From a virus: a DNA stretch of 44,532 nt. The position numbers and the translations under genes are program-made. Numbering within the stretch: position 1 is the first letter of the stretch; the number at the start of each line of letters is the position of its first letter. Below the pieces are notes generated by a model. The model worked only from the letters and a program-made list of their open reading frames with translations, did not search any database and was not told where the DNA came from. Positions 1 through 44,532 of the stretch are shown here, piece by piece. The stretch covers positions 1-44,532 of the IMG/VR virus record IMGVR_UViG_3300035698_014765; one strand, given 5' to 3'.

Positions 1-173
1 CAGACTTTGGAGATTTCTCGCCCGGTCGATATCGGTTCCACTTTTCCAATGTGCGCAGGTTGCGCCAACCCATAACCTATCGCGGTGCGCTGTCCTTGTG
101 GGCCGTGCCGCCTGAACTTGAAGTGCGACTGCTTGCGCAGGCGCAGCCGACTAACCGGAGTGCCCGTCTATGA
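1..173 (+). CDS. C-terminal end of an ASCH-like domain protein (partial)
   Basis: The frame starting at base 3 is open from the left edge to TGA at 171-173 and gives 56 residues containing FGDFSPGRYRFHFSNVRRL and ALSLWAVPP. This layout (SPGRY, a strand with a DVR-like motif, then a small residue plus LW) is typical of the C-terminal half of phage ASCH/PUA-like proteins. ASCH domains are RNA- or DNA-binding, and some have been proposed to read modified bases. The stop overlaps the next start as ATGA, so the gene is translationally coupled to the HTH gene that follows. The N-terminus lies outside the window, so the family call rests on a short segment. Confidence 0.5.
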   Translation, partial: DFGDFSPGRYRFHFSNVRRLRQPITYRGALSLWAVPPELEVRLLAQAQPTNRSARL

Positions 174-400
174 AATACATACCGTCTGAAAGGAATCTGA
201 GCATCTATCGCAAGGCTGTGCTTGAGGAGGTCACTATCGAGGACCTTGCGAGCGAGCACGGTGTAACGACGCCGCGCATATCGCAGATTGTGCATCGTGT
301 CGGCCAGCACTGGCACGGCAAGAAGATGACGATCACCGAGCTGCGCGAGCATGAGAAAAAGATACAAGGCGATCTGCCTGATCCGCCCGGAGGTGCCTGA
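170..400 (+). CDS. Small sigma-70 region-4-like HTH protein
   Basis: A 76-residue protein whose middle (TIEDLASEHGVTTPRISQIV, residues 22-41) is a classic helix-turn-helix of the sigma-70 region 4 type: a turn glycine, then a recognition helix with ISQIV. It is probably a DNA-binding regulator of this operon or a sigma-like accessory factor. The ATG overlaps the preceding stop as ATGA, and the stop overlaps the next start as TGATG, so it lies inside a coupled operon. No other domain is visible, and no binding site is known. Confidence 0.6.
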   Translation: MKYIPSERNLSIYRKAVLEEVTIEDLASEHGVTTPRISQIVHRVGQHWHGKKMTITELREHEKKIQGDLPDPPGGA

Positions 401-771
401 TGCAATCATCTGAAATTAGACCTTGCGACATGTGCGATCGAGGCCTGTGCGTCGATGGCGCGGTCACGTTCTTGCGCGTTCGCTTTGAGCGGTTCCGCGT
501 TGATGCGTCGCTGCGGCATGACAAACAGGCCTTTGTAGCGATGTACGAAGGCATGAGCCTGCCGGACTTTGTTCCGCCTGAGCAGTCCTTGCCCGAGGCT
601 GCGTTGCTGATCGACGAGCCAGCGGACTTGATTGTGTGCGAGACTTGCGCCAACAGCGAAGGGACCGAACTACTTGCCAAGCACGCTGCAGGGCAGCTGG
701 CAGCCCGCAAATTCCTTGCTGGCAACATTGACCAAGGGGACCAAAAACATGACTGTGAGAATCAGGACTGA
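400..771 (+). CDS. Hypothetical protein with two CxxC pairs
   Basis: A 123-residue protein. An N-terminal CDMCDRGLC knuckle and a second pair, CETC, near residue 80 could together bind one zinc ion. The segment between them (FLRVRFERFRVD) looks like beta strands. The start overlaps the previous stop (TGATG), and the 3' end overlaps the next gene by 23 bases. No family was recognised. The zinc pairs and early-operon position suggest a small nucleic-acid or protein adaptor, but this is a guess. Confidence 0.5.
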   Translation: MQSSEIRPCDMCDRGLCVDGAVTFLRVRFERFRVDASLRHDKQAFVAMYEGMSLPDFVPPEQSLPEAALLIDEPADLIVCETCANSEGTELLAKHAAGQLAARKFLAGNIDQGDQKHDCENQD

Positions 772-1474
772 GGACGGTGCGGTCGGTAAATCGATCACCG
801 CCAAGCGAAAGAAAATTAATGGCACTGAGCAAACCATCTGCTCGCTGAGTGTGCAGATGACCGTCAACCGACGCGAGTGGGAGCAACTGGCAGCCTTGCC
901 GACCGACTACTGCGACCACTTTTACAATGAAGAAGGCATGCCTGTGGCGCAGCTGAGTCTGCTGTTCACGAAGCTTGAACTCGAATGCAACGGCAAGATC
1001 ACGCACGGTGGTCTGAACACTGAGGAAGACGATGCCAGGAAGCTGCCATTCCTGCCGCTGAAAAACGCCACTGCCAGTGATTGCCGGTTCATACCCGAGC
1101 CGAATACCGCCGTGTTCATCTGCAAGCTGTCATGGGTTGCTGAGGGCGATGAGGTCGAAGAGGTTTCGGATCTGCTTGGCGCGTTCTGCGATATCGATTT
1201 GAAGTTCACTGTGCCGGCCGAGCAAAAGAACCTTGACCTCGGTGCTGGCGGTGCTGACCGTGAAAAGATCACCGAGGCGCTGGGCGAGCTGCTTGAGGAT
1301 CTGGCTCTGCTGGAAATCAATATTCCAGCTGACCACGCGATCTGGCAGACGATCAGCCCGACTGAGTTGAAACGTGTGCAGACGTTCAACCTGAACTCGA
1401 AGGCCGGTAAGAATGTTCGTATGCCAGCGGTGCTCAAGCCGCTGTTTAAGAGCAAAGAAGGGACGGCTCATTGA
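749..1474 (+). CDS. Hypothetical phage protein, 241 aa
   Basis: The open frame extends further upstream, but ATG at 749 is preceded by an AGGGGA ribosome-binding site around 734, so that start is preferred. The protein is soluble and mildly acidic, with no visible signal peptide or membrane segment. It begins MTVRIRTEDG and ends in a basic patch (KAGKNVRMPAVLKPLFKSK). I do not recognise the family. Its TGA overlaps the ATG of the CsrA-like gene by one base, so the two are likely co-translated. Confidence 0.6.
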   Translation: MTVRIRTEDGAVGKSITAKRKKINGTEQTICSLSVQMTVNRREWEQLAALPTDYCDHFYNEEGMPVAQLSLLFTKLELECNGKITHGGLNTEEDDARKLPFLPLKNATASDCRFIPEPNTAVFICKLSWVAEGDEVEEVSDLLGAFCDIDLKFTVPAEQKNLDLGAGGADREKITEALGELLEDLALLEINIPADHAIWQTISPTELKRVQTFNLNSKAGKNVRMPAVLKPLFKSKEGTAH

Positions 1475-1794
1475 TGCTGATTGTTACGCGCAAGCCCGGC
1501 GAGAAGATTGTCATTGTAGATGGCAAGCGCACGGTCATGGTGACAATAACCAAGTGCAAGTCTCAAAACCTCAAGACAATGGCTGTGGCCGGATTGATGG
1601 TTGATGGCGACATAGAAAAGAAGTCGGTCAATGTGTTTGTCGGCGGGTCTTGGTGGCTGTGGGGCGAGGTTTCCGTGCATGTGCACGGCGTGAGCCGCGG
1701 TCAGGCGCAGATTGGTGTGGAAGCGCCAGCACACATTGCTCTTGATCGCGAAGAGGTTTACTTAAAAAAACAGGAGGCTGCAGGTCATGCCTAA
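1474..1794 (+). CDS. csrA: CsrA/RsmA-like RNA-binding regulator with internal insertion
   Basis: CsrA dimers bind GGA-containing leaders of mRNAs and block or alter translation. This 106-residue protein starts MLIVTRKPGEK, matching the first CsrA strand (MLILTRRxGE), and ends with GQAQIGVEAPAHIALDREE followed by VYLKKQ. That matches the last two strands and helix of CsrA, including the R of HREE and the N-terminal T5/R6 that contact RNA. About 50 residues (roughly 15-63, including a Trp-rich GGSWWLWG) are inserted between these halves; normal CsrA is about 60 residues. ATG at 1474 forms TGATG with the previous stop; an in-frame TTG at 1471 is less likely. The phage may use it to reprogramme host or phage translation. 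Confidence 0.75.
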   Translation: MLIVTRKPGEKIVIVDGKRTVMVTITKCKSQNLKTMAVAGLMVDGDIEKKSVNVFVGGSWWLWGEVSVHVHGVSRGQAQIGVEAPAHIALDREEVYLKKQEAAGHA

Positions 1795-2185
1795 GATCAA
1801 ATCGAAAACGAAAAAGAAAACCCCAAAGCAGCGAGCTGCTGCAGTGCGGAGCATGGCGGCGACGCCCGCTGTCGAGGAAAAGCCTGCGAAGGATCTGCGC
1901 GACCTGAGTGTGGTTGTTCAGGGTGCCGATGCAGGGCTGCTGCTCACTATGCTGCAGCGGCAAAACGATTTGCTCGAGGTCGTTGCAAAGAGCACGGCCA
2001 GGTTGATGCTTATTGCTGATAACGAAAACCGCGTGGCCGGCGAGTCGCGTGCTGTGCCTGATGCGCTTGACCTGCGCCGCGACGTTGTTCGTCTGCTGAC
2101 ACGCAATGCGATGACTGAGACCTTGATTATTGACTCCGACGGATCGGCCGATGAGAACAGCGACAGCAAACCTAATGCCGATTAG
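1787..2185 (+). CDS. Hypothetical protein with lysine-rich N-terminus
   Basis: A 132-residue protein with an excellent AGGAGG ribosome-binding site at about 1772, whose start overlaps the end of the CsrA-like gene. The first 18 residues (MPKIKSKTKKKTPKQRAA) are strongly basic. The body contains a predicted amphipathic helix (LLLTMLQRQNDLLEVVAKST), and the C-terminus is acidic. No family was recognised. The basic tail could bind nucleic acid, in line with other lysine-rich tails in this genome. Confidence 0.55.
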   Translation: MPKIKSKTKKKTPKQRAAAVRSMAATPAVEEKPAKDLRDLSVVVQGADAGLLLTMLQRQNDLLEVVAKSTARLMLIADNENRVAGESRAVPDALDLRRDVVRLLTRNAMTETLIIDSDGSADENSDSKPNAD

Positions 2186-2513
2186 CCCGGAAAACAAAGC
2201 ACGATACCCGGACAACTGGCCAGAGATAGTCGAAGACATACGGCTGCGCTCTGGTGACTGCTGCGAAGGATCGCCTGCTTACCCTGATTGCCGTGCTGCC
2301 AACCGGCAGCCACACCCTGCGACTGGATCCATAGTCGTGCTGACTACTGGCCACCTTGACCACACTCCCGAGCATTGCGACGAAGGCAACCTGCGCCATT
2401 GGTGCCAGCGTTGCCATCTGACCTATGACGCTGAACACCACGCGGAAACCCGCTACATTAATGCGCGGTGCAAGCACACCCTTGAACTGTTTGACGATGA
2501 GGAAAGCCAATGA
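2175..2513 (+). CDS. HNH endonuclease-like protein
   Basis: The phage family with starts of the type MPISPENKARYP is recognised, so ATG at 2175 is chosen; in-frame ATG 2151 and TTG 2130 are alternatives. The 112 residues carry cysteines (CCEGS, DCR) and then the HNH core: VLTTGHLDHTPEHCD (H60, H63), GNLRHWCQRCH (N72, H81) and YDAEHH. Such stand-alone HNH proteins nick or cut DNA and often sit near packaging or replication genes. The gene overlaps the end of the previous one by 11 bases and overlaps the next start. Confidence 0.75.
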   Translation: MPISPENKARYPDNWPEIVEDIRLRSGDCCEGSPAYPDCRAANRQPHPATGSIVVLTTGHLDHTPEHCDEGNLRHWCQRCHLTYDAEHHAETRYINARCKHTLELFDDEESQ

Positions 2514-2779
2514 GCATCAACTTTAATGCACCTGTAAACGAAGAAACCCGCGACCTGCTGCGTGGCGCGTTTGGCAAATCGATTGCGAACGATGGCAAGC
2601 ACTTTCTGTATGACAAGTTGCCGGCGATCAGCGGCCCGCTGATGAAGGAGGTTGCCAGGACTGCTGGCCAGACAGCCGAGCTTGAACTGAACACCGAAGG
2701 CGACGTAAAGAAACTGTCTGATGGTACGCGCTACATGGCAACCACTGAGGGCTGGCAGAAGCTGCCGGCAAAGGCCTGA
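2510..2779 (+). CDS. Hypothetical protein, 89 aa
   Basis: The start overlaps the HNH gene stop as ATGA. It is a small soluble protein beginning MSINFNAPVNEETRD, with a C-terminus (KKLSDGTRYMATTEGWQKLP) that resembles a small beta hairpin. No family was recognised; the coupled position in the early operon is the only contextual clue. Confidence 0.5.
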   Translation: MSINFNAPVNEETRDLLRGAFGKSIANDGKHFLYDKLPAISGPLMKEVARTAGQTAELELNTEGDVKKLSDGTRYMATTEGWQKLPAKA

Positions 2780-2792
2780 TGCCTAGAAAGCC

Positions 2793-3050
2793 GTGCGCTA
2801 CATCGATGATATGTGGCAGAGCTATCGTCGCGTTGTCGTGCCAAAGGACGCAACGCCCGTGCAGCTGATCGAATGCGAACGCGCGTTCAAGGCCGGTGCC
2901 GCCAGCCTGCACATGACCGTTATGCGTGGTCTGACTGCCGGGCCTGATGCCAACGAGCCGGATATTGCTTTCATGGAAGACCTGCAGGTCGAAATCGATG
3001 CCATTGGTACCGGCCTCGATACTGCTCTGCCGCGTCCGACCAAGCGTTGA
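2793..3050 (+). CDS. Small conserved-type phage protein, 85 aa
   Basis: The start is GTG at 2793 (MRYIDDMWQSY), or possibly ATG at 2811. The pattern W-x2-Y-x3-V-x-P-x-A ... Q-x-x-E-x-x-RAF-x-AGA (ECERAFKAGAASL) is common in small proteins of early regions of siphoviruses and is probably all-helical. No biochemical role is known to me. It is followed after 24 bases by a zinc-ribbon gene in the same operon. Confidence 0.5.
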   Translation: MRYIDDMWQSYRRVVVPKDATPVQLIECERAFKAGAASLHMTVMRGLTAGPDANEPDIAFMEDLQVEIDAIGTGLDTALPRPTKR

Positions 3051-3074
3051 TTTACAAAAATTGAGGGCTGAGTG

Positions 3075-3302
3075 ATGGTAGAGAAAGTCACGTACAAGCC
3101 GTGCCGTTGTGGCACACAAATAGTGATCCTGAATACAGAGCGCGGCAAAAAGATCGCCGTGAACTGTGAGCCGGTAGGACCGCATCAACTCAACTTTGAG
3201 CCTGTGTCGCGATTGGAAACGATGTACCGGTATGGGCGGCATCAGCCACACGTTGCTACCTGCACCCGCAAGAGAAACCCGAGTAGAAAACGATACGTTT
3301 GA
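3075..3302 (+). CDS. Small zinc-ribbon-like protein
   Basis: A 75-residue protein with CRCG near the N-terminus and a further Cys after the hairpin (IVILNTERGKKIAVNCEPV). It fits the small phage zinc-ribbon family that presents CxxCG followed by GKxxxVn. A GAGG ribosome-binding site lies about 8 bases before ATG 3075; the in-frame GTG at 3072 is less likely. The C-terminus is rich in Arg/Lys (CTRKRNPSRKRYV), so nucleic-acid contact is plausible. It lies directly upstream of the ParB gene. Confidence 0.5.
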   Translation: MVEKVTYKPCRCGTQIVILNTERGKKIAVNCEPVGPHQLNFEPVSRLETMYRYGRHQPHVATCTRKRNPSRKRYV

Positions 3303-3330
3303 CAATCCACTAACTGAAAAGGATTCCATC

Positions 3331-5151
3331 ATGACCGCACTAAAATCCGGGCAGGTGCATCAACTGCCACCCTCGCAACTATCGCGCGATCCGCTGCAGC
3401 CGCGTGATCCTGAATCGATCAGCAAAGTTGCCCTGAAAGATCTGTCTGTGTCTTTGAAGTCTCACGGCATGCTGCAGCCAATCATTGTCAGGCAACTCGG
3501 CAAGAAGACGATCATCGTCTACGGTGAGCGCCGCTGGCGAGCTGCCAAGCTTGCAAAGATGAAGACCGTCCCGTGTGTTGTTGGCGACAAGAAGGATCTG
3601 CTTGGCCGAGCTGCCGGGCAGATAGCAGAGAACCTCGACCGTGAAGGCCTGAATACTGTGGACGTCGCCGCTTTTCTGCTGCGCCTGCAGAAGCAGGAAA
3701 AGAAAACGGTCAACGAGCTATCTGCTGAACTGGCGAAGCGAGGCCTGCAGAACGTATCGCATAAACGCATTGCGAACCTGCTGGAAATAAACAAGCTGCC
3801 GGCGTGGGCAAAGACGATGTTGCGCAAAGAGCAGATGACTGAAAAGATCGCGACCAGGTTGCTGCCTGCCTTAAAATATCCGAAGGTGCTGGCAGAGCTT
3901 CACGCCGACATGAAACGCGATGTTGAGTGGACCGGCGCTGTCGGCGAGCGTGATCTTGATCGCACCATCAATGGCGCGTATCGATCTGCTGGCCGGGACC
4001 TGAAAAAGGGTTGGGGCGACGATCAGCCCGCGTTCAATGTGGCAACGGTCTGCAAGGGCTGCGAGTTCCGCCAGAAGATTGGCGCGAACGGTGCTTACTG
4101 CATGGCCCCTGCTGACTTCGACAAGCGCAATGCTGCGGCGAAGGTTGCCAAGAAGGAACGCGCTGATCGCAAGGCTGCCAAGGGCAAGACTGCTGGCGGC
4201 ACTGAGACGAAGCTGTCGCCCGCTGAGGGCAAAGCAAAGGCGGCTCGCAAGGTGATGCTGTACGAAGAGAAGATGTCGATCTGGATGGACGGCTGGCTCA
4301 GACCGCGTGTACTGGCCTGTGTCGCCGACCGTGCAACTGGCATGCAAATCTATTCGCTCACCTACTGGCTGGCCACTGGCGCTGTGAAAAAGGCCAATGA
4401 GTGGTCGAGCGGCCAGCTTGGCGCCGAAAGTGGTGAGGGCATCCGTGAACACACGCGAGGGCTGCTGCACCACGCCAAGATCGGCGACTTGCAGGCCTGC
4501 CTCGGATACGCGATGTGCGCTGATCACAAGGCCGAGCGAGACGACGGTATCGCCCGGGCTGCGGTGTCTGTGATGGACGCCGAGCAGTTGCGCTGGTTCG
4601 CCCGCGTGGTGTTGAAGTACGACCTGCTGAAAGAGGGGTTCGCCATCGATATCAAATACCTTGATCTGCACCGAAAGGCCGAGCTTATTGGTCTGGCGAA
4701 GATTGGCGGTGTGGTTCCACGTGGAACAGGTGGTGTTCCCGGTCTGAAACAGTCGATACTTTCCACCACGGATGCCGTTAAGAAAATCGCGGTGCCGAAG
4801 GCCTTGGCGGACCTGTACGGCCGTGACCCTGAGCCGATACCGGACAAGGTATTCAAGCGTTCGTCTCCGACTGCCCATGACCAACTAATTCACGACCTCG
4901 GCCTTGATTCGGGTGCCACGGTTGGTGAAATCGTCCACGCGCTGCACACCGGAACCGAGGCGACTGCTGCCAAGGCTGCCGGCGAAGCGCTGAAGGTTGC
5001 CGATGAGAAAGCTGCTGCCAGGAAAAAGAAAGCTGCGAAGAAAAAGCCTGTGAAAAAACGTGCTGCCAAAAAGAAGGTTGCCAAGAAGAAAGCCCGCAAG
5101 AAGGTTGCCAAGAAAAGCCTGACGCGAAGCCTCGCGATACTGACTGCCTAG
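3331..5151 (+). CDS. parB: ParB-family CTPase/DNA-binding protein with histone-H1-like tail
   Basis: ParB proteins load at parS, bind CTP and spread along DNA for segregation. This 606-residue protein has the full ParB N-domain: GLLQP-like HGMLQPIIVR (residues 45-54), CTP box GERRWRA (65-71) and IAENLDREGLN (98-108), then a KorB/ParB-type HTH (about 126-155). A long middle part has C-x2-C and a further Cys (CKGCEFRQ ... YC). The last about 40 residues are Lys/Ala repeats (KKKAAKKKPVKKRAAKKK) like histone H1. The start ATG 3331 has AAGGA upstream; the frame is open further 5' but overlaps the zinc-ribbon gene. No ParA was found. A parS-like palindrome lies inside the gene at 4713-4728. Confidence 0.8.
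   Translation: MTALKSGQVHQLPPSQLSRDPLQPRDPESISKVALKDLSVSLKSHGMLQPIIVRQLGKKTIIVYGERRWRAAKLAKMKTVPCVVGDKKDLLGRAAGQIAENLDREGLNTVDVAAFLLRLQKQEKKTVNELSAELAKRGLQNVSHKRIANLLEINKLPAWAKTMLRKEQMTEKIATRLLPALKYPKVLAELHADMKRDVEWTGAVGERDLDRTINGAYRSAGRDLKKGWGDDQPAFNVATVCKGCEFRQKIGANGAYCMAPADFDKRNAAAKVAKKERADRKAAKGKTAGGTETKLSPAEGKAKAARKVMLYEEKMSIWMDGWLRPRVLACVADRATGMQIYSLTYWLATGAVKKANEWSSGQLGAESGEGIREHTRGLLHHAKIGDLQACLGYAMCADHKAERDDGIARAAVSVMDAEQLRWFARVVLKYDLLKEGFAIDIKYLDLHRKAELIGLAKIGGVVPRGTGGVPGLKQSILSTTDAVKKIAVPKALADLYGRDPEPIPDKVFKRSSPTAHDQLIHDLGLDSGATVGEIVHALHTGTEATAAKAAGEALKVADEKAAARKKKAAKKKPVKKRAAKKKVAKKKARKKVAKKSLTRSLAILTA
4713..4728. promoter_or_regulatory. parS: parS-like ParB-binding palindrome inside parB
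   Basis: GGTTCCACGTGGAACA is read here. The 14-base core GTTCCACGTGGAAC is a perfect palindrome, and the 16-mer differs from the bacterial chromosomal parS form TGTTCCACGTGGAACA only at its first base. It is translated in frame as part of VVPRGTGG in the ParB homologue. It may be the phage ParB's own loading site or a mimic of host parS. An exact 14-base match is not expected by chance in a window of this size. Confidence 0.75.
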
Positions 5152-5161
5152 TCAGGCCCGG

Positions 5162-5196
5162 GCGCTGGCGTCGGCGATCCTACGCCACGCCAGCGC
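5162..5196 (+). terminator. Strong hairpin after parB
   Basis: GCGCTGGCGT (5162-5171) pairs perfectly with ACGCCAGCGC (5187-5196), and an inner GGCG/CGCC stem closes a loop of about six bases. It begins 11 bases after the parB stop. No U-tract follows (ACCCGG), so it may act as a rho-dependent or processing hairpin rather than a classical terminator. Confidence 0.5.
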
Positions 5197-5285
5197 ACCC
5201 GGTTCAATTGGCCTAGTTTCCCGGCCATCCATCCAAAGTAGTCCACTACAGGCCCGCGCATGGCGTCAGGCCTAGCCAAATTGGT

Positions 5286-5322
5286 GCTTTTTCCGGGTGG
5301 TCTGACTGCCTGATAATAAGGA
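5286..5322 (+). promoter_or_regulatory. Candidate promoter upstream of the 5365 gene
   Basis: GCTTTTTC at 5286 and GCCTGATAATAAGGA at 5308-5322 form a -35/-10-like pair (GATAAT as -10) about 45 bases before the GTG start. A nearly identical arrangement (GCTTTTC ... GCCTGATAATAGGAA) lies upstream of the sliding-clamp fusion gene at 35355-35390. The repetition supports a phage promoter class. The rest of the 5152-5364 gap holds the hairpin above and a small inverted repeat CGGGA/TCCCG (5329-5342) that could be an operator. Confidence 0.45.
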
Positions 5323-5364
5323 CTAGCCCGGGAACTGTCCCGAGGCGCTTACCGGAGAAACACC

Positions 5365-5826
5365 GTGGAAACCATCAAAAAATACTTTGCTGAAAACGAC
5401 GCGCACGAAATTGCTGTGATCACTGTCCTGCTCGACGCCGAGGGAAACTACATTCCCGAATCGCCGACGCTTGGTATGGGTCATAACTACAAGTCCGCCG
5501 ATACTGCTGCCCGTGATCTTGCACGGCGTCACGGATACACGCTGACCGGCTTCGACGCCGACCTGCTGGCGCTGGCTGCTGCCGGAATGGAGCACACTTG
5601 GAACGACATCGCTCCTGACCTTGCTGCCGAACTTGAAGGTAACGACATTGACTGCACCGACATGACTGCTGCCGACCTTTGCGAAATCTGCTCGGATCAT
5701 ATTTACAAGTCGGCCAGCGCGGACGAGTTCGCCGCCTACCAACTGCTGATGGAAGAGGCGAGCGGATTCTTTACGCTGCTGCCGTCGCTTGCTGCGGCGA
5801 TGTCATTCAAACGATACGGAATCTAA
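5365..5826 (+). CDS. Hypothetical acidic protein, 153 aa
   Basis: A GTG start with GGAG about 8 bases upstream; it is the first gene after the candidate promoter. The protein is acidic and soluble, with an N-terminal segment (DAHEIAVITVLLDAEGNYI) likely forming strands and a helical remainder rich in Ala, Asp and Glu. No family was recognised. Its first-gene position suggests a highly transcribed early protein, and an acidic small protein at that position could be a host-protein inhibitor or DNA mimic. That is only inference. Confidence 0.55.
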   Translation: METIKKYFAENDAHEIAVITVLLDAEGNYIPESPTLGMGHNYKSADTAARDLARRHGYTLTGFDADLLALAAAGMEHTWNDIAPDLAAELEGNDIDCTDMTAADLCEICSDHIYKSASADEFAAYQLLMEEASGFFTLLPSLAAAMSFKRYGI

Positions 5827-5836
5827 GGGGACAATT

Positions 5837-6052
5837 ATGGCCTACCGAATACTGACTGAAATTTCTGGCGGCGTGACTGGCAGCCGATCTGCCTACGTCA
5901 AAATAGAGGGCAAGGTGCTTGAATTTGATACTGCTGAAACCGCTGAATACTACGCTGACCAACTGCGCAAGGGGCGATCACCATACTCGCGCTTTGATCA
6001 GACCTGGACTGTTGAACCGATGAGCCCTGAAACTGATGGAGAGCAAAAATGA
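5837..6052 (+). CDS. Hypothetical protein, 71 aa
   Basis: ATG at 5837 follows AAGGGGACAATT, a good ribosome-binding site. The 71 residues (MAYRILTEISGGVTGSRSAY ...) suggest a small alpha/beta protein: ISGGVTGSRSAYVKIEGK forms strands, and AETAEYYADQLRK is a helix. The stop overlaps the RadC start as ATGA. It is not assigned to a family; similar short proteins predicted to bind no cofactor are frequent in phage early operons. Confidence 0.5.
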   Translation: MAYRILTEISGGVTGSRSAYVKIEGKVLEFDTAETAEYYADQLRKGRSPYSRFDQTWTVEPMSPETDGEQK

Positions 6053-6525
6053 CTGAACTGAAAATCAAAATTGGAACGCGCTACCGTGTCGCGACTCGCG
6101 ACGAAGTGCTTGATGCTGCTGCCTCGTATCGTGTTAGTGAAACGATTGGTACTGCCATCCGTTCGCCTCGCGACTCTGAGCAGCTGCTGATCGATCACTT
6201 TGCTGGACGCCAGCACGAAGAGTTCGTGATTATCTTTCTGAACAACCGGCACAAGGTGCTGGCGATGGAGACGATGTTCCGAGGGACCATTGACGGAACC
6301 AGCGTCTACCCGCGTGAGGTTGTGAAGAGAACACTCGAACTGAATGCCTGTGCTTTGATCCTTTCGCATAATCATCCGAGCGGCGTTGCTGAACCGTCGC
6401 AAGCTGACGAGCGAATCACGACGCGACTGAAAGCCGCGCTGGAGCTCGTCGACTGCAGGGTGCTTGATCACATCATTGTCGGTGGCGACAACACGACCAG
6501 TCTTGCCAGCCGTGGCCTGCTTTGA
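6049..6525 (+). CDS. radC: RadC-like JAB1/MPN metalloprotein
   Basis: A 158-residue protein with the RadC C-terminal (JAB/MPN+) signature HNHPSG (residues 107-112) followed by D120 in SHNHPSGVAEPSQAD, which with upstream Glu would coordinate zinc. TMFRGTIDGTSVYPREVVKR is the typical strand-helix before it. RadC-like proteins in phages and mobile elements are often carried beside anti-restriction or repair genes; their reaction is not firmly established. The N-terminal helix-hairpin-helix of chromosomal RadC is absent, as in most mobile-element versions. Confidence 0.85.
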   Translation: MTELKIKIGTRYRVATRDEVLDAAASYRVSETIGTAIRSPRDSEQLLIDHFAGRQHEEFVIIFLNNRHKVLAMETMFRGTIDGTSVYPREVVKRTLELNACALILSHNHPSGVAEPSQADERITTRLKAALELVDCRVLDHIIVGGDNTTSLASRGLL

Positions 6526-6553
6526 AACCTACTGACCTTCATGGAGAACTGAT

Positions 6554-6913
6554 ATGCGTAACGAAAATTCTAACTTTCAATCTGGCGCTGGTGTGTTTGA
6601 TTGCAGATGCTGCAATCGACGTACCCGGGGCAATTTGGATTCTGCCCGGCTTGAACTGTGCGAGGATTGCTTTGAGCTGGCCGGCCTCGATAACCAGATC
6701 AATGATGATGGCCGACAGATTGACCGTGACGAGGTTCAGGAGCGCGACGAGCGCCTTGCAAACATCGTGAAGCTTGGCGGCGACGCAGACCGCGTGCGAT
6801 CGATGAACGTTTACCTGTGGCCCATCGGCGAGGTTGTTGCTCCGTTCCAGATCGACTGGCTCGAAGCCGTTGCCGGTGCGCGGCGTGAACTCGAACAGGA
6901 GGCTGCGTCATGA
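6554..6913 (+). CDS. Zinc-finger-like phage protein, 119 aa
   Basis: ATG at 6554 follows ATGGAGAACTGAT (GGAGA). The N-terminal NFQSGAGVFDCRCCNRRTRG and LCEDCFELAGL give a CxCC ... CxxC pattern of a treble-clef or zinc-ribbon fold, recurrent in small proteins of siphovirus early regions. The remainder is helical and charged. A nucleic-acid or protein adaptor role is inferred. The stop overlaps the next start as ATGA. Confidence 0.55.
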   Translation: MRNENSNFQSGAGVFDCRCCNRRTRGNLDSARLELCEDCFELAGLDNQINDDGRQIDRDEVQERDERLANIVKLGGDADRVRSMNVYLWPIGEVVAPFQIDWLEAVAGARRELEQEAAS

Positions 6914-7302
6914 ATCTGACCACTGCACAAATCGGTGTACTCGCCGCACTACACGCGCTGCAGCCTGCAACTGTTGGCGCGTTGCGGTGCTACTTGGAAA
7001 AGGACAGCGGCAACGCGCTGCAGGAGCTGGTTCGCCGAGGTCTGGTGAAGCGTGAGAAGTGGAAGCCGCCTGCGATGCCTGAACTGACTGAGGCGCAGCG
7101 GCTTGGCTTTGAGTCCACGCCGCAGATCAAGAAAGGCAAGCGCCCGTACCTGTACTCGCTGACTGCTGCTTCTGCGGACTGCGCGCGGCACTTGTACCTG
7201 GCCCTCGGTGCCGTTGTGAAAATCAACGGCGCTGAAATCGTCGCCATCACTGCGAGCAACGAAGCTGCCTGGGTGGATGGTCCTTACGGGAGAGTGTCAT
7301 GA
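6910..7302 (+). CDS. Winged-helix-like DNA-binding protein
   Basis: A 130-residue protein whose first 50 residues (LTTAQIGVLAALHALQPATV ... NALQELVRRGLVKRE) have the marR/winged-helix pattern: a helix, a turn, a recognition helix with LQELVRRGLV, then a basic wing. A C-terminal beta-rich part follows. It is likely a transcriptional regulator of this operon. It is ATGA-coupled on both sides. Confidence 0.5.
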   Translation: MNLTTAQIGVLAALHALQPATVGALRCYLEKDSGNALQELVRRGLVKREKWKPPAMPELTEAQRLGFESTPQIKKGKRPYLYSLTAASADCARHLYLALGAVVKINGAEIVAITASNEAAWVDGPYGRVS

Positions 7303-7649
7303 AGCTGCTACTCGATTGGCAACGCGAATCGCTGCTGCACAACGGCAGGCTTGCTGCGGCGGACGAGTCTGCCGCCAGCAAAACCGCGACCGTCAAACTG
7401 TTTGACGCTTGCGGGCGCTGGACGTACTACGCATTCAGCGCCGAAGCGGCCGTGACCATCTGGTCGAAGGATGATCTGATGCTTTACGGCTTCGCTGTTT
7501 CGCCGCTCGGTCCTGATTGTGACGAGTGGGGCTGTCAGTCTCTGGCTGAAGTGCAAGCGGCCAAAGGACACTTCGGTATCGGCATGGAACGTGACCTGCA
7601 CTTTGCCGGTGTGACGATTGAACAAATACAACAGGGCGAGCGCCCGTAA
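7299..7649 (+). CDS. DUF2958-like protein
   Basis: A 116-residue protein with the DUF2958 order of features: KLFDACGRWTYYAFSAEA, then DDLMLYGFAVSPLGPDCDEW, then SLAEVQAAKGHFGIGMERDL ending in HF. The C-terminal ERDLHF is diagnostic. DUF2958 proteins are common in plasmids and conjugative elements and have no established biochemical role. A start-stop overlap links it to the preceding winged-helix gene. Confidence 0.7.
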   Translation: MKLLLDWQRESLLHNGRLAAADESAASKTATVKLFDACGRWTYYAFSAEAAVTIWSKDDLMLYGFAVSPLGPDCDEWGCQSLAEVQAAKGHFGIGMERDLHFAGVTIEQIQQGERP

Positions 7650-7666
7650 CCTTTGAGGATCTGATA

Positions 7667-7759
7667 ATGAAAACGACAACTGGATATCGACCGACGCCCG
7701 GCTTTGTGCCGACTCTGTTGGTGCTGCTTACGCTCATCGTCATGTTGGTGCTGTCGTGA
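7667..7759 (+). CDS. Thirty-residue single-span membrane protein
   Basis: GAGGAT lies about 7 bases before ATG 7667. The product is 30 residues: a polar head (MKTTTGYRPTPG) followed by a hydrophobic segment (FVPTLLVLLTLIVMLVLS) to the end. Its TGA overlaps the GTG start of the next gene (GTGA), strong support that it is translated. Tiny inner-membrane proteins of this kind in phages act as inhibitors or superinfection factors; no specific role is claimed. Confidence 0.6.
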   Translation: MKTTTGYRPTPGFVPTLLVLLTLIVMLVLS

Positions 7760-8157
7760 ACTTGCCCATCAAAGCACCGGATGACCGGCTGCTCTTTTCG
7801 AGCTGGCGGGATCTGGCCCGACTGGTGAACGCCTGCAATCAAAGCACTCGCGCGATTGCGAATCGGCTCGGCATCAGTAGCTCTGATCTGCGTGCGTACA
7901 TGCGCGGCCAGCGTGATTGCCCGTACCCTGTGCAATACGCGATCCAAGCGATTCACGGCAGCGAGCCGATCTGCGATCAGAGATTTGAAGTGCAGACGCT
8001 TGTCGGCGGCGAGTGGGAAAACATCTGGGCCGTTGATGGTGAGCCAGAGACGTTCGAGAGCCAAGCCGATGGTGATGCTGCAATCAGGGAGCACCTTGAG
8101 GATCTGGACGATGCAAAAATGTGCGCTGACGAATACCGCGTGATCGCAACTATCTGA
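7756..8157 (+). CDS. HTH-containing protein, last gene of the left operon
   Basis: GTG start overlapping the small membrane protein stop. Residues about 20-55 (LARLVNACNQSTRAIANRLG ... SSDLRAYMRGQRDCP) form a Cro/CI- or YdaS-like HTH: ANRLGISSSDLRAYMRGQ. The C-terminal 70 residues are acidic (GEWENIWAVDGEPETFESQA). It is probably a repressor-like regulator. The strong hairpin 8 bases after its stop ends the operon. Confidence 0.55.
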   Translation: MNLPIKAPDDRLLFSSWRDLARLVNACNQSTRAIANRLGISSSDLRAYMRGQRDCPYPVQYAIQAIHGSEPICDQRFEVQTLVGGEWENIWAVDGEPETFESQADGDAAIREHLEDLDDAKMCADEYRVIATI

Positions 8158-8164
8158 CGTTGCG

Positions 8165-8191
8165 GCAGCCCGGGCGTCCTGCCCGGGCTGC
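8165..8191. terminator. Hairpin terminator between converging operons
   Basis: GCAGCCCGGGC (8165-8175) and GCCCGGGCTGC (8181-8191) form an 11-base perfect stem with a five-base loop. The stretch after it (GCTCCTT) is not a clear U-tract. It separates the plus-strand operon ending at 8157 from the minus-strand gene ending at 8237, so a bidirectional block is likely. Confidence 0.6.
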
Positions 8192-8236
8192 GCTCCTTAG
8201 TCCCAATTCCACTTCTCGTTTTAGTCGTGTGCGGTG

Positions 8237-8668
8237 TCAGCTGGTGTCGTGACCCGGTGCGCATTCGCGTATATCGTAACGCTTGTCCTTGTTGATATCC
8301 GAGTACGCGGTCTGCTTTTCCTCGTAGGCTTTTGTCAGCGTCCGGTTGAGTGCTCCGGTCCTGCCCTTGCGCAAGAAAAAGATGCGGCAGATTTCCTGCC
8401 CGAGCGCCAGCTTGTAGGTGCTGGTCGACTGCTCAAGCAGTGTGTTCAGCTTCGTGTCGAGTGCTTCTGTTTCTGATGTCTTCGCGACGGTTCCACCCCA
8501 CGGCAAAACGTCTTGCACAATTAGGTGGCCGACCAGGCTGCCTGTGAGAATGATCATGAATGCCGTGATCCTCACAGACCACCTGTAGTGCAGGTCGGCG
8601 TCAGCCGCGTTGTGCGGCTTGAAAAAACCCCACAAGTAAGATGCGCCATCACGAAAAGCAGCGAACAT
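8237..8668 (-). CDS. Single-span membrane protein, 143 aa
   Basis: A hydrophobic segment near residues 31-52 (VRITAFMIILTGSLVGHLIV) follows a short basic N-terminus. The rest is a hydrophilic, probably helical domain (ETEALDTKLNTLLEQSTSTY, LTKAYEEKQTAYSDINKDKR). The geometry (one N-terminal span, then a long periplasmic helix) resembles an inner-membrane spanin or a phage membrane effector, and a lipoprotein gene lies two genes upstream. No signature confirms spanin. Its ATG overlaps the previous stop by one base. Confidence 0.5.
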   Translation of the reverse strand: MFAAFRDGASYLWGFFKPHNAADADLHYRWSVRITAFMIILTGSLVGHLIVQDVLPWGGTVAKTSETEALDTKLNTLLEQSTSTYKLALGQEICRIFFLRKGRTGALNRTLTKAYEEKQTAYSDINKDKRYDIRECAPGHDTS

Positions 8669-9315
8669 CAGCCGGGGATCTGCGGCTTGTCTTTGTCTTC
8701 TTCGTCGGCAGACTGATCAGCCATGCCTGGCTTGGTTTCGTCCGGGTCCTTTTCCTCTTCGTCCTCAGACGGGTCTGCGAAACCGGCTGGTGTTTTCTTT
8801 TCCTCTTCGTCTTCGTCCTCAGACGGAGCTGCAAGACCGGTTGCTGGTTCCGGGTCGACTGGTGATGGTGCAGGCGCTGCCGTTGGATCGGCGTTTGTCG
8901 TGTCGGTGTTTGGAGCATCGTCGGGTGGATCGTCTACCGTTTCATCCGGTGCCGGCGTTTGCTCGGCAGGTTCGCCGCCCGGTGGTTCGAGTTTGCCTGA
9001 CTGCCCTGTGAAGGCCGCTGCAGCTTTCGGGCTGCTGTTCTTTGAGCTCTTGTTGGCGGTCGACTTGCTGGCAGAGGTTTTCTTCTGCAGCTTGTCGCCT
9101 TCGGTGTTGATCTTGTCGTGCAGTGCTGGCCAGTCTGGCTCGACGCCAGCTGCTTGTGCTGCTGCAACGTCGCGCATGAATGCGTCAACATCCTGTCCTG
9201 ACTGGATGCCGTCGGCGATGAAATTGAGTGTCTTTGCGGCCGCTTCGTTCTCCTGCATTGCGAACAGCATTGCGAGCGAGCGGAAGGTTGAGATTCCAAG
9301 TAAACGAGGATTCAT
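8668..9315 (-). CDS. Acidic proline-rich repetitive protein, 215 aa
   Basis: The N-terminal about 75 residues look folded and helical (LAMLFAMQENEAAAKTLNFI). A Lys/Ser-rich linker (KKTSASKSTANKSSKN) follows, then a long disordered acidic tail with repeats of PSEDE(D/E)EE and Ala/Asp. The repeats are visible in DNA as tandem TTCCTCTTCGTC copies on the plus strand (about 8750-8830). No family was recognised. Low-complexity acidic tails could bind basic proteins or calcium. It sits between the lipoprotein and the membrane protein genes. Confidence 0.5.
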   Translation of the reverse strand: MNPRLLGISTFRSLAMLFAMQENEAAAKTLNFIADGIQSGQDVDAFMRDVAAAQAAGVEPDWPALHDKINTEGDKLQKKTSASKSTANKSSKNSSPKAAAAFTGQSGKLEPPGGEPAEQTPAPDETVDDPPDDAPNTDTTNADPTAAPAPSPVDPEPATGLAAPSEDEDEEEKKTPAGFADPSEDEEEKDPDETKPGMADQSADEEDKDKPQIPG

Positions 9316-9371
9316 GTTTGAAGCTCCTGATTTGGCGATTGAGGGTGTGCTGCGCTGTCAGTTGTTCCTGG

Positions 9372-9752
9372 TCAGCGCCGCCTGATTGCGTTGATCATGC
9401 TCGATAAGGCAATTGCGGCATCGTTCAATGCGAGCTGCAGTGCCTCCTCGTTTTCCGCTGATCGAACTGCACTGAACGCCTGTGCGGCCGTGCCGAGCTG
9501 CAAAATTATTGGCCTGGCTGCAAGTTCCGCAGCGGCCATCTTGTCAACGACCGACTGCGAAGCGCCTGCGTCCGCAAGATCGTTGGCTTCGATCTGCAGT
9601 GCGTTGAAATGGCTGGATGCCACGAATGCTTTTTTGTCGAGCGTGTCTGCGCCTTCATAGGCAAGCCGTGTGCCACTGCAGGCGCTGATCGCAGTGAGGC
9701 TGAGTAGTGCAACGGTCAGGATCATCGCTGCTGATGAAAATCGTTTGCGCAT
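9372..9752 (-). CDS. Putative lipoprotein, 126 aa
   Basis: The N-terminus (MRKRFSSAAMILTVALLSL, then TAISAC) is a lipoprotein signal with lipobox ISAC, so Cys25 would be lipidated. The mature part is an alpha-helical Ala-rich chain (NALQIEANDLADAGASQSVV, QLALNDAAIALSSMINAIRR). AGAGGACC lies about 7 bases upstream of ATG. With its downstream neighbours it forms a separate minus-strand unit after the lysis genes. An outer-membrane spanin or superinfection-exclusion lipoprotein are possibilities. Confidence 0.6.
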   Translation of the reverse strand: MRKRFSSAAMILTVALLSLTAISACSGTRLAYEGADTLDKKAFVASSHFNALQIEANDLADAGASQSVVDKMAAAELAARPIILQLGTAAQAFSAVRSAENEEALQLALNDAAIALSSMINAIRRR

Positions 9753-9790
9753 GTTCTGGTCCTCTGGTTGGTTTGCTCGGGTGTGGGGCA

Positions 9791-9799
9791 GTTATACCA
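9791..9799 (-). promoter_or_regulatory. Candidate extended -10 promoter for the lipoprotein unit
   Basis: On the minus strand TGGTATAAC carries an extended -10 (TG, one base, TATAAC) with no good -35, ending 39 bases upstream of the lipoprotein ATG. It would let the three minus-strand genes 8237-9752 be transcribed independently of the late operon, which is stopped at 10245-10270. Confidence 0.35.
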
Positions 9800-9969
9800 G
9801 CCACCGCCAGTCAGGACCAGCGGCACAAACTGTCGATCAGGAACACCGCCAGAGCTAACCAGCGCCCGCCAGCCATCCAGCGCGGCCAGAACGGCCCCTG
9901 TGAAGCTACTACCCCTCATGTATTCCCGACTTCGGACGGTACAGGGCCGCTCATGCGGGCAGGGCGTTC

Positions 9970-10019
9970 TGTGAGCCAGATCACAGCGGCTGGCGGCAGC
10001 GGTTGCCATACTCGGGTCT
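9970..10019 (+). promoter_or_regulatory. CRP-like site and class II-type promoter
   Basis: TGTGAGCCAGATCACA at 9970-9985 matches both CRP half-sites (TGTGA-N6-TCACA) exactly. CATACT at 10007-10012 is a 4/6 match to the -10 element, predicting transcription from about 10019. The CRP site centre at 9977.5 is then at about -41.5, the class II activating position. There is no convincing -35, as expected for such promoters. It would drive the 59-residue gene at 10046. Confidence 0.55.
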
Positions 10020-10045
10020 TCAACGACGTTCATGGAGTGACCACA

Positions 10046-10225
10046 ATGAAAACCGAAACCTGTTCTGCCACATCGAAAGCTGCTGCCCAGCGCCGCGTGC
10101 GCAACGAATTGCGCAAGCTGACGGACATCGAGTTCTGCTTACAGGCCTTGGGTGTCGGCACTGCTGTAACCAGCGCCGCTGCATTCCTAGTGCTGGATAA
10201 GCTTGATCCGCCGCGCAGCTGCTAG
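10046..10225 (+). CDS. Small moron-like protein, 59 aa
   Basis: ATG 10046 has GGAG 8 bases upstream; a longer open frame from 9707 runs through the promoter and is not used. The product begins basic (KAAAQRRVRNELRK) and ends with a hydrophobic stretch (QALGVGTAVTSAAAFLVLDK), possibly a membrane span, plus a terminal Cys. It is the only plus-strand gene between 8157 and 35439, with its own CRP-type promoter and its own terminator, the definition of a moron. No family was recognised. Confidence 0.55.
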   Translation: MKTETCSATSKAAAQRRVRNELRKLTDIEFCLQALGVGTAVTSAAAFLVLDKLDPPRSC

Positions 10226-10244
10226 AGAACGCGCAAACAGAAAA

Positions 10245-10270
10245 GGCCCGCACGAAGCGGGCCTTTTTTT
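10245..10270. terminator. Bidirectional rho-independent terminator
   Basis: GGCCCGC (10245-10251), loop ACGAA, GCGGGCC (10257-10263), then seven T on the plus strand; the four A before the stem give a T-tract on the minus strand. It ends both the small plus-strand gene (stop 10225) and the late minus-strand operon (holin stop 10294). Confidence 0.85.
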
Positions 10271-10293
10271 GCCTGCAGGATCTGCAGCGAGAT

Positions 10294-10617
10294 TTATTCC
10301 GGTGGCTTGAGAGCCTGCTTTCGGATCTGGTGAATGCCGACCGATGCGCTGCCGACCAGCGCGCCTGCGACGATTGTTTCCCACAAGCCCAGGCTGGCTG
10401 TGGCTGGATTGAAGTCACCGATATCGAAGCCGACTGACTTTGAAACGCCTGCAAGCACCGCGCCTGCGATCGGCAACAAGATTGGATAGTAGGTCTTTGG
10501 AATGAACTCGCCGACCTTCGCATTGATGAGCGCGAGTGTTGGCGGTACTACTGCGGCTGCGATGAGCGGCAGTGCGCTGATCAAAGCATCCAGCGTTGAT
10601 GTGAGAAGTTGATCCAT
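10294..10617 (-). CDS. Holin-like membrane protein
   Basis: A 107-residue protein starting at ATG 10617 (AAGAGG upstream). It has three hydrophobic stretches: about 9-30 (ALISALPLIAAAVVPPTLAL), 43-63 (YYPILLPIAGAVLAGVSKSV) and 77-98 (LGLWETIVAGALVGSASVGI). The C-terminal tail is basic (RKQALKPPE). This is the expected architecture of a class I holin, which opens the inner membrane to release endolysin. It lies directly downstream of the endolysin gene. The open frame extends upstream through the endolysin in another frame and is not real there. Confidence 0.7.
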   Translation of the reverse strand: MDQLLTSTLDALISALPLIAAAVVPPTLALINAKVGEFIPKTYYPILLPIAGAVLAGVSKSVGFDIGDFNPATASLGLWETIVAGALVGSASVGIHQIRKQALKPPE

Positions 10618-10679
10618 GTCCGGAACCTCTTTTTTGTTGAGTGTCCGCTGATCGTATCTGATCGAATGCGATCGAGAAA

Positions 10680-11240
10680 CTATTGGCGGTGTGCTTCTTG
10701 CTCGATGAACTCTGCAGCACGGTTGTTCCAGCCCGCTGCAAAGATCGCCTGCAGCTTGTAGCCATTGCGCGTGACCTTCGATAGTTGCTTGTCGGCCGAG
10801 ACCAGTCGCCCGAACAATCGAATGCGCTTGGCGATGATCAACAGGAACAGTGTTTGCGCGTTTGCGTTGTCGGCCGCCGCCAGCGTGATCGGTCCGAGTA
10901 CACCATCCCGGCGAACGCCGAGTGCTGCCTGCAGCCACTTGCTCGGACGCTTTGGTCCGTGGTGAACGCCTGCATCGATCAGCAGTTCCTGGAGTGCTGC
11001 GTTGCTGATCTGATCGAATTTCGGGGCGCTGATGTAACGCTTGAAATAGAACTCGCGTGCCTGTGGCTCGGTGACTGCCTGCAGGTCTACGGCTGTCAGT
11101 GTCTGATCGTGTTTGAACTCGCGCCATGACTCGAGTGTGATTCCGCCTTTTGTTGGCCCGCCGCGATCCGCTGCCAGGTTGGTGTATTTCGGCCAGCCCT
11201 CGCGCTTGAGTACTGCGCTGATTGTTGTGTCGGTGCTCAT
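10680..11240 (-). CDS. GH108-family endolysin
   Basis: A 186-residue peptidoglycan hydrolase. The N-terminus has VLKREGWPKYTNLAADRGGP followed by TKGGIT, the glycoside hydrolase 108 signature with its catalytic Glu in REGW. A C-terminal peptidoglycan-binding-like part (WLQAALGVRRDGVLGPITL) follows. It cleaves murein at the end of infection, exported through the holin. ATG overlaps the central tail-fibre stop as ATGA. No signal peptide is visible, so it depends on the holin. Confidence 0.85.
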   Translation of the reverse strand: MSTDTTISAVLKREGWPKYTNLAADRGGPTKGGITLESWREFKHDQTLTAVDLQAVTEPQAREFYFKRYISAPKFDQISNAALQELLIDAGVHHGPKRPSKWLQAALGVRRDGVLGPITLAAADNANAQTLFLLIIAKRIRLFGRLVSADKQLSKVTRNGYKLQAIFAAGWNNRAAEFIEQEAHRQ

Positions 11241-14200
11241 ATCAGTGGGAAAGCTACGTCTGGCGGTGTGAATGGGCCAGTGTAAAGCGCCTTGCCCTTG
11301 GTGAGTCGAAATCCATCAAAGTAACCCTCATGAAGCGGTGTTGTCGCCTTGCCAATCAGAATTTCGTCAGCGCCAATGTTGAAAGCTGAGTTGTAAGTTC
11401 CTTGGCTCACGCCGTTCAAGAACATTTCGTGAATGTTGTTGGCTCTCTGCACTGCAATGTGGTTGAAGGTGTTAAGGGAAAGCGCCGTTGTCGAGATTCG
11501 GGTCGCGCTGTTCTGATACCAGTTAACAACTGTGCCGCCGGTTGGCATCCGCATTATTATCTCGCCGATGCCGACAGGTCCGTACTGAATGAAGTCGACG
11601 CCCGGCGATGGCGTGTTGACCGTCAAGTACATCTGAAATTCCAGCGTGTAATCGAGCTGCGCCAAATCCATTTCAGCAGAAGACGCAAACGACGCCCAGC
11701 CGCCAACAGGAACGTACAGCGATGATCCGCCAAACTTTGATTTATCAGTGCTTATCTTGGCTGCGCCGCCGAACGTCGCGGCCCGTGCGTAGCGGTCTAC
11801 GCTTGTGTATGCCGTGTCTCCGTCGTCACCATCGAAGTCCGCCTGCAGCAATACCCTATGGAACCAGTATTCCTCGGTTGGCGGCGTGAACGCACTGTTA
11901 TAGATAGCCGTGCCCTTGACGACTCTAAGCTCATCAATCCAACCGTCCAGCATATTTGGTGAGCCTGCACTTTCACCGATACGGAACGTCGACTGTGAGA
12001 AAGTTGCCGCGACAGAACTCGTGCCTATAGATACGCCATCGATAAACAGTTCATGTACCCCGTCTTGTCTGACCACTGCGATGTGATACCACGTATCGAC
12101 GACAAGATTACCGCCAGTGATGCGGTCAAAGCCGGCGAAATTGAATCGCAAATTATTCTCACCAGCCAACATATACAGAATGCCAAGGGTGCCGACCGAC
12201 CATGACATGATGTTGTGAACATCTAGCAAATTGAGCCGTAACTGGAACTCGACGGTATAGTCACCGGTGCCGAAGTTGAAGACAGCATGCGACGGCACGA
12301 CCACAGAGTCACTAGTGCCATCGCATAGTAAAGCAGAGACGCCGAACTCACTCTGTGCCGTATCAATCTGCGCGTTACCGCCAAAGGTCATCGTCGCATT
12401 CTGGTCGGACTCGTCGACCGCTGTTGTTGCTGCGTCGGTGCCATCGAAGTGCGAATGAAACGAGACTTCAGAATAATCAAAGAAGACGCCGACTGTGAGA
12501 TCTACTTGGCTGCTTAAACCTCCGCCCGGAAGTGCGTTAGCGACTTCGATTGCCTTGATGCCTACCGATGCGACGTCCGAAGCTGGCACAGAAACAATTA
12601 GCGACGTTGTGCCCAGATAAACATGTGGCCGTGGTAGTCCTTCAATGAGTGCTACGGTCCAATAGTTGAAGTCGCTGCCAATGAGCGTCAAGTCAAATGC
12701 AGGTGCCCCGCTGGAAACGGCAGAAGGAGCGATGCTTGTCAGTACAGGAACAGGATTTAGTGAGCCGAGCCACGGTGCCGGCAAAACGGTGCCTAATCCG
12801 TTGCTGGTGAAATAGTCGTCATCGATGATGTGGTAGAGGATGACGCCAATTGGAACGTCTATGAAAGACCAAGTGTCTGCTGCCAGGTTGTAAACAGCGA
12901 TGTTGCCTTCCTCGCCTGCCCAGTCGCCAGTTGCTGCCGGCAGTGCTGGAATAAAATACCTGTCGCCGTCACCGAGGCCGCTGAGTGGACCTTCCAGATC
13001 GTTGCCTAAGACGCCCGTGAAAAGATCAGCACTGCCGCCAGTGAACGGTGCTGTTGCTCCCGCGCCATCGGTTGAAAACAATTCTTCTGACTGTTCGTCG
13101 TAAAACAGAACGCCGATTGGTGCGACGAAATAAACGTATGTGCCTGTGTCGGCATCGTACTCTGCTATCTCGCCTTCGTGGCTTGCCCAGTCGCCAGTGG
13201 CCGCTGGACTAATCGGTATGTAATATCGATCACCATCTGCAGGGCCTGACGGCGGTCCCGATAACACCTTGCTCAATACGTTCGGGTTCGTGTCGTCAGC
13301 GACGACAGGTGCCAAGGCTGCTGTCTGTGCTGCTGCCGCTTGTGCGACGTTGTAGTTCAGGCCTGTCAGCGCGTAAATATCCTGCAGTGCTTCGACCGCG
13401 ATCTTGCCGTCTTCAAGTGCGCCAGCGTTTGTGTTCATCACTCGCATGACAACGCTCTGCAGTGCCGGCCGTGGCCATGTCAGTTTGAAAACGTCGCCGA
13501 TTGTCTTGTCCCAAAACTCGCGGTTGATCGCGAAGCGTGCTCGCCACAATGGCGATGAGCGCGCTGCCAGCTCGCGCGAAGCGACCAGCGTGATCATGTC
13601 GTTGTCGGCGATGCCCGACCGATCGATTGACTCGGCAACGACGCCGCCTTGATTGCGAATGTTTGCCAGGTCCTGCACGACAATCGGGATTGCTTTGAGC
13701 GTGTCTGGATCCGTGTACGTGATCTGCAGCTCGTTGACTGTCTCGCCCCAACCCTGCGTTTGCAGTGACTCCATTCCTGCTTCGCTGATCTGGTCGACGC
13801 CAAAGTCATCGAGTGTGCCGGCGTCGTAGTCGCCACGAAACAGCTTGAGAACGTACTTGTTGTTGCCCGGATCGAGCGCCAGCACGCCGCCGATGTGGTC
13901 GACGACAATCTGCAGGAAATCTTCAACGCGCGATGACTGATTCCAAAGCAGGTTGAGCCCGAGGCCTTCGGTGTGCATCGTGTCGGCCACCGCCATGAAA
14001 CTTGTCTCATCGATCTGCGATGTGGTTGTGCCTTGCCCGAAGCGCGGATCTGTCAGCACTTGGTAGATGATGTGCGCGGCGTTCATGCCGTTGCCGACTG
14101 CTGCCTTTGCCGAGTACCAAACTAGGTCGTTGTGCCAGCCCTTTAGAATGCGCTTTGTCGTGAATGCGAACGGCTTTGCAAATGGTGAGTTGCCAATGTA

Positions 14201-14776
14201 GCCGAACTCGCGCCCGGTGATTTGGTCGACGCCGCTGCGCTCCCAGACGATGCCGAACATGCTGCGGAACGCTGGCATTGGTCCTGCGATTGCGCCATCA
14301 AGATAGGTGTTTGCTGTCTGTGCTGGCTCGCCCATCATCACGGCCAGGCTGCCGACCATGCCGCCCTCTTTCTTGTCGCCGCCGAACATGTCTGCCTGAT
14401 CGGTGACTTCGATTGTCTGGCTTGATGTGACTGAGCCGGTCCAAAGTTCTTTGTCGCCGACCTCGATCTTTGTCAGCGCATCGACTGGACCGTAGCCAAG
14501 ACCGAAGTGAATGCCGAGGTGATATCGAAAGCCGATTGTGGTCGACGAGAAGAGGCTGCGCTGCTTGATCTTTGTGGCCAGTAGATCGCCGTACCAAAGC
14601 ACGTTTGCGCCTGTGATTCGCTTGGTTCCGAACAGCACAGGTAAAGGCCTGTCGAGCTGCGCTGTTGGCAGGTCGAAATCATCGATTGTTGCTGGCTTTT
14701 GCTTCGGTGGCTTCGGCGCAAGTGCAACGCTCACGACCAGTGAAATCAGGAACCAAACGAATTGCGGCCAAACCAT
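11237..14776 (-). CDS. Central tail-tip/fibre protein (gpJ-like) with LamG and DUF2793-like modules
   Basis: A 1179-residue protein. Residues 1-500 are the tail-tip hub portion (KPPKQKPATIDDFDLPTAQL, a type found in phage tail proteins with TIM-barrel/gpJ-like N-terminal domains). Two tandem DUF2793-like repeats follow at about 502-570 and 582-669 (SGPADGDRYYIPISPAATGD; LSGLGDGDRYFIPALPAATG). An IPT/TIG Ig-like domain is at about 672-762. Two concanavalin A/LamG domains come last, at about 770-960 and 965-1179 (HFDGTDAATTAVDESDQNAT; ADFDGDDGDTAYTSVDRYAR). The C-terminal lectin-like pair is the likely receptor-binding part. A hydrophobic N-terminus (FVWFLISLVVSVALA) is present. Confidence 0.75.
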   Translation of the reverse strand: MVWPQFVWFLISLVVSVALAPKPPKQKPATIDDFDLPTAQLDRPLPVLFGTKRITGANVLWYGDLLATKIKQRSLFSSTTIGFRYHLGIHFGLGYGPVDALTKIEVGDKELWTGSVTSSQTIEVTDQADMFGGDKKEGGMVGSLAVMMGEPAQTANTYLDGAIAGPMPAFRSMFGIVWERSGVDQITGREFGYIGNSPFAKPFAFTTKRILKGWHNDLVWYSAKAAVGNGMNAAHIIYQVLTDPRFGQGTTTSQIDETSFMAVADTMHTEGLGLNLLWNQSSRVEDFLQIVVDHIGGVLALDPGNNKYVLKLFRGDYDAGTLDDFGVDQISEAGMESLQTQGWGETVNELQITYTDPDTLKAIPIVVQDLANIRNQGGVVAESIDRSGIADNDMITLVASRELAARSSPLWRARFAINREFWDKTIGDVFKLTWPRPALQSVVMRVMNTNAGALEDGKIAVEALQDIYALTGLNYNVAQAAAAQTAALAPVVADDTNPNVLSKVLSGPPSGPADGDRYYIPISPAATGDWASHEGEIAEYDADTGTYVYFVAPIGVLFYDEQSEELFSTDGAGATAPFTGGSADLFTGVLGNDLEGPLSGLGDGDRYFIPALPAATGDWAGEEGNIAVYNLAADTWSFIDVPIGVILYHIIDDDYFTSNGLGTVLPAPWLGSLNPVPVLTSIAPSAVSSGAPAFDLTLIGSDFNYWTVALIEGLPRPHVYLGTTSLIVSVPASDVASVGIKAIEVANALPGGGLSSQVDLTVGVFFDYSEVSFHSHFDGTDAATTAVDESDQNATMTFGGNAQIDTAQSEFGVSALLCDGTSDSVVVPSHAVFNFGTGDYTVEFQLRLNLLDVHNIMSWSVGTLGILYMLAGENNLRFNFAGFDRITGGNLVVDTWYHIAVVRQDGVHELFIDGVSIGTSSVAATFSQSTFRIGESAGSPNMLDGWIDELRVVKGTAIYNSAFTPPTEEYWFHRVLLQADFDGDDGDTAYTSVDRYARAATFGGAAKISTDKSKFGGSSLYVPVGGWASFASSAEMDLAQLDYTLEFQMYLTVNTPSPGVDFIQYGPVGIGEIIMRMPTGGTVVNWYQNSATRISTTALSLNTFNHIAVQRANNIHEMFLNGVSQGTYNSAFNIGADEILIGKATTPLHEGYFDGFRLTKGKALYTGPFTPPDVAFPLI

Positions 14777-14785
14777 CAGCTGTCC

Positions 14786-15601
14786 TCAGAATACATTGCC
14801 GCCCCCGAATGGGTTGAGCTTCTGCATGTACGGTGCGAGACCGCCGTAGTTTTCGATGTTTGCAAACGTGTCGTTGCAATCTTGAATGTCGTGCTGGCAG
14901 CCAATGTGTGCGTTCACGACAGCATTGATAGCTATGCCCTTGAGCGCGTGTGTCACTGTTGCATCGTTGCCGGCGTGCGCAATGATTGCGCGACGATGTT
15001 TGATGCCCGGTGTTGGCTCCCATGTTAGAAAGCCGCCGATAAACTTGCCGTCTGCCTGCGATGAAAACCCCGTGCCGGTCAGCACAGTGCCTGATACGCC
15101 TGTCAGCGTGACCGGTGTCCTGAAGTTCTGTTCGATGACGTTGCACTCGCCGCCGTACAACTCAAAAGGACACCCGCGCCCGTACAGTCTGCGAAGGCCT
15201 GTGCGCCGTAAGCTGGTGTAGATGCTCTCGCAGTGAAAGACCGCTTCCTCGCCCTTGAACGAGCAGTTGAGCACGCGCCCTGCCCAGAATGGTTGTGGCA
15301 ATACGTCGCCGCGATGCCATCGATGTATTGTCAGTAGCACGACCGTTGATGGTGGCGAGCCATCGTAGAAGTCGGTCATTGGATGATCGACGCGCGTGTT
15401 CACGCTAATGTTCTGTTTGGGGATCTCGGTGCCGGCGTCTGGCTTGCTGCGCTTCATTGCTTCTGGCGCATAGGTCTTTAGCGCGACGGTTTGCTCGTCG
15501 TTTGACGTGTTGTACAGGAACGCCTCGTTGTAGACGATGAACTCGTAAAGTTCGACCGGCTCTGCGTCTTCCTCACTGCGCTCGCGAGCGTCATACGTCA
15601 T
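14786..15601 (-). CDS. Phage BR0599-family tail assembly/tip protein
   Basis: A 271-residue protein ending in GCQHDIQDCNDTFANIENYG then LAPYMQKLNPFGG. Gc-H-x-x-x-x-C-x-x-x-F-x-N-x-x-NyGG ... NPFG is the hallmark of the BR0599/DUF2163-type tail protein, found next to gpJ-like genes in many siphoviruses and gene transfer agents. RRLYGRGCPFELYGGECN forms its conserved Cys pair. It is probably a tail-tip complex component with an iron- or disulfide-stabilised fold. It overlaps the upstream gene end by 11 bases. Confidence 0.75.
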   Translation of the reverse strand: MTYDARERSEEDAEPVELYEFIVYNEAFLYNTSNDEQTVALKTYAPEAMKRSKPDAGTEIPKQNISVNTRVDHPMTDFYDGSPPSTVVLLTIHRWHRGDVLPQPFWAGRVLNCSFKGEEAVFHCESIYTSLRRTGLRRLYGRGCPFELYGGECNVIEQNFRTPVTLTGVSGTVLTGTGFSSQADGKFIGGFLTWEPTPGIKHRRAIIAHAGNDATVTHALKGIAINAVVNAHIGCQHDIQDCNDTFANIENYGGLAPYMQKLNPFGGGNVF

Positions 15602-17279
15602 GCTTTGGTCCCTTGAATGTCATGCTCACCTCGGCAATGCCTTCCGTTGGCCAGCTAATCTCTATGCTGTCTGACTCCGAGCGCATCAGCATTAGCCAGC
15701 TGATCCGCCTGAAGTCTGCTGCAACGTAATCTTGCCCAAGGCCGCTGTCCAGCAATGCCCGCTCTGTCACGCCTTCCACGACGGTTGACAGTGTACCGAG
15801 CCTGCGGTTAAAGACTGTGCCGTCAGACATTTCGATGCGAATGTCGCTGCGATGCACGTTACCTGCTGCCAGTGAGACCAGTCCGCTGTATGCAACGTCG
15901 AGCGCCAGACTTGATTCCTCGTATGAAATTGCTCGAAGATCCTCCGCCCAGGTTGGTATCCATATTGATTTCTGTCGGCCGCGCCGGCTCCACACGAAAT
16001 TGTGCAATGCCTCTGCTTCTGTGCTATCGAGAGCTGACCATAAAAAGCGCAGCGTCGGGAACGCCTGATCTGACTTGTCGAAGACGTTTGTCGGTCCTGT
16101 CTCGTAGTCGATCAGTGATAGCAGTCGCGTGTGATCAAGCAGTGGTGGCGTACGCCAGTTTGGCTCATCGTCCAGCAAAGGCCTTCCACGATAGCTTTGC
16201 CCGGCTATTTCCTCCCTGCTGACTTCCTCAACTGTCTTGAATCGCGCGCGCCCGCGTGCGTAGTCGGCTGTCAGGTTCTGGAAGCCGCGCGGTTCTTTTA
16301 AGTGTGCTGGCCTGGCTGGATATATCTTTGTGTTGGCCGGCCAGTTGTTTGCGAGTTCCGCGCCGAGCACAAGCCCGGTTGATGTAAGCGATTCGATTGG
16401 CTTGGCCTCGAATGTGCTGTTCTCGCCGAGCAGGATTGCAAGGCCATCGGCGTGAAAGTCTGTGTTGGCGTGGTCGACCTCGACCTCAGTGTCACCAGCT
16501 GACGCAGCTGATAAAAGCGCCCGCCTGTCTGGCCACTGCGGCAATGCAAAGATGCGCCCGCCTGCGTTGAATAGCGTGTTGTCAAGCAAGCGCCGCTCGT
16601 CTGCGCTGGCATCAAAGGTGAACTCCCACTCGACGCGCGGTGATCCGCGCAGCTGCCGGCGTTGCTCCTTGCCGCTGTAGCTTCGCTGCACGTCTGTTTT
16701 CCATTGTGGCCGCTCGATCACTGGATCGATGTAGTTTGGCTCGAGTGTCCAGCCAACGACGCGGATGCCTGTTACAAACAGCGTCGACTGTGCGCCTTCA
16801 AAATCGAACGTGTAGCTGGCCTCGATATCGGGCGGACCTAATGGCGATGCTGTTAGCGTGTGCGGCTGGAGCTCGTCGGGCAGGTACGGCACTGGCGTTG
16901 CAGCTGGATCCAGTGTCAGGCCGGTGTCGTCGACCGCCGTGATTGTGTCGAGCGTCTTGCCTACGCGGTAGGAGTTCCAAACATAGAACTCGCGGTCGAC
17001 TGCTGACGGTACGAAACCGAAGTCGATTCTGTTCGTTGGTAGGAACCAGATGCCGTGGTAGAAATCGTCTGTGAATGAGCCAATGTTGAAAGCGTCTATC
17101 AGCTGCGACGATGGCACGCGCGGCTGCTCGTTGACTAATGGTGCGCTCGCCGTTGGCGGCCGATTCTCCCATCCCTGCGTGAGTATTGGAATTGCGGCGT
17201 TGAACTGATTTGGATCAATATTCGGATTGTCGGAGACTGCTCCAACATCGCCGATATGAAATGCGTTTATGACGGCCAT
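15591..17279 (-). CDS. Tail-tip protein (distal tail-like), 562 aa
   Basis: Located in the tail-tip cluster between the paralogous 283/366-residue proteins and the BR0599-type protein. The N-terminus (MAVINAFHIGDVGAVSDNPN) and a short C-terminal motif (ISWPTEGIAEVSMTFKGPKH) flank a largely beta-rich chain. RVEWEFTFDASADERRLLDN and FLWSALDSTEAEALHNFVWS are like the distal tail/DUF2460 type. It is plausibly the distal tail adaptor or an extension of it. No catalytic motif is evident. Confidence 0.55.
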   Translation of the reverse strand: MAVINAFHIGDVGAVSDNPNIDPNQFNAAIPILTQGWENRPPTASAPLVNEQPRVPSSQLIDAFNIGSFTDDFYHGIWFLPTNRIDFGFVPSAVDREFYVWNSYRVGKTLDTITAVDDTGLTLDPAATPVPYLPDELQPHTLTASPLGPPDIEASYTFDFEGAQSTLFVTGIRVVGWTLEPNYIDPVIERPQWKTDVQRSYSGKEQRRQLRGSPRVEWEFTFDASADERRLLDNTLFNAGGRIFALPQWPDRRALLSAASAGDTEVEVDHANTDFHADGLAILLGENSTFEAKPIESLTSTGLVLGAELANNWPANTKIYPARPAHLKEPRGFQNLTADYARGRARFKTVEEVSREEIAGQSYRGRPLLDDEPNWRTPPLLDHTRLLSLIDYETGPTNVFDKSDQAFPTLRFLWSALDSTEAEALHNFVWSRRGRQKSIWIPTWAEDLRAISYEESSLALDVAYSGLVSLAAGNVHRSDIRIEMSDGTVFNRRLGTLSTVVEGVTERALLDSGLGQDYVAADFRRISWLMLMRSESDSIEISWPTEGIAEVSMTFKGPKHDV

Positions 17280-17282
17280 TGA

Positions 17283-18383
17283 CTAACCGCTGCCAGAGTT
17301 GCGGCGCATTGCGAATCCATTAAGTCCAGTCAAGCCTTCGCGCTGCCAGTATGGGAACACGATCCACTCATCGCCGTGGAGCTCGTAAACGTCGCCCGGG
17401 TTGAAGTTGTCGATTGGGATGTGGCGCATGTGCGGTTGTCGGCCGATGATGCACCGCTGTCCCGCGCGCGGCGTTGACAGCCAATATGGCAGCATGACGC
17501 TGACCTCGTTGTGCGAGTTCGGGCTGCGATCGGCAAGCGGTGTCCAGTGAGTGTTTCCCGTCACATCGCGAACCGTTCTTGAGCCTCCACCCAGGGTGCC
17601 TGGGTTTGCCCATGTGTTGTAGGCCCACGACAAATCATCAAGCTGGCCCTCTGATGTGCCGGTGATGATGTGCAGGCGCGAGTTTGAGACCGGCGCTGCT
17701 TGCATATCCTTGTTGAAATCATTATCCATCCTGTGCCACGGCGCGAAACTGCGAACAGTGCTTGTTCCGTTCAGACTGTAGCTGGCGAGCGCTTGCTGGA
17801 AGCCGCCTGTTGAGACCGCTTGTGAGCACCCGCTGGCACTGATATAGCCGCCGCCAGTCCATACGCCATATTTTCGTATCTCGCCGAACGTCATCCACTG
17901 ATAACTGATCGTGCCGGTCTGCAGCACGATGCCAATGACATCAGGATCTGTGTAGACAAAAATGTGATATGTGACCGGGAATGAAATCGCGATGTAATCG
18001 CCTACTACGAGGCCGGTTGTCGGCTGTGCGCCGATGTAGACCTGATTCTGCCGCTGGTTGTTTCCGGAGGACAGGATCGGCATCAGCTCGACGTTGCTGC
18101 CACCATCATCGAATCGCTGATCGAGCATGAGTGCGGGCCCTGCAATGTTGACGCCGCCGTACTCTTCAGGATCAACCGAAGCCTGAAGGTCTGCAACGGT
18201 GCGCAGCGTGTAGACGTAATCGCGGCCAATGTCGAGTATCAGTTCATCGCCTGCGTCTGGGCCTGTGCCGGAATGTGCTGCGATCGCTGTGTTCCAGCCG
18301 CCTATTGCAGCTGCTGTCTCGATCTCTGCAAGCACCGCTTCCAACTCGGCTGCGACACCGGTGTAATAGCTTGTTGTTGGCAT
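17283..18383 (-). CDS. Tail-associated protein, 366 aa
   Basis: It shares layout with the next gene upstream: a helical N-terminus (AAELEAVLAEIETAAAIGGW), a region beginning TLRTVADLQASVDPEEYGGV, long beta-rich middle, and an ending (FNPGDVYELHGDEWIVFPYW) like the other protein's end. The two look like diverged paralogues. Their place between tape measure and tip hub suggests tail-tip or baseplate accessory proteins. No family name is claimed. Its ATG lies within the stop of the neighbouring gene (TAATG). Confidence 0.5.
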   Translation of the reverse strand: MPTTSYYTGVAAELEAVLAEIETAAAIGGWNTAIAAHSGTGPDAGDELILDIGRDYVYTLRTVADLQASVDPEEYGGVNIAGPALMLDQRFDDGGSNVELMPILSSGNNQRQNQVYIGAQPTTGLVVGDYIAISFPVTYHIFVYTDPDVIGIVLQTGTISYQWMTFGEIRKYGVWTGGGYISASGCSQAVSTGGFQQALASYSLNGTSTVRSFAPWHRMDNDFNKDMQAAPVSNSRLHIITGTSEGQLDDLSWAYNTWANPGTLGGGSRTVRDVTGNTHWTPLADRSPNSHNEVSVMLPYWLSTPRAGQRCIIGRQPHMRHIPIDNFNPGDVYELHGDEWIVFPYWQREGLTGLNGFAMRRNSGSG

Positions 18384-19234
18384 TAGTCGAGCCTCATTGC
18401 AATGTAGTCATTCTCGGCGGTGCGGAATACGTTTTGAAACACCACGTAATTGATGCCGTCGATGACGAACGTGTTACCGGCAGCCTGCCCGAAACCCGGG
18501 ATATGAAACAGACCATCGACCTCGGCGATCACTGACTGGCCGCCTGATCTGCTGAACTGAATCGGCATGATCGGATAGTGATCGCCGTAGGTTTCGCGAA
18601 ACGGCATGCCGAGACTGTCTGGCCATGTATCCAAGTCTATGAGGTAGGTGCCCTCGGTGAAGCGGATCGGCCTGAGCGAACGCGATGCGCCGTGCGTGAA
18701 CAGATTATGGTTTGCGCCAACGTTGGACCAGCGTGTCGAAACTGGCGAGATCTCCGTGCCTGCAACCATCATCGGCAATTGATACTGAAGCGGCGTTGCG
18801 TGTGGCTGCAGCAAACCGCAGTGCATGATCTGATCGACCGTTGAGACGCGAAAGCCGACGATGAAGCGCCTGCCATCTGCTGCGATCCAGTACGGAGTGT
18901 TCTGGTCCCATCCATGCACTGCGCGCTCCGGTCCTGCGCCTGGCTGCGTGTCCCATGATACGCTGGACAAGTAACCGAGGAATGGCCTGCACGCGATGTT
19001 GAACCAATCGGATTGTGCATCCTCGTAGGCGCGCAAACCGACAAATACATTATCTGCGCCTGCAAGGCCTTTGCCGCGAAGGATTAACTCTGTGTCAACG
19101 ACCTCGCCGCCATACTCCATGACTTCCCAATCCTGACCGGCCGCGACCAGGCTGCTGTCGGTGCTGAGGAACGCTTGAATCTGGTCGATTAGATCCAAGT
19201 AGTCTGTGGCTGTGCCTTGTGTCGTTGCGGTCAC
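18383..19234 (-). CDS. Tail-associated protein, 283 aa
   Basis: GTG start with GGGAG upstream. The first segment (ATDYLDLIDQIQAFLSTDSS) is a helix; a beta-rich body follows, with WFNIACRPFLGYL, WDQNTPYWIAADGRRFIVGF and an ending (VIDGINYVVFQNVFRTAEND) that matches the style of the downstream 366-residue protein. It is probably a tail-tip component. It comes directly after the tape measure gene, where lambda carries M and L. No catalytic motifs. Confidence 0.5.
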   Translation of the reverse strand: MTATTQGTATDYLDLIDQIQAFLSTDSSLVAAGQDWEVMEYGGEVVDTELILRGKGLAGADNVFVGLRAYEDAQSDWFNIACRPFLGYLSSVSWDTQPGAGPERAVHGWDQNTPYWIAADGRRFIVGFRVSTVDQIMHCGLLQPHATPLQYQLPMMVAGTEISPVSTRWSNVGANHNLFTHGASRSLRPIRFTEGTYLIDLDTWPDSLGMPFRETYGDHYPIMPIQFSRSGGQSVIAEVDGLFHIPGFGQAAGNTFVIDGINYVVFQNVFRTAENDYIAMRLD

Positions 19235-19243
19235 GTTCGCTCC

Positions 19244-21880
19244 CTAGAATTGCTTCAGCTTGTCTGCGTTCTTTTCGATGATGTTCAGGATAACTTCTTC
19301 TCCTGATGCCGTGTCCAGTGCTGCTAGCGCCAGCTGCGGATCAACGACGTTGACCATGCGAATGTTCTTGCCACCGGCTGCTGACTCCGCGCGGTCGCCA
19401 ATTTGCGCACCGCCGCCGATTAAACCGCCTGCTTCGAAGCGCGGCATTGCCATTGCCTGCTTGAGTGTGAAGCTGCCAGAGTTCCATGCTCGCAGAAAGC
19501 TCAGTGCGCCCGGCTCGGACACTGCCGAGCGCCGCATCATGAATTCGCCTTGTGCTGCCATGATTGGAATCTTGTCCGGACCCGGGACTGGCAGCGACGG
19601 CCCGACGATATCGCCGCCGCCTGCATAGCCGCGAATGTAGCCGCCCGTGAAGCCGGTTGCGACGGCTGACGCTGCTGCACCGCCACCGCCACCGAACGCG
19701 CGAAGCAATGCAAACACTGCCTGCCTGGCAATTATTTCTGATGCGATCTTTTGCAGTGTTGCTGCGACTGTGCGCGCCAGCGACTTGAACGCATCCTCAA
19801 GGCTTTCAACATCCTGAATGTTCGATAGCAGGCCTGCTAGTCCGTCCTCAAAGGCCTCAAGCCCCGCGTTTTTAAGGGCTGTTGTGGCGTCGGTCGCTGC
19901 GATAAAGCTCGCCTCGATCTGCCTGACTGACGCTGCATAGGCCTCTGCCTGTGCGATGAGCGCTGGATCCCCGGTTGCCTCTGCTGCTGCGACTCCTGCA
20001 GCGGCCAGATCCTTGAGTACTTGCAGCCGCTCGCGTTGCAACTCGATCAGTCGTAGCTCGCCAGTGAACTGCGTTATCAGGCCCGCCTCTTGGTCGAGCT
20101 GGATCTGCTGTGCGTCGCGCGAGAACGCCTGTAATGCCTCGCTGCCTGCGCGTGCTGCTTCCTCGAAACCAAATCGCGTTGTGCGGGCTGATACCAGGTT
20201 GCCGACAATTGCGTCGATTTCCTCTGCGGTCTGGCCGGCGCGAATGCCAAGCTCGCGAAGTTCACGAACCTCTTTTGCAAGGTTGGCGATGAAGGCATCG
20301 TGTCGACGTCCTTCGAGTTCTGCCAGTGATGTTGCAGCGGCGTCCTGCTCGTCTGACAAGTCACGCGACGATTGGATGCGCTCGCCTTCGAGTTCTGCAA
20401 TCTCGCGCGTGAGTGCGAGGCGGCGAACAGCGATCTGGTTTTCCAGCGTTGCGATCTGCTGTCGCGCGCGTAGTCGCTCTGCATCCGCTGTTGGGCCGAC
20501 CGATGTTGTATCGATTGATGCTTCGACCGCTGCGGCCTGCAATTCGAGTGCGACGATTTCCAGTGCAGCGGTGCGCTTGATTAACTCCAGACGCTTGTCG
20601 AGGAATTGCTGCAGGCTGATCAGGTTCTGATCGAATGCTCGTTGATTGGCTGATTCCTCCGCTGCGAGGCGTTCTTTTTGCAATGCAAGTTCTGCTGCCG
20701 AGCGTGCCTTTGCTTCTTCGAGTCGTGCTTTTGTTAGCGCCTTGTCGGCCGCGATGACTGTCTCGCCCTGTATTGCAACGGTCGACTTGACCTCTGCCTT
20801 TGGTGGGTCGTTGACAAGATCATTGACCAGCTTCTGCAGGTTATCATTGATGTCCTTGTCGCCTTCTGCGGCAATGCGTTTTAGGTCAGCGAACCCTTCT
20901 TTCAGGATAAATTTTGCTTCGCTGAAATTGCCCTTGATTGCTGCAACGACCGCCGCTGATATTGCGCCGATTATCGTGCCGATCAGGTCGAACTGGGTTG
21001 TTACGATGCCGCCGAGCAGACGGAAGATGTTGATCACTGCGTTGATTGTCCGCCCGACAGCGCGGCCAAACTTGCGCATCGAGCTGACGCCCTTTCCCTC
21101 GGTCTGCTCCGATACCGTTGTCATGGCCTGCGTTATTGACGGTGCCAGCTCGCCGACGAATGCCAGTGCTGTGCCGCGTACCTGCCTGGCCAGATCGCCC
21201 ATTGCATCGTTGGCGGCCGTCGTGTCTGCGACCAGCTGGCCGCTGATCAGGACGCCGAGTTCTTCAGCGCGTGCGCGAGCGCCTTCTAAGCCTTTGTCTG
21301 CAAGGTCTTGAAGGGTTGGCAACAGGCGTGCGCCAGCTTCACCGAGTGCTGCTTTTGCCAGTGCTGCTTTGCGCGCTGGATCCTCGATCTTTGAAAGTGC
21401 AATGGCGACCTTCTCTGCGACTTCGACTGTATCCAGGTTGTTGAAGTCTTTGGCACTGAGGCCGAGTTCTGCGAATGATGCTGCTACCGCGCTGTTGCCG
21501 TTACGCAGTGCGCGCAGCTGCTCCGCCAGCCGTACCAGTGAAACGCGAATTTCCTCGTTGGTCGCGCTGTTCGTCTCTGCAAGGTTTGAGAACGCCGACA
21601 GGTTTTCGACGCCAGCGCCAGTTACTTGCGCGAGTTTGCCCATTGCATCGGCTGTTCGTAGTGCGCTTTTGCCGAGTGCGATCATGCCGCCGACTGCCGC
21701 TGCGAGGCCGAGCGTTGGCAGCAATTTCTTGAGGCTGGCGCCAGCCTTGCCGAGCGAGAGCAGGCCTTTCTCGCTTTGCTTCTGTGCCTTCTTGCCTTCG
21801 ACCTGCACTTTGCGCAGACCGGCGAGCACTGCCTTGATGCCTTCCGGTTTTAGTCGGACTCGAACGTCAGGGGTGCTCAC
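19244..21880 (-). CDS. Tail tape measure protein
   Basis: Sets tail length and is ejected with the DNA. 878 residues. The N-terminus (VQVEGKKAQKQSEKGLLSLG) is coiled coil, then a hydrophobic stretch (LLPTLGLAAAVGGMIALGKS, about 54-73) and long Ala/Glu-rich heptad regions (ARSAAELALQKERLAAEESA; RRLALTREIAELEGERIQSS). The C-terminus carries a Gly-rich motif (GGYIRGYAGGGDIVGPSLPV) and EFMMRRSAV, typical of tape measure ends. The start is GTG at 21880, which overlaps the frameshifted chaperone stop as GTGA. Confidence 0.9.
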   Translation of the reverse strand: MSTPDVRVRLKPEGIKAVLAGLRKVQVEGKKAQKQSEKGLLSLGKAGASLKKLLPTLGLAAAVGGMIALGKSALRTADAMGKLAQVTGAGVENLSAFSNLAETNSATNEEIRVSLVRLAEQLRALRNGNSAVAASFAELGLSAKDFNNLDTVEVAEKVAIALSKIEDPARKAALAKAALGEAGARLLPTLQDLADKGLEGARARAEELGVLISGQLVADTTAANDAMGDLARQVRGTALAFVGELAPSITQAMTTVSEQTEGKGVSSMRKFGRAVGRTINAVINIFRLLGGIVTTQFDLIGTIIGAISAAVVAAIKGNFSEAKFILKEGFADLKRIAAEGDKDINDNLQKLVNDLVNDPPKAEVKSTVAIQGETVIAADKALTKARLEEAKARSAAELALQKERLAAEESANQRAFDQNLISLQQFLDKRLELIKRTAALEIVALELQAAAVEASIDTTSVGPTADAERLRARQQIATLENQIAVRRLALTREIAELEGERIQSSRDLSDEQDAAATSLAELEGRRHDAFIANLAKEVRELRELGIRAGQTAEEIDAIVGNLVSARTTRFGFEEAARAGSEALQAFSRDAQQIQLDQEAGLITQFTGELRLIELQRERLQVLKDLAAAGVAAAEATGDPALIAQAEAYAASVRQIEASFIAATDATTALKNAGLEAFEDGLAGLLSNIQDVESLEDAFKSLARTVAATLQKIASEIIARQAVFALLRAFGGGGGAAASAVATGFTGGYIRGYAGGGDIVGPSLPVPGPDKIPIMAAQGEFMMRRSAVSEPGALSFLRAWNSGSFTLKQAMAMPRFEAGGLIGGGAQIGDRAESAAGGKNIRMVNVVDPQLALAALDTASGEEVILNIIEKNADKLKQF

Positions 21881-22577
21881 AGTTTGAACCTCGATTTAAG
21901 CAGTGGCGGAATTGCAGGCGGATTGCCGGGCTTTTTAGCCACTGTCGCGCGGATCTGCCAGAGCAGCGTTGTGTGACGCCACTCGGTCAGTAATTCTTGC
22001 TGCAGGATCTGAATGTAAATGGTAAGCACCTCGGCAAGTGGCCAGCGTTCAATCGTTGCCGGGGCGCTTTTGCAATGTACTGCTACTGCCCGGACGAAGC
22101 CCGCCCATTCTCCGCAGTTTAGTGCGCCGCGGTCCTGTTCTGCGTTGTCGGACTCACCATCTCCACCGCTTGACTCAAAGAGTTCTGGGAAGCGTTGAAT
22201 AAGGCCAGCCCTTGCTTGAAAAAATCCATCACCAGATCAAGTGCCAAGCTGAGAATTTCTGCCTTGTCCTCTGGGCCCTGCAGACCCTGTAAGAACGTGC
22301 TTGTTTCCCTCGCAATTCGCAGACCCCAGTCTGCTTCGCCCTTGCCTGCCGGCAGCAGATAGCCTGCCAACAGGTCGTGAACTTTCAGTGTGTCGACGAT
22401 GGCGCAATGCAGACGCAACAAATACTCATCGTCTGTCTCGCCTTCTATTTTTGGTAACACGCGATCCAAGCCTGTTTCCCTCATCAACTTCATCACGTAG
22501 TGCTCATTGAGCGATGTGATGGCCGCGTAGTTGACGAAGGAAAACAGCTTGCCGCCGAGCTTAATGTCCCCACTCAT
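21877..22577 (-). CDS. Tail assembly chaperone, gpGT-like -1 frameshift product
   Basis: A T TTT TTC heptamer lies at 22224-22218 in the zero frame (codons GAT TTT TTC). A -1 slip there continues in an open frame beginning QARAGLIQRFPELFES and running to TGA at 21877-21879, giving a protein of about 233 residues. The extension holds EWAGFVRAVAVHCKSAPATI and VLTIYIQILQQELLTEWRHT, a folded T-like domain. The -1 frame is open through 340 bases and ends by overlapping the tape measure GTG, so the pair is the classic G/GT arrangement. Confidence 0.8.
22119..22577 (-). CDS. Tail assembly chaperone, gpG-like unshifted product
   Basis: A 152-residue acidic helical protein between tail tube and tape measure, the position of lambda G. 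MSGDIKLGGKLFSFVNYAAI and ALVDLV-type helices at the end (SLALDLVMDFFKQGLALFNA) fit tail assembly chaperones, which coat the tape measure protein during tail assembly and are absent from the virion. Codons for DFF form the slippery heptamer used to make the longer G-T form. Confidence 0.75.
   Translation of the reverse strand: MSGDIKLGGKLFSFVNYAAITSLNEHYVMKLMRETGLDRVLPKIEGETDDEYLLRLHCAIVDTLKVHDLLAGYLLPAGKGEADWGLRIARETSTFLQGLQGPEDKAEILSLALDLVMDFFKQGLALFNASQNSLSQAVEMVSPTTQNRTAAH
22218..22224 (-). promoter_or_regulatory. Programmed -1 frameshift slippery site
   Basis: On the minus strand T TTT TTC in the gpG-like frame matches X XXY YYZ exactly. It is the only run of six T in the gene, and the -1 frame downstream is open to the tape measure start. 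This is the expected site for producing the GT fusion at a low rate. Confidence 0.75.
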
Positions 22578-22600
22578 GCCGCTTACCCCTTGCTGCTGAT

Positions 22601-23374
22601 TTACGCTGTGATGCGTTCGTAAACGCCGAACGGATCGTCTGGATGGTTCACTGAATCGTCAACGACTGCCATTGTCAGGCTGTACGTGCCGTAGTCGTCA
22701 CTGATCAGATTCAAGTCGCCATCCGGTGCAATGTTGACGCGCCAGACTTCGAGCCTGTCCTTTGCTCCATCTGAATCGTCGTTTGCATCGTCGGCCAGAT
22801 AGACAAGGTGACAGATTGGTGATGCGATCTTTGCGAGCCGCAGCTGATCGATGGTGAGCAGTGGCTGGTCGTAAGTCACATCGAGTGTGTCCAGTGCAAC
22901 AACAGTTCCGCCGACAAGCGGTCTGATCAGACCGAACTCTGCATCAAGCGAGTAATCGGTATCGAGCACAAGTGTATCGGTGCCGCGAGCAACCACGACT
23001 GCTGTAACCTGTCGTGCGCCGATCTGGTAATAACGACCCAGGGTGACGTTCGTGAACTGCGCATTCTGCGCTGCGAGTACCGCCTGATTCTTGCTGTTTT
23101 CCTCTGCAAGCAGGAACTTTCTGAGCATCTGGAAACCAAACTCATCCAGCGCTGCTGTGATCGTGTAGGCAATCTGCGTCACTGCGCGAGCAATGAGCGG
23201 TGCTGACTTTTGCGTGGCAGAAAATTTCTGCACTGTCGTTACGTCTGCTGACATCGTGATCGCCGTGCAGTTGCCGGCGAAATCAAAGCCCTGCGCTACT
23301 CCGGCGACCAGCTGGTCCAGAAGCAGTGAGCCCTTTCCGAGTTTGAGTTTCGAGCCGTCTGCTGGTAATGGCAT
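22601..23374 (-). CDS. Major tail (tube) protein
   Basis: A 257-residue protein at the gpV position, just before the chaperone pair. MPLPADGSKLKLGKGSLLLD opens it, then ITAALDEFGFQMLRKFLLAE, an insertion region, and SLTMAVVDDSVNHPDDPFGV at the end. Expected to be a beta-sandwich that polymerises as hexameric rings around the tape measure. CAGGAG ribosome-binding site 7 bases before ATG. It is transcribed after the glycan cassette. Confidence 0.75.
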   Translation of the reverse strand: MPLPADGSKLKLGKGSLLLDQLVAGVAQGFDFAGNCTAITMSADVTTVQKFSATQKSAPLIARAVTQIAYTITAALDEFGFQMLRKFLLAEENSKNQAVLAAQNAQFTNVTLGRYYQIGARQVTAVVVARGTDTLVLDTDYSLDAEFGLIRPLVGGTVVALDTLDVTYDQPLLTIDQLRLAKIASPICHLVYLADDANDDSDGAKDRLEVWRVNIAPDGDLNLISDDYGTYSLTMAVVDDSVNHPDDPFGVYERITA

Positions 23375-23483
23375 CTTGATTACTCCTGATAGTGGTTGAT
23401 CGGGCGGACACTTGGCGACCGCATTGGGGCGTAGAGTACAGCGTAACGACCGCCGCGCAAACTGGCGCGCGCGAGATTAGGCC

Positions 23484-24320
23484 TTATGGCGAGGATCTGA
23501 ATATGCTCTGTGCGAGCAGTGCCAACTCCTTCGCTGGCGGTGCGTCGGTTGCACATATCGGCAAGTACGGTGCGTCTGGCGCCACCCAAGTACGCGGGAA
23601 GTCTTGATGGTGCGCCGTTGGATACAGTGCAATTGTTGGTGTCCGGAAGTGGTTTGCGAGGATCGTCATGCCCGAAATAACACCGACGACAATGCAGGCT
23701 TTCTGAAGGATATCCGCGACTTCTGGCAGCGTTGTCTTCGCGGTCAGGTCCTCATACTCGACGCCTGCTGCGTTTGCTGTTGCTGCCAGTTTCGCGCTGA
23801 ATGGCGCGTCCCATTGCGCAGCGATCAGCGTGACCGGGCCGACAAGCCTTGTTAGCGTTTCGATCAGGGTCAGCCAATACGTGATGCCACCAAGATTGCT
23901 CATCCATGCCCGATTGATTGCCTCACTGCTGGCGTACACGACTACACGCGGCTCGCCCATTGGCTTTGTTCGCACCTTGAAATCAAGATCCATGTCCAGC
24001 TCTGGCAGCCAGTTTGCCAGTGGCTCGCCGCGATCAACGACTGTGTTCGGCCACATGATGCAGTTGGTTCCGCCCGGACCAGGTTGCGCAAAGCCGCTGT
24101 TGTTGTGCTTGAGCACTACCGATGGGCTGAACGGCAGAAACGATGACGAGTCAACAAAATCCACCATGTCTGACCACAGTGTAGAGCGGCCCGGACCAGC
24201 TCGTTGCACGCACAATTCAACATGATCTACGCCGTGCAGCTCGCGATAGGCCTGCAGCTTTGTCAGGCACCAATAAACGTCACCGACACCGGGCGGCACA
24301 GCGATTGTGTGCTTGTTCAT
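23484..24320 (-). CDS. GT9-like glycosyltransferase (heptosyltransferase fold), second copy
   Basis: The first ATG with support is 24320, which overlaps the upstream stop (ATGA). 278 residues: N-terminal GVGDVYWCLTKLQAYRELHG matches the GDxxW/L-type N-terminal loop of heptosyltransferase-like proteins. The C-terminal Rossmann half has PRVVVYASSEAINRAWMSNL, ACIVVGVISGMTILANHFRT and PTIALYPT, the G(V/L)xSGxTHLAxxFxxPTI pattern of GT9. It would transfer a sugar from a nucleotide donor, target unknown. Last gene of the cassette. Confidence 0.65.
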   Translation of the reverse strand: MNKHTIAVPPGVGDVYWCLTKLQAYRELHGVDHVELCVQRAGPGRSTLWSDMVDFVDSSSFLPFSPSVVLKHNNSGFAQPGPGGTNCIMWPNTVVDRGEPLANWLPELDMDLDFKVRTKPMGEPRVVVYASSEAINRAWMSNLGGITYWLTLIETLTRLVGPVTLIAAQWDAPFSAKLAATANAAGVEYEDLTAKTTLPEVADILQKACIVVGVISGMTILANHFRTPTIALYPTAHHQDFPRTWVAPDAPYLPICATDAPPAKELALLAQSIFRSSP

Positions 24321-25036
24321 GCTTCGTTCCTTATGCGCTTTGCGTACACGACAAGCTTGCCGGGTATTGGCCGCGTGACTTCGATTGGTGTGAGCGCTGC
24401 CATGCCGAGCATGTCTTTCAATGACTGTTCGGTGAAGTACCAAGGGTGCTCTGCCTTGAAGTGGTGGAAGCCGTTTGGCTCTGCGACGTCGGGCACGTCG
24501 ACGACGATCAGTCCGTTTGGATCGAGCAGATGTTTGCCGGCGTGGTCTAGCTCTGCTTGCGGGTCGAGGATGTGTGCAAGCACATCGTGATATGTCACCA
24601 GGCTGCTGCGGATCTTGATCATGCGTGCGCTGCCGGTTAAGACGCGCCCGCCGAACATCGCCGGATCTGGATCGATGCCGATTGCCCGGATACCCTGCTT
24701 TGTCAGGTAGTCGGCGAATGCACCGTTTGAAGCGCCAACATCGAGCGATGAGAACAGGCTGATCTTGTGTGCCTCTGCCACGCGCATGTATTCCGTCCAG
24801 CGTGCCCACGCGACCGATTTATCATGTTTGTAGCGATCTTTGTACGGAATGCAGCCCGGATGCCGGTCTGCTGCAGCATGGTATGCGCCGTAGTACTGGC
24901 CCTCGTAGTCTGCTGCTGACTGATCGCTGTGCAGGCGGATGACGCCGCAATCGCAGACCAGAAACTGCAGGTCATTGCGCTTGAACTTGCTGTTTTCCAG
25001 TGTGACTCCGCAGACGCACTGATCGAGCAGGCTCAT
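24317..25036 (-). CDS. Class I SAM methyltransferase with N-terminal zinc finger
   Basis: ATG 25036 overlaps the upstream stop (ATGA). 239 residues. An N-terminal zinc-ribbon (CVCG ... CDCG) is followed by methyltransferase motif I (SLDVGASNGAFADYLTKQGI), an acidic strand end (AIGIDPDPA), and motifs LVTYHDVLAHILDPQAELDH and LIVVDVPDVAEPNGFHHFKA. This matches Methyltransf_23/13-type enzymes often paired with sugar biosynthesis (C- or O-methylation of sugars). HxH-rich region may bind metal. Acts in cytoplasm, substrate probably a sugar nucleotide or glycan. Confidence 0.7.
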   Translation of the reverse strand: MSLLDQCVCGVTLENSKFKRNDLQFLVCDCGVIRLHSDQSAADYEGQYYGAYHAAADRHPGCIPYKDRYKHDKSVAWARWTEYMRVAEAHKISLFSSLDVGASNGAFADYLTKQGIRAIGIDPDPAMFGGRVLTGSARMIKIRSSLVTYHDVLAHILDPQAELDHAGKHLLDPNGLIVVDVPDVAEPNGFHHFKAEHPWYFTEQSLKDMLGMAALTPIEVTRPIPGKLVVYAKRIRNEA

Positions 25037-25596
25037 TGCAGGATGACCACGCAAAGACCGAAGCCGACGCTGTACGCGCGCATGGCGGCATTGCCGTCGC
25101 CAATCTCTGCCAGTGCTGGCGGGATGCAAAGCGCGTCATCGAAAACGAGCACCGCGCCCGGGCTGAGTCGCCTGCGCACCGCTGCAAACTCACAGAGCAC
25201 GCCGCTGCTTGTGTGGCAGGCATCAAAAAACACCATGTCGATGTCTTCGACTACTTCGGCTAGATGCTGGTCAGCGTCCTTTGTGTTGCCAGTGACGAGG
25301 TGGACATTGTGATGCGCGTCGAACTTGAGCAGCGTGTCTGAAACGTCCTTCATGTTCGCCATTGCGTAGCTGTCGATCGACAAAAGTTTTGCACCTGGTT
25401 GCAATGCCTTGGAAATGAAAATCGTGCTGCAGCCGTGGTAGGTGCCGAGTTCGAGCATGCGCTTTGGCTTGAACTGCCTGACCAGCTCGGCGAGCAGGAA
25501 CAGCGAGGCGTATCGCGCGTAACCGCTCTTTGTTGCCAGATCCAACATGCCTGCGAGATCGTCTAGTTGTTTTTGCTTTGCTCTGTCTGTAGCCAT
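25033..25596 (-). CDS. Class I SAM methyltransferase (Methyltransf_24/CmcI-like)
   Basis: 187 residues. Motif I is RMLELGTYHGCSTIFISKAL, motif II LLSIDSYAM, and motif IV MVFFDACHTSSGVLCEFAAV with acidic metal-binding-like DACH. The FDDAL strand follows (GAVLVFDDALCIPP). The fold fits small O-methyltransferases that act on sugars or amino acids. The start overlaps the GT9 gene end by about 34 bases; an internal ATG at 25548 is an alternative. The stop overlaps the next start. Confidence 0.7.
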   Translation of the reverse strand: MATDRAKQKQLDDLAGMLDLATKSGYARYASLFLLAELVRQFKPKRMLELGTYHGCSTIFISKALQPGAKLLSIDSYAMANMKDVSDTLLKFDAHHNVHLVTGNTKDADQHLAEVVEDIDMVFFDACHTSSGVLCEFAAVRRRLSPGAVLVFDDALCIPPALAEIGDGNAAMRAYSVGFGLCVVILQ

Positions 25597-26339
25597 GTCA
25601 GTATTTTCCCCGCTGCTGCATCTGGTTCGATGCGCTCTGCAATTTTAAGATGATTGTCGAAGTCGGTTCGGTCTGCCTTTGAGTGCCCGTCGTAGATTGT
25701 CGCTTGTGGCACTCCGAGAAATCCTGCCAGCATCATAATGCCGTTTTCCAGTCCAATGAAAGCCCGAGCGCCTGCCAGTTCGTGTGCAGCGTCAACGAAT
25801 TGCATGCCCTGCACAAACTTTGTGGTGCCAGGAATCGGCCTGTCCCATCTGCCGCCTACCTGTCGAACTTCGTAGCCAACTACCTGCAGGCGTGTTGCCA
25901 GCTTGCAAAGATTCACTGTGCCCCACTCTTTGCGGTGCCGGTCGCGGCGCTTCCCCTGACCGAGCATGACGATGTAATCGCCTGCGCGCCGAATGATGCC
26001 GAAGTCTGGAAAGACGTGTCGCTCGTAATCGATATCGAGATCCGTCTGCTTGTTCAGGTGTAGCAGCATTGATTCGATGTAATTGGCTGGCGGGTAAGCT
26101 CTGTACACCAGGTTGTCTGTTGTGCCGCGTGTTTCTCGACCGCCTTGCCCGAGCGTGTAGATCACATCGGATGCTGCGAAGGCCTCTGTGACGAATGCCG
26201 GAAGTGCTCGAGCGGACTTAAAATCGACGAACGCCTGAACGTCCGGGCGCTGCCTGTTTACGAACTTCAAGCAGTTGAGCGCCATCAGCCAGTCACCGAT
26301 CCCTGAGTAGGGTCGCTGCAGTCGAATTGATTGAGTCAT
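25563..26339 (-). CDS. GT9-like glycosyltransferase (ADP-heptose transferase fold)
   Basis: 258 residues from ATG 26339, which overlaps the upstream stop (ATGA); the frame is open further 5'. N-terminal IRLQRPYSGIGDWLMALNCL has the GxGD loop of heptosyltransferase-like enzymes. The C-terminal half has DYIVMLGQGKRRDRHRKEWG and ARAFIGLENGIMMLAGFLGV followed by PQATIYDG, the donor-binding GxE/N-G-x2-M-x-A-x-x-x-G-x-P pattern. Likely transfers a sugar in the cytoplasm. Confidence 0.7.
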   Translation of the reverse strand: MTQSIRLQRPYSGIGDWLMALNCLKFVNRQRPDVQAFVDFKSARALPAFVTEAFAASDVIYTLGQGGRETRGTTDNLVYRAYPPANYIESMLLHLNKQTDLDIDYERHVFPDFGIIRRAGDYIVMLGQGKRRDRHRKEWGTVNLCKLATRLQVVGYEVRQVGGRWDRPIPGTTKFVQGMQFVDAAHELAGARAFIGLENGIMMLAGFLGVPQATIYDGHSKADRTDFDNHLKIAERIEPDAAAGKILTWLQTEQSKNN

Positions 26340-27208
26340 CGCAACAGGCCTCTGCGTGCCGGACCGGTTTGTTCGATCAATGACGGGTCTTGCTGTGCAT
26401 CGCCAATGACCTGCAGCGAGTCTCGCCATCGATGTTTGTCGGCGTGCGCTATCTCAAGCACATCGCCAGCGGCGTACAGGATTGGTGTGGCGCGAACGTC
26501 GGCCGTGAACTTGACGACAAGGCCCGCTACTTCTTTGTAGATGTTGGCGGCCGTCTCTGGATCTGCTGCCGGTTTCTGTGCGTCATGCAGGGGAAATATG
26601 CCGCTGTCGACAAGCGGCCCGCCGAGCGAACGTACATCGCCTGTGACGATGTTGCGCAGGTGCCGCCAGTGTGTCAGGTGCGTTGACAGTGGTACGCGAA
26701 CGCCGGTTGACTTCGCGCCTTTGTCCTCTTCGTAAGTGCCGCCGACCCAACAGTCCATGCCGGCGAGATAGATTGGTGAGCAACCCATAGCCCAGGCTGC
26801 GTAGGTTGCCATCATTCCCGATTGGTGAACGCGCTGCTCGAAGATGCGGATCTCGCCGAATCGTTTTGTGCTGATGAGTGGCGTTGGCCATTTGCGCATG
26901 CGCGCTTCGATCATGTCCAGACACAGCGCGTAGTCGCATGCCCAGTTTGCAAGGCCGTGATCGTTTGATGAGAAGTAGATTGCCTCGCCCGGTGGTGGGC
27001 ACATTTCAATCTGTGACGAGCGCGAGATCCCGCCGCCGATAATGACGGCCGGTTTGCCGTAGTGAGCGTGTACGAAGTTCGACAAAGGCCGCTGCAGGCC
27101 TTGCCGATTTAGTGTCGCTGCGTCAGGTCGTTGATTCTTGTTTGATGTGGCGCTGTCCAGAGCGTGATATACGCACCGTGGACCCGTTCCATTGTCGCTG
27201 TTTCCCAC
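26336..27208 (-). CDS. MptE/DUF115-like protein, possibly glycosyl-linked
   Basis: 290 residues, with a core GKPAVIIGGGISRSSQIEMC then ANWACDYALCLDMIEARMRK and GMMATYAAWAMGCSPIYLAG. The pattern (IxGxGxSL-type loop, N, aD, a conserved D) is that of the DUF115/6-hydroxymethylpterin pyrophosphokinase-like family, related to motility accessory factor and sialyltransferase-like proteins that modify glycans. The first 55 residues overlap the tail terminator in another frame by 100 bases, so the true start may lie further in, at a non-ATG codon. First gene of the cassette. Confidence 0.5.
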   Translation of the reverse strand: MGNSDNGTGPRCVYHALDSATSNKNQRPDAATLNRQGLQRPLSNFVHAHYGKPAVIIGGGISRSSQIEMCPPPGEAIYFSSNDHGLANWACDYALCLDMIEARMRKWPTPLISTKRFGEIRIFEQRVHQSGMMATYAAWAMGCSPIYLAGMDCWVGGTYEEDKGAKSTGVRVPLSTHLTHWRHLRNIVTGDVRSLGGPLVDSGIFPLHDAQKPAADPETAANIYKEVAGLVVKFTADVRATPILYAAGDVLEIAHADKHRWRDSLQVIGDAQQDPSLIEQTGPARRGLLR

Positions 27209-27552
27209 GTTGTAGGTCCTTCTTCAAGTTCGTGAGTGAGCCCGCTTAACTTTTTGCCGCCGAGCTTGTTGACCATCCAGTCGCGCACTATTTCCAGTGC
27301 ATCATCGATGTCGGCTGGATCATCTGTAGTCGTGACGACTTGCACGGCGAAAGAGTGATCGCGCTTGACGGTTGTGCTGCCAGGTCCTCCCGCGCGTGTC
27401 GGCCGCTCATTGTGAAATAGCACTGCTGCTGATATTTCGTCCTCTTCAAGTTCTCGGTCTGCCTTCCAGCGGCGTGTTGTGAATTCAGCCGGTGTGCCTG
27501 ATTCGTTTAACGTGAGAATAATTGCATTTCGGATCTGCTGCAGGATTGTCAT
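27109..27552 (-). CDS. Tail terminator (gpU-like)
   Basis: 147 residues at the U position, before the tail tube gene. FTTRRWKADRELEEDEISAA and HSFAVQVVTTTDDPADIDDA followed by IVRDWMVNKLGG resemble the tail terminator/tail completion fold, with an ending ELEEGPTTWETATMERVHGA that matches lambda U and its relatives. It caps the tail tube to stop polymerisation. Its ATG overlaps the FII-like stop (ATGA). Confidence 0.65.
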   Translation of the reverse strand: MTILQQIRNAIILTLNESGTPAEFTTRRWKADRELEEDEISAAVLFHNERPTRAGGPGSTTVKRDHSFAVQVVTTTDDPADIDDALEIVRDWMVNKLGGKKLSGLTHELEEGPTTWETATMERVHGAYITLWTAPHQTRINDLTQRH

Positions 27553-27890
27553 GCTGGCCTGCCAAGCTCAAGTATCACCAGACCTGATTCGTCGCCCTTG
27601 TCAGGCACGCGCCTTTGAAACTGGAAGCTGCCCATGCTGATGCGTTCTCCCTCACGATCTACGCCTTCGACCTTGACGGGCATGCCGCGCTCAAGGTTTG
27701 CAACTGCTGTTACCAGCTGGCAATCGAAAGAGATGTTGAGGCCGACAAACGTGCCATCGGTCATGTTGATTTCGCGAGGCTTGTTGCTGAAAACGCCCGG
27801 AACTTCGACGGAGCCGGTGAGAAGAAACTCACCAAGCTCCGCGAAGATTTCCGCGTCTATGCGACGCTGCTCTATTGCAAGGCTAGACAC
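27549..27890 (-). CDS. Head-tail joining protein (FII-like)
   Basis: 113 residues starting at GTG 27890. SSLAIEQRRIDAEIFAELGE is an N-terminal helix; VFSNKPREINMTDGTFVGLN and MGSFQFQRRVPDKGDESGLV build a beta barrel. This is the architecture of the head-tail attachment proteins of lambda FII type, located between capsid and U. A weak upstream ribosome-binding site makes the start less certain. Confidence 0.6.
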   Translation of the reverse strand: MSSLAIEQRRIDAEIFAELGEFLLTGSVEVPGVFSNKPREINMTDGTFVGLNISFDCQLVTAVANLERGMPVKVEGVDREGERISMGSFQFQRRVPDKGDESGLVILELGRPA

Positions 27891-27901
27891 TTAGGTCATC
27901 G

Positions 27902-28921
27902 TTAGACTGAACCTGCGTGTCCAGTGAGCAGTACGCGCGGTCGTGTGCAGTAATGCACCGGATTCGACTGCGCATCAATGTCGACCCAACGATCTTTTGG
28001 ATCGACTGTTTGCTGCGCGTAGAACGGCAGGCCGGTCGTGTTGACGGTTGACAGGAAATTGCCCGGTGCGAACGCCGCATCGAACAAGCCGGGTGCACCA
28101 AGTGGGAAGAATCGCGCTTCATCTGTAGGGATGTAGTCGATACCACCAACTGAACCGCGATACTCTTCGAACATGATGCCGGCGTAGGCAAAGGTGCGAC
28201 GTGCGAAAGACTCACGCAGTGCCTGACCGTTCTGCCAGCGTTCGTAAGCTGCGATCGTTTCAGTGTGACTGATCAGCTTGTCCATGAAGTCAGCACCGAC
28301 CAGCGCATGAATGCCGCTGTAAGGAACTGCGCCCAACTCGTCTTCAATCGTGCGCTGAATTCCGTGGCAGGCGATTCGAATTGCTCCGCGTACAGGGCTG
28401 GCGGCATCCAGATCAAACGGGATTGCCGAGATCTTTGAAACACCGAACACGCTGTACAGGTCGTACAGTTCGGTTGTTCCGTCTGCATCGAGGATCACGC
28501 CGTTGAGCGCGCCCATGCGATGAAACTCCAGGGTGGCCTCGAAACTCTGACGAATGGTTGTCAGTTTTTCATTGACCTTGCCCTGAATCGATTGCAGCTG
28601 ATTCTCGCTGCCGAACTCGCGGATGTTCTGGATCTCATCTGCGTGCAAGCGATCTTCGACTGGCAGGTGAACCGCGTTGATCGGGATCATATCGCGGCCA
28701 ACATCGACATTGCGCTTTGCTGGTGCTCCGCGCGGTCGTGCTTCTACGAGGTACAAGACCCCATTGCGTTGCTCGATTTGCGCCGTGGTTGTCGTGATGC
28801 CGAACGAGCGAAACAAGTTCATTGCTCCGATGCGTCCGGGCACAAACGGCACGTTGTTGATGGCGGCTGTCAGCGAACGTAGGCTGAAACCATCTGCTTT
28901 GAAAACGTCAAGTGCTGACAT
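27902..28921 (-). CDS. Major capsid protein (gpE-like)
   Basis: 339 residues of the lambda gpE fold family. MSALDVFKADGFSLRSLTAA and NLFRSFGITTTTAQIEQRNG then LYLVEARPRGAP open the chain. HLPVEDRLHADEIQNIREFG forms the E-loop region, and RIACHGIQRTIEDELGAVPY ... SGIHALVGADFMDKLISHTE the P-domain. It forms the icosahedral shell and follows decoration and protease genes as expected. Confidence 0.9.
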   Translation of the reverse strand: MSALDVFKADGFSLRSLTAAINNVPFVPGRIGAMNLFRSFGITTTTAQIEQRNGVLYLVEARPRGAPAKRNVDVGRDMIPINAVHLPVEDRLHADEIQNIREFGSENQLQSIQGKVNEKLTTIRQSFEATLEFHRMGALNGVILDADGTTELYDLYSVFGVSKISAIPFDLDAASPVRGAIRIACHGIQRTIEDELGAVPYSGIHALVGADFMDKLISHTETIAAYERWQNGQALRESFARRTFAYAGIMFEEYRGSVGGIDYIPTDEARFFPLGAPGLFDAAFAPGNFLSTVNTTGLPFYAQQTVDPKDRWVDIDAQSNPVHYCTRPRVLLTGHAGSV

Positions 28922-28968
28922 ACTCGTATCTCCGGTTAATTATCGTCAGTTGCTGTGGCGTGCCGCTG

Positions 28969-29334
28969 TTACGACCGCAGCTTAAAGTTGAGTGCCAACA
29001 GATCGACCCGCGCTGCAGCTTGTGCTGCCGCGTCCTGCCCTGAGTCAAATACCAACCGGCCATCGTGGAGCTCTGCTGGTCCGACCAGAAGGGCAGCGCC
29101 TTCAACGTCTGCCAGTGATGCGTCAACATCGCCGTACAAGACGCCTGCTGCTGCTTCTGTGCCGTCACTTGCGCCATTGTCGTAGGCAGCGTACTTGCTG
29201 CTTGCTGTGATTTTGCCGATGACTGCACCGGCCTGCAGGTCTTGTCCAGAGACAACGGTAATCTGTTCGCGCGAGTAGTTGCCCAGCTCGCTGACAATGA
29301 ATCCGCCATCGTGTGGTAGGAGTTCGCTTTTCAT
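28969..29334 (-). CDS. Head decoration protein (gpD-like)
   Basis: 121 residues with EQITVVSGQDLQAGAVIGKI and AAGVLYGDVDASLADVEGAA followed by LLVGPAELHDGRLVFDSGQ, the lambda gpD/HDPD pattern. It stabilises the expanded capsid as trimers at the threefold sites. Located between protease and capsid as in lambda. Confidence 0.85.
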   Translation of the reverse strand: MKSELLPHDGGFIVSELGNYSREQITVVSGQDLQAGAVIGKITASSKYAAYDNGASDGTEAAAGVLYGDVDASLADVEGAALLVGPAELHDGRLVFDSGQDAAAQAAARVDLLALNFKLRS

Positions 29335-29381
29335 GTTTTGCCCTCTTGAAAGTGGTCAGGTGCTGCCGTTGCGGCGAAAGA

Positions 29382-29813
29382 CTAGCCGTTCAGGTTGCCG
29401 TTATAACCCGAATTGAGTTTGCCGTAAATTGCCTGCGTGTCGACGACCGCCTTTGGCGCGGGTGCGGCGACGGCTTCCTGTGCGGGTATTTCCGGGCTGC
29501 CGAGGGCTTCCATAGCTGCGCCAAGCTGCGATTTACTCTGGTTCTTCGGTGCTGCTTCGAGCATCGTAAGTGCCTGATCTACTGCCAAGTCTGTTGTGAA
29601 AGCGAGGTGGGTTGCGAACTCTTCGCGGCCCTTTGCATGCTCCGATCCGGTAATCGCCTGAATGCGCGTGCGCTCATCGGTGAAAGCCGATGCTACGGAT
29701 GCTGCAAGTGCTGATTCGTGCTCGTCTTTTGCTGCTTCTGCGACAGCCGTTTCGCCTTCTGCGCGCGCTGTTGCCACGGCGGCGTCGAGCTGTTCCTGGT
29801 TGAAAGTCTTCAT
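29382..29813 (-). CDS. Nested scaffold protein (Nu3-like, same frame)
   Basis: Within the protease gene ATG 29813 (MKTFNQEQLDAAVATARAEG) has an AAGAGG ribosome-binding site about 8 bases upstream, giving a 143-residue in-frame product that is the C-terminal coiled-coil part. This mimics lambda, where Nu3 is expressed from inside gene C. It would assemble the prohead interior. Confidence 0.65.
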   Translation of the reverse strand: MKTFNQEQLDAAVATARAEGETAVAEAAKDEHESALAASVASAFTDERTRIQAITGSEHAKGREEFATHLAFTTDLAVDQALTMLEAAPKNQSKSQLGAAMEALGSPEIPAQEAVAAPAPKAVVDTQAIYGKLNSGYNGNLNG

Positions 29814-30764
29814 ACTCGTTTCCTCTTGGGTTGCCGTGAGGCGCGTTGTGCTGCCTCGCCTGATGCTCAAATTATGGACCTCATTCGCAAACGTATTTAC
29901 CCTGTCTGCCAGGCCTGCGTCCAGTGCTTTGCGGCCCATAAACATCCCTGCTTGCGTGGATCGTACCTGTTTCTCGCCCATGTTGCGGTTTCTTGAAACT
30001 GTTTGGGTGAACATTCCGTACAAGATATCGATGTTTTCCTGCCACTCTGTCTGCGCCCGCTCGCTCAGTGGCTCGAACGGATTGCCGTCGATCTTCTTGT
30101 CGCCAGCAAACATGTATGTCACTGCGACGCCGCGATTCTCCATCTCTTTGCTGCGATCGAAGTGTGCTGCGACGACGCCGATAGACCCGACTGTGCTTGT
30201 CTTTGTCAGGATCACCGTGTCGGCCGCTGATGCCAGTAGATACGCTGCGCTGGCCGCGTACTCATTGGCGATGGCGGTGATTGGCTTCACGCCTCTTGAC
30301 TCGAAAATCCTGTCTGCCAGTGCAAAGCAGCCTGAGACCTCACCGCCCGGTGAGTCCACCTCCAAGATAATCTCGTCGACTCGCTCATTGTCCATCGCGT
30401 GCGCGTACATATGCTCGATTTGCGCATACGAAGTCATGCCTGACATGCTGTTCATCCAGCTTGAGCGCTGAACCAGCGTGCCGAACACTGGCACGATTGC
30501 AGCGCTGCCAAGCTCAAAGTAACGGCCATCGCGATTGTATTGCGCTGCTGATCCGGCCTGCATAACGACCTTTTCCAGATCGGCTTCGCTCTGCTCTTTG
30601 GTGCGGATCTGCAGGTCTGCTGGCGGCGTTTGCATGTCGAAGTCGAGGCGAGGCCCGAGCACATGCAGGATCTGCTGCAGCTTGTCTTGCTGAATCAACA
30701 GCGGTGTATCGAATATGCGTGCCGCTAAAAGCGTACTGCCTTGTGGCGCCGTCTTGTCATTCAT
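29382..30764 (-). CDS. Prohead protease, S49 family, with fused scaffold
   Basis: 460 residues. N-terminal protease part with DSPGGEVSG (137-145), the S49 SppA/lambda gpC core. The catalytic Ser is in NEYAASAAYLLA (S172), the general base Lys likely K223/K224 in DKKIDGNPF. SVGSIGVVAAH (193-201) is the conserved strand after the oxyanion loop. The C-terminal 140 residues (Gln/Ala-rich coiled coil) act as scaffold and end in GYNGNLNG. An internal start gives a separate scaffold protein. Start overlaps the previous small gene by 8 bases. Confidence 0.85.
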   Translation of the reverse strand: MNDKTAPQGSTLLAARIFDTPLLIQQDKLQQILHVLGPRLDFDMQTPPADLQIRTKEQSEADLEKVVMQAGSAAQYNRDGRYFELGSAAIVPVFGTLVQRSSWMNSMSGMTSYAQIEHMYAHAMDNERVDEIILEVDSPGGEVSGCFALADRIFESRGVKPITAIANEYAASAAYLLASAADTVILTKTSTVGSIGVVAAHFDRSKEMENRGVAVTYMFAGDKKIDGNPFEPLSERAQTEWQENIDILYGMFTQTVSRNRNMGEKQVRSTQAGMFMGRKALDAGLADRVNTFANEVHNLSIRRGSTTRLTATQEETSMKTFNQEQLDAAVATARAEGETAVAEAAKDEHESALAASVASAFTDERTRIQAITGSEHAKGREEFATHLAFTTDLAVDQALTMLEAAPKNQSKSQLGAAMEALGSPEIPAQEAVAAPAPKAVVDTQAIYGKLNSGYNGNLNG

Positions 30765-30945
30765 CGTCGTGCCCCTTTGCTTGCTGCTCGTCCTTCGTGT
30801 CCGGAACTAACGTCAGTTGCGGCCGTAACCCGCATTGCGTCGCGATGCGCCTGAGACAAGCAGTCTGAAATGAAATGAATGATTGGCCGCGAAGCGTTTG
30901 CTTTTGCCCGGGCTTCAGTTGGTCGATCCATCGAACATTAGTCAT
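30757..30945 (-). CDS. Small hypothetical protein, 62 aa
   Basis: Starts at ATG 30945, overlapping the portal stop by 8 bases and ending by overlapping the protease start by 8 bases. MTNVRWIDQLKPGQKQTLRG and SFQTACLRRIATQCGLRPQL. The double overlap in the structural operon is good evidence that it is translated. No family; might be a small connector or chaperone. Confidence 0.5.
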   Translation of the reverse strand: MTNVRWIDQLKPGQKQTLRGQSFISFQTACLRRIATQCGLRPQLTLVPDTKDEQQAKGHDDE

Positions 30946-32698
30946 CGTCTTTTTCCTCGTCTGGATCTTCGGCTGGCTCGTCTGGATCCGCTGGCGGAAC
31001 CGTGTCGTCCAGCTCGTCGCGAAACTCTTGCGCCTGTTCCTCATCGATCTCGCCTTCATCGAGCATCTGCTGAATTTCGTCCTCTGTCTCTGGCGCTTGC
31101 GGTGGCTCGTCAGGATCTGGCAATGCCGGTGCTGCTGGCCCTTCGCCTGCTGGAGCCAGGCTGATGCCGTGCAACTCTTCAAGCTCGCGAATGCGCACTG
31201 CTTCTGCGGCCTGCTGCTCCAAGACCTCTTCCCAATCCAAACCTTTTTCTGCGCACTCTTTTTCGAGCGTTGTGGTCTTGTTCTTGAAGGCAACTGCGAT
31301 CGCCTGTTCTTCTTTCATTGGATCGATGTGGCCGCGGCCCGGTCCAATCCAGATGCAACGGCAGTACGCTGCTTTTGCATCGAGAAAGTCTGGAGCTCCT
31401 GCCGGTGTTTCAACGTCGCCTTTGTCCATTGCTTCTTCAAGCCAGGCTGACATGTACTGCGTTGCGATCGCGCCTGCAATGAAATGCCGGCGACCTGAGA
31501 AAAACTTCCATGCCTCGATCATCGCTGCGCGGGCGCTTGAGTAATTCGTCTTGCTGTAGTCGCGCGAGAACTGCTCGTAGGTCATGTTGAAGCCGCCTGC
31601 CAGATGTCGCAGCACTGACTCATGAAACGAACCGAATGCAGCACTTGGATGCTTCGGCGTTTTCATTTCCAGCTTCTCGCCCGGGTACAGGTGAGGAATC
31701 TTGACGCCGTTGTAGCGGATAAAGCCGTCTTTGTGCCAGTCGCCTCTGTTCTGCATGTACTTGTCAACGCCATCGAGCCGCTTCGCTCGTGAATTCTCTG
31801 CACCAAGTGATGCGCCAATCATCTCCCATGCCACTGGTGACTCGACAACTGCTGCATACATTGCGTTGAGAACTGATGCCTGCAATGAGGATTGCTCCAA
31901 CTTTTCGAGCATCTTGTGCTTGCCAATGATACTCACGATGCCGGTTTTGCCGCGCGTCTGCCCGGGTCGCTCGCCATCGAACACATGCACAACCATCCTG
32001 CGGCCCCACGGTGTGAAGCGCGGAACCTTCTTGTACGTGATCATAGTCTGGAACTGCTGTGGATCGCCCTGCATATGCGAGGCAATCCAGTAGTCTGTTG
32101 GCTCGCCCATTGGTCCGAGCGCAACGCCTGCGCGCAGCTTTTCGCTGTCGCCTTCGCCGTCTGGATTTGTCAAACGTGCCGGATCGATCTGCTGTATGCA
32201 CGTCGCGTACTTTGCTCCTGGTCTGTTCGGCTGCCATTCGATTGTTGCGAGTGATTCAAAGCTGGTCAGGTAGGAACGATATGCCATCGATAGCAGACCA
32301 TTGAACGTGTTGCGCATGCTCGCATCGCAGAAACCGTCCTGATCCTCTGCCCATTCCCTGAACTTTGCCTCGACGTGTCGGCCCCAATCCTTTGCAACGT
32401 CGAGCGGAATGCCGAGCGCCTCTGCATTCGGCTTCATCGATAGCCGCAGATTTGGTCCAACGATGTTGTCCAAGTGTGTTTGCACAGCGCCCGATGTGAG
32501 GCCGTGATTGCGAATCAGGTCCTGCGTGCGTGCGCGAAGTACTGGAAGCTCTGGTAGCAACTCGCCATCGCCTGACATTTCGGGCGGATACCAACCACGT
32601 AACTCGTTGCTTGCCAGGTCTGCGCCAGTGTGCGCGGTAGTCATTGCCAGCGGATTGCCGGCGATGTCGACTAACTGCGATGCTGCTGATTCGTTCAT
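30938..32698 (-). CDS. Portal protein (lambda gpB-like)
   Basis: 586 residues of the lambda portal family. NELRGWYPPEMSGDGELLPE then LPVLRARTQDLIRNHGLTSG is the conserved N-terminus, followed by ATIEWQPNRPGAKYATCIQQ, a core KFFSGRRHFIAGAIATQYMS and an acidic, coiled-coil C-terminus (EIDEEQAQEFRDELDDTVPP). It makes the dodecameric ring for DNA entry and anchors the terminase. Its ATG overlaps the gpW stop (TAATG). Confidence 0.9.
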   Translation of the reverse strand: MNESAASQLVDIAGNPLAMTTAHTGADLASNELRGWYPPEMSGDGELLPELPVLRARTQDLIRNHGLTSGAVQTHLDNIVGPNLRLSMKPNAEALGIPLDVAKDWGRHVEAKFREWAEDQDGFCDASMRNTFNGLLSMAYRSYLTSFESLATIEWQPNRPGAKYATCIQQIDPARLTNPDGEGDSEKLRAGVALGPMGEPTDYWIASHMQGDPQQFQTMITYKKVPRFTPWGRRMVVHVFDGERPGQTRGKTGIVSIIGKHKMLEKLEQSSLQASVLNAMYAAVVESPVAWEMIGASLGAENSRAKRLDGVDKYMQNRGDWHKDGFIRYNGVKIPHLYPGEKLEMKTPKHPSAAFGSFHESVLRHLAGGFNMTYEQFSRDYSKTNYSSARAAMIEAWKFFSGRRHFIAGAIATQYMSAWLEEAMDKGDVETPAGAPDFLDAKAAYCRCIWIGPGRGHIDPMKEEQAIAVAFKNKTTTLEKECAEKGLDWEEVLEQQAAEAVRIRELEELHGISLAPAGEGPAAPALPDPDEPPQAPETEDEIQQMLDEGEIDEEQAQEFRDELDDTVPPADPDEPAEDPDEEKDDD

Positions 32699-32910
32699 TA
32701 CCAGTTCACCTCGAATGGCTGGCCGCGCTTGCTGGTCACTGTCTCGCCGACCAGATCCTCAAGCTCTGCGATGTAGGACTTCAAATCGTCCCGGTTTGCT
32801 GCCGTGTATTGGACTGTACGCTCACCGTAACGGACCGTGACCATTTTCTGGCCGGTTGAAAGCAGGTGATAGGCGGTGCGTGCCTCGACCAGCATCTCCG
32901 CGTTTGTCAT
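32698..32910 (-). CDS. gpW-like head completion protein
   Basis: 70 residues: MTNAEMLVEARTAYHLLSTG, QKMVTVRYGERTVQYTAANR, DDLKSYIAELEDLVGET. This is the gpW fold (helix, beta hairpin, helix) that stabilises the filled capsid before tail joining. It lies between the large terminase and portal as in lambda. Confidence 0.85.
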   Translation of the reverse strand: MTNAEMLVEARTAYHLLSTGQKMVTVRYGERTVQYTAANRDDLKSYIAELEDLVGETVTSKRGQPFEVNW

Positions 32911-32922
32911 GTTCGTGCCCCT

Positions 32923-34902
32923 TTACGAGTTTAGTGACCTGGCAATGTCCTGCATGTTTGTGCCGGAATCATCGTCATCTGGCGGTAATAGCAACCTGAC
33001 TTCCTCAACGTGCGCTAAGAATACCTGCATTGCCTCACAATCCAAAAAGTCATTTGTGGATCGCTTCACCCACATGGTACGGCCTGCTGCTGTCTTCATG
33101 CGCTGCTCGGCCACGATCTGCTTGCAGTAGTCATCGCCTACGTTTTGCGGCAGAAGCCATGAGCCGGGCTGATCTTCGGGATAGTTGATGCGGTCATGCA
33201 CCCAGCCCTTGAAGTAGCCTGCATCGAGTGTCCAGACCTTCATCCCGCCCCATAGTTTCTTGCCGAGGCGGCTTGTCTGGATGTCGTGCGGAGCGTAGAT
33301 CCTGCGCGGATTGTCTCTGCCCTGTGTGGCGTAGCCGTTGCGGTGCAGGTGTTTTGCGACGAAATCGTATGCACGTTCCTTGCGATAACCTGAGTCGACG
33401 CAGAAAGCGTCAACGACGATGCCCTCTGCAAGTTCCTTTTCGAGTTCCTTTTCTGCGCTATCCCATACCTCTTGCTCGTCGGTCTGACCCCAAAGGTCCA
33501 AACGCTCGATGAGCAGGCTTGAAAAGCCTGCACCCCAACCGCGTTTGATCACGACCAGCTTGTCCTTTTGCACGTCGATTGTCATGAATATGAGCTGCAC
33601 CCAGATCGGGACATCGCCAAAGCGATGCGCGCTGCCGTCTGACTTGGCGCGCAAGTCTTCCCATGGCGGCGCTTCGCCCTTGGTGCGGTACAACTCGCCA
33701 AAGCCTGTGTTGACGACTGAGCGAATGGTCTCCTGATCGTGTGAGCGAGCCGCGCTGATCCATTCGTGTGCGCGCTCGCCGAATGTGACCCAGGGTGATG
33801 CTAAACCGCTGACCCAGAAGGTTGCCCACTCTGCTTCTGGCCCTTCGCCTTTCACGTTGCCATCACCATCGACCCACATCCCCGGTGCCAGCATGATTCC
33901 GCGCTCGTTGAGTTCGTCCTTTGCTTCGTTTTCGTGTTGCCCACCGCACTTGGGACAGAAGACGAAGGCGTTGCGCTTTGCGATGATCGGGCTGCAGCCA
34001 GCGTCCCATCCTTTCAGGTGTCGCAAGCGTGGCGCGAAATACTCCTTGCAGTGCAAGCACGGCCAGCACCATTCAAAGCGTGTGCCCAGTTGCCATAGTT
34101 TCCAGATCGGACTTGCAAGATCGTCAGCGTCTGCCACTGCCCAATGCTCAAGGCCGGTGTCTTCGTTGAGCGTCACATCGACGTTGCCGTCTGTCGGACT
34201 GGACGTGCCGATGATGACCGAGCCTGCGTAGTTAGATGTACGTGCCTTGGCCAGTACCATCACATCGCCCTCGCCCGGGATCGGTTTCATCTTGTCGCGC
34301 TCATCGACAACGACGGTGTGCGCCGGTTGCGATGCAAGTTCTGTTGCAGATCCTGACCATGCCATGCGAAAGGTGACGCCGTTGATTGTCTTGAGCAGCT
34401 TGCGTCTGCGCTTTGCTGGCGGCCGCTTGAGACTCAGCGATGGCGATGTCTCGATCATTGCCTCGACTTGCGGCTCGATGACGTTCTCGACATTCGACTT
34501 TGTTGGTCCGACCCAAAGTACTGGCGCTGGATCATCGTCCAGCTTGCGCCCGCAGATATTCAGAAGGCCTGCGGTCTTGCCCATCTGCGTACCCATGACT
34601 GCGATGACGCCTGCATACTTCGGATTGACTGCAGCGTCGGTGATCGGGATCACATACGGGTTACGCTCTGATCGCCATGGTCCTGGCTCTGGATCACTCG
34701 GTGGAAGTATCCTGCTCTCGTTCGCCCATACTGCCGGCGTCCTCTGCCTCGGTGGTCTCACTGCCAGCGCCATGATCTGCAAAATGTCGGCTAGATTCTG
34801 CGAACTGCTCGAGCGAATCTGCGAGAGCAGTTCGGACCCTCCTAAGCTCATCTTGTTGACGCGTTCGGATTGCTGCGGCGTCTGTAATTCCTGCGTACTC
34901 AT
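32923..34902 (-). CDS. Terminase large subunit (GpA family)
   Basis: 659 residues. Walker A MGTQMGKTA (103-111), Walker B VVVDE (197-201), and zinc-like CWPCLHC and CPKCGG motifs. The nuclease part has FMTIDVQKDKL (first acidic strand) and FCVDSGYRKERAYDFV. It packages DNA into the prohead and cuts cos. The N-terminus overlaps the small terminase gene by 209 bases in another frame; ATG 34851 or 34773 may be the true start. No good ribosome-binding site decides it. Confidence 0.85.
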   Translation of the reverse strand: MSTQELQTPQQSERVNKMSLGGSELLSQIRSSSSQNLADILQIMALAVRPPRQRTPAVWANESRILPPSDPEPGPWRSERNPYVIPITDAAVNPKYAGVIAVMGTQMGKTAGLLNICGRKLDDDPAPVLWVGPTKSNVENVIEPQVEAMIETSPSLSLKRPPAKRRRKLLKTINGVTFRMAWSGSATELASQPAHTVVVDERDKMKPIPGEGDVMVLAKARTSNYAGSVIIGTSSPTDGNVDVTLNEDTGLEHWAVADADDLASPIWKLWQLGTRFEWCWPCLHCKEYFAPRLRHLKGWDAGCSPIIAKRNAFVFCPKCGGQHENEAKDELNERGIMLAPGMWVDGDGNVKGEGPEAEWATFWVSGLASPWVTFGERAHEWISAARSHDQETIRSVVNTGFGELYRTKGEAPPWEDLRAKSDGSAHRFGDVPIWVQLIFMTIDVQKDKLVVIKRGWGAGFSSLLIERLDLWGQTDEQEVWDSAEKELEKELAEGIVVDAFCVDSGYRKERAYDFVAKHLHRNGYATQGRDNPRRIYAPHDIQTSRLGKKLWGGMKVWTLDAGYFKGWVHDRINYPEDQPGSWLLPQNVGDDYCKQIVAEQRMKTAAGRTMWVKRSTNDFLDCEAMQVFLAHVEEVRLLLPPDDDDSGTNMQDIARSLNS

Positions 34903-35263
34903 TGGCGGTCCGTCCCGGTATTCCTTCCAGTGCTGCTGTTAGCGTCGTGAAGATCTCGCTGAGTGCTTCGTGTACCTGGTCGCGCGTTATGAACTCGCCT
35001 GCGCGATGCAGGTTTTGCATTTCGACTCTCGTTGCATTGGCGCGGGCGAGGCGCTGATGCTGCGACGATCCGCTGGCGGTCGTACCCGATTGTTTCAGAA
35101 ACTTTATGTAGCCTTGCACGGAACCGATCAGCGGATACATGCCTCTGTCTTCTGACTTCGGAATAAAACCTTGGCCGGCCAGCTGCTGCAGGCGACGAGT
35201 GGTGATGCCGAGCAAGCTTGCGATTGCTTTTGCTGGCATGTCTCCGACACTAGGACCGGCCAC
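34694..35263 (-). CDS. Terminase small subunit (Nu1-like)
   Basis: 189 residues from GTG 35263 (GGGAG upstream). KAIASLLGITTRRLQQLAGQ then GFIPKSEDRGMYPLIGSVQG is the Nu1-type winged HTH with wing. RLARANATRVEMQNLHRAGE then FITRDQVHEALSEIFTTLTA is the typical helical oligomerisation part. It binds cos and recruits the large subunit. The acidic C-terminal tail is coded in the overlap with the large-subunit gene. Confidence 0.8.
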   Translation of the reverse strand: MAGPSVGDMPAKAIASLLGITTRRLQQLAGQGFIPKSEDRGMYPLIGSVQGYIKFLKQSGTTASGSSQHQRLARANATRVEMQNLHRAGEFITRDQVHEALSEIFTTLTAALEGIPGRTANEYAGITDAAAIRTRQQDELRRVRTALADSLEQFAESSRHFADHGAGSETTEAEDAGSMGEREQDTSTE

Positions 35264-35438
35264 GGTTGCTCCCGTTTTCCCGGGTTTCGCCAGCGCCCGC
35301 CAGAATCAGCCCGCCAGCGACCGGCAAACCCGCGCCCCGTAAGGGATACAGGCTGCTTTTCAGCGATTGCCATTTGCCTGATAATAGGAATGACCGGCTT
35401 CCGTTGTGGGAGCCGGGTATCTCATGGAGAGCAATATC
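35264..35438. promoter_or_regulatory. Divergent region between terminase and clamp fusion
   Basis: Holds three CGCCAG copies (35288, 35298, 35312), which could be iterons or a cos-binding array next to the small terminase. It also holds a candidate plus-strand promoter at 35355-35390 (GCTTTTC and GCCTGATAATAGGAA) matching the one at 5286-5322. The GTG of the small terminase and ATG of the clamp protein face outward from it. ATGGAGAG is the clamp ribosome-binding site. Confidence 0.4.
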
Positions 35439-37007
35439 ATGGCTACAAAGAAACTGAGTGAAGCCCGCAAAGCGGCACTGGGCGTCAAGACCAACAGCGT
35501 GTCTAGCGGTACTGACGATGTGCGCAAGCGACGTGCCAAAAAGCGAGCGGCGAACAAGGCGCTGGTACGCAAACCGAAACCGGCTGCGAAGAAAAAGACG
35601 ACAGCGAAGAAACCTGCTGCGAAGAAGGTTGCTGCGAAGAAACCTGCTGCGAAGAAGGTTGCTGCGAAGAAACCTGCAGCGGCGAAAAAACCTGCGACGC
35701 CTAAAAAGGTCAGCCAGATTGCGGCGAAGAAAAAGCCAGACGTGATCTGCGAAGCTGCATGCGCTGACTGCAAGGCGTCGGCCAGCAAGTCGGATATCGG
35801 AACGACCTGCAGGAGCTGCGGTCGCGGCATCATTGAAAAGCCGAAGGCCCAGGCTGCTGTGAAAAGCAATGTCACGCCAATCCGCAAGGCGGCTGCTGCC
35901 AAGCATCCGAACGACGGTAAGGACTACTCGATTGCTGACGAGGCGAAGATTGCTGGACTTTTCAACAAGGGTGCGAAGACGCCCGAGATTGCGAAGGAAC
36001 TTGGTCGCAGTGTTGAGTCGATCGACAGCTACCTGAACCGGGCCACGATCCCTGCACCGGAAAAGGATAAGCCAAAGGCCGAAGCGATCACCGCTGACGA
36101 GTTGGGCGATGCAGAAGCGATCCAGCTGCCGATGAAGTTTGTTACTGCTGCGCTGTCTGTGACGCCAAAGGATGATGTTCGCTACATGCTGAACGGCGTC
36201 TACATCAAGCAAAGCGCCGACAAGCTGCTGCGCATCGTCGCTACTGACGGGTATCGGTTGTTCGTTTGCAACGTCGTGCTCGAGCAGAAAGTTTCGTGGG
36301 CACAGAAGGGAGTCATTATTCCGCGTGACCACCTTGAACGAGTCGTCAAATACCTCGGTCGAAAGGTTGAGTCGATTGAGATTGAGAGCGGCGAGAACTT
36401 CCAGCATCTGCAGGTCAACGAGATTGACGGGATTGCGACGTTCAAGTTCAAGCCTGTCGACGCAGAGTTCCCTGCCTATCAGACGATCATCGACAGCGCT
36501 GCGCACTTGTTCACCGATGAGCGTGAGGCGATGACGATGACCAGTCTCGACGGAGCGTTCGTGAAGGCTGCTGGCACCGTTGCCGGTACGCTCGGTGCTA
36601 CCGGGGTGCTGCCGTTCCTTTCCAGCGACGGAAAGTCCGCCAGCGTGTTTGCCTTCAACGGAGTGCCCGAGGCCTTGCTTTACATCATGGCGCAAAAGGC
36701 GCGTGACGAAGTGCTGCCCGCTGCTACCACGAGGCTGTTTGGTAAGGCGGCGATGCAGGCCACGCTGACCGAGCTGGATGCGCAGATTAAAAAGACCAAG
36801 ACCAATGCGCGGACTGCGAAGCACAAGAAGTTCAAAGAGCAGTTTGCTGCCAAGGCTGATCGGCTGCAGGTCAGAGCCGACCAACTGCGCGCGGCGCTTT
36901 CCACGAAGCTGGCAGCACCCAAGCCAGAGGCGGACACACCGGCTGATACGAGTACTCCCAAGCCTGACGTAGCTGCCGAAGCTGCTGCAACGCCCTCGGT
37001 CCACTAG
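35439..37007 (+). CDS. Histone-H1-like tail, zinc finger and HTH fused to sliding-clamp domain II
   Basis: 522 residues. About 30-90 are Lys/Ala repeats (AAKKPAAKKVAAKKPAAKK) like histone H1. Cys104, 108, 111, 124 and 127 may form zinc fingers (CEAACADC, CRSCG). About 163-203 is an HTH (DEAKIAGLFNKGAKTPEIAK; ELGRSVESIDSYL). About 228-352 aligns with domain II of the bacterial beta clamp (DVRYMLNGVY, LRIVATDGYRLFVCN, GVIIPRDHLE, DAEFPAYQTII). A shorter domain III-like part follows (ASVFAFNGVPEALLYIMAQ). Domain I is missing. ATG 35439 has GGAGAG upstream; the frame is open further 5'. It may hold a polymerase or repair partner at DNA. Confidence 0.7.
   Translation: MATKKLSEARKAALGVKTNSVSSGTDDVRKRRAKKRAANKALVRKPKPAAKKKTTAKKPAAKKVAAKKPAAKKVAAKKPAAAKKPATPKKVSQIAAKKKPDVICEAACADCKASASKSDIGTTCRSCGRGIIEKPKAQAAVKSNVTPIRKAAAAKHPNDGKDYSIADEAKIAGLFNKGAKTPEIAKELGRSVESIDSYLNRATIPAPEKDKPKAEAITADELGDAEAIQLPMKFVTAALSVTPKDDVRYMLNGVYIKQSADKLLRIVATDGYRLFVCNVVLEQKVSWAQKGVIIPRDHLERVVKYLGRKVESIEIESGENFQHLQVNEIDGIATFKFKPVDAEFPAYQTIIDSAAHLFTDEREAMTMTSLDGAFVKAAGTVAGTLGATGVLPFLSSDGKSASVFAFNGVPEALLYIMAQKARDEVLPAATTRLFGKAAMQATLTELDAQIKKTKTNARTAKHKKFKEQFAAKADRLQVRADQLRAALSTKLAAPKPEADTPADTSTPKPDVAAEAAATPSVH
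35604..35684 (+). repeat. Thirty-base tandem repeat in the H1-like tail
   Basis: A unit starting GCGAAGAAACCTGCTGCG recurs at 35604 and 35634 as identical 30-base copies, followed by a partial third copy at 35664. It encodes AKKPAAKKVA. The exact DNA identity suggests recent slippage or expansion of the tail. Confidence 0.85.
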
Positions 37008-37022
37008 AGCGGCGAGTGATAC

Positions 37023-37055
37023 GGGCCGCGTCTGATCGTAGGCGTGGCCCTTTTT
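37023..37055 (+). terminator. Rho-independent terminator after the clamp fusion gene
   Basis: GGGCCGCGTC (37023-37032) pairs with GGCGTGGCCC (37041-37050), a ten-base stem with two G-U pairs, followed by TTTTT (37051-37055). It lies 16 bases after the stop at 37007. The RarA-like gene begins 71 bases beyond it, so read-through or its own promoter would be needed. Confidence 0.6.
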
Positions 37056-37125
37056 ACGCTGGTAGCGGTCAACAGCGTAGTGATTGAAAATGTGACCACA
37101 CACTTGAAATGGAGAATAAGAAGCG

Positions 37126-37686
37126 ATGATTCCCCCAACTTGTAACAACCTGCCTGCTATGGGCTGCCTGTCGGCAATGCAGAAGTGCATCCGGCGAGGA
37201 TTGGAGCTCGACGCGATGCGCTTTGCTGTAGAGCTGCACATGACCAGCAAGAACTTCGCGACGATGGTCACGAACCGATTGCAGATTGTCAGCCACGAAG
37301 ACATCGATACGATTTCTGCGCCTTGGATCATTCCATACGTACATGCTGCCTGTGAGCAAGCGAAGTTGTGGTACGACCCGAAGAAACTCGGCAAGTCTAG
37401 AATGGCGATAGGCAACTGCATTCGCATCATGTGCCGCGCTCCGAAGGCTCGGCAAGGCGATCACTTCCACGTTGTGGCGGGACTGCAGGCGCTGATCGAG
37501 GGTTACGTTCCCGAGGTTCCTGATTGGGCAAACGATCAGCACACGATTGCTGGCAAGCGCGCTGGTCGTGGTCTCGATTACTTCCGGGCTGAGTCGACGC
37601 GACTGCATCCAGAGCCGCTTGAGCCTGACCCATACGAGGATGAGGCCTACCGGCTTTGGCACTTGAAAGCAGAACGCAAGCTGTAG
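37126..37686 (+). CDS. Stand-alone RarA/MgsA C-terminal-like domain protein
   Basis: 186 residues with ATG 37126 and GGAGA upstream. GCLSAMQKCIRRGLELDAMR then FAVELHMTSKNFATMVTNRL and QIVSHEDID match the C-terminal tetramerisation part of the RarA/MgsA AAA+ ATPase (SAMQKSIRRxDxDAAL ... LxxxAxEDIG). The ATPase itself is absent. RarA acts at stalled forks with SSB. The tail (GKRAGRGLDYFRAESTRLHP) is conserved-looking. Following a clamp-like protein, it suggests a replication-repair pair. Confidence 0.6.
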   Translation: MIPPTCNNLPAMGCLSAMQKCIRRGLELDAMRFAVELHMTSKNFATMVTNRLQIVSHEDIDTISAPWIIPYVHAACEQAKLWYDPKKLGKSRMAIGNCIRIMCRAPKARQGDHFHVVAGLQALIEGYVPEVPDWANDQHTIAGKRAGRGLDYFRAESTRLHPEPLEPDPYEDEAYRLWHLKAERKL

Positions 37687-37699
37687 GCATTGGCTGTGC

Positions 37700-38347
37700 T
37701 TACCTCGCGATCCTAACTCGCGAGTCCTTGATAGCCTGTAGCAGCTGGTCGTCGCATTCGCCGATGGCCAGCTGCAACTTTTCCTGCAGGCCTTGATCCT
37801 CGAATAAGTCCCGATAGTTGAGCACTGGCACATCGAGCCGGGCTGCATCGATGAGCAGTGTTGAGCGCATCTTTGCGTGTGCTACCAGCGCCTTGTCCAT
37901 GAAGTTGCGTTGCTCTGGCTTGATGAAGATGCCGGCATCGGTATAGGCCTGCCATGCGTGTTCGTAGAACGACCAGACTCGTGCGCGGCGTGGCGGAAAG
38001 CTGTCCTGTGCTTCGCGCATAAACACAAAGCATCGAAAGTACTTGTGGAAGGTTGGCAGCTTGGCCGGGCTGAACACTTCCTTTGTGAAGTCGTATTGAT
38101 CGATGCCCCATGTCATTTCGATACATCGGTCGATTGCCTCTGTGCCGGCGCTGATGATGTTGCGATAACAGCCTGCCAGTTCGCAGCCGAACTCGGTTGC
38201 AAGTAACTCGTAGTGAACCGGGTTGCGGATCGGGTTGAAGTACTCCATGCAATAGTTCTTTCTGCTGCTGTGCTGTGCGATTAGCGATGCCAACCAGGTT
38301 GAGCCGCTGTTTGGCAGTGTGATCATCATCAATGGTCGTTTGTCCAT
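37700..38347 (-). CDS. Sulfotransferase-like P-loop protein
   Basis: 215 residues. TLPNSGSTWLASLIAQHSSR (10-29) is the 5'-phosphosulfate-binding loop type of sulfotransferases (PxxGSTW). FVFMREAQDSFPPRRARVWS matches the 3'-phosphate-binding region less well. The rest is helical with LNYRDLFEDQGLQEKL. It could transfer sulfate from PAPS to a glycan or small molecule. Target is unknown. It ends 13 bases from the convergent RarA-like gene. Confidence 0.6.
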   Translation of the reverse strand: MDKRPLMMITLPNSGSTWLASLIAQHSSRKNYCMEYFNPIRNPVHYELLATEFGCELAGCYRNIISAGTEAIDRCIEMTWGIDQYDFTKEVFSPAKLPTFHKYFRCFVFMREAQDSFPPRRARVWSFYEHAWQAYTDAGIFIKPEQRNFMDKALVAHAKMRSTLLIDAARLDVPVLNYRDLFEDQGLQEKLQLAIGECDDQLLQAIKDSRVRIAR

Positions 38348-38349
38348 GT

Positions 38350-38613
38350 CTATCCTCTGAGGCTTGCGAGTGTGCGCGCTCGTTTCTTCTTGCGCTTATA
38401 CCAGTACAGCGGATGCACCGTTGCACCGGCTGGTATTTCATCGACTGGCCAGCGCAGACATTCAAGGTGTTTGCGGTAGCTTTTCTTCTTGTTCTGGCGC
38501 ATGGCCTGTATCAGGTAGGCACTGCCTGCCGGCGTCTTGAGGAAGTCACCGACCTGCAGATCATGCCCGCCATCGTAGTACAGCTTGCAGGGCGTGTAGG
38601 CCTGCCCGCGCAT
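38350..38613 (-). CDS. Small conserved-type phage protein, 87 aa
   Basis: 87 residues: YYDGGHDLQVGDFLKTPAGS then AYLIQAMRQNKKKSYRKHLE, CLRWPVDEIPAGATVHPLYW and a basic tail YKRKKKRARTLASL. The GDxxxTxxGSAYL ... LRWPxxEIP ... WYKR pattern is found in many siphovirus genomes, often close to ParB/Srx or packaging genes; its function is unknown. The start overlaps the glycosyltransferase stop. Confidence 0.55.
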   Translation of the reverse strand: MRGQAYTPCKLYYDGGHDLQVGDFLKTPAGSAYLIQAMRQNKKKSYRKHLECLRWPVDEIPAGATVHPLYWYKRKKKRARTLASLRG

Positions 38614-39389
38614 TACTTTTGCGCTGTCTTGTTTGTGCGCGATACCGCGATGCGAACCGCTGACGAGCTGCGTTCTTTCTGGAATGCCAGCTTGTTAAAG
38701 CTGACGTGCTTGCCCCACTTGTTGATGATCTTCTGCGATGAGCGTTTGAATATCTCGGGAGTCACCTGACCGACGTTGCCGCCTCGACCGGCGAACACTC
38801 TGCCGCAATCGAAGTAGAAACGAATGTCTGCAAAGACCGCCCTGTCTTCGAGCAGTGTGCGCAGCGCCCAATCAACATGTGCACGACCGAGCATGGTCGT
38901 GTCGTAGTGGCGGTGCCTGGCATTGCCCATGAGTCCGAAGGCGTTGCACACCGATTGCGTCGGCACGATTGGCCGTGTGTCCGGATGGATGATCGTGGTG
39001 TTCGGTGTTCGTGACCAACAGAAAGTAGTCATGCCCAAATCGCGTGTGCAGATCATCGCGTTTTCGATGATGGCCAGAATCTCTTCACTGTCGATGATGA
39101 AACGCTTGCGGCCGGTGTTCGATTGCACACCTTGAAAATCATCGTCAACTTCTACAAAGACCTCTGAGTCGATGTTGTCCATCATCCAGTTCATGACGTT
39201 TGGAAGTCCGTCCATTGCTGGATGCACAAGCAGCTTGTCGTGATCGACGAATGGTGCGTAGTCGTCTACCTCGCGTTCGTCAATACAGATGAGTGCCGTT
39301 GGCAAGAGCCAGCGTATCGTTTCCATGTTGTGCGATCGCTTGCGTGAAGGGACTACGATTCGGTAATCAGGAATTGCCATCGTCTTCAT
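38613..39389 (-). CDS. GT-A glycosyltransferase resembling TET/JBP-associated TAGT
   Basis: 258 residues. YRIVVPSRKRSHNMETIRWL is the P-S-x-x-R start of the TAGT/GREB1-like glycosyltransferases. ALICIDEREVDDY and NWMMDNIDSEVFVEVDDDFQ give the DxD-like metal site (VDDD), and later CWSRTPNTTIIHPDTRP and HYDTTMLGRAHVDWALRTLL resemble the acceptor region. In phages this family is proposed to glycosylate oxidised or hydroxymethylated bases. No TET/JBP or hydroxymethylase gene is in the window. ATG 39389 or 39380. Confidence 0.55.
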   Translation of the reverse strand: MKTMAIPDYRIVVPSRKRSHNMETIRWLLPTALICIDEREVDDYAPFVDHDKLLVHPAMDGLPNVMNWMMDNIDSEVFVEVDDDFQGVQSNTGRKRFIIDSEEILAIIENAMICTRDLGMTTFCWSRTPNTTIIHPDTRPIVPTQSVCNAFGLMGNARHRHYDTTMLGRAHVDWALRTLLEDRAVFADIRFYFDCGRVFAGRGGNVGQVTPEIFKRSSQKIINKWGKHVSFNKLAFQKERSSSAVRIAVSRTNKTAQK

Positions 39390-39570
39390 CCTTGAAAAAC
39401 TCGCTGTAGTACCAGCTGACCTCTGGCGTGCCGTTGCTGTAAAAGATCGGGCTGCATGGCGGGAACGGTTTTGTTCTGGTGTGCGCCAGCTGCTCTGGAG
39501 TCTTTGTCATGATGCTGTCGCGCTGCACGTCTGCTGCGCCTGCAGTTAGTGGATGCTTACGAATTGCCAT
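39367..39570 (-). CDS. Hypothetical protein, 67 aa
   Basis: ATG 39570, 67 residues ending DEDDGNS. SPIFYSNGTPEVSWYYSEFF is the only conspicuous stretch. It overlaps the ParB/Srx gene end by 14 bases and the glycosyltransferase start by 23 bases, so a coupled operon is likely. No family was recognised. Confidence 0.45.
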   Translation of the reverse strand: MAIRKHPLTAGAADVQRDSIMTKTPEQLAHTRTKPFPPCSPIFYSNGTPEVSWYYSEFFKDEDDGNS

Positions 39571-40285
39571 GTAACTTCTCCAGAACGCGTGTTGCTCGAA
39601 TGGCTCTGGCCGTGCCCATGCGCCCGCGTCTTTTCTCCGGCTTGAGCTCAAGGCGTTCGCAAAGAACGTTGAATTCGTGCGAGGTCTGACAGGCAACGAC
39701 GATGTAGTCGTAGTGTTCGTGTGGTTCGAGTGCCATGCCCTCGACAACTTTCTTCTGTGAGGCCTTGGTCTCCATGCTCTGCGCGAGTTCGCTGTCGACG
39801 TCGGCGAAGAGTCTGCGCATGAATGCGTCTTCATCGTCTGGATCCGATGCTTGCTCGAGTAAAACCTTCAGTGCCTCCGCATCCATGATCGCGAGTTCTG
39901 CGAGTGGATCGTATGTTGCCAGGAAGATCGCTGCTTCCTTGTCGTTGAGGTCGGTGATCAGCACCGGGATCAGATCATCGCCGACAATATCTTGTCGCAG
40001 GTGTCCGTCGAGAATTTCCACGCCTGCTTTCGTGTCGCGACCGATGAGAGCGCCAGCGATACCGATGCGCTCCATGATTGACGTGACTGCGGCCTCTTGC
40101 TCGTCGGGATGCAGTCGCCAGTTGAGCGGATTCTTTAGAAGATCGCTGGCCTTGATGCGGCGCAATTCGAGTATGCGATCGCGAAATCTTTGCGGCGGCG
40201 CACGCTTCTTGGCAGCTGGTTTCTTGCGACCAGGTTGCTTGCGCTTAGTCGGTGCTTTCTTCGTTGCTGTTTTCTTGCGTGACAT
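39557..40285 (-). CDS. ParB/Srx-fold protein with lysine-rich N-terminal tail
   Basis: 242 residues from ATG 40285. The first 33 (MSRKKTATKKAPTKRKQPGR) are histone-tail-like. Then RIKASDLLKNPLNWRLHPDE, a helix, VEILDGHLRQDIVGDDLIPV and LITDLNDKEAAIFLATYDPL AELA form the ParB/Srx domain of phage proteins, with the conserved DGHLR. No HTH follows. Such domains are variously nucleases or nucleotide-modifying enzymes. It neighbours the DNA-glycosyltransferase candidate. The upstream frame continues, but the small gene ends inside it. Confidence 0.65.
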   Translation of the reverse strand: MSRKKTATKKAPTKRKQPGRKKPAAKKRAPPQRFRDRILELRRIKASDLLKNPLNWRLHPDEQEAAVTSIMERIGIAGALIGRDTKAGVEILDGHLRQDIVGDDLIPVLITDLNDKEAAIFLATYDPLAELAIMDAEALKVLLEQASDPDDEDAFMRRLFADVDSELAQSMETKASQKKVVEGMALEPHEHYDYIVVACQTSHEFNVLCERLELKPEKRRGRMGTARAIRATRVLEKLHGNS

Positions 40286-40433
40286 TGGTCCCTGCCTTCC
40301 GAGTGATGTCGGTGGTTGCTGTGCTTGGTGATCGCTGCGCACTGTCGAAAAGTTCTGCCTCGAGTGAATGTTCTGGCGTGTGCGGCATGGCTGTGCTGTC
40401 GCTGTTCTGCGCTGCGTGTGGTTGCTGCTTCAT
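40245..40433 (-). CDS. Small Ser/Thr-rich hypothetical protein, 62 aa
   Basis: ATG 40433, 62 residues (MKQQPHAAQNSDSTAMPHTP ... NEESTD), acidic and Ser/Thr rich, overlapping the ParB/Srx gene start by 41 bases. The open frame runs further upstream to 40589, but that part lacks coding character. Translation is plausible but the ribosome-binding site is weak. Confidence 0.35.
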   Translation of the reverse strand: MKQQPHAAQNSDSTAMPHTPEHSLEAELFDSAQRSPSTATTDITRKAGTNVTQENSNEESTD

Positions 40434-40873
40434 TGCTGTGCCTGAGTGTCGCCGAAGCGAAACGGCGGATTTTCCGTGTGAGTTGTGTAAAACCGGCAGT
40501 TCGCATTTCCCGGCAGAGTACTGACCCCGGGAAGGACCCGCATGTGGGGCCCCGTATAGCTGTGCGTGAGACTGTCCATAAATCAACACCTTACGAGCGG
40601 CTCCCCATGCCGCATCGTAGCAGGGCTATAGGACAGGCGCGAACGTGACGCGTCAGGCCTTCCAGGATGAGCACAGAATGTTCATATCGATGCTGGAGCC
40701 ACTAGGGTACATGCCCGTTTCGCCTTTCGGTAGGTGTTTTCCCATGCGGGCAGGGTGGCAAGGCCGGGCCAGATCGGCCTGATCGGGCCTGAATCAGCGA
40801 CATCAGGTCCAGATCGGGCCATGGCCGCGACCTGTTTCGCTATTAGCGAAGCGCTGCTAGCTGCTGTGTTTCG
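40434..40873. other. Non-coding region with short repeats
   Basis: 440 bases with no convincing gene. CCAGATCGG occurs at 40769 and 40809, GATCGGGCC at 40781 and 40812. CATGCGGGCAGGG (40743-40755) repeats the element at 9952, and GCGTCAGGCCT (40650-40660) repeats 5263-5273. A small hairpin TTCGCTA/TAGCGAA lies at 40836-40850 after the fibronectin-type gene. It may hold the promoter of the 37700-40433 operon, an operator array or a small RNA. Confidence 0.45.
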
Positions 40874-41470
40874 TCAATTTGCTGTGAGAGCTGCTGGCGG
40901 GTTTGGCTGTGCGTTCACTGTGATGCTGACCGACTGGCTGCTGGCCGCAGTCCCTGTGACGGCCCGCGACACTGCTTCACTAAACACCGATTCGATACCT
41001 ATCGCGTTGATTGCTGTGGCTCTGAAATGCCATGTTCCTGCTGCCAGGCTGTCCACTACATACGTTGTCACGGACGGGTTATCGATATCGATAATCGTCT
41101 CAACAGGTGGTATCGGTTGCGTACTAACATACAGCTTGTAGCCAGCCAGATCGATGAGCGCCGAGCCATCCGTATTCTGTGTGGGGGCAGCCCATGAGAG
41201 CGTAACGCTATCGTTGATCCACTCGCATGTGAGCGCATAGGTGGCCGAGGATGTGATCGTCGCTAATGTTTCATTACCAGCACCGCCTTTCTGGCCGCTC
41301 CATGAACCGGTTGCTGTGCAGTCACTTGCAAGCGGCGATGTGTCCGACGTAAGGACTGGGGATACCTGCCCGATCGCTGTGGTCGTGTCGGCCGAGAACG
41401 TGATCGTATTTTGTGCCGCTGCCGGCAGAGCTGCTGCAAGCAGAGCGATGACTATAAGTAGCTTGTTCAT
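40874..41470 (-). CDS. Secreted fibronectin-type III-like protein
   Basis: 198 residues. A Sec signal peptide MNKLLIVIALLAAALPAAAQ is followed by a Ser/Thr-rich N-part and one FN3-like fold (SVTLSWAAPTQNTDGSALID; LAGYKLYVSTQPIPPVETII; AGTWHFRATAINAIGIESVF; SEAVSRAVTG). A short beta-rich extension ends at PNPPAALTAN. Phage genomes rarely encode secreted FN3 proteins alone; it may coat the cell surface or act extracellularly. It comes last in the right cluster. Confidence 0.65.
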   Translation of the reverse strand: MNKLLIVIALLAAALPAAAQNTITFSADTTTAIGQVSPVLTSDTSPLASDCTATGSWSGQKGGAGNETLATITSSATYALTCEWINDSVTLSWAAPTQNTDGSALIDLAGYKLYVSTQPIPPVETIIDIDNPSVTTYVVDSLAAGTWHFRATAINAIGIESVFSEAVSRAVTGTAASSQSVSITVNAQPNPPAALTAN

Positions 41471-41507
41471 TTGAGGTCCTTAAGTTTGTGCTGAAAATTG
41501 TCTGTTT

Positions 41508-42023
41508 CTAGGCGTCGTCTGCGATTATCGTTACTCTCAAAACCAGCTCGTAGAGCGGTGTCGAGTCGCCGACGTCTGTGAGCGTCACCCTTGCCACGAC
41601 ATCGTAGGCCAGTCCCTCTGTTCCTCCGCTGACTTCCATCGGGACCTGCTGCGCGCCCGGATCATCGATGTGCGGCTGCGCGTGGTTCGTGATCCCTGTC
41701 TGGACATCGTATGCCACCGCGTTGATGCGGTATCGCAGAGAATCATTTGACATCGCCTGCGCTGTCCATGTGATCGGTCCATCGACAACGGTCTGGCCTA
41801 CAACTGCCGGCCACTTCGGTTCCTTGCCGCTTGAAACGCCGCCACTAGAGACATACTCAAGACCGGTTGCGATGCGATCCTTTGGACGAACTGCAACGCT
41901 GGCTGCAAACGGCTGAGATTCCTCCCAAGTGCGTGCAAGCCTGTCCACTAGCTCGAATGGCGGAAAGTTGATGCGCTCGTCTGCGCGCTTGCAAACCTCC
42001 TGAATGCTCTGGCAATCGGTCAT
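41508..42023 (-). CDS. Structural protein, 171 aa
   Basis: 171 residues. SSGGVSSGKEPKWPAVVGQT then VVDGPITWTAQAM is a short beta module seen in phage structural proteins (SGxxEPxWPxxxGxTVxDGxxxW). N-terminal SIQEVCKRADERINFPPFEL is helical. The C-terminal DSTPLYELVLRVTIIADDA suggests a beta strand. It lies next to the gpZ-like gene, so a tail or head accessory role is likely. Confidence 0.5.
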   Translation of the reverse strand: MTDCQSIQEVCKRADERINFPPFELVDRLARTWEESQPFAASVAVRPKDRIATGLEYVSSGGVSSGKEPKWPAVVGQTVVDGPITWTAQAMSNDSLRYRINAVAYDVQTGITNHAQPHIDDPGAQQVPMEVSGGTEGLAYDVVARVTLTDVGDSTPLYELVLRVTIIADDA

Positions 42024-42033
42024 CTGTTTAACC

Positions 42034-42186
42034 TCACTCTCGATAACTGTGCTTTGCTCGTTGCACGCGGAACACTGTGCCTGGCCTGTCGACGATTACG
42101 CGCTTTTCGACTGGCCTAGGCGTGAAGAACGGTCCGCCGCGTCTGACGCCTGACAACGAAGGCTGGACGAAATGCGGAATGATCAT
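42034..42186 (-). CDS. Small basic protein, 50 aa
   Basis: ATG 42186 overlaps the previous stop as ATGA; 50 residues: MIIPHFVQPSLSGVRRGGPF, then FTPRPVEKRVIVDRPGTVFR and VQRAKHSYRE. No family. It ends 10 bases before the next start. The overlaps support translation. Confidence 0.5.
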   Translation of the reverse strand: MIIPHFVQPSLSGVRRGGPFFTPRPVEKRVIVDRPGTVFRVQRAKHSYRE

Positions 42187-42343
42187 CGCAGCTCACGCCA
42201 TTTGATTGCCGCCTCGATTGCCCCAGCGGTTGAGCCGCCGATCATGCGCACTGCAAGCACAACCGTATCGCGTGTGCCGTCGATTGCCGATCCTTGGCCG
42301 CGTACTTTTCGCCAGTTCCCGGCAGGATTGTGTTGTCTGACAT
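42183..42343 (-). CDS. Small protein probably made by -1 frameshift, 53 aa
   Basis: ATG 42343 has AAGGAG 7 bases upstream and reads MSDNTILPGTGEK, after which the zero frame ends as a poor 33-residue chain at 42242. The -1 frame is open and reads VRGQGSAIDGTRDTVVLAVR then MIGGSTAGAIEAAIKWRELR to TGA 42183-42185, which overlaps the next ATG. The slip would be near A AAG at 42305-42308. It could instead be a base deletion in the sequence or a degenerate gene. No family. Confidence 0.4.
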
Positions 42344-42410
42344 ATCCGTGCTCCTTAGTCAGCCAGGCTGATGCGTGTGTTGCGGTGCATCATAGCCTAC
42401 ATTTTGCTTA

Positions 42411-43175
42411 TCATTTCTTCTTGTTCGAAGTTGCGACGGCTCGCTTCATTGCTGCCTCGAAGCGTTTTGGGAATGCCTTGTCGAAGAGATCTGATGCCAG
42501 ACCGAATGCGTCAAAGCGTTCCTCGTATCGTACCGATGTGACGAAGTGGAGCACTGTCCGGACAGCTGAACCAAGACCGCCCTCGATGCGCTCATACACT
42601 CCGCGTGGCAGGTTGTCTTTGCCGTCTGCTGCAAAATACACGCCGCCTCTGCGGCGTCTGCTGCGCCCGCGCTTGCGGCGCTTCTCTGCTGTTGAGAACT
42701 TCGCTGGATCCGGGCCGACCTGAATGTCTGCCAGCACCTTTTTTAGAATGCGCGGATTGATGTTGCCGAAGGCATCGAGCGGGAAGCTCCTGCCTGGCAC
42801 TGCGAATTCGTTTGGCAGCATGACGCCTGCACCAATCAGGAAATTCTCGAACGCTTTGTGCTTGCGCGTGTTGCCTTCGATGCCTTCGATGTGATGGAAC
42901 AGGTATCGAGCTGGCGGCGTGCCGCGGCTGGCGGTGTTGCGCAGAAAAACCTCTGCAACGGGATTCTTCTTGTTTGCTTTCTTAATCAGCACTGCTTTGA
43001 GCGTGAGGCGTGTTGGCCGGTCGAAGACGCGCGGGATTGCGTCTTTCCAACCAGGTTGCACGTCCTGAAATGCCGTGTCGTTGAGTGCTACTGACAGCGC
43101 GAAGGGCAGTTCCTTCTTTTCCAGTGCTGACAGCCTTGCAACCAGAGTATCTGCTGTGATTTTGGTACTGAACAT
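42411..43175 (-). CDS. gpZ-like tail protein, 254 aa
   Basis: 254 residues. LPFALSVALNDTAFQDVQPG then WKDAIPRVFDRPTRLTLKAV opens the family often called minor tail/gpZ-like, with AEVFLRNTASRGTPPARYLF and HHIEGIEGNTRKHKAFENFL following. A basic run (KRRKRGRSRRRRGG) resembles the one in lambda Z. Expected between FII and U in lambda but here far away in the right cluster. Likely tail completion or stability. Confidence 0.55.
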   Translation of the reverse strand: MFSTKITADTLVARLSALEKKELPFALSVALNDTAFQDVQPGWKDAIPRVFDRPTRLTLKAVLIKKANKKNPVAEVFLRNTASRGTPPARYLFHHIEGIEGNTRKHKAFENFLIGAGVMLPNEFAVPGRSFPLDAFGNINPRILKKVLADIQVGPDPAKFSTAEKRRKRGRSRRRRGGVYFAADGKDNLPRGVYERIEGGLGSAVRTVLHFVTSVRYEERFDAFGLASDLFDKAFPKRFEAAMKRAVATSNKKK

Positions 43176-43283
43176 GCCCGGACCTTGCGTTGTTTGTGAA
43201 TGCTAACCGGGGCAGCAGCGACTCCGCCCCGAGCAGCGTTGGCACGCGGGGACCTAATCGCGGATGCCTACTGCCCGGCAAGC

Positions 43284-44294
43284 CTAGCACTGTCCGACGC
43301 TTAGTTCCGCCCTGCCGTTTCTGATGTAGCCATGCCAGTTGCAACCCTTGCCGGTGAGAAGCACCGAGTCTGTGCCAATCTCACCTTGCAGGGATAGCGT
43401 GCTGAAATCAGGCGTTGTCCAGCGCCAGCGGCCCGGTGATGGTGGGACGCCATCGGTTATGCCGCGATCTTTGGACCAGCAGATCACGATGTGTGTGCCG
43501 ACGTTTGAATTGTTGTTAGCAACAAAGCAAAGCGGGCAAAGGAACTGGATCCCCTGCGCCTCTGTTTCCGGGCATGTGACGTGGTATGCGTGGCCGTCTT
43601 CAACTTCGTGGCGCAGCCATCTTGGTTCAAGGTCTGTGAGAGCGATGCTTTGTGTCATTGCCTGTGCTTCCTCGTAGGTGGTTCTGATTGTGTTAAGCAG
43701 ATCCTCTGGCAGCTTCTTTCCCTGACCTGGCTTGCCGTCGCTGGCGCCGATGTGATCGAGGCGCAGCTCGGTGAGCGAGCAGACCTCTTCAATCTCTGCC
43801 AAGCGCTGCTTTGTCTGCTGAACGCTGGTCGTGTATGCGGCTCGCTCGATAGCATCGTGGCGGCAATCGAATCCCAAGAATTCTGCGATCATGCGCACCT
43901 TGCCGGCGTGATTGTGCCAGTGGAACTCATAGTCCACCTGCAGGACCTCTGGGCGTGATCGATACCAATCGTCGAATGCTGCGCGCTGCTGCAAGGTTGT
44001 TTGCAGGACCTCAAAATCCTGATCGCGTCTGCGCCAGATGCTGGCCGCTGCGTCGTACAGGTTGCGATCGCAGTAGATGATTTTCAGTGGTTGGCCCAGG
44101 TTGCTGTCCAGAAGCGCGTTGTGCGTCTTGATTAGCGTGTTGTAGTTGCCGTGAAGCAGGTTGTCTTGCTCGATACGCACCGCTGATGCGCCTTGCGAGT
44201 GAAGGTAAATGTCGAACTCATCGAACAAGGCCTGCACGATGTTGTAGGCGTTGGTCGGGCCGCAGCCATAGCCGCCAACAACAATGATTTTCAT
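43284..44294 (-). CDS. Sulfotransferase-like domain fused to a zinc-like GCxWHG domain
   Basis: 336 residues from ATG 44294, which overlaps the VRR-NUC stop (ATGA); the frame opens further upstream to 44318. MKIIVVGGYGCGPTNAYNIV is a P-loop-like start. YCDRNLYDAAASIWRRRDQD and YRSRPEVLQVDYEFHWHNHA are sulfotransferase-like. The C-terminal half has HVTCPETEAQGIQFLCPLCF, THIVICWSKDRGI, PPSPGRWRW and a GCNWHGYI motif, as in a small zinc-binding domain of phage proteins. Fusion and target are unassigned. Confidence 0.5.
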   Translation of the reverse strand: MKIIVVGGYGCGPTNAYNIVQALFDEFDIYLHSQGASAVRIEQDNLLHGNYNTLIKTHNALLDSNLGQPLKIIYCDRNLYDAAASIWRRRDQDFEVLQTTLQQRAAFDDWYRSRPEVLQVDYEFHWHNHAGKVRMIAEFLGFDCRHDAIERAAYTTSVQQTKQRLAEIEEVCSLTELRLDHIGASDGKPGQGKKLPEDLLNTIRTTYEEAQAMTQSIALTDLEPRWLRHEVEDGHAYHVTCPETEAQGIQFLCPLCFVANNNSNVGTHIVICWSKDRGITDGVPPSPGRWRWTTPDFSTLSLQGEIGTDSVLLTGKGCNWHGYIRNGRAELSVGQC

Positions 44295-44532
44295 GTCATG
44301 CGGACCCGGTTGATCCACTCGCCGGGATAGGCGTGCTGTTCGAAGTACTCTTGCGTGCGTTTGATCATTTCGTCTGCGCCTCTGCAGATGTGCGCCTGAT
44401 AGCCGAACTCAATGTAGTCTGGCAGCCAAGACTTTTGCGCGTCGCTGGTCTTGCTGCCGCGAATGCGCTTTGCCTCAAGATACAGCCCGCCGACTGTTTG
44501 GAATGGTGCGAGGATAACGTAGTCGAAGAAAC
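44291..44532 (-). CDS. C-terminal end of a VRR-NUC nuclease (partial)
   Basis: The frame is open from the right edge to TGA 44291-44293 and gives 79 residues. GGLYLEAKRIRGSKTSDAQK then SWLPDYIEFGYQAHICRGAD and EMIKRTQEYFEQ match the VRR-NUC fold (GxxxEhKxxxGxxSxxQxxWhxxhxxxGYxxxxCxgxxEa). Such proteins are Holliday-junction or flap nucleases in phages. The N-terminus lies outside the window. Confidence 0.75.
   Translation of the reverse strand, partial: FFDYVILAPFQTVGGLYLEAKRIRGSKTSDAQKSWLPDYIEFGYQAHICRGADEMIKRTQEYFEQHAYPGEWINRVRMT

Follow-up and report, generated by a model that had tools for sequence, protein, structure and literature searches.

A phage protein with one and a half sliding-clamp domains, a basic tail and a helix-turn-helix, read tentatively as a ring-less docking platform tethered to DNA

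Bacterial-type sliding clamps, as described, work as closed rings and depend on a loader. A gene in the viral record IMGVR_UViG_3300035698_014765 (44,532 nucleotides; the whole stretch analysed, hereafter the window) raises the question of what a clamp protein may do when the parts that close the ring are gone and parts of a DNA-binding kind are present. The initial annotation proposed a DNA-anchored clamp or a clamp mimic that recruits host polymerase, and these two are still the best pair of hypotheses. The 522-aa protein is built, in this order, of a Lys/Ala tail, a Cys cluster, a helix-turn-helix (HTH), a clamp part at about residues 223-422 and a helical C-terminus. The features of the locus, all on the plus strand, are as follows.

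35357..35385, plus strand: candidate sigma-70-like promoter of the clamp gene (TTTTCA-17-GATAAT, 9/12)
35439..37007, plus strand: tailed clamp gene P0001, 522 aa, with an uninterrupted frame from the ATG at 35439 to the stop at 37007
35439..35747, plus strand: Lys/Ala-rich basic tail, residues 1-103, by composition
35748..35819, plus strand: Cys cluster C104-x3-C108-x2-C111-x12-C124-x2-C127, a putative single zinc site
35931..36044, plus strand: predicted three-helix HTH, residues 165-202, from weak HMM matches and the AlphaFold model
36105..36497, plus strand: complete clamp domain II, residues 223-353, as assigned by PF02767, profile, AlphaFold model and structural match
36522..36704, plus strand: second half of clamp domain III (IIIb), residues 362-422, as assigned by profile, model and structural match
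36720..36899, plus strand: predicted C-terminal helical hairpin, residues 428-487, from the model and common to contigs L006, L008-L012 and L117
37023..37050, plus strand: intrinsic-terminator-like hairpin just 3' of the clamp stop (12 pairs, TTTTT)
37126..37686, plus strand: neighbour gene, 186 aa, a stand-alone MgsA/RarA C-terminal (collar) domain by sequence matches

A ggagag stands ~8 nt 5' of the ATG, and the promoter candidate, weak in that about one such match is expected by chance in the region, lies at a position that suits the clamp gene. A similar terminator-like hairpin follows the stop of the clamp gene in L006, the nearest relative, and its occurrence in the two phages suggests that the gene is a transcription unit of its own. 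Between the two clamp cores there are 78, 63 and 112 differences at codon positions 1, 2 and 3, which fit the pattern of a protein under purifying selection. A long antisense ORF (35250-37430) was read as a shadow ORF of the clamp gene, which is GC-rich.

The clamp domain II recognised in the initial annotation is borne out by PF02767 (beta clamp central domain), which matched at 1.2e-13, above the curated cut-off, and phrog_3007 matched residues 228-417 over profile positions 3-182 of 190 (E 2.2e-20). Domain I is indeed missing, as the annotation had held: PF00712 gave no match in the protein or elsewhere in its record, and in none of 18 records tested was domain I of a full clamp encoded elsewhere in the record. 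PF02768 (domain III) did not match the window protein and was not among the families listed for the 59 aligned members of the family, and the TIGR00663 (DnaN) score of 56.8 is far under the cut-off of 137.65. A profile built from the window protein together with 58 relatives from phages found beta clamps among PDB sequences at 8e-35, aligning in two main blocks, one on domain II (Pseudomonas DnaN 162-269) and the other on the terminal portion of domain III (335-382, with the MPMR motif), the latter weak by itself (i-Evalue 0.15); DnaN residues 270-334 have no counterpart in this alignment. In the AlphaFold (AF2) model the clamp region is mostly above pLDDT 90, and the second-look alignment gave a beta clamp as the best structural match (Z 17.5 over 185 residues, at 2.9 A), with residues 131-377 of a 377-residue clamp chain covered.

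These sequence and model comparisons support a clamp part made of domain II and the second half of domain III, i.e. one and a half domains. The annotation had set the clamp at residues 228-352 as domain II; that stretch is clamp-like by profile and by structural comparison with DnaN, but the clamp extends to ~422 and includes half of domain III. A MAFFT alignment had placed the last domain partly on DnaN IIIa, an assignment that was rejected because the profile alignment and the structurally aligned C-termini favour IIIb. The MPMR motif decides the matter; IIIb of the window protein ends in IMAQK where relatives have VMPMR.

What was lost and what was kept can be set against residues known from E. 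coli beta. The dimer-interface residues I78, F106, I272 and L273 (PMC11139829) all fall within the lost domain I or the missing half of domain III. The residues of the peptide pocket, namely subsite I (R152, L155, T172, G174, H175, R176, L177, P242, R246, V247, V360 and M362) and subsite II (H175, N320, Y323, V344, M362, P363, M364 and R365) (PMC11139829), all lie within the clamp parts kept by the family. Mean family conservation is 0.82 at the 16 mappable pocket positions vs 0.41 at the other 174. Since the search patterns covered two pocket motifs, the comparison was repeated without those positions and gave 0.77 vs 0.39 (p = 7e-6). DnaN proteins conserve the pocket too, and the conservation in the family thus reflects retention rather than a new function. 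Because the lost segments hold both dimer-interface faces and the pocket is the most conserved part, a member of this family is probably a ring-less docking module, as far as sequence and models can tell.

The window protein itself is a drifted example. Its domain II carries R248, L251, T269, G271, Y272, R273, L274 and P345 at subsite I, and five pocket positions deviate (H175 to Y272, R246 to T349, P363 to A418, M364 to Q419 and R365 to K420); the C-terminal motif of L006 is also altered (IMGQ). The change of H to Y and of MPMR to MAQK weakens any claim of canonical binding. Binding of the canonical motif may, judging by these residues, be weak or changed, and the partner of the window protein may not be a user of the canonical clamp-binding motif.

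The clamp family is widespread among phages and poorly described. Single-sequence searches of viral contigs returned nothing for the whole window protein, and for the L006 protein only L006 itself and L007, so that an alignment-based search was needed; in IMG/VR this gave 299 relatives, 80 of which were fetched, most of them 170-230 aa long. With the Bcep781 protein as query, tblastn matched 224 phage records. PF02767 is present in 59/59 aligned members and PF00712, weakly, in 2/59; absence of domain I is common to the compact clamps of phrog_3007. Like the window protein, these compact clamps (Bcep781 gp15, EP23 p08 and the Acinetobacter phage 4316 clamp) consist of domain II and an MPMR-ended half of domain III, whereas at ~170-230 aa they are without its tail, Cys cluster, HTH and C-terminal hairpin. 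DnaN (TIGR00663; PF00712, PF02767, PF02768) shares fold and sequence in domain II and the end of III, and most pocket positions; unlike the window protein, it has domain I and the first half of domain III, and hence the known dimer interface. Full-length phage clamps (phrog_947; e.g. L044, L127 and L132 with 374-396 aa, and Rhizobium phage 16-3 p081 with 378 aa) have a homologous domain II but carry a domain I stretch N-terminal to it.

The family stands in databases under inconsistent names, and Bcep781 gp15, EP23 p08 and the Acinetobacter phage 4316 clamp are labelled either 'RusA-like Holliday junction resolvase' or 'DNA polymerase III beta subunit'. No RusA domain (Pfam) was matched in the window protein or appears among the families listed for the 59 members, and judging from these searches the PHROG label 'RusA-like Holliday junction resolvase' on phrog_3007 is probably wrong. 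That label is now found in many GenBank phage records, e.g. NC_016566.1 and NC_004333.2. The annotation had allowed for the clamp part belonging to a longer, well-described family, which holds only in part: a family does exist in phrog_3007, but under a name that is probably wrong. No account of its domain structure or function was found in the open-access literature searched, and priority is not established.

A smaller set of tailed proteins (the window, L006/L007, L008-L012 and L117) has the C-terminal hairpin in common and low-complexity N-termini that are very diverse among members. Those of the window, L006, L009 and L011 are basic, L008 and L012 have acidic ones, and that of L010 is short and neutral. 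Searching genome contigs with this subfamily gave no relative and hence no link to a host or prophage, a near-identity plasmid search returned nothing, and PADLOC gave no defence-system match.

The N-terminal part sets the window protein apart. Among its first 102 residues are 30 K, 6 R, 25 A and 4 D/E (net +32), so the description of a Lys/Ala tail in place of domain I was right; the DNA beneath is a 15/30-bp tandem repeat at 35604-35681. The tail is not the only one of its kind in this phage, as a ParB-like protein (39557-40342, minus strand) has a Lys/Ala-rich N-terminal tail of its own (SRKKTATKKAPTKRKQPGRKKPAAKKRAPP). The early region encodes, on the plus strand, a 651-aa ParB-N protein (3196-5151; PF02195 4e-20) and a CsrA-like regulator (1471-1794; phrog_9500 6e-16). 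The Cys cluster does exist, but the 'zinc fingers' named earlier reduce to at most one putative zinc-ribbon-like Cys4-5 site formed by Cys 104, 108, 111, 124 and 127, modelled at pLDDT 56-74 and without a confident family match. The HTH is supported by weak HMM matches at ~165-202 (Sigma70_r4_2 1e-3, HTH_23 0.0098, phrog_323 4.6e-4) and by three helices modelled at pLDDT >90 over most of their length. When the Cys/HTH part was compared by tblastn with phage records nothing convincing emerged (best E 0.4), and among the relatives examined it occurs only in the window phage; at this locus the K-rich tail of L006 is shorter, and Cys cluster and HTH are both lacking. The claim that the overall composition was undescribed thus appears to apply to the Cys/HTH part, while the lack of domain I is a family trait, and the search of other phages for the same architecture yielded compact and tailed clamps but no second Cys/HTH N-terminus.

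The surroundings of the gene offer further clues. L006 is syntenic with the window: minus-strand TerL and TerS are followed by two plus-strand genes, the clamp and a second one, beyond which the genes return to the minus strand. In Bcep781, EP23 and SE1 the compact clamp lies antisense within the head genes, while in BcepC6B and Acinetobacter phage 4316 it comes after the DNA polymerase gene. Four sister phages (L094, L095, L096 and L098) have other plus-strand genes, at ~600-5900 of their own contigs, at the site where the window has its clamp; these are by eye amidoligase-like and gamma-glutamylcyclotransferase-like, and from this gene content the site next to the terminase appears to be a cargo spot in the sister phages. 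Among the structural genes of the window stand minus-strand genes that are glycosyltransferase-like and sulfotransferase-like (38613-39389, 23484-24809, 43284-44318 and 37700-38347), recognised by phrog_842 (3e-8), PF01075 (6e-9) and PF00685 (3e-7), with 37700-38347 assigned only by eye.

The second gene of the pair matches MgsA_C (PF12002) in 6/8 relatives, with a best value of 2.6e-5, but the window copy gives no PF12002 match. PDB 2r9g is matched at 5e-7 by the window copy and 6e-8 by a profile. Only the C-terminal region is covered (8g28 244-376 of 426) and the AAA+ ATPase domain is absent. The model of this protein is poor (pLDDT 57) and a fold search gave nothing usable, which is no argument against the sequence match. 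Two adjacent genes that both encode cut-down proteins of replisome type are striking but may be a coincidence. The neighbour gene is 58-64% conserved in sister phages; eight or more related viral contigs carry it, most of them with no clamp match in its vicinity. A single functional unit of clamp and RarA collar was therefore rejected: six sister contigs keep the RarA-like gene without an adjacent clamp match in the stretch covered, and the pairing is not obligate.

Replication genes differ between the two kinds of clamp-bearing phage. A family A polymerase is encoded in 17/22 compact-clamp records vs 0/6 tailed records (Fisher p = 0.001), counts in which the records are not independent, contigs may be incomplete and clamp-free phages stand outside, so that 17/22 has no baseline. 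The seventh tailed record (L117, 115 kb) likewise has no family A polymerase, nor do the six sister contigs without a clamp match. Pol III alpha was found in none of the 28 records, Pol B in none of those among them that lack Pol A, and DnaB in none of the tailed group. A clamp-binding motif in the phage polymerases, considered as proof of a phage partner, was not enriched (3/16 vs 2.4 expected).

The best reading of these data, to which we give slightly less than an even chance, is a non-ring docking platform tethered to DNA, probably for host replisome proteins. The parts kept, domain II and the abutting half of domain III, are those that build the pocket for partner peptides in bacterial beta clamps. 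A protein without the dimer-interface segments would be incapable of canonical ring closure and would not need a clamp loader; the basic tail and the HTH would instead hold the clamp module on phage DNA. So held, the module could offer a docking surface to replisome or repair proteins. Since no polymerase was detected in the window record or its tailed relatives, the docking partners would most likely be those of the host. The compact relatives probably play the corresponding part for the family A polymerases often encoded by their phages. Against a general tether speaks that the basic tail is not universal, the N-termini of L008, L012 and L010 being acidic or neutral. The drifted pocket of the window protein and the lack of motif enrichment in the phage polymerases also count against the platform reading.

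The main rival, less probable in our judgement, is a decoy whose ring-less pocket soaks up host proteins with clamp-binding motifs (clamp-loader delta, Pol III alpha, repair polymerases), so that replication of the host is stopped or redirected; the stand-alone collar encoded next to it could act in the same way as a poison of host RarA. A retained pocket without ring surfaces is what such a protein would have, and the affinity of monomeric beta for delta is ~50 times that of the dimer (PMC11139829). The setting would also suit an independently transcribed takeover gene, as in Bcep781, EP23, SE1 and the window the gene is solitary or has a single companion and runs antisense to the late genes around it, and the tailed phages are without a detected polymerase; this location and lack of polymerase are, however, compatible with a docking platform and a decoy alike. 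A soluble decoy needs no DNA-binding tail or HTH, elements that argue for action on DNA. Many compact relatives belong to phages with a family A polymerase, some adjoining the polymerase gene, which suggests a role in replication, and both the drifted pocket of the window protein and the retention of the RarA-like gene without a clamp speak against the decoy.

Other explanations were judged less probable still. The DNA-bound clamp domain could contact RNA polymerase or a phage factor as a transcription co-activator, in the manner of the T4 clamp gp45, which acts in late transcription (PMC9690074) and sets a precedent; an HTH and a Cys cluster are typical of transcription factors. Yet this part was found only in the window phage, being absent from L006 at the same locus, and nothing ties the gene to late promoters, which makes the idea improbable. 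We give the same low standing to a ring still formed by oligomerised subunits of one and a half domains. Four copies of three half-domains would add up to twelve, the number in a normal clamp ring, and the C-terminal helices could provide new contacts, but the canonical dimer residues are missing and the compact members are without the C-terminal hairpin; to judge by where the interface residues are known to lie, closing the ring would call for a half-domain contact of a type not used by clamps. Hardly credible is a decaying remnant of a full clamp gene acquired from a host. The drifted pocket and the unstable, repeat-rich N-terminus of the window protein would suit decay, but the frame is open, synteny and an excess of third-codon-position differences are seen against L006, and the same two-part architecture recurs across a large and diverse phage family.

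The docking platform held on DNA can be likened to a known eukaryotic-virus system. In herpesviruses, UL42 is kept on DNA by charge rather than by topology. UL42 and UL44 are clamp-fold proteins that do not encircle DNA and are held by charge, a comparison of working only, with no homology claimed; UL42 has the fold of a PCNA subunit and binds DNA by its own basic face, whereas an added tail and HTH are proposed for the window protein. In its widest form the proposal is that phages have repeatedly made a non-ring clamp of bacterial type, and that here the basic tail, Cys cluster and HTH tie the socket to DNA, bringing in host replication proteins without topological loading; we regard this as possible but doubtful. 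If true, a loader-free clamp tied to DNA would be the bacterial-clamp counterpart of herpesvirus UL42. The retention of the socket and the loss of both ring-closing faces across a large phage family would mean that docking is separable from the ring, a claim that can be tested. Members of the family occur in cultivated coliphages, e.g. Bas77-81 as well as relatives of EP23, and the question of docking versus ring can thus be settled at the bench.
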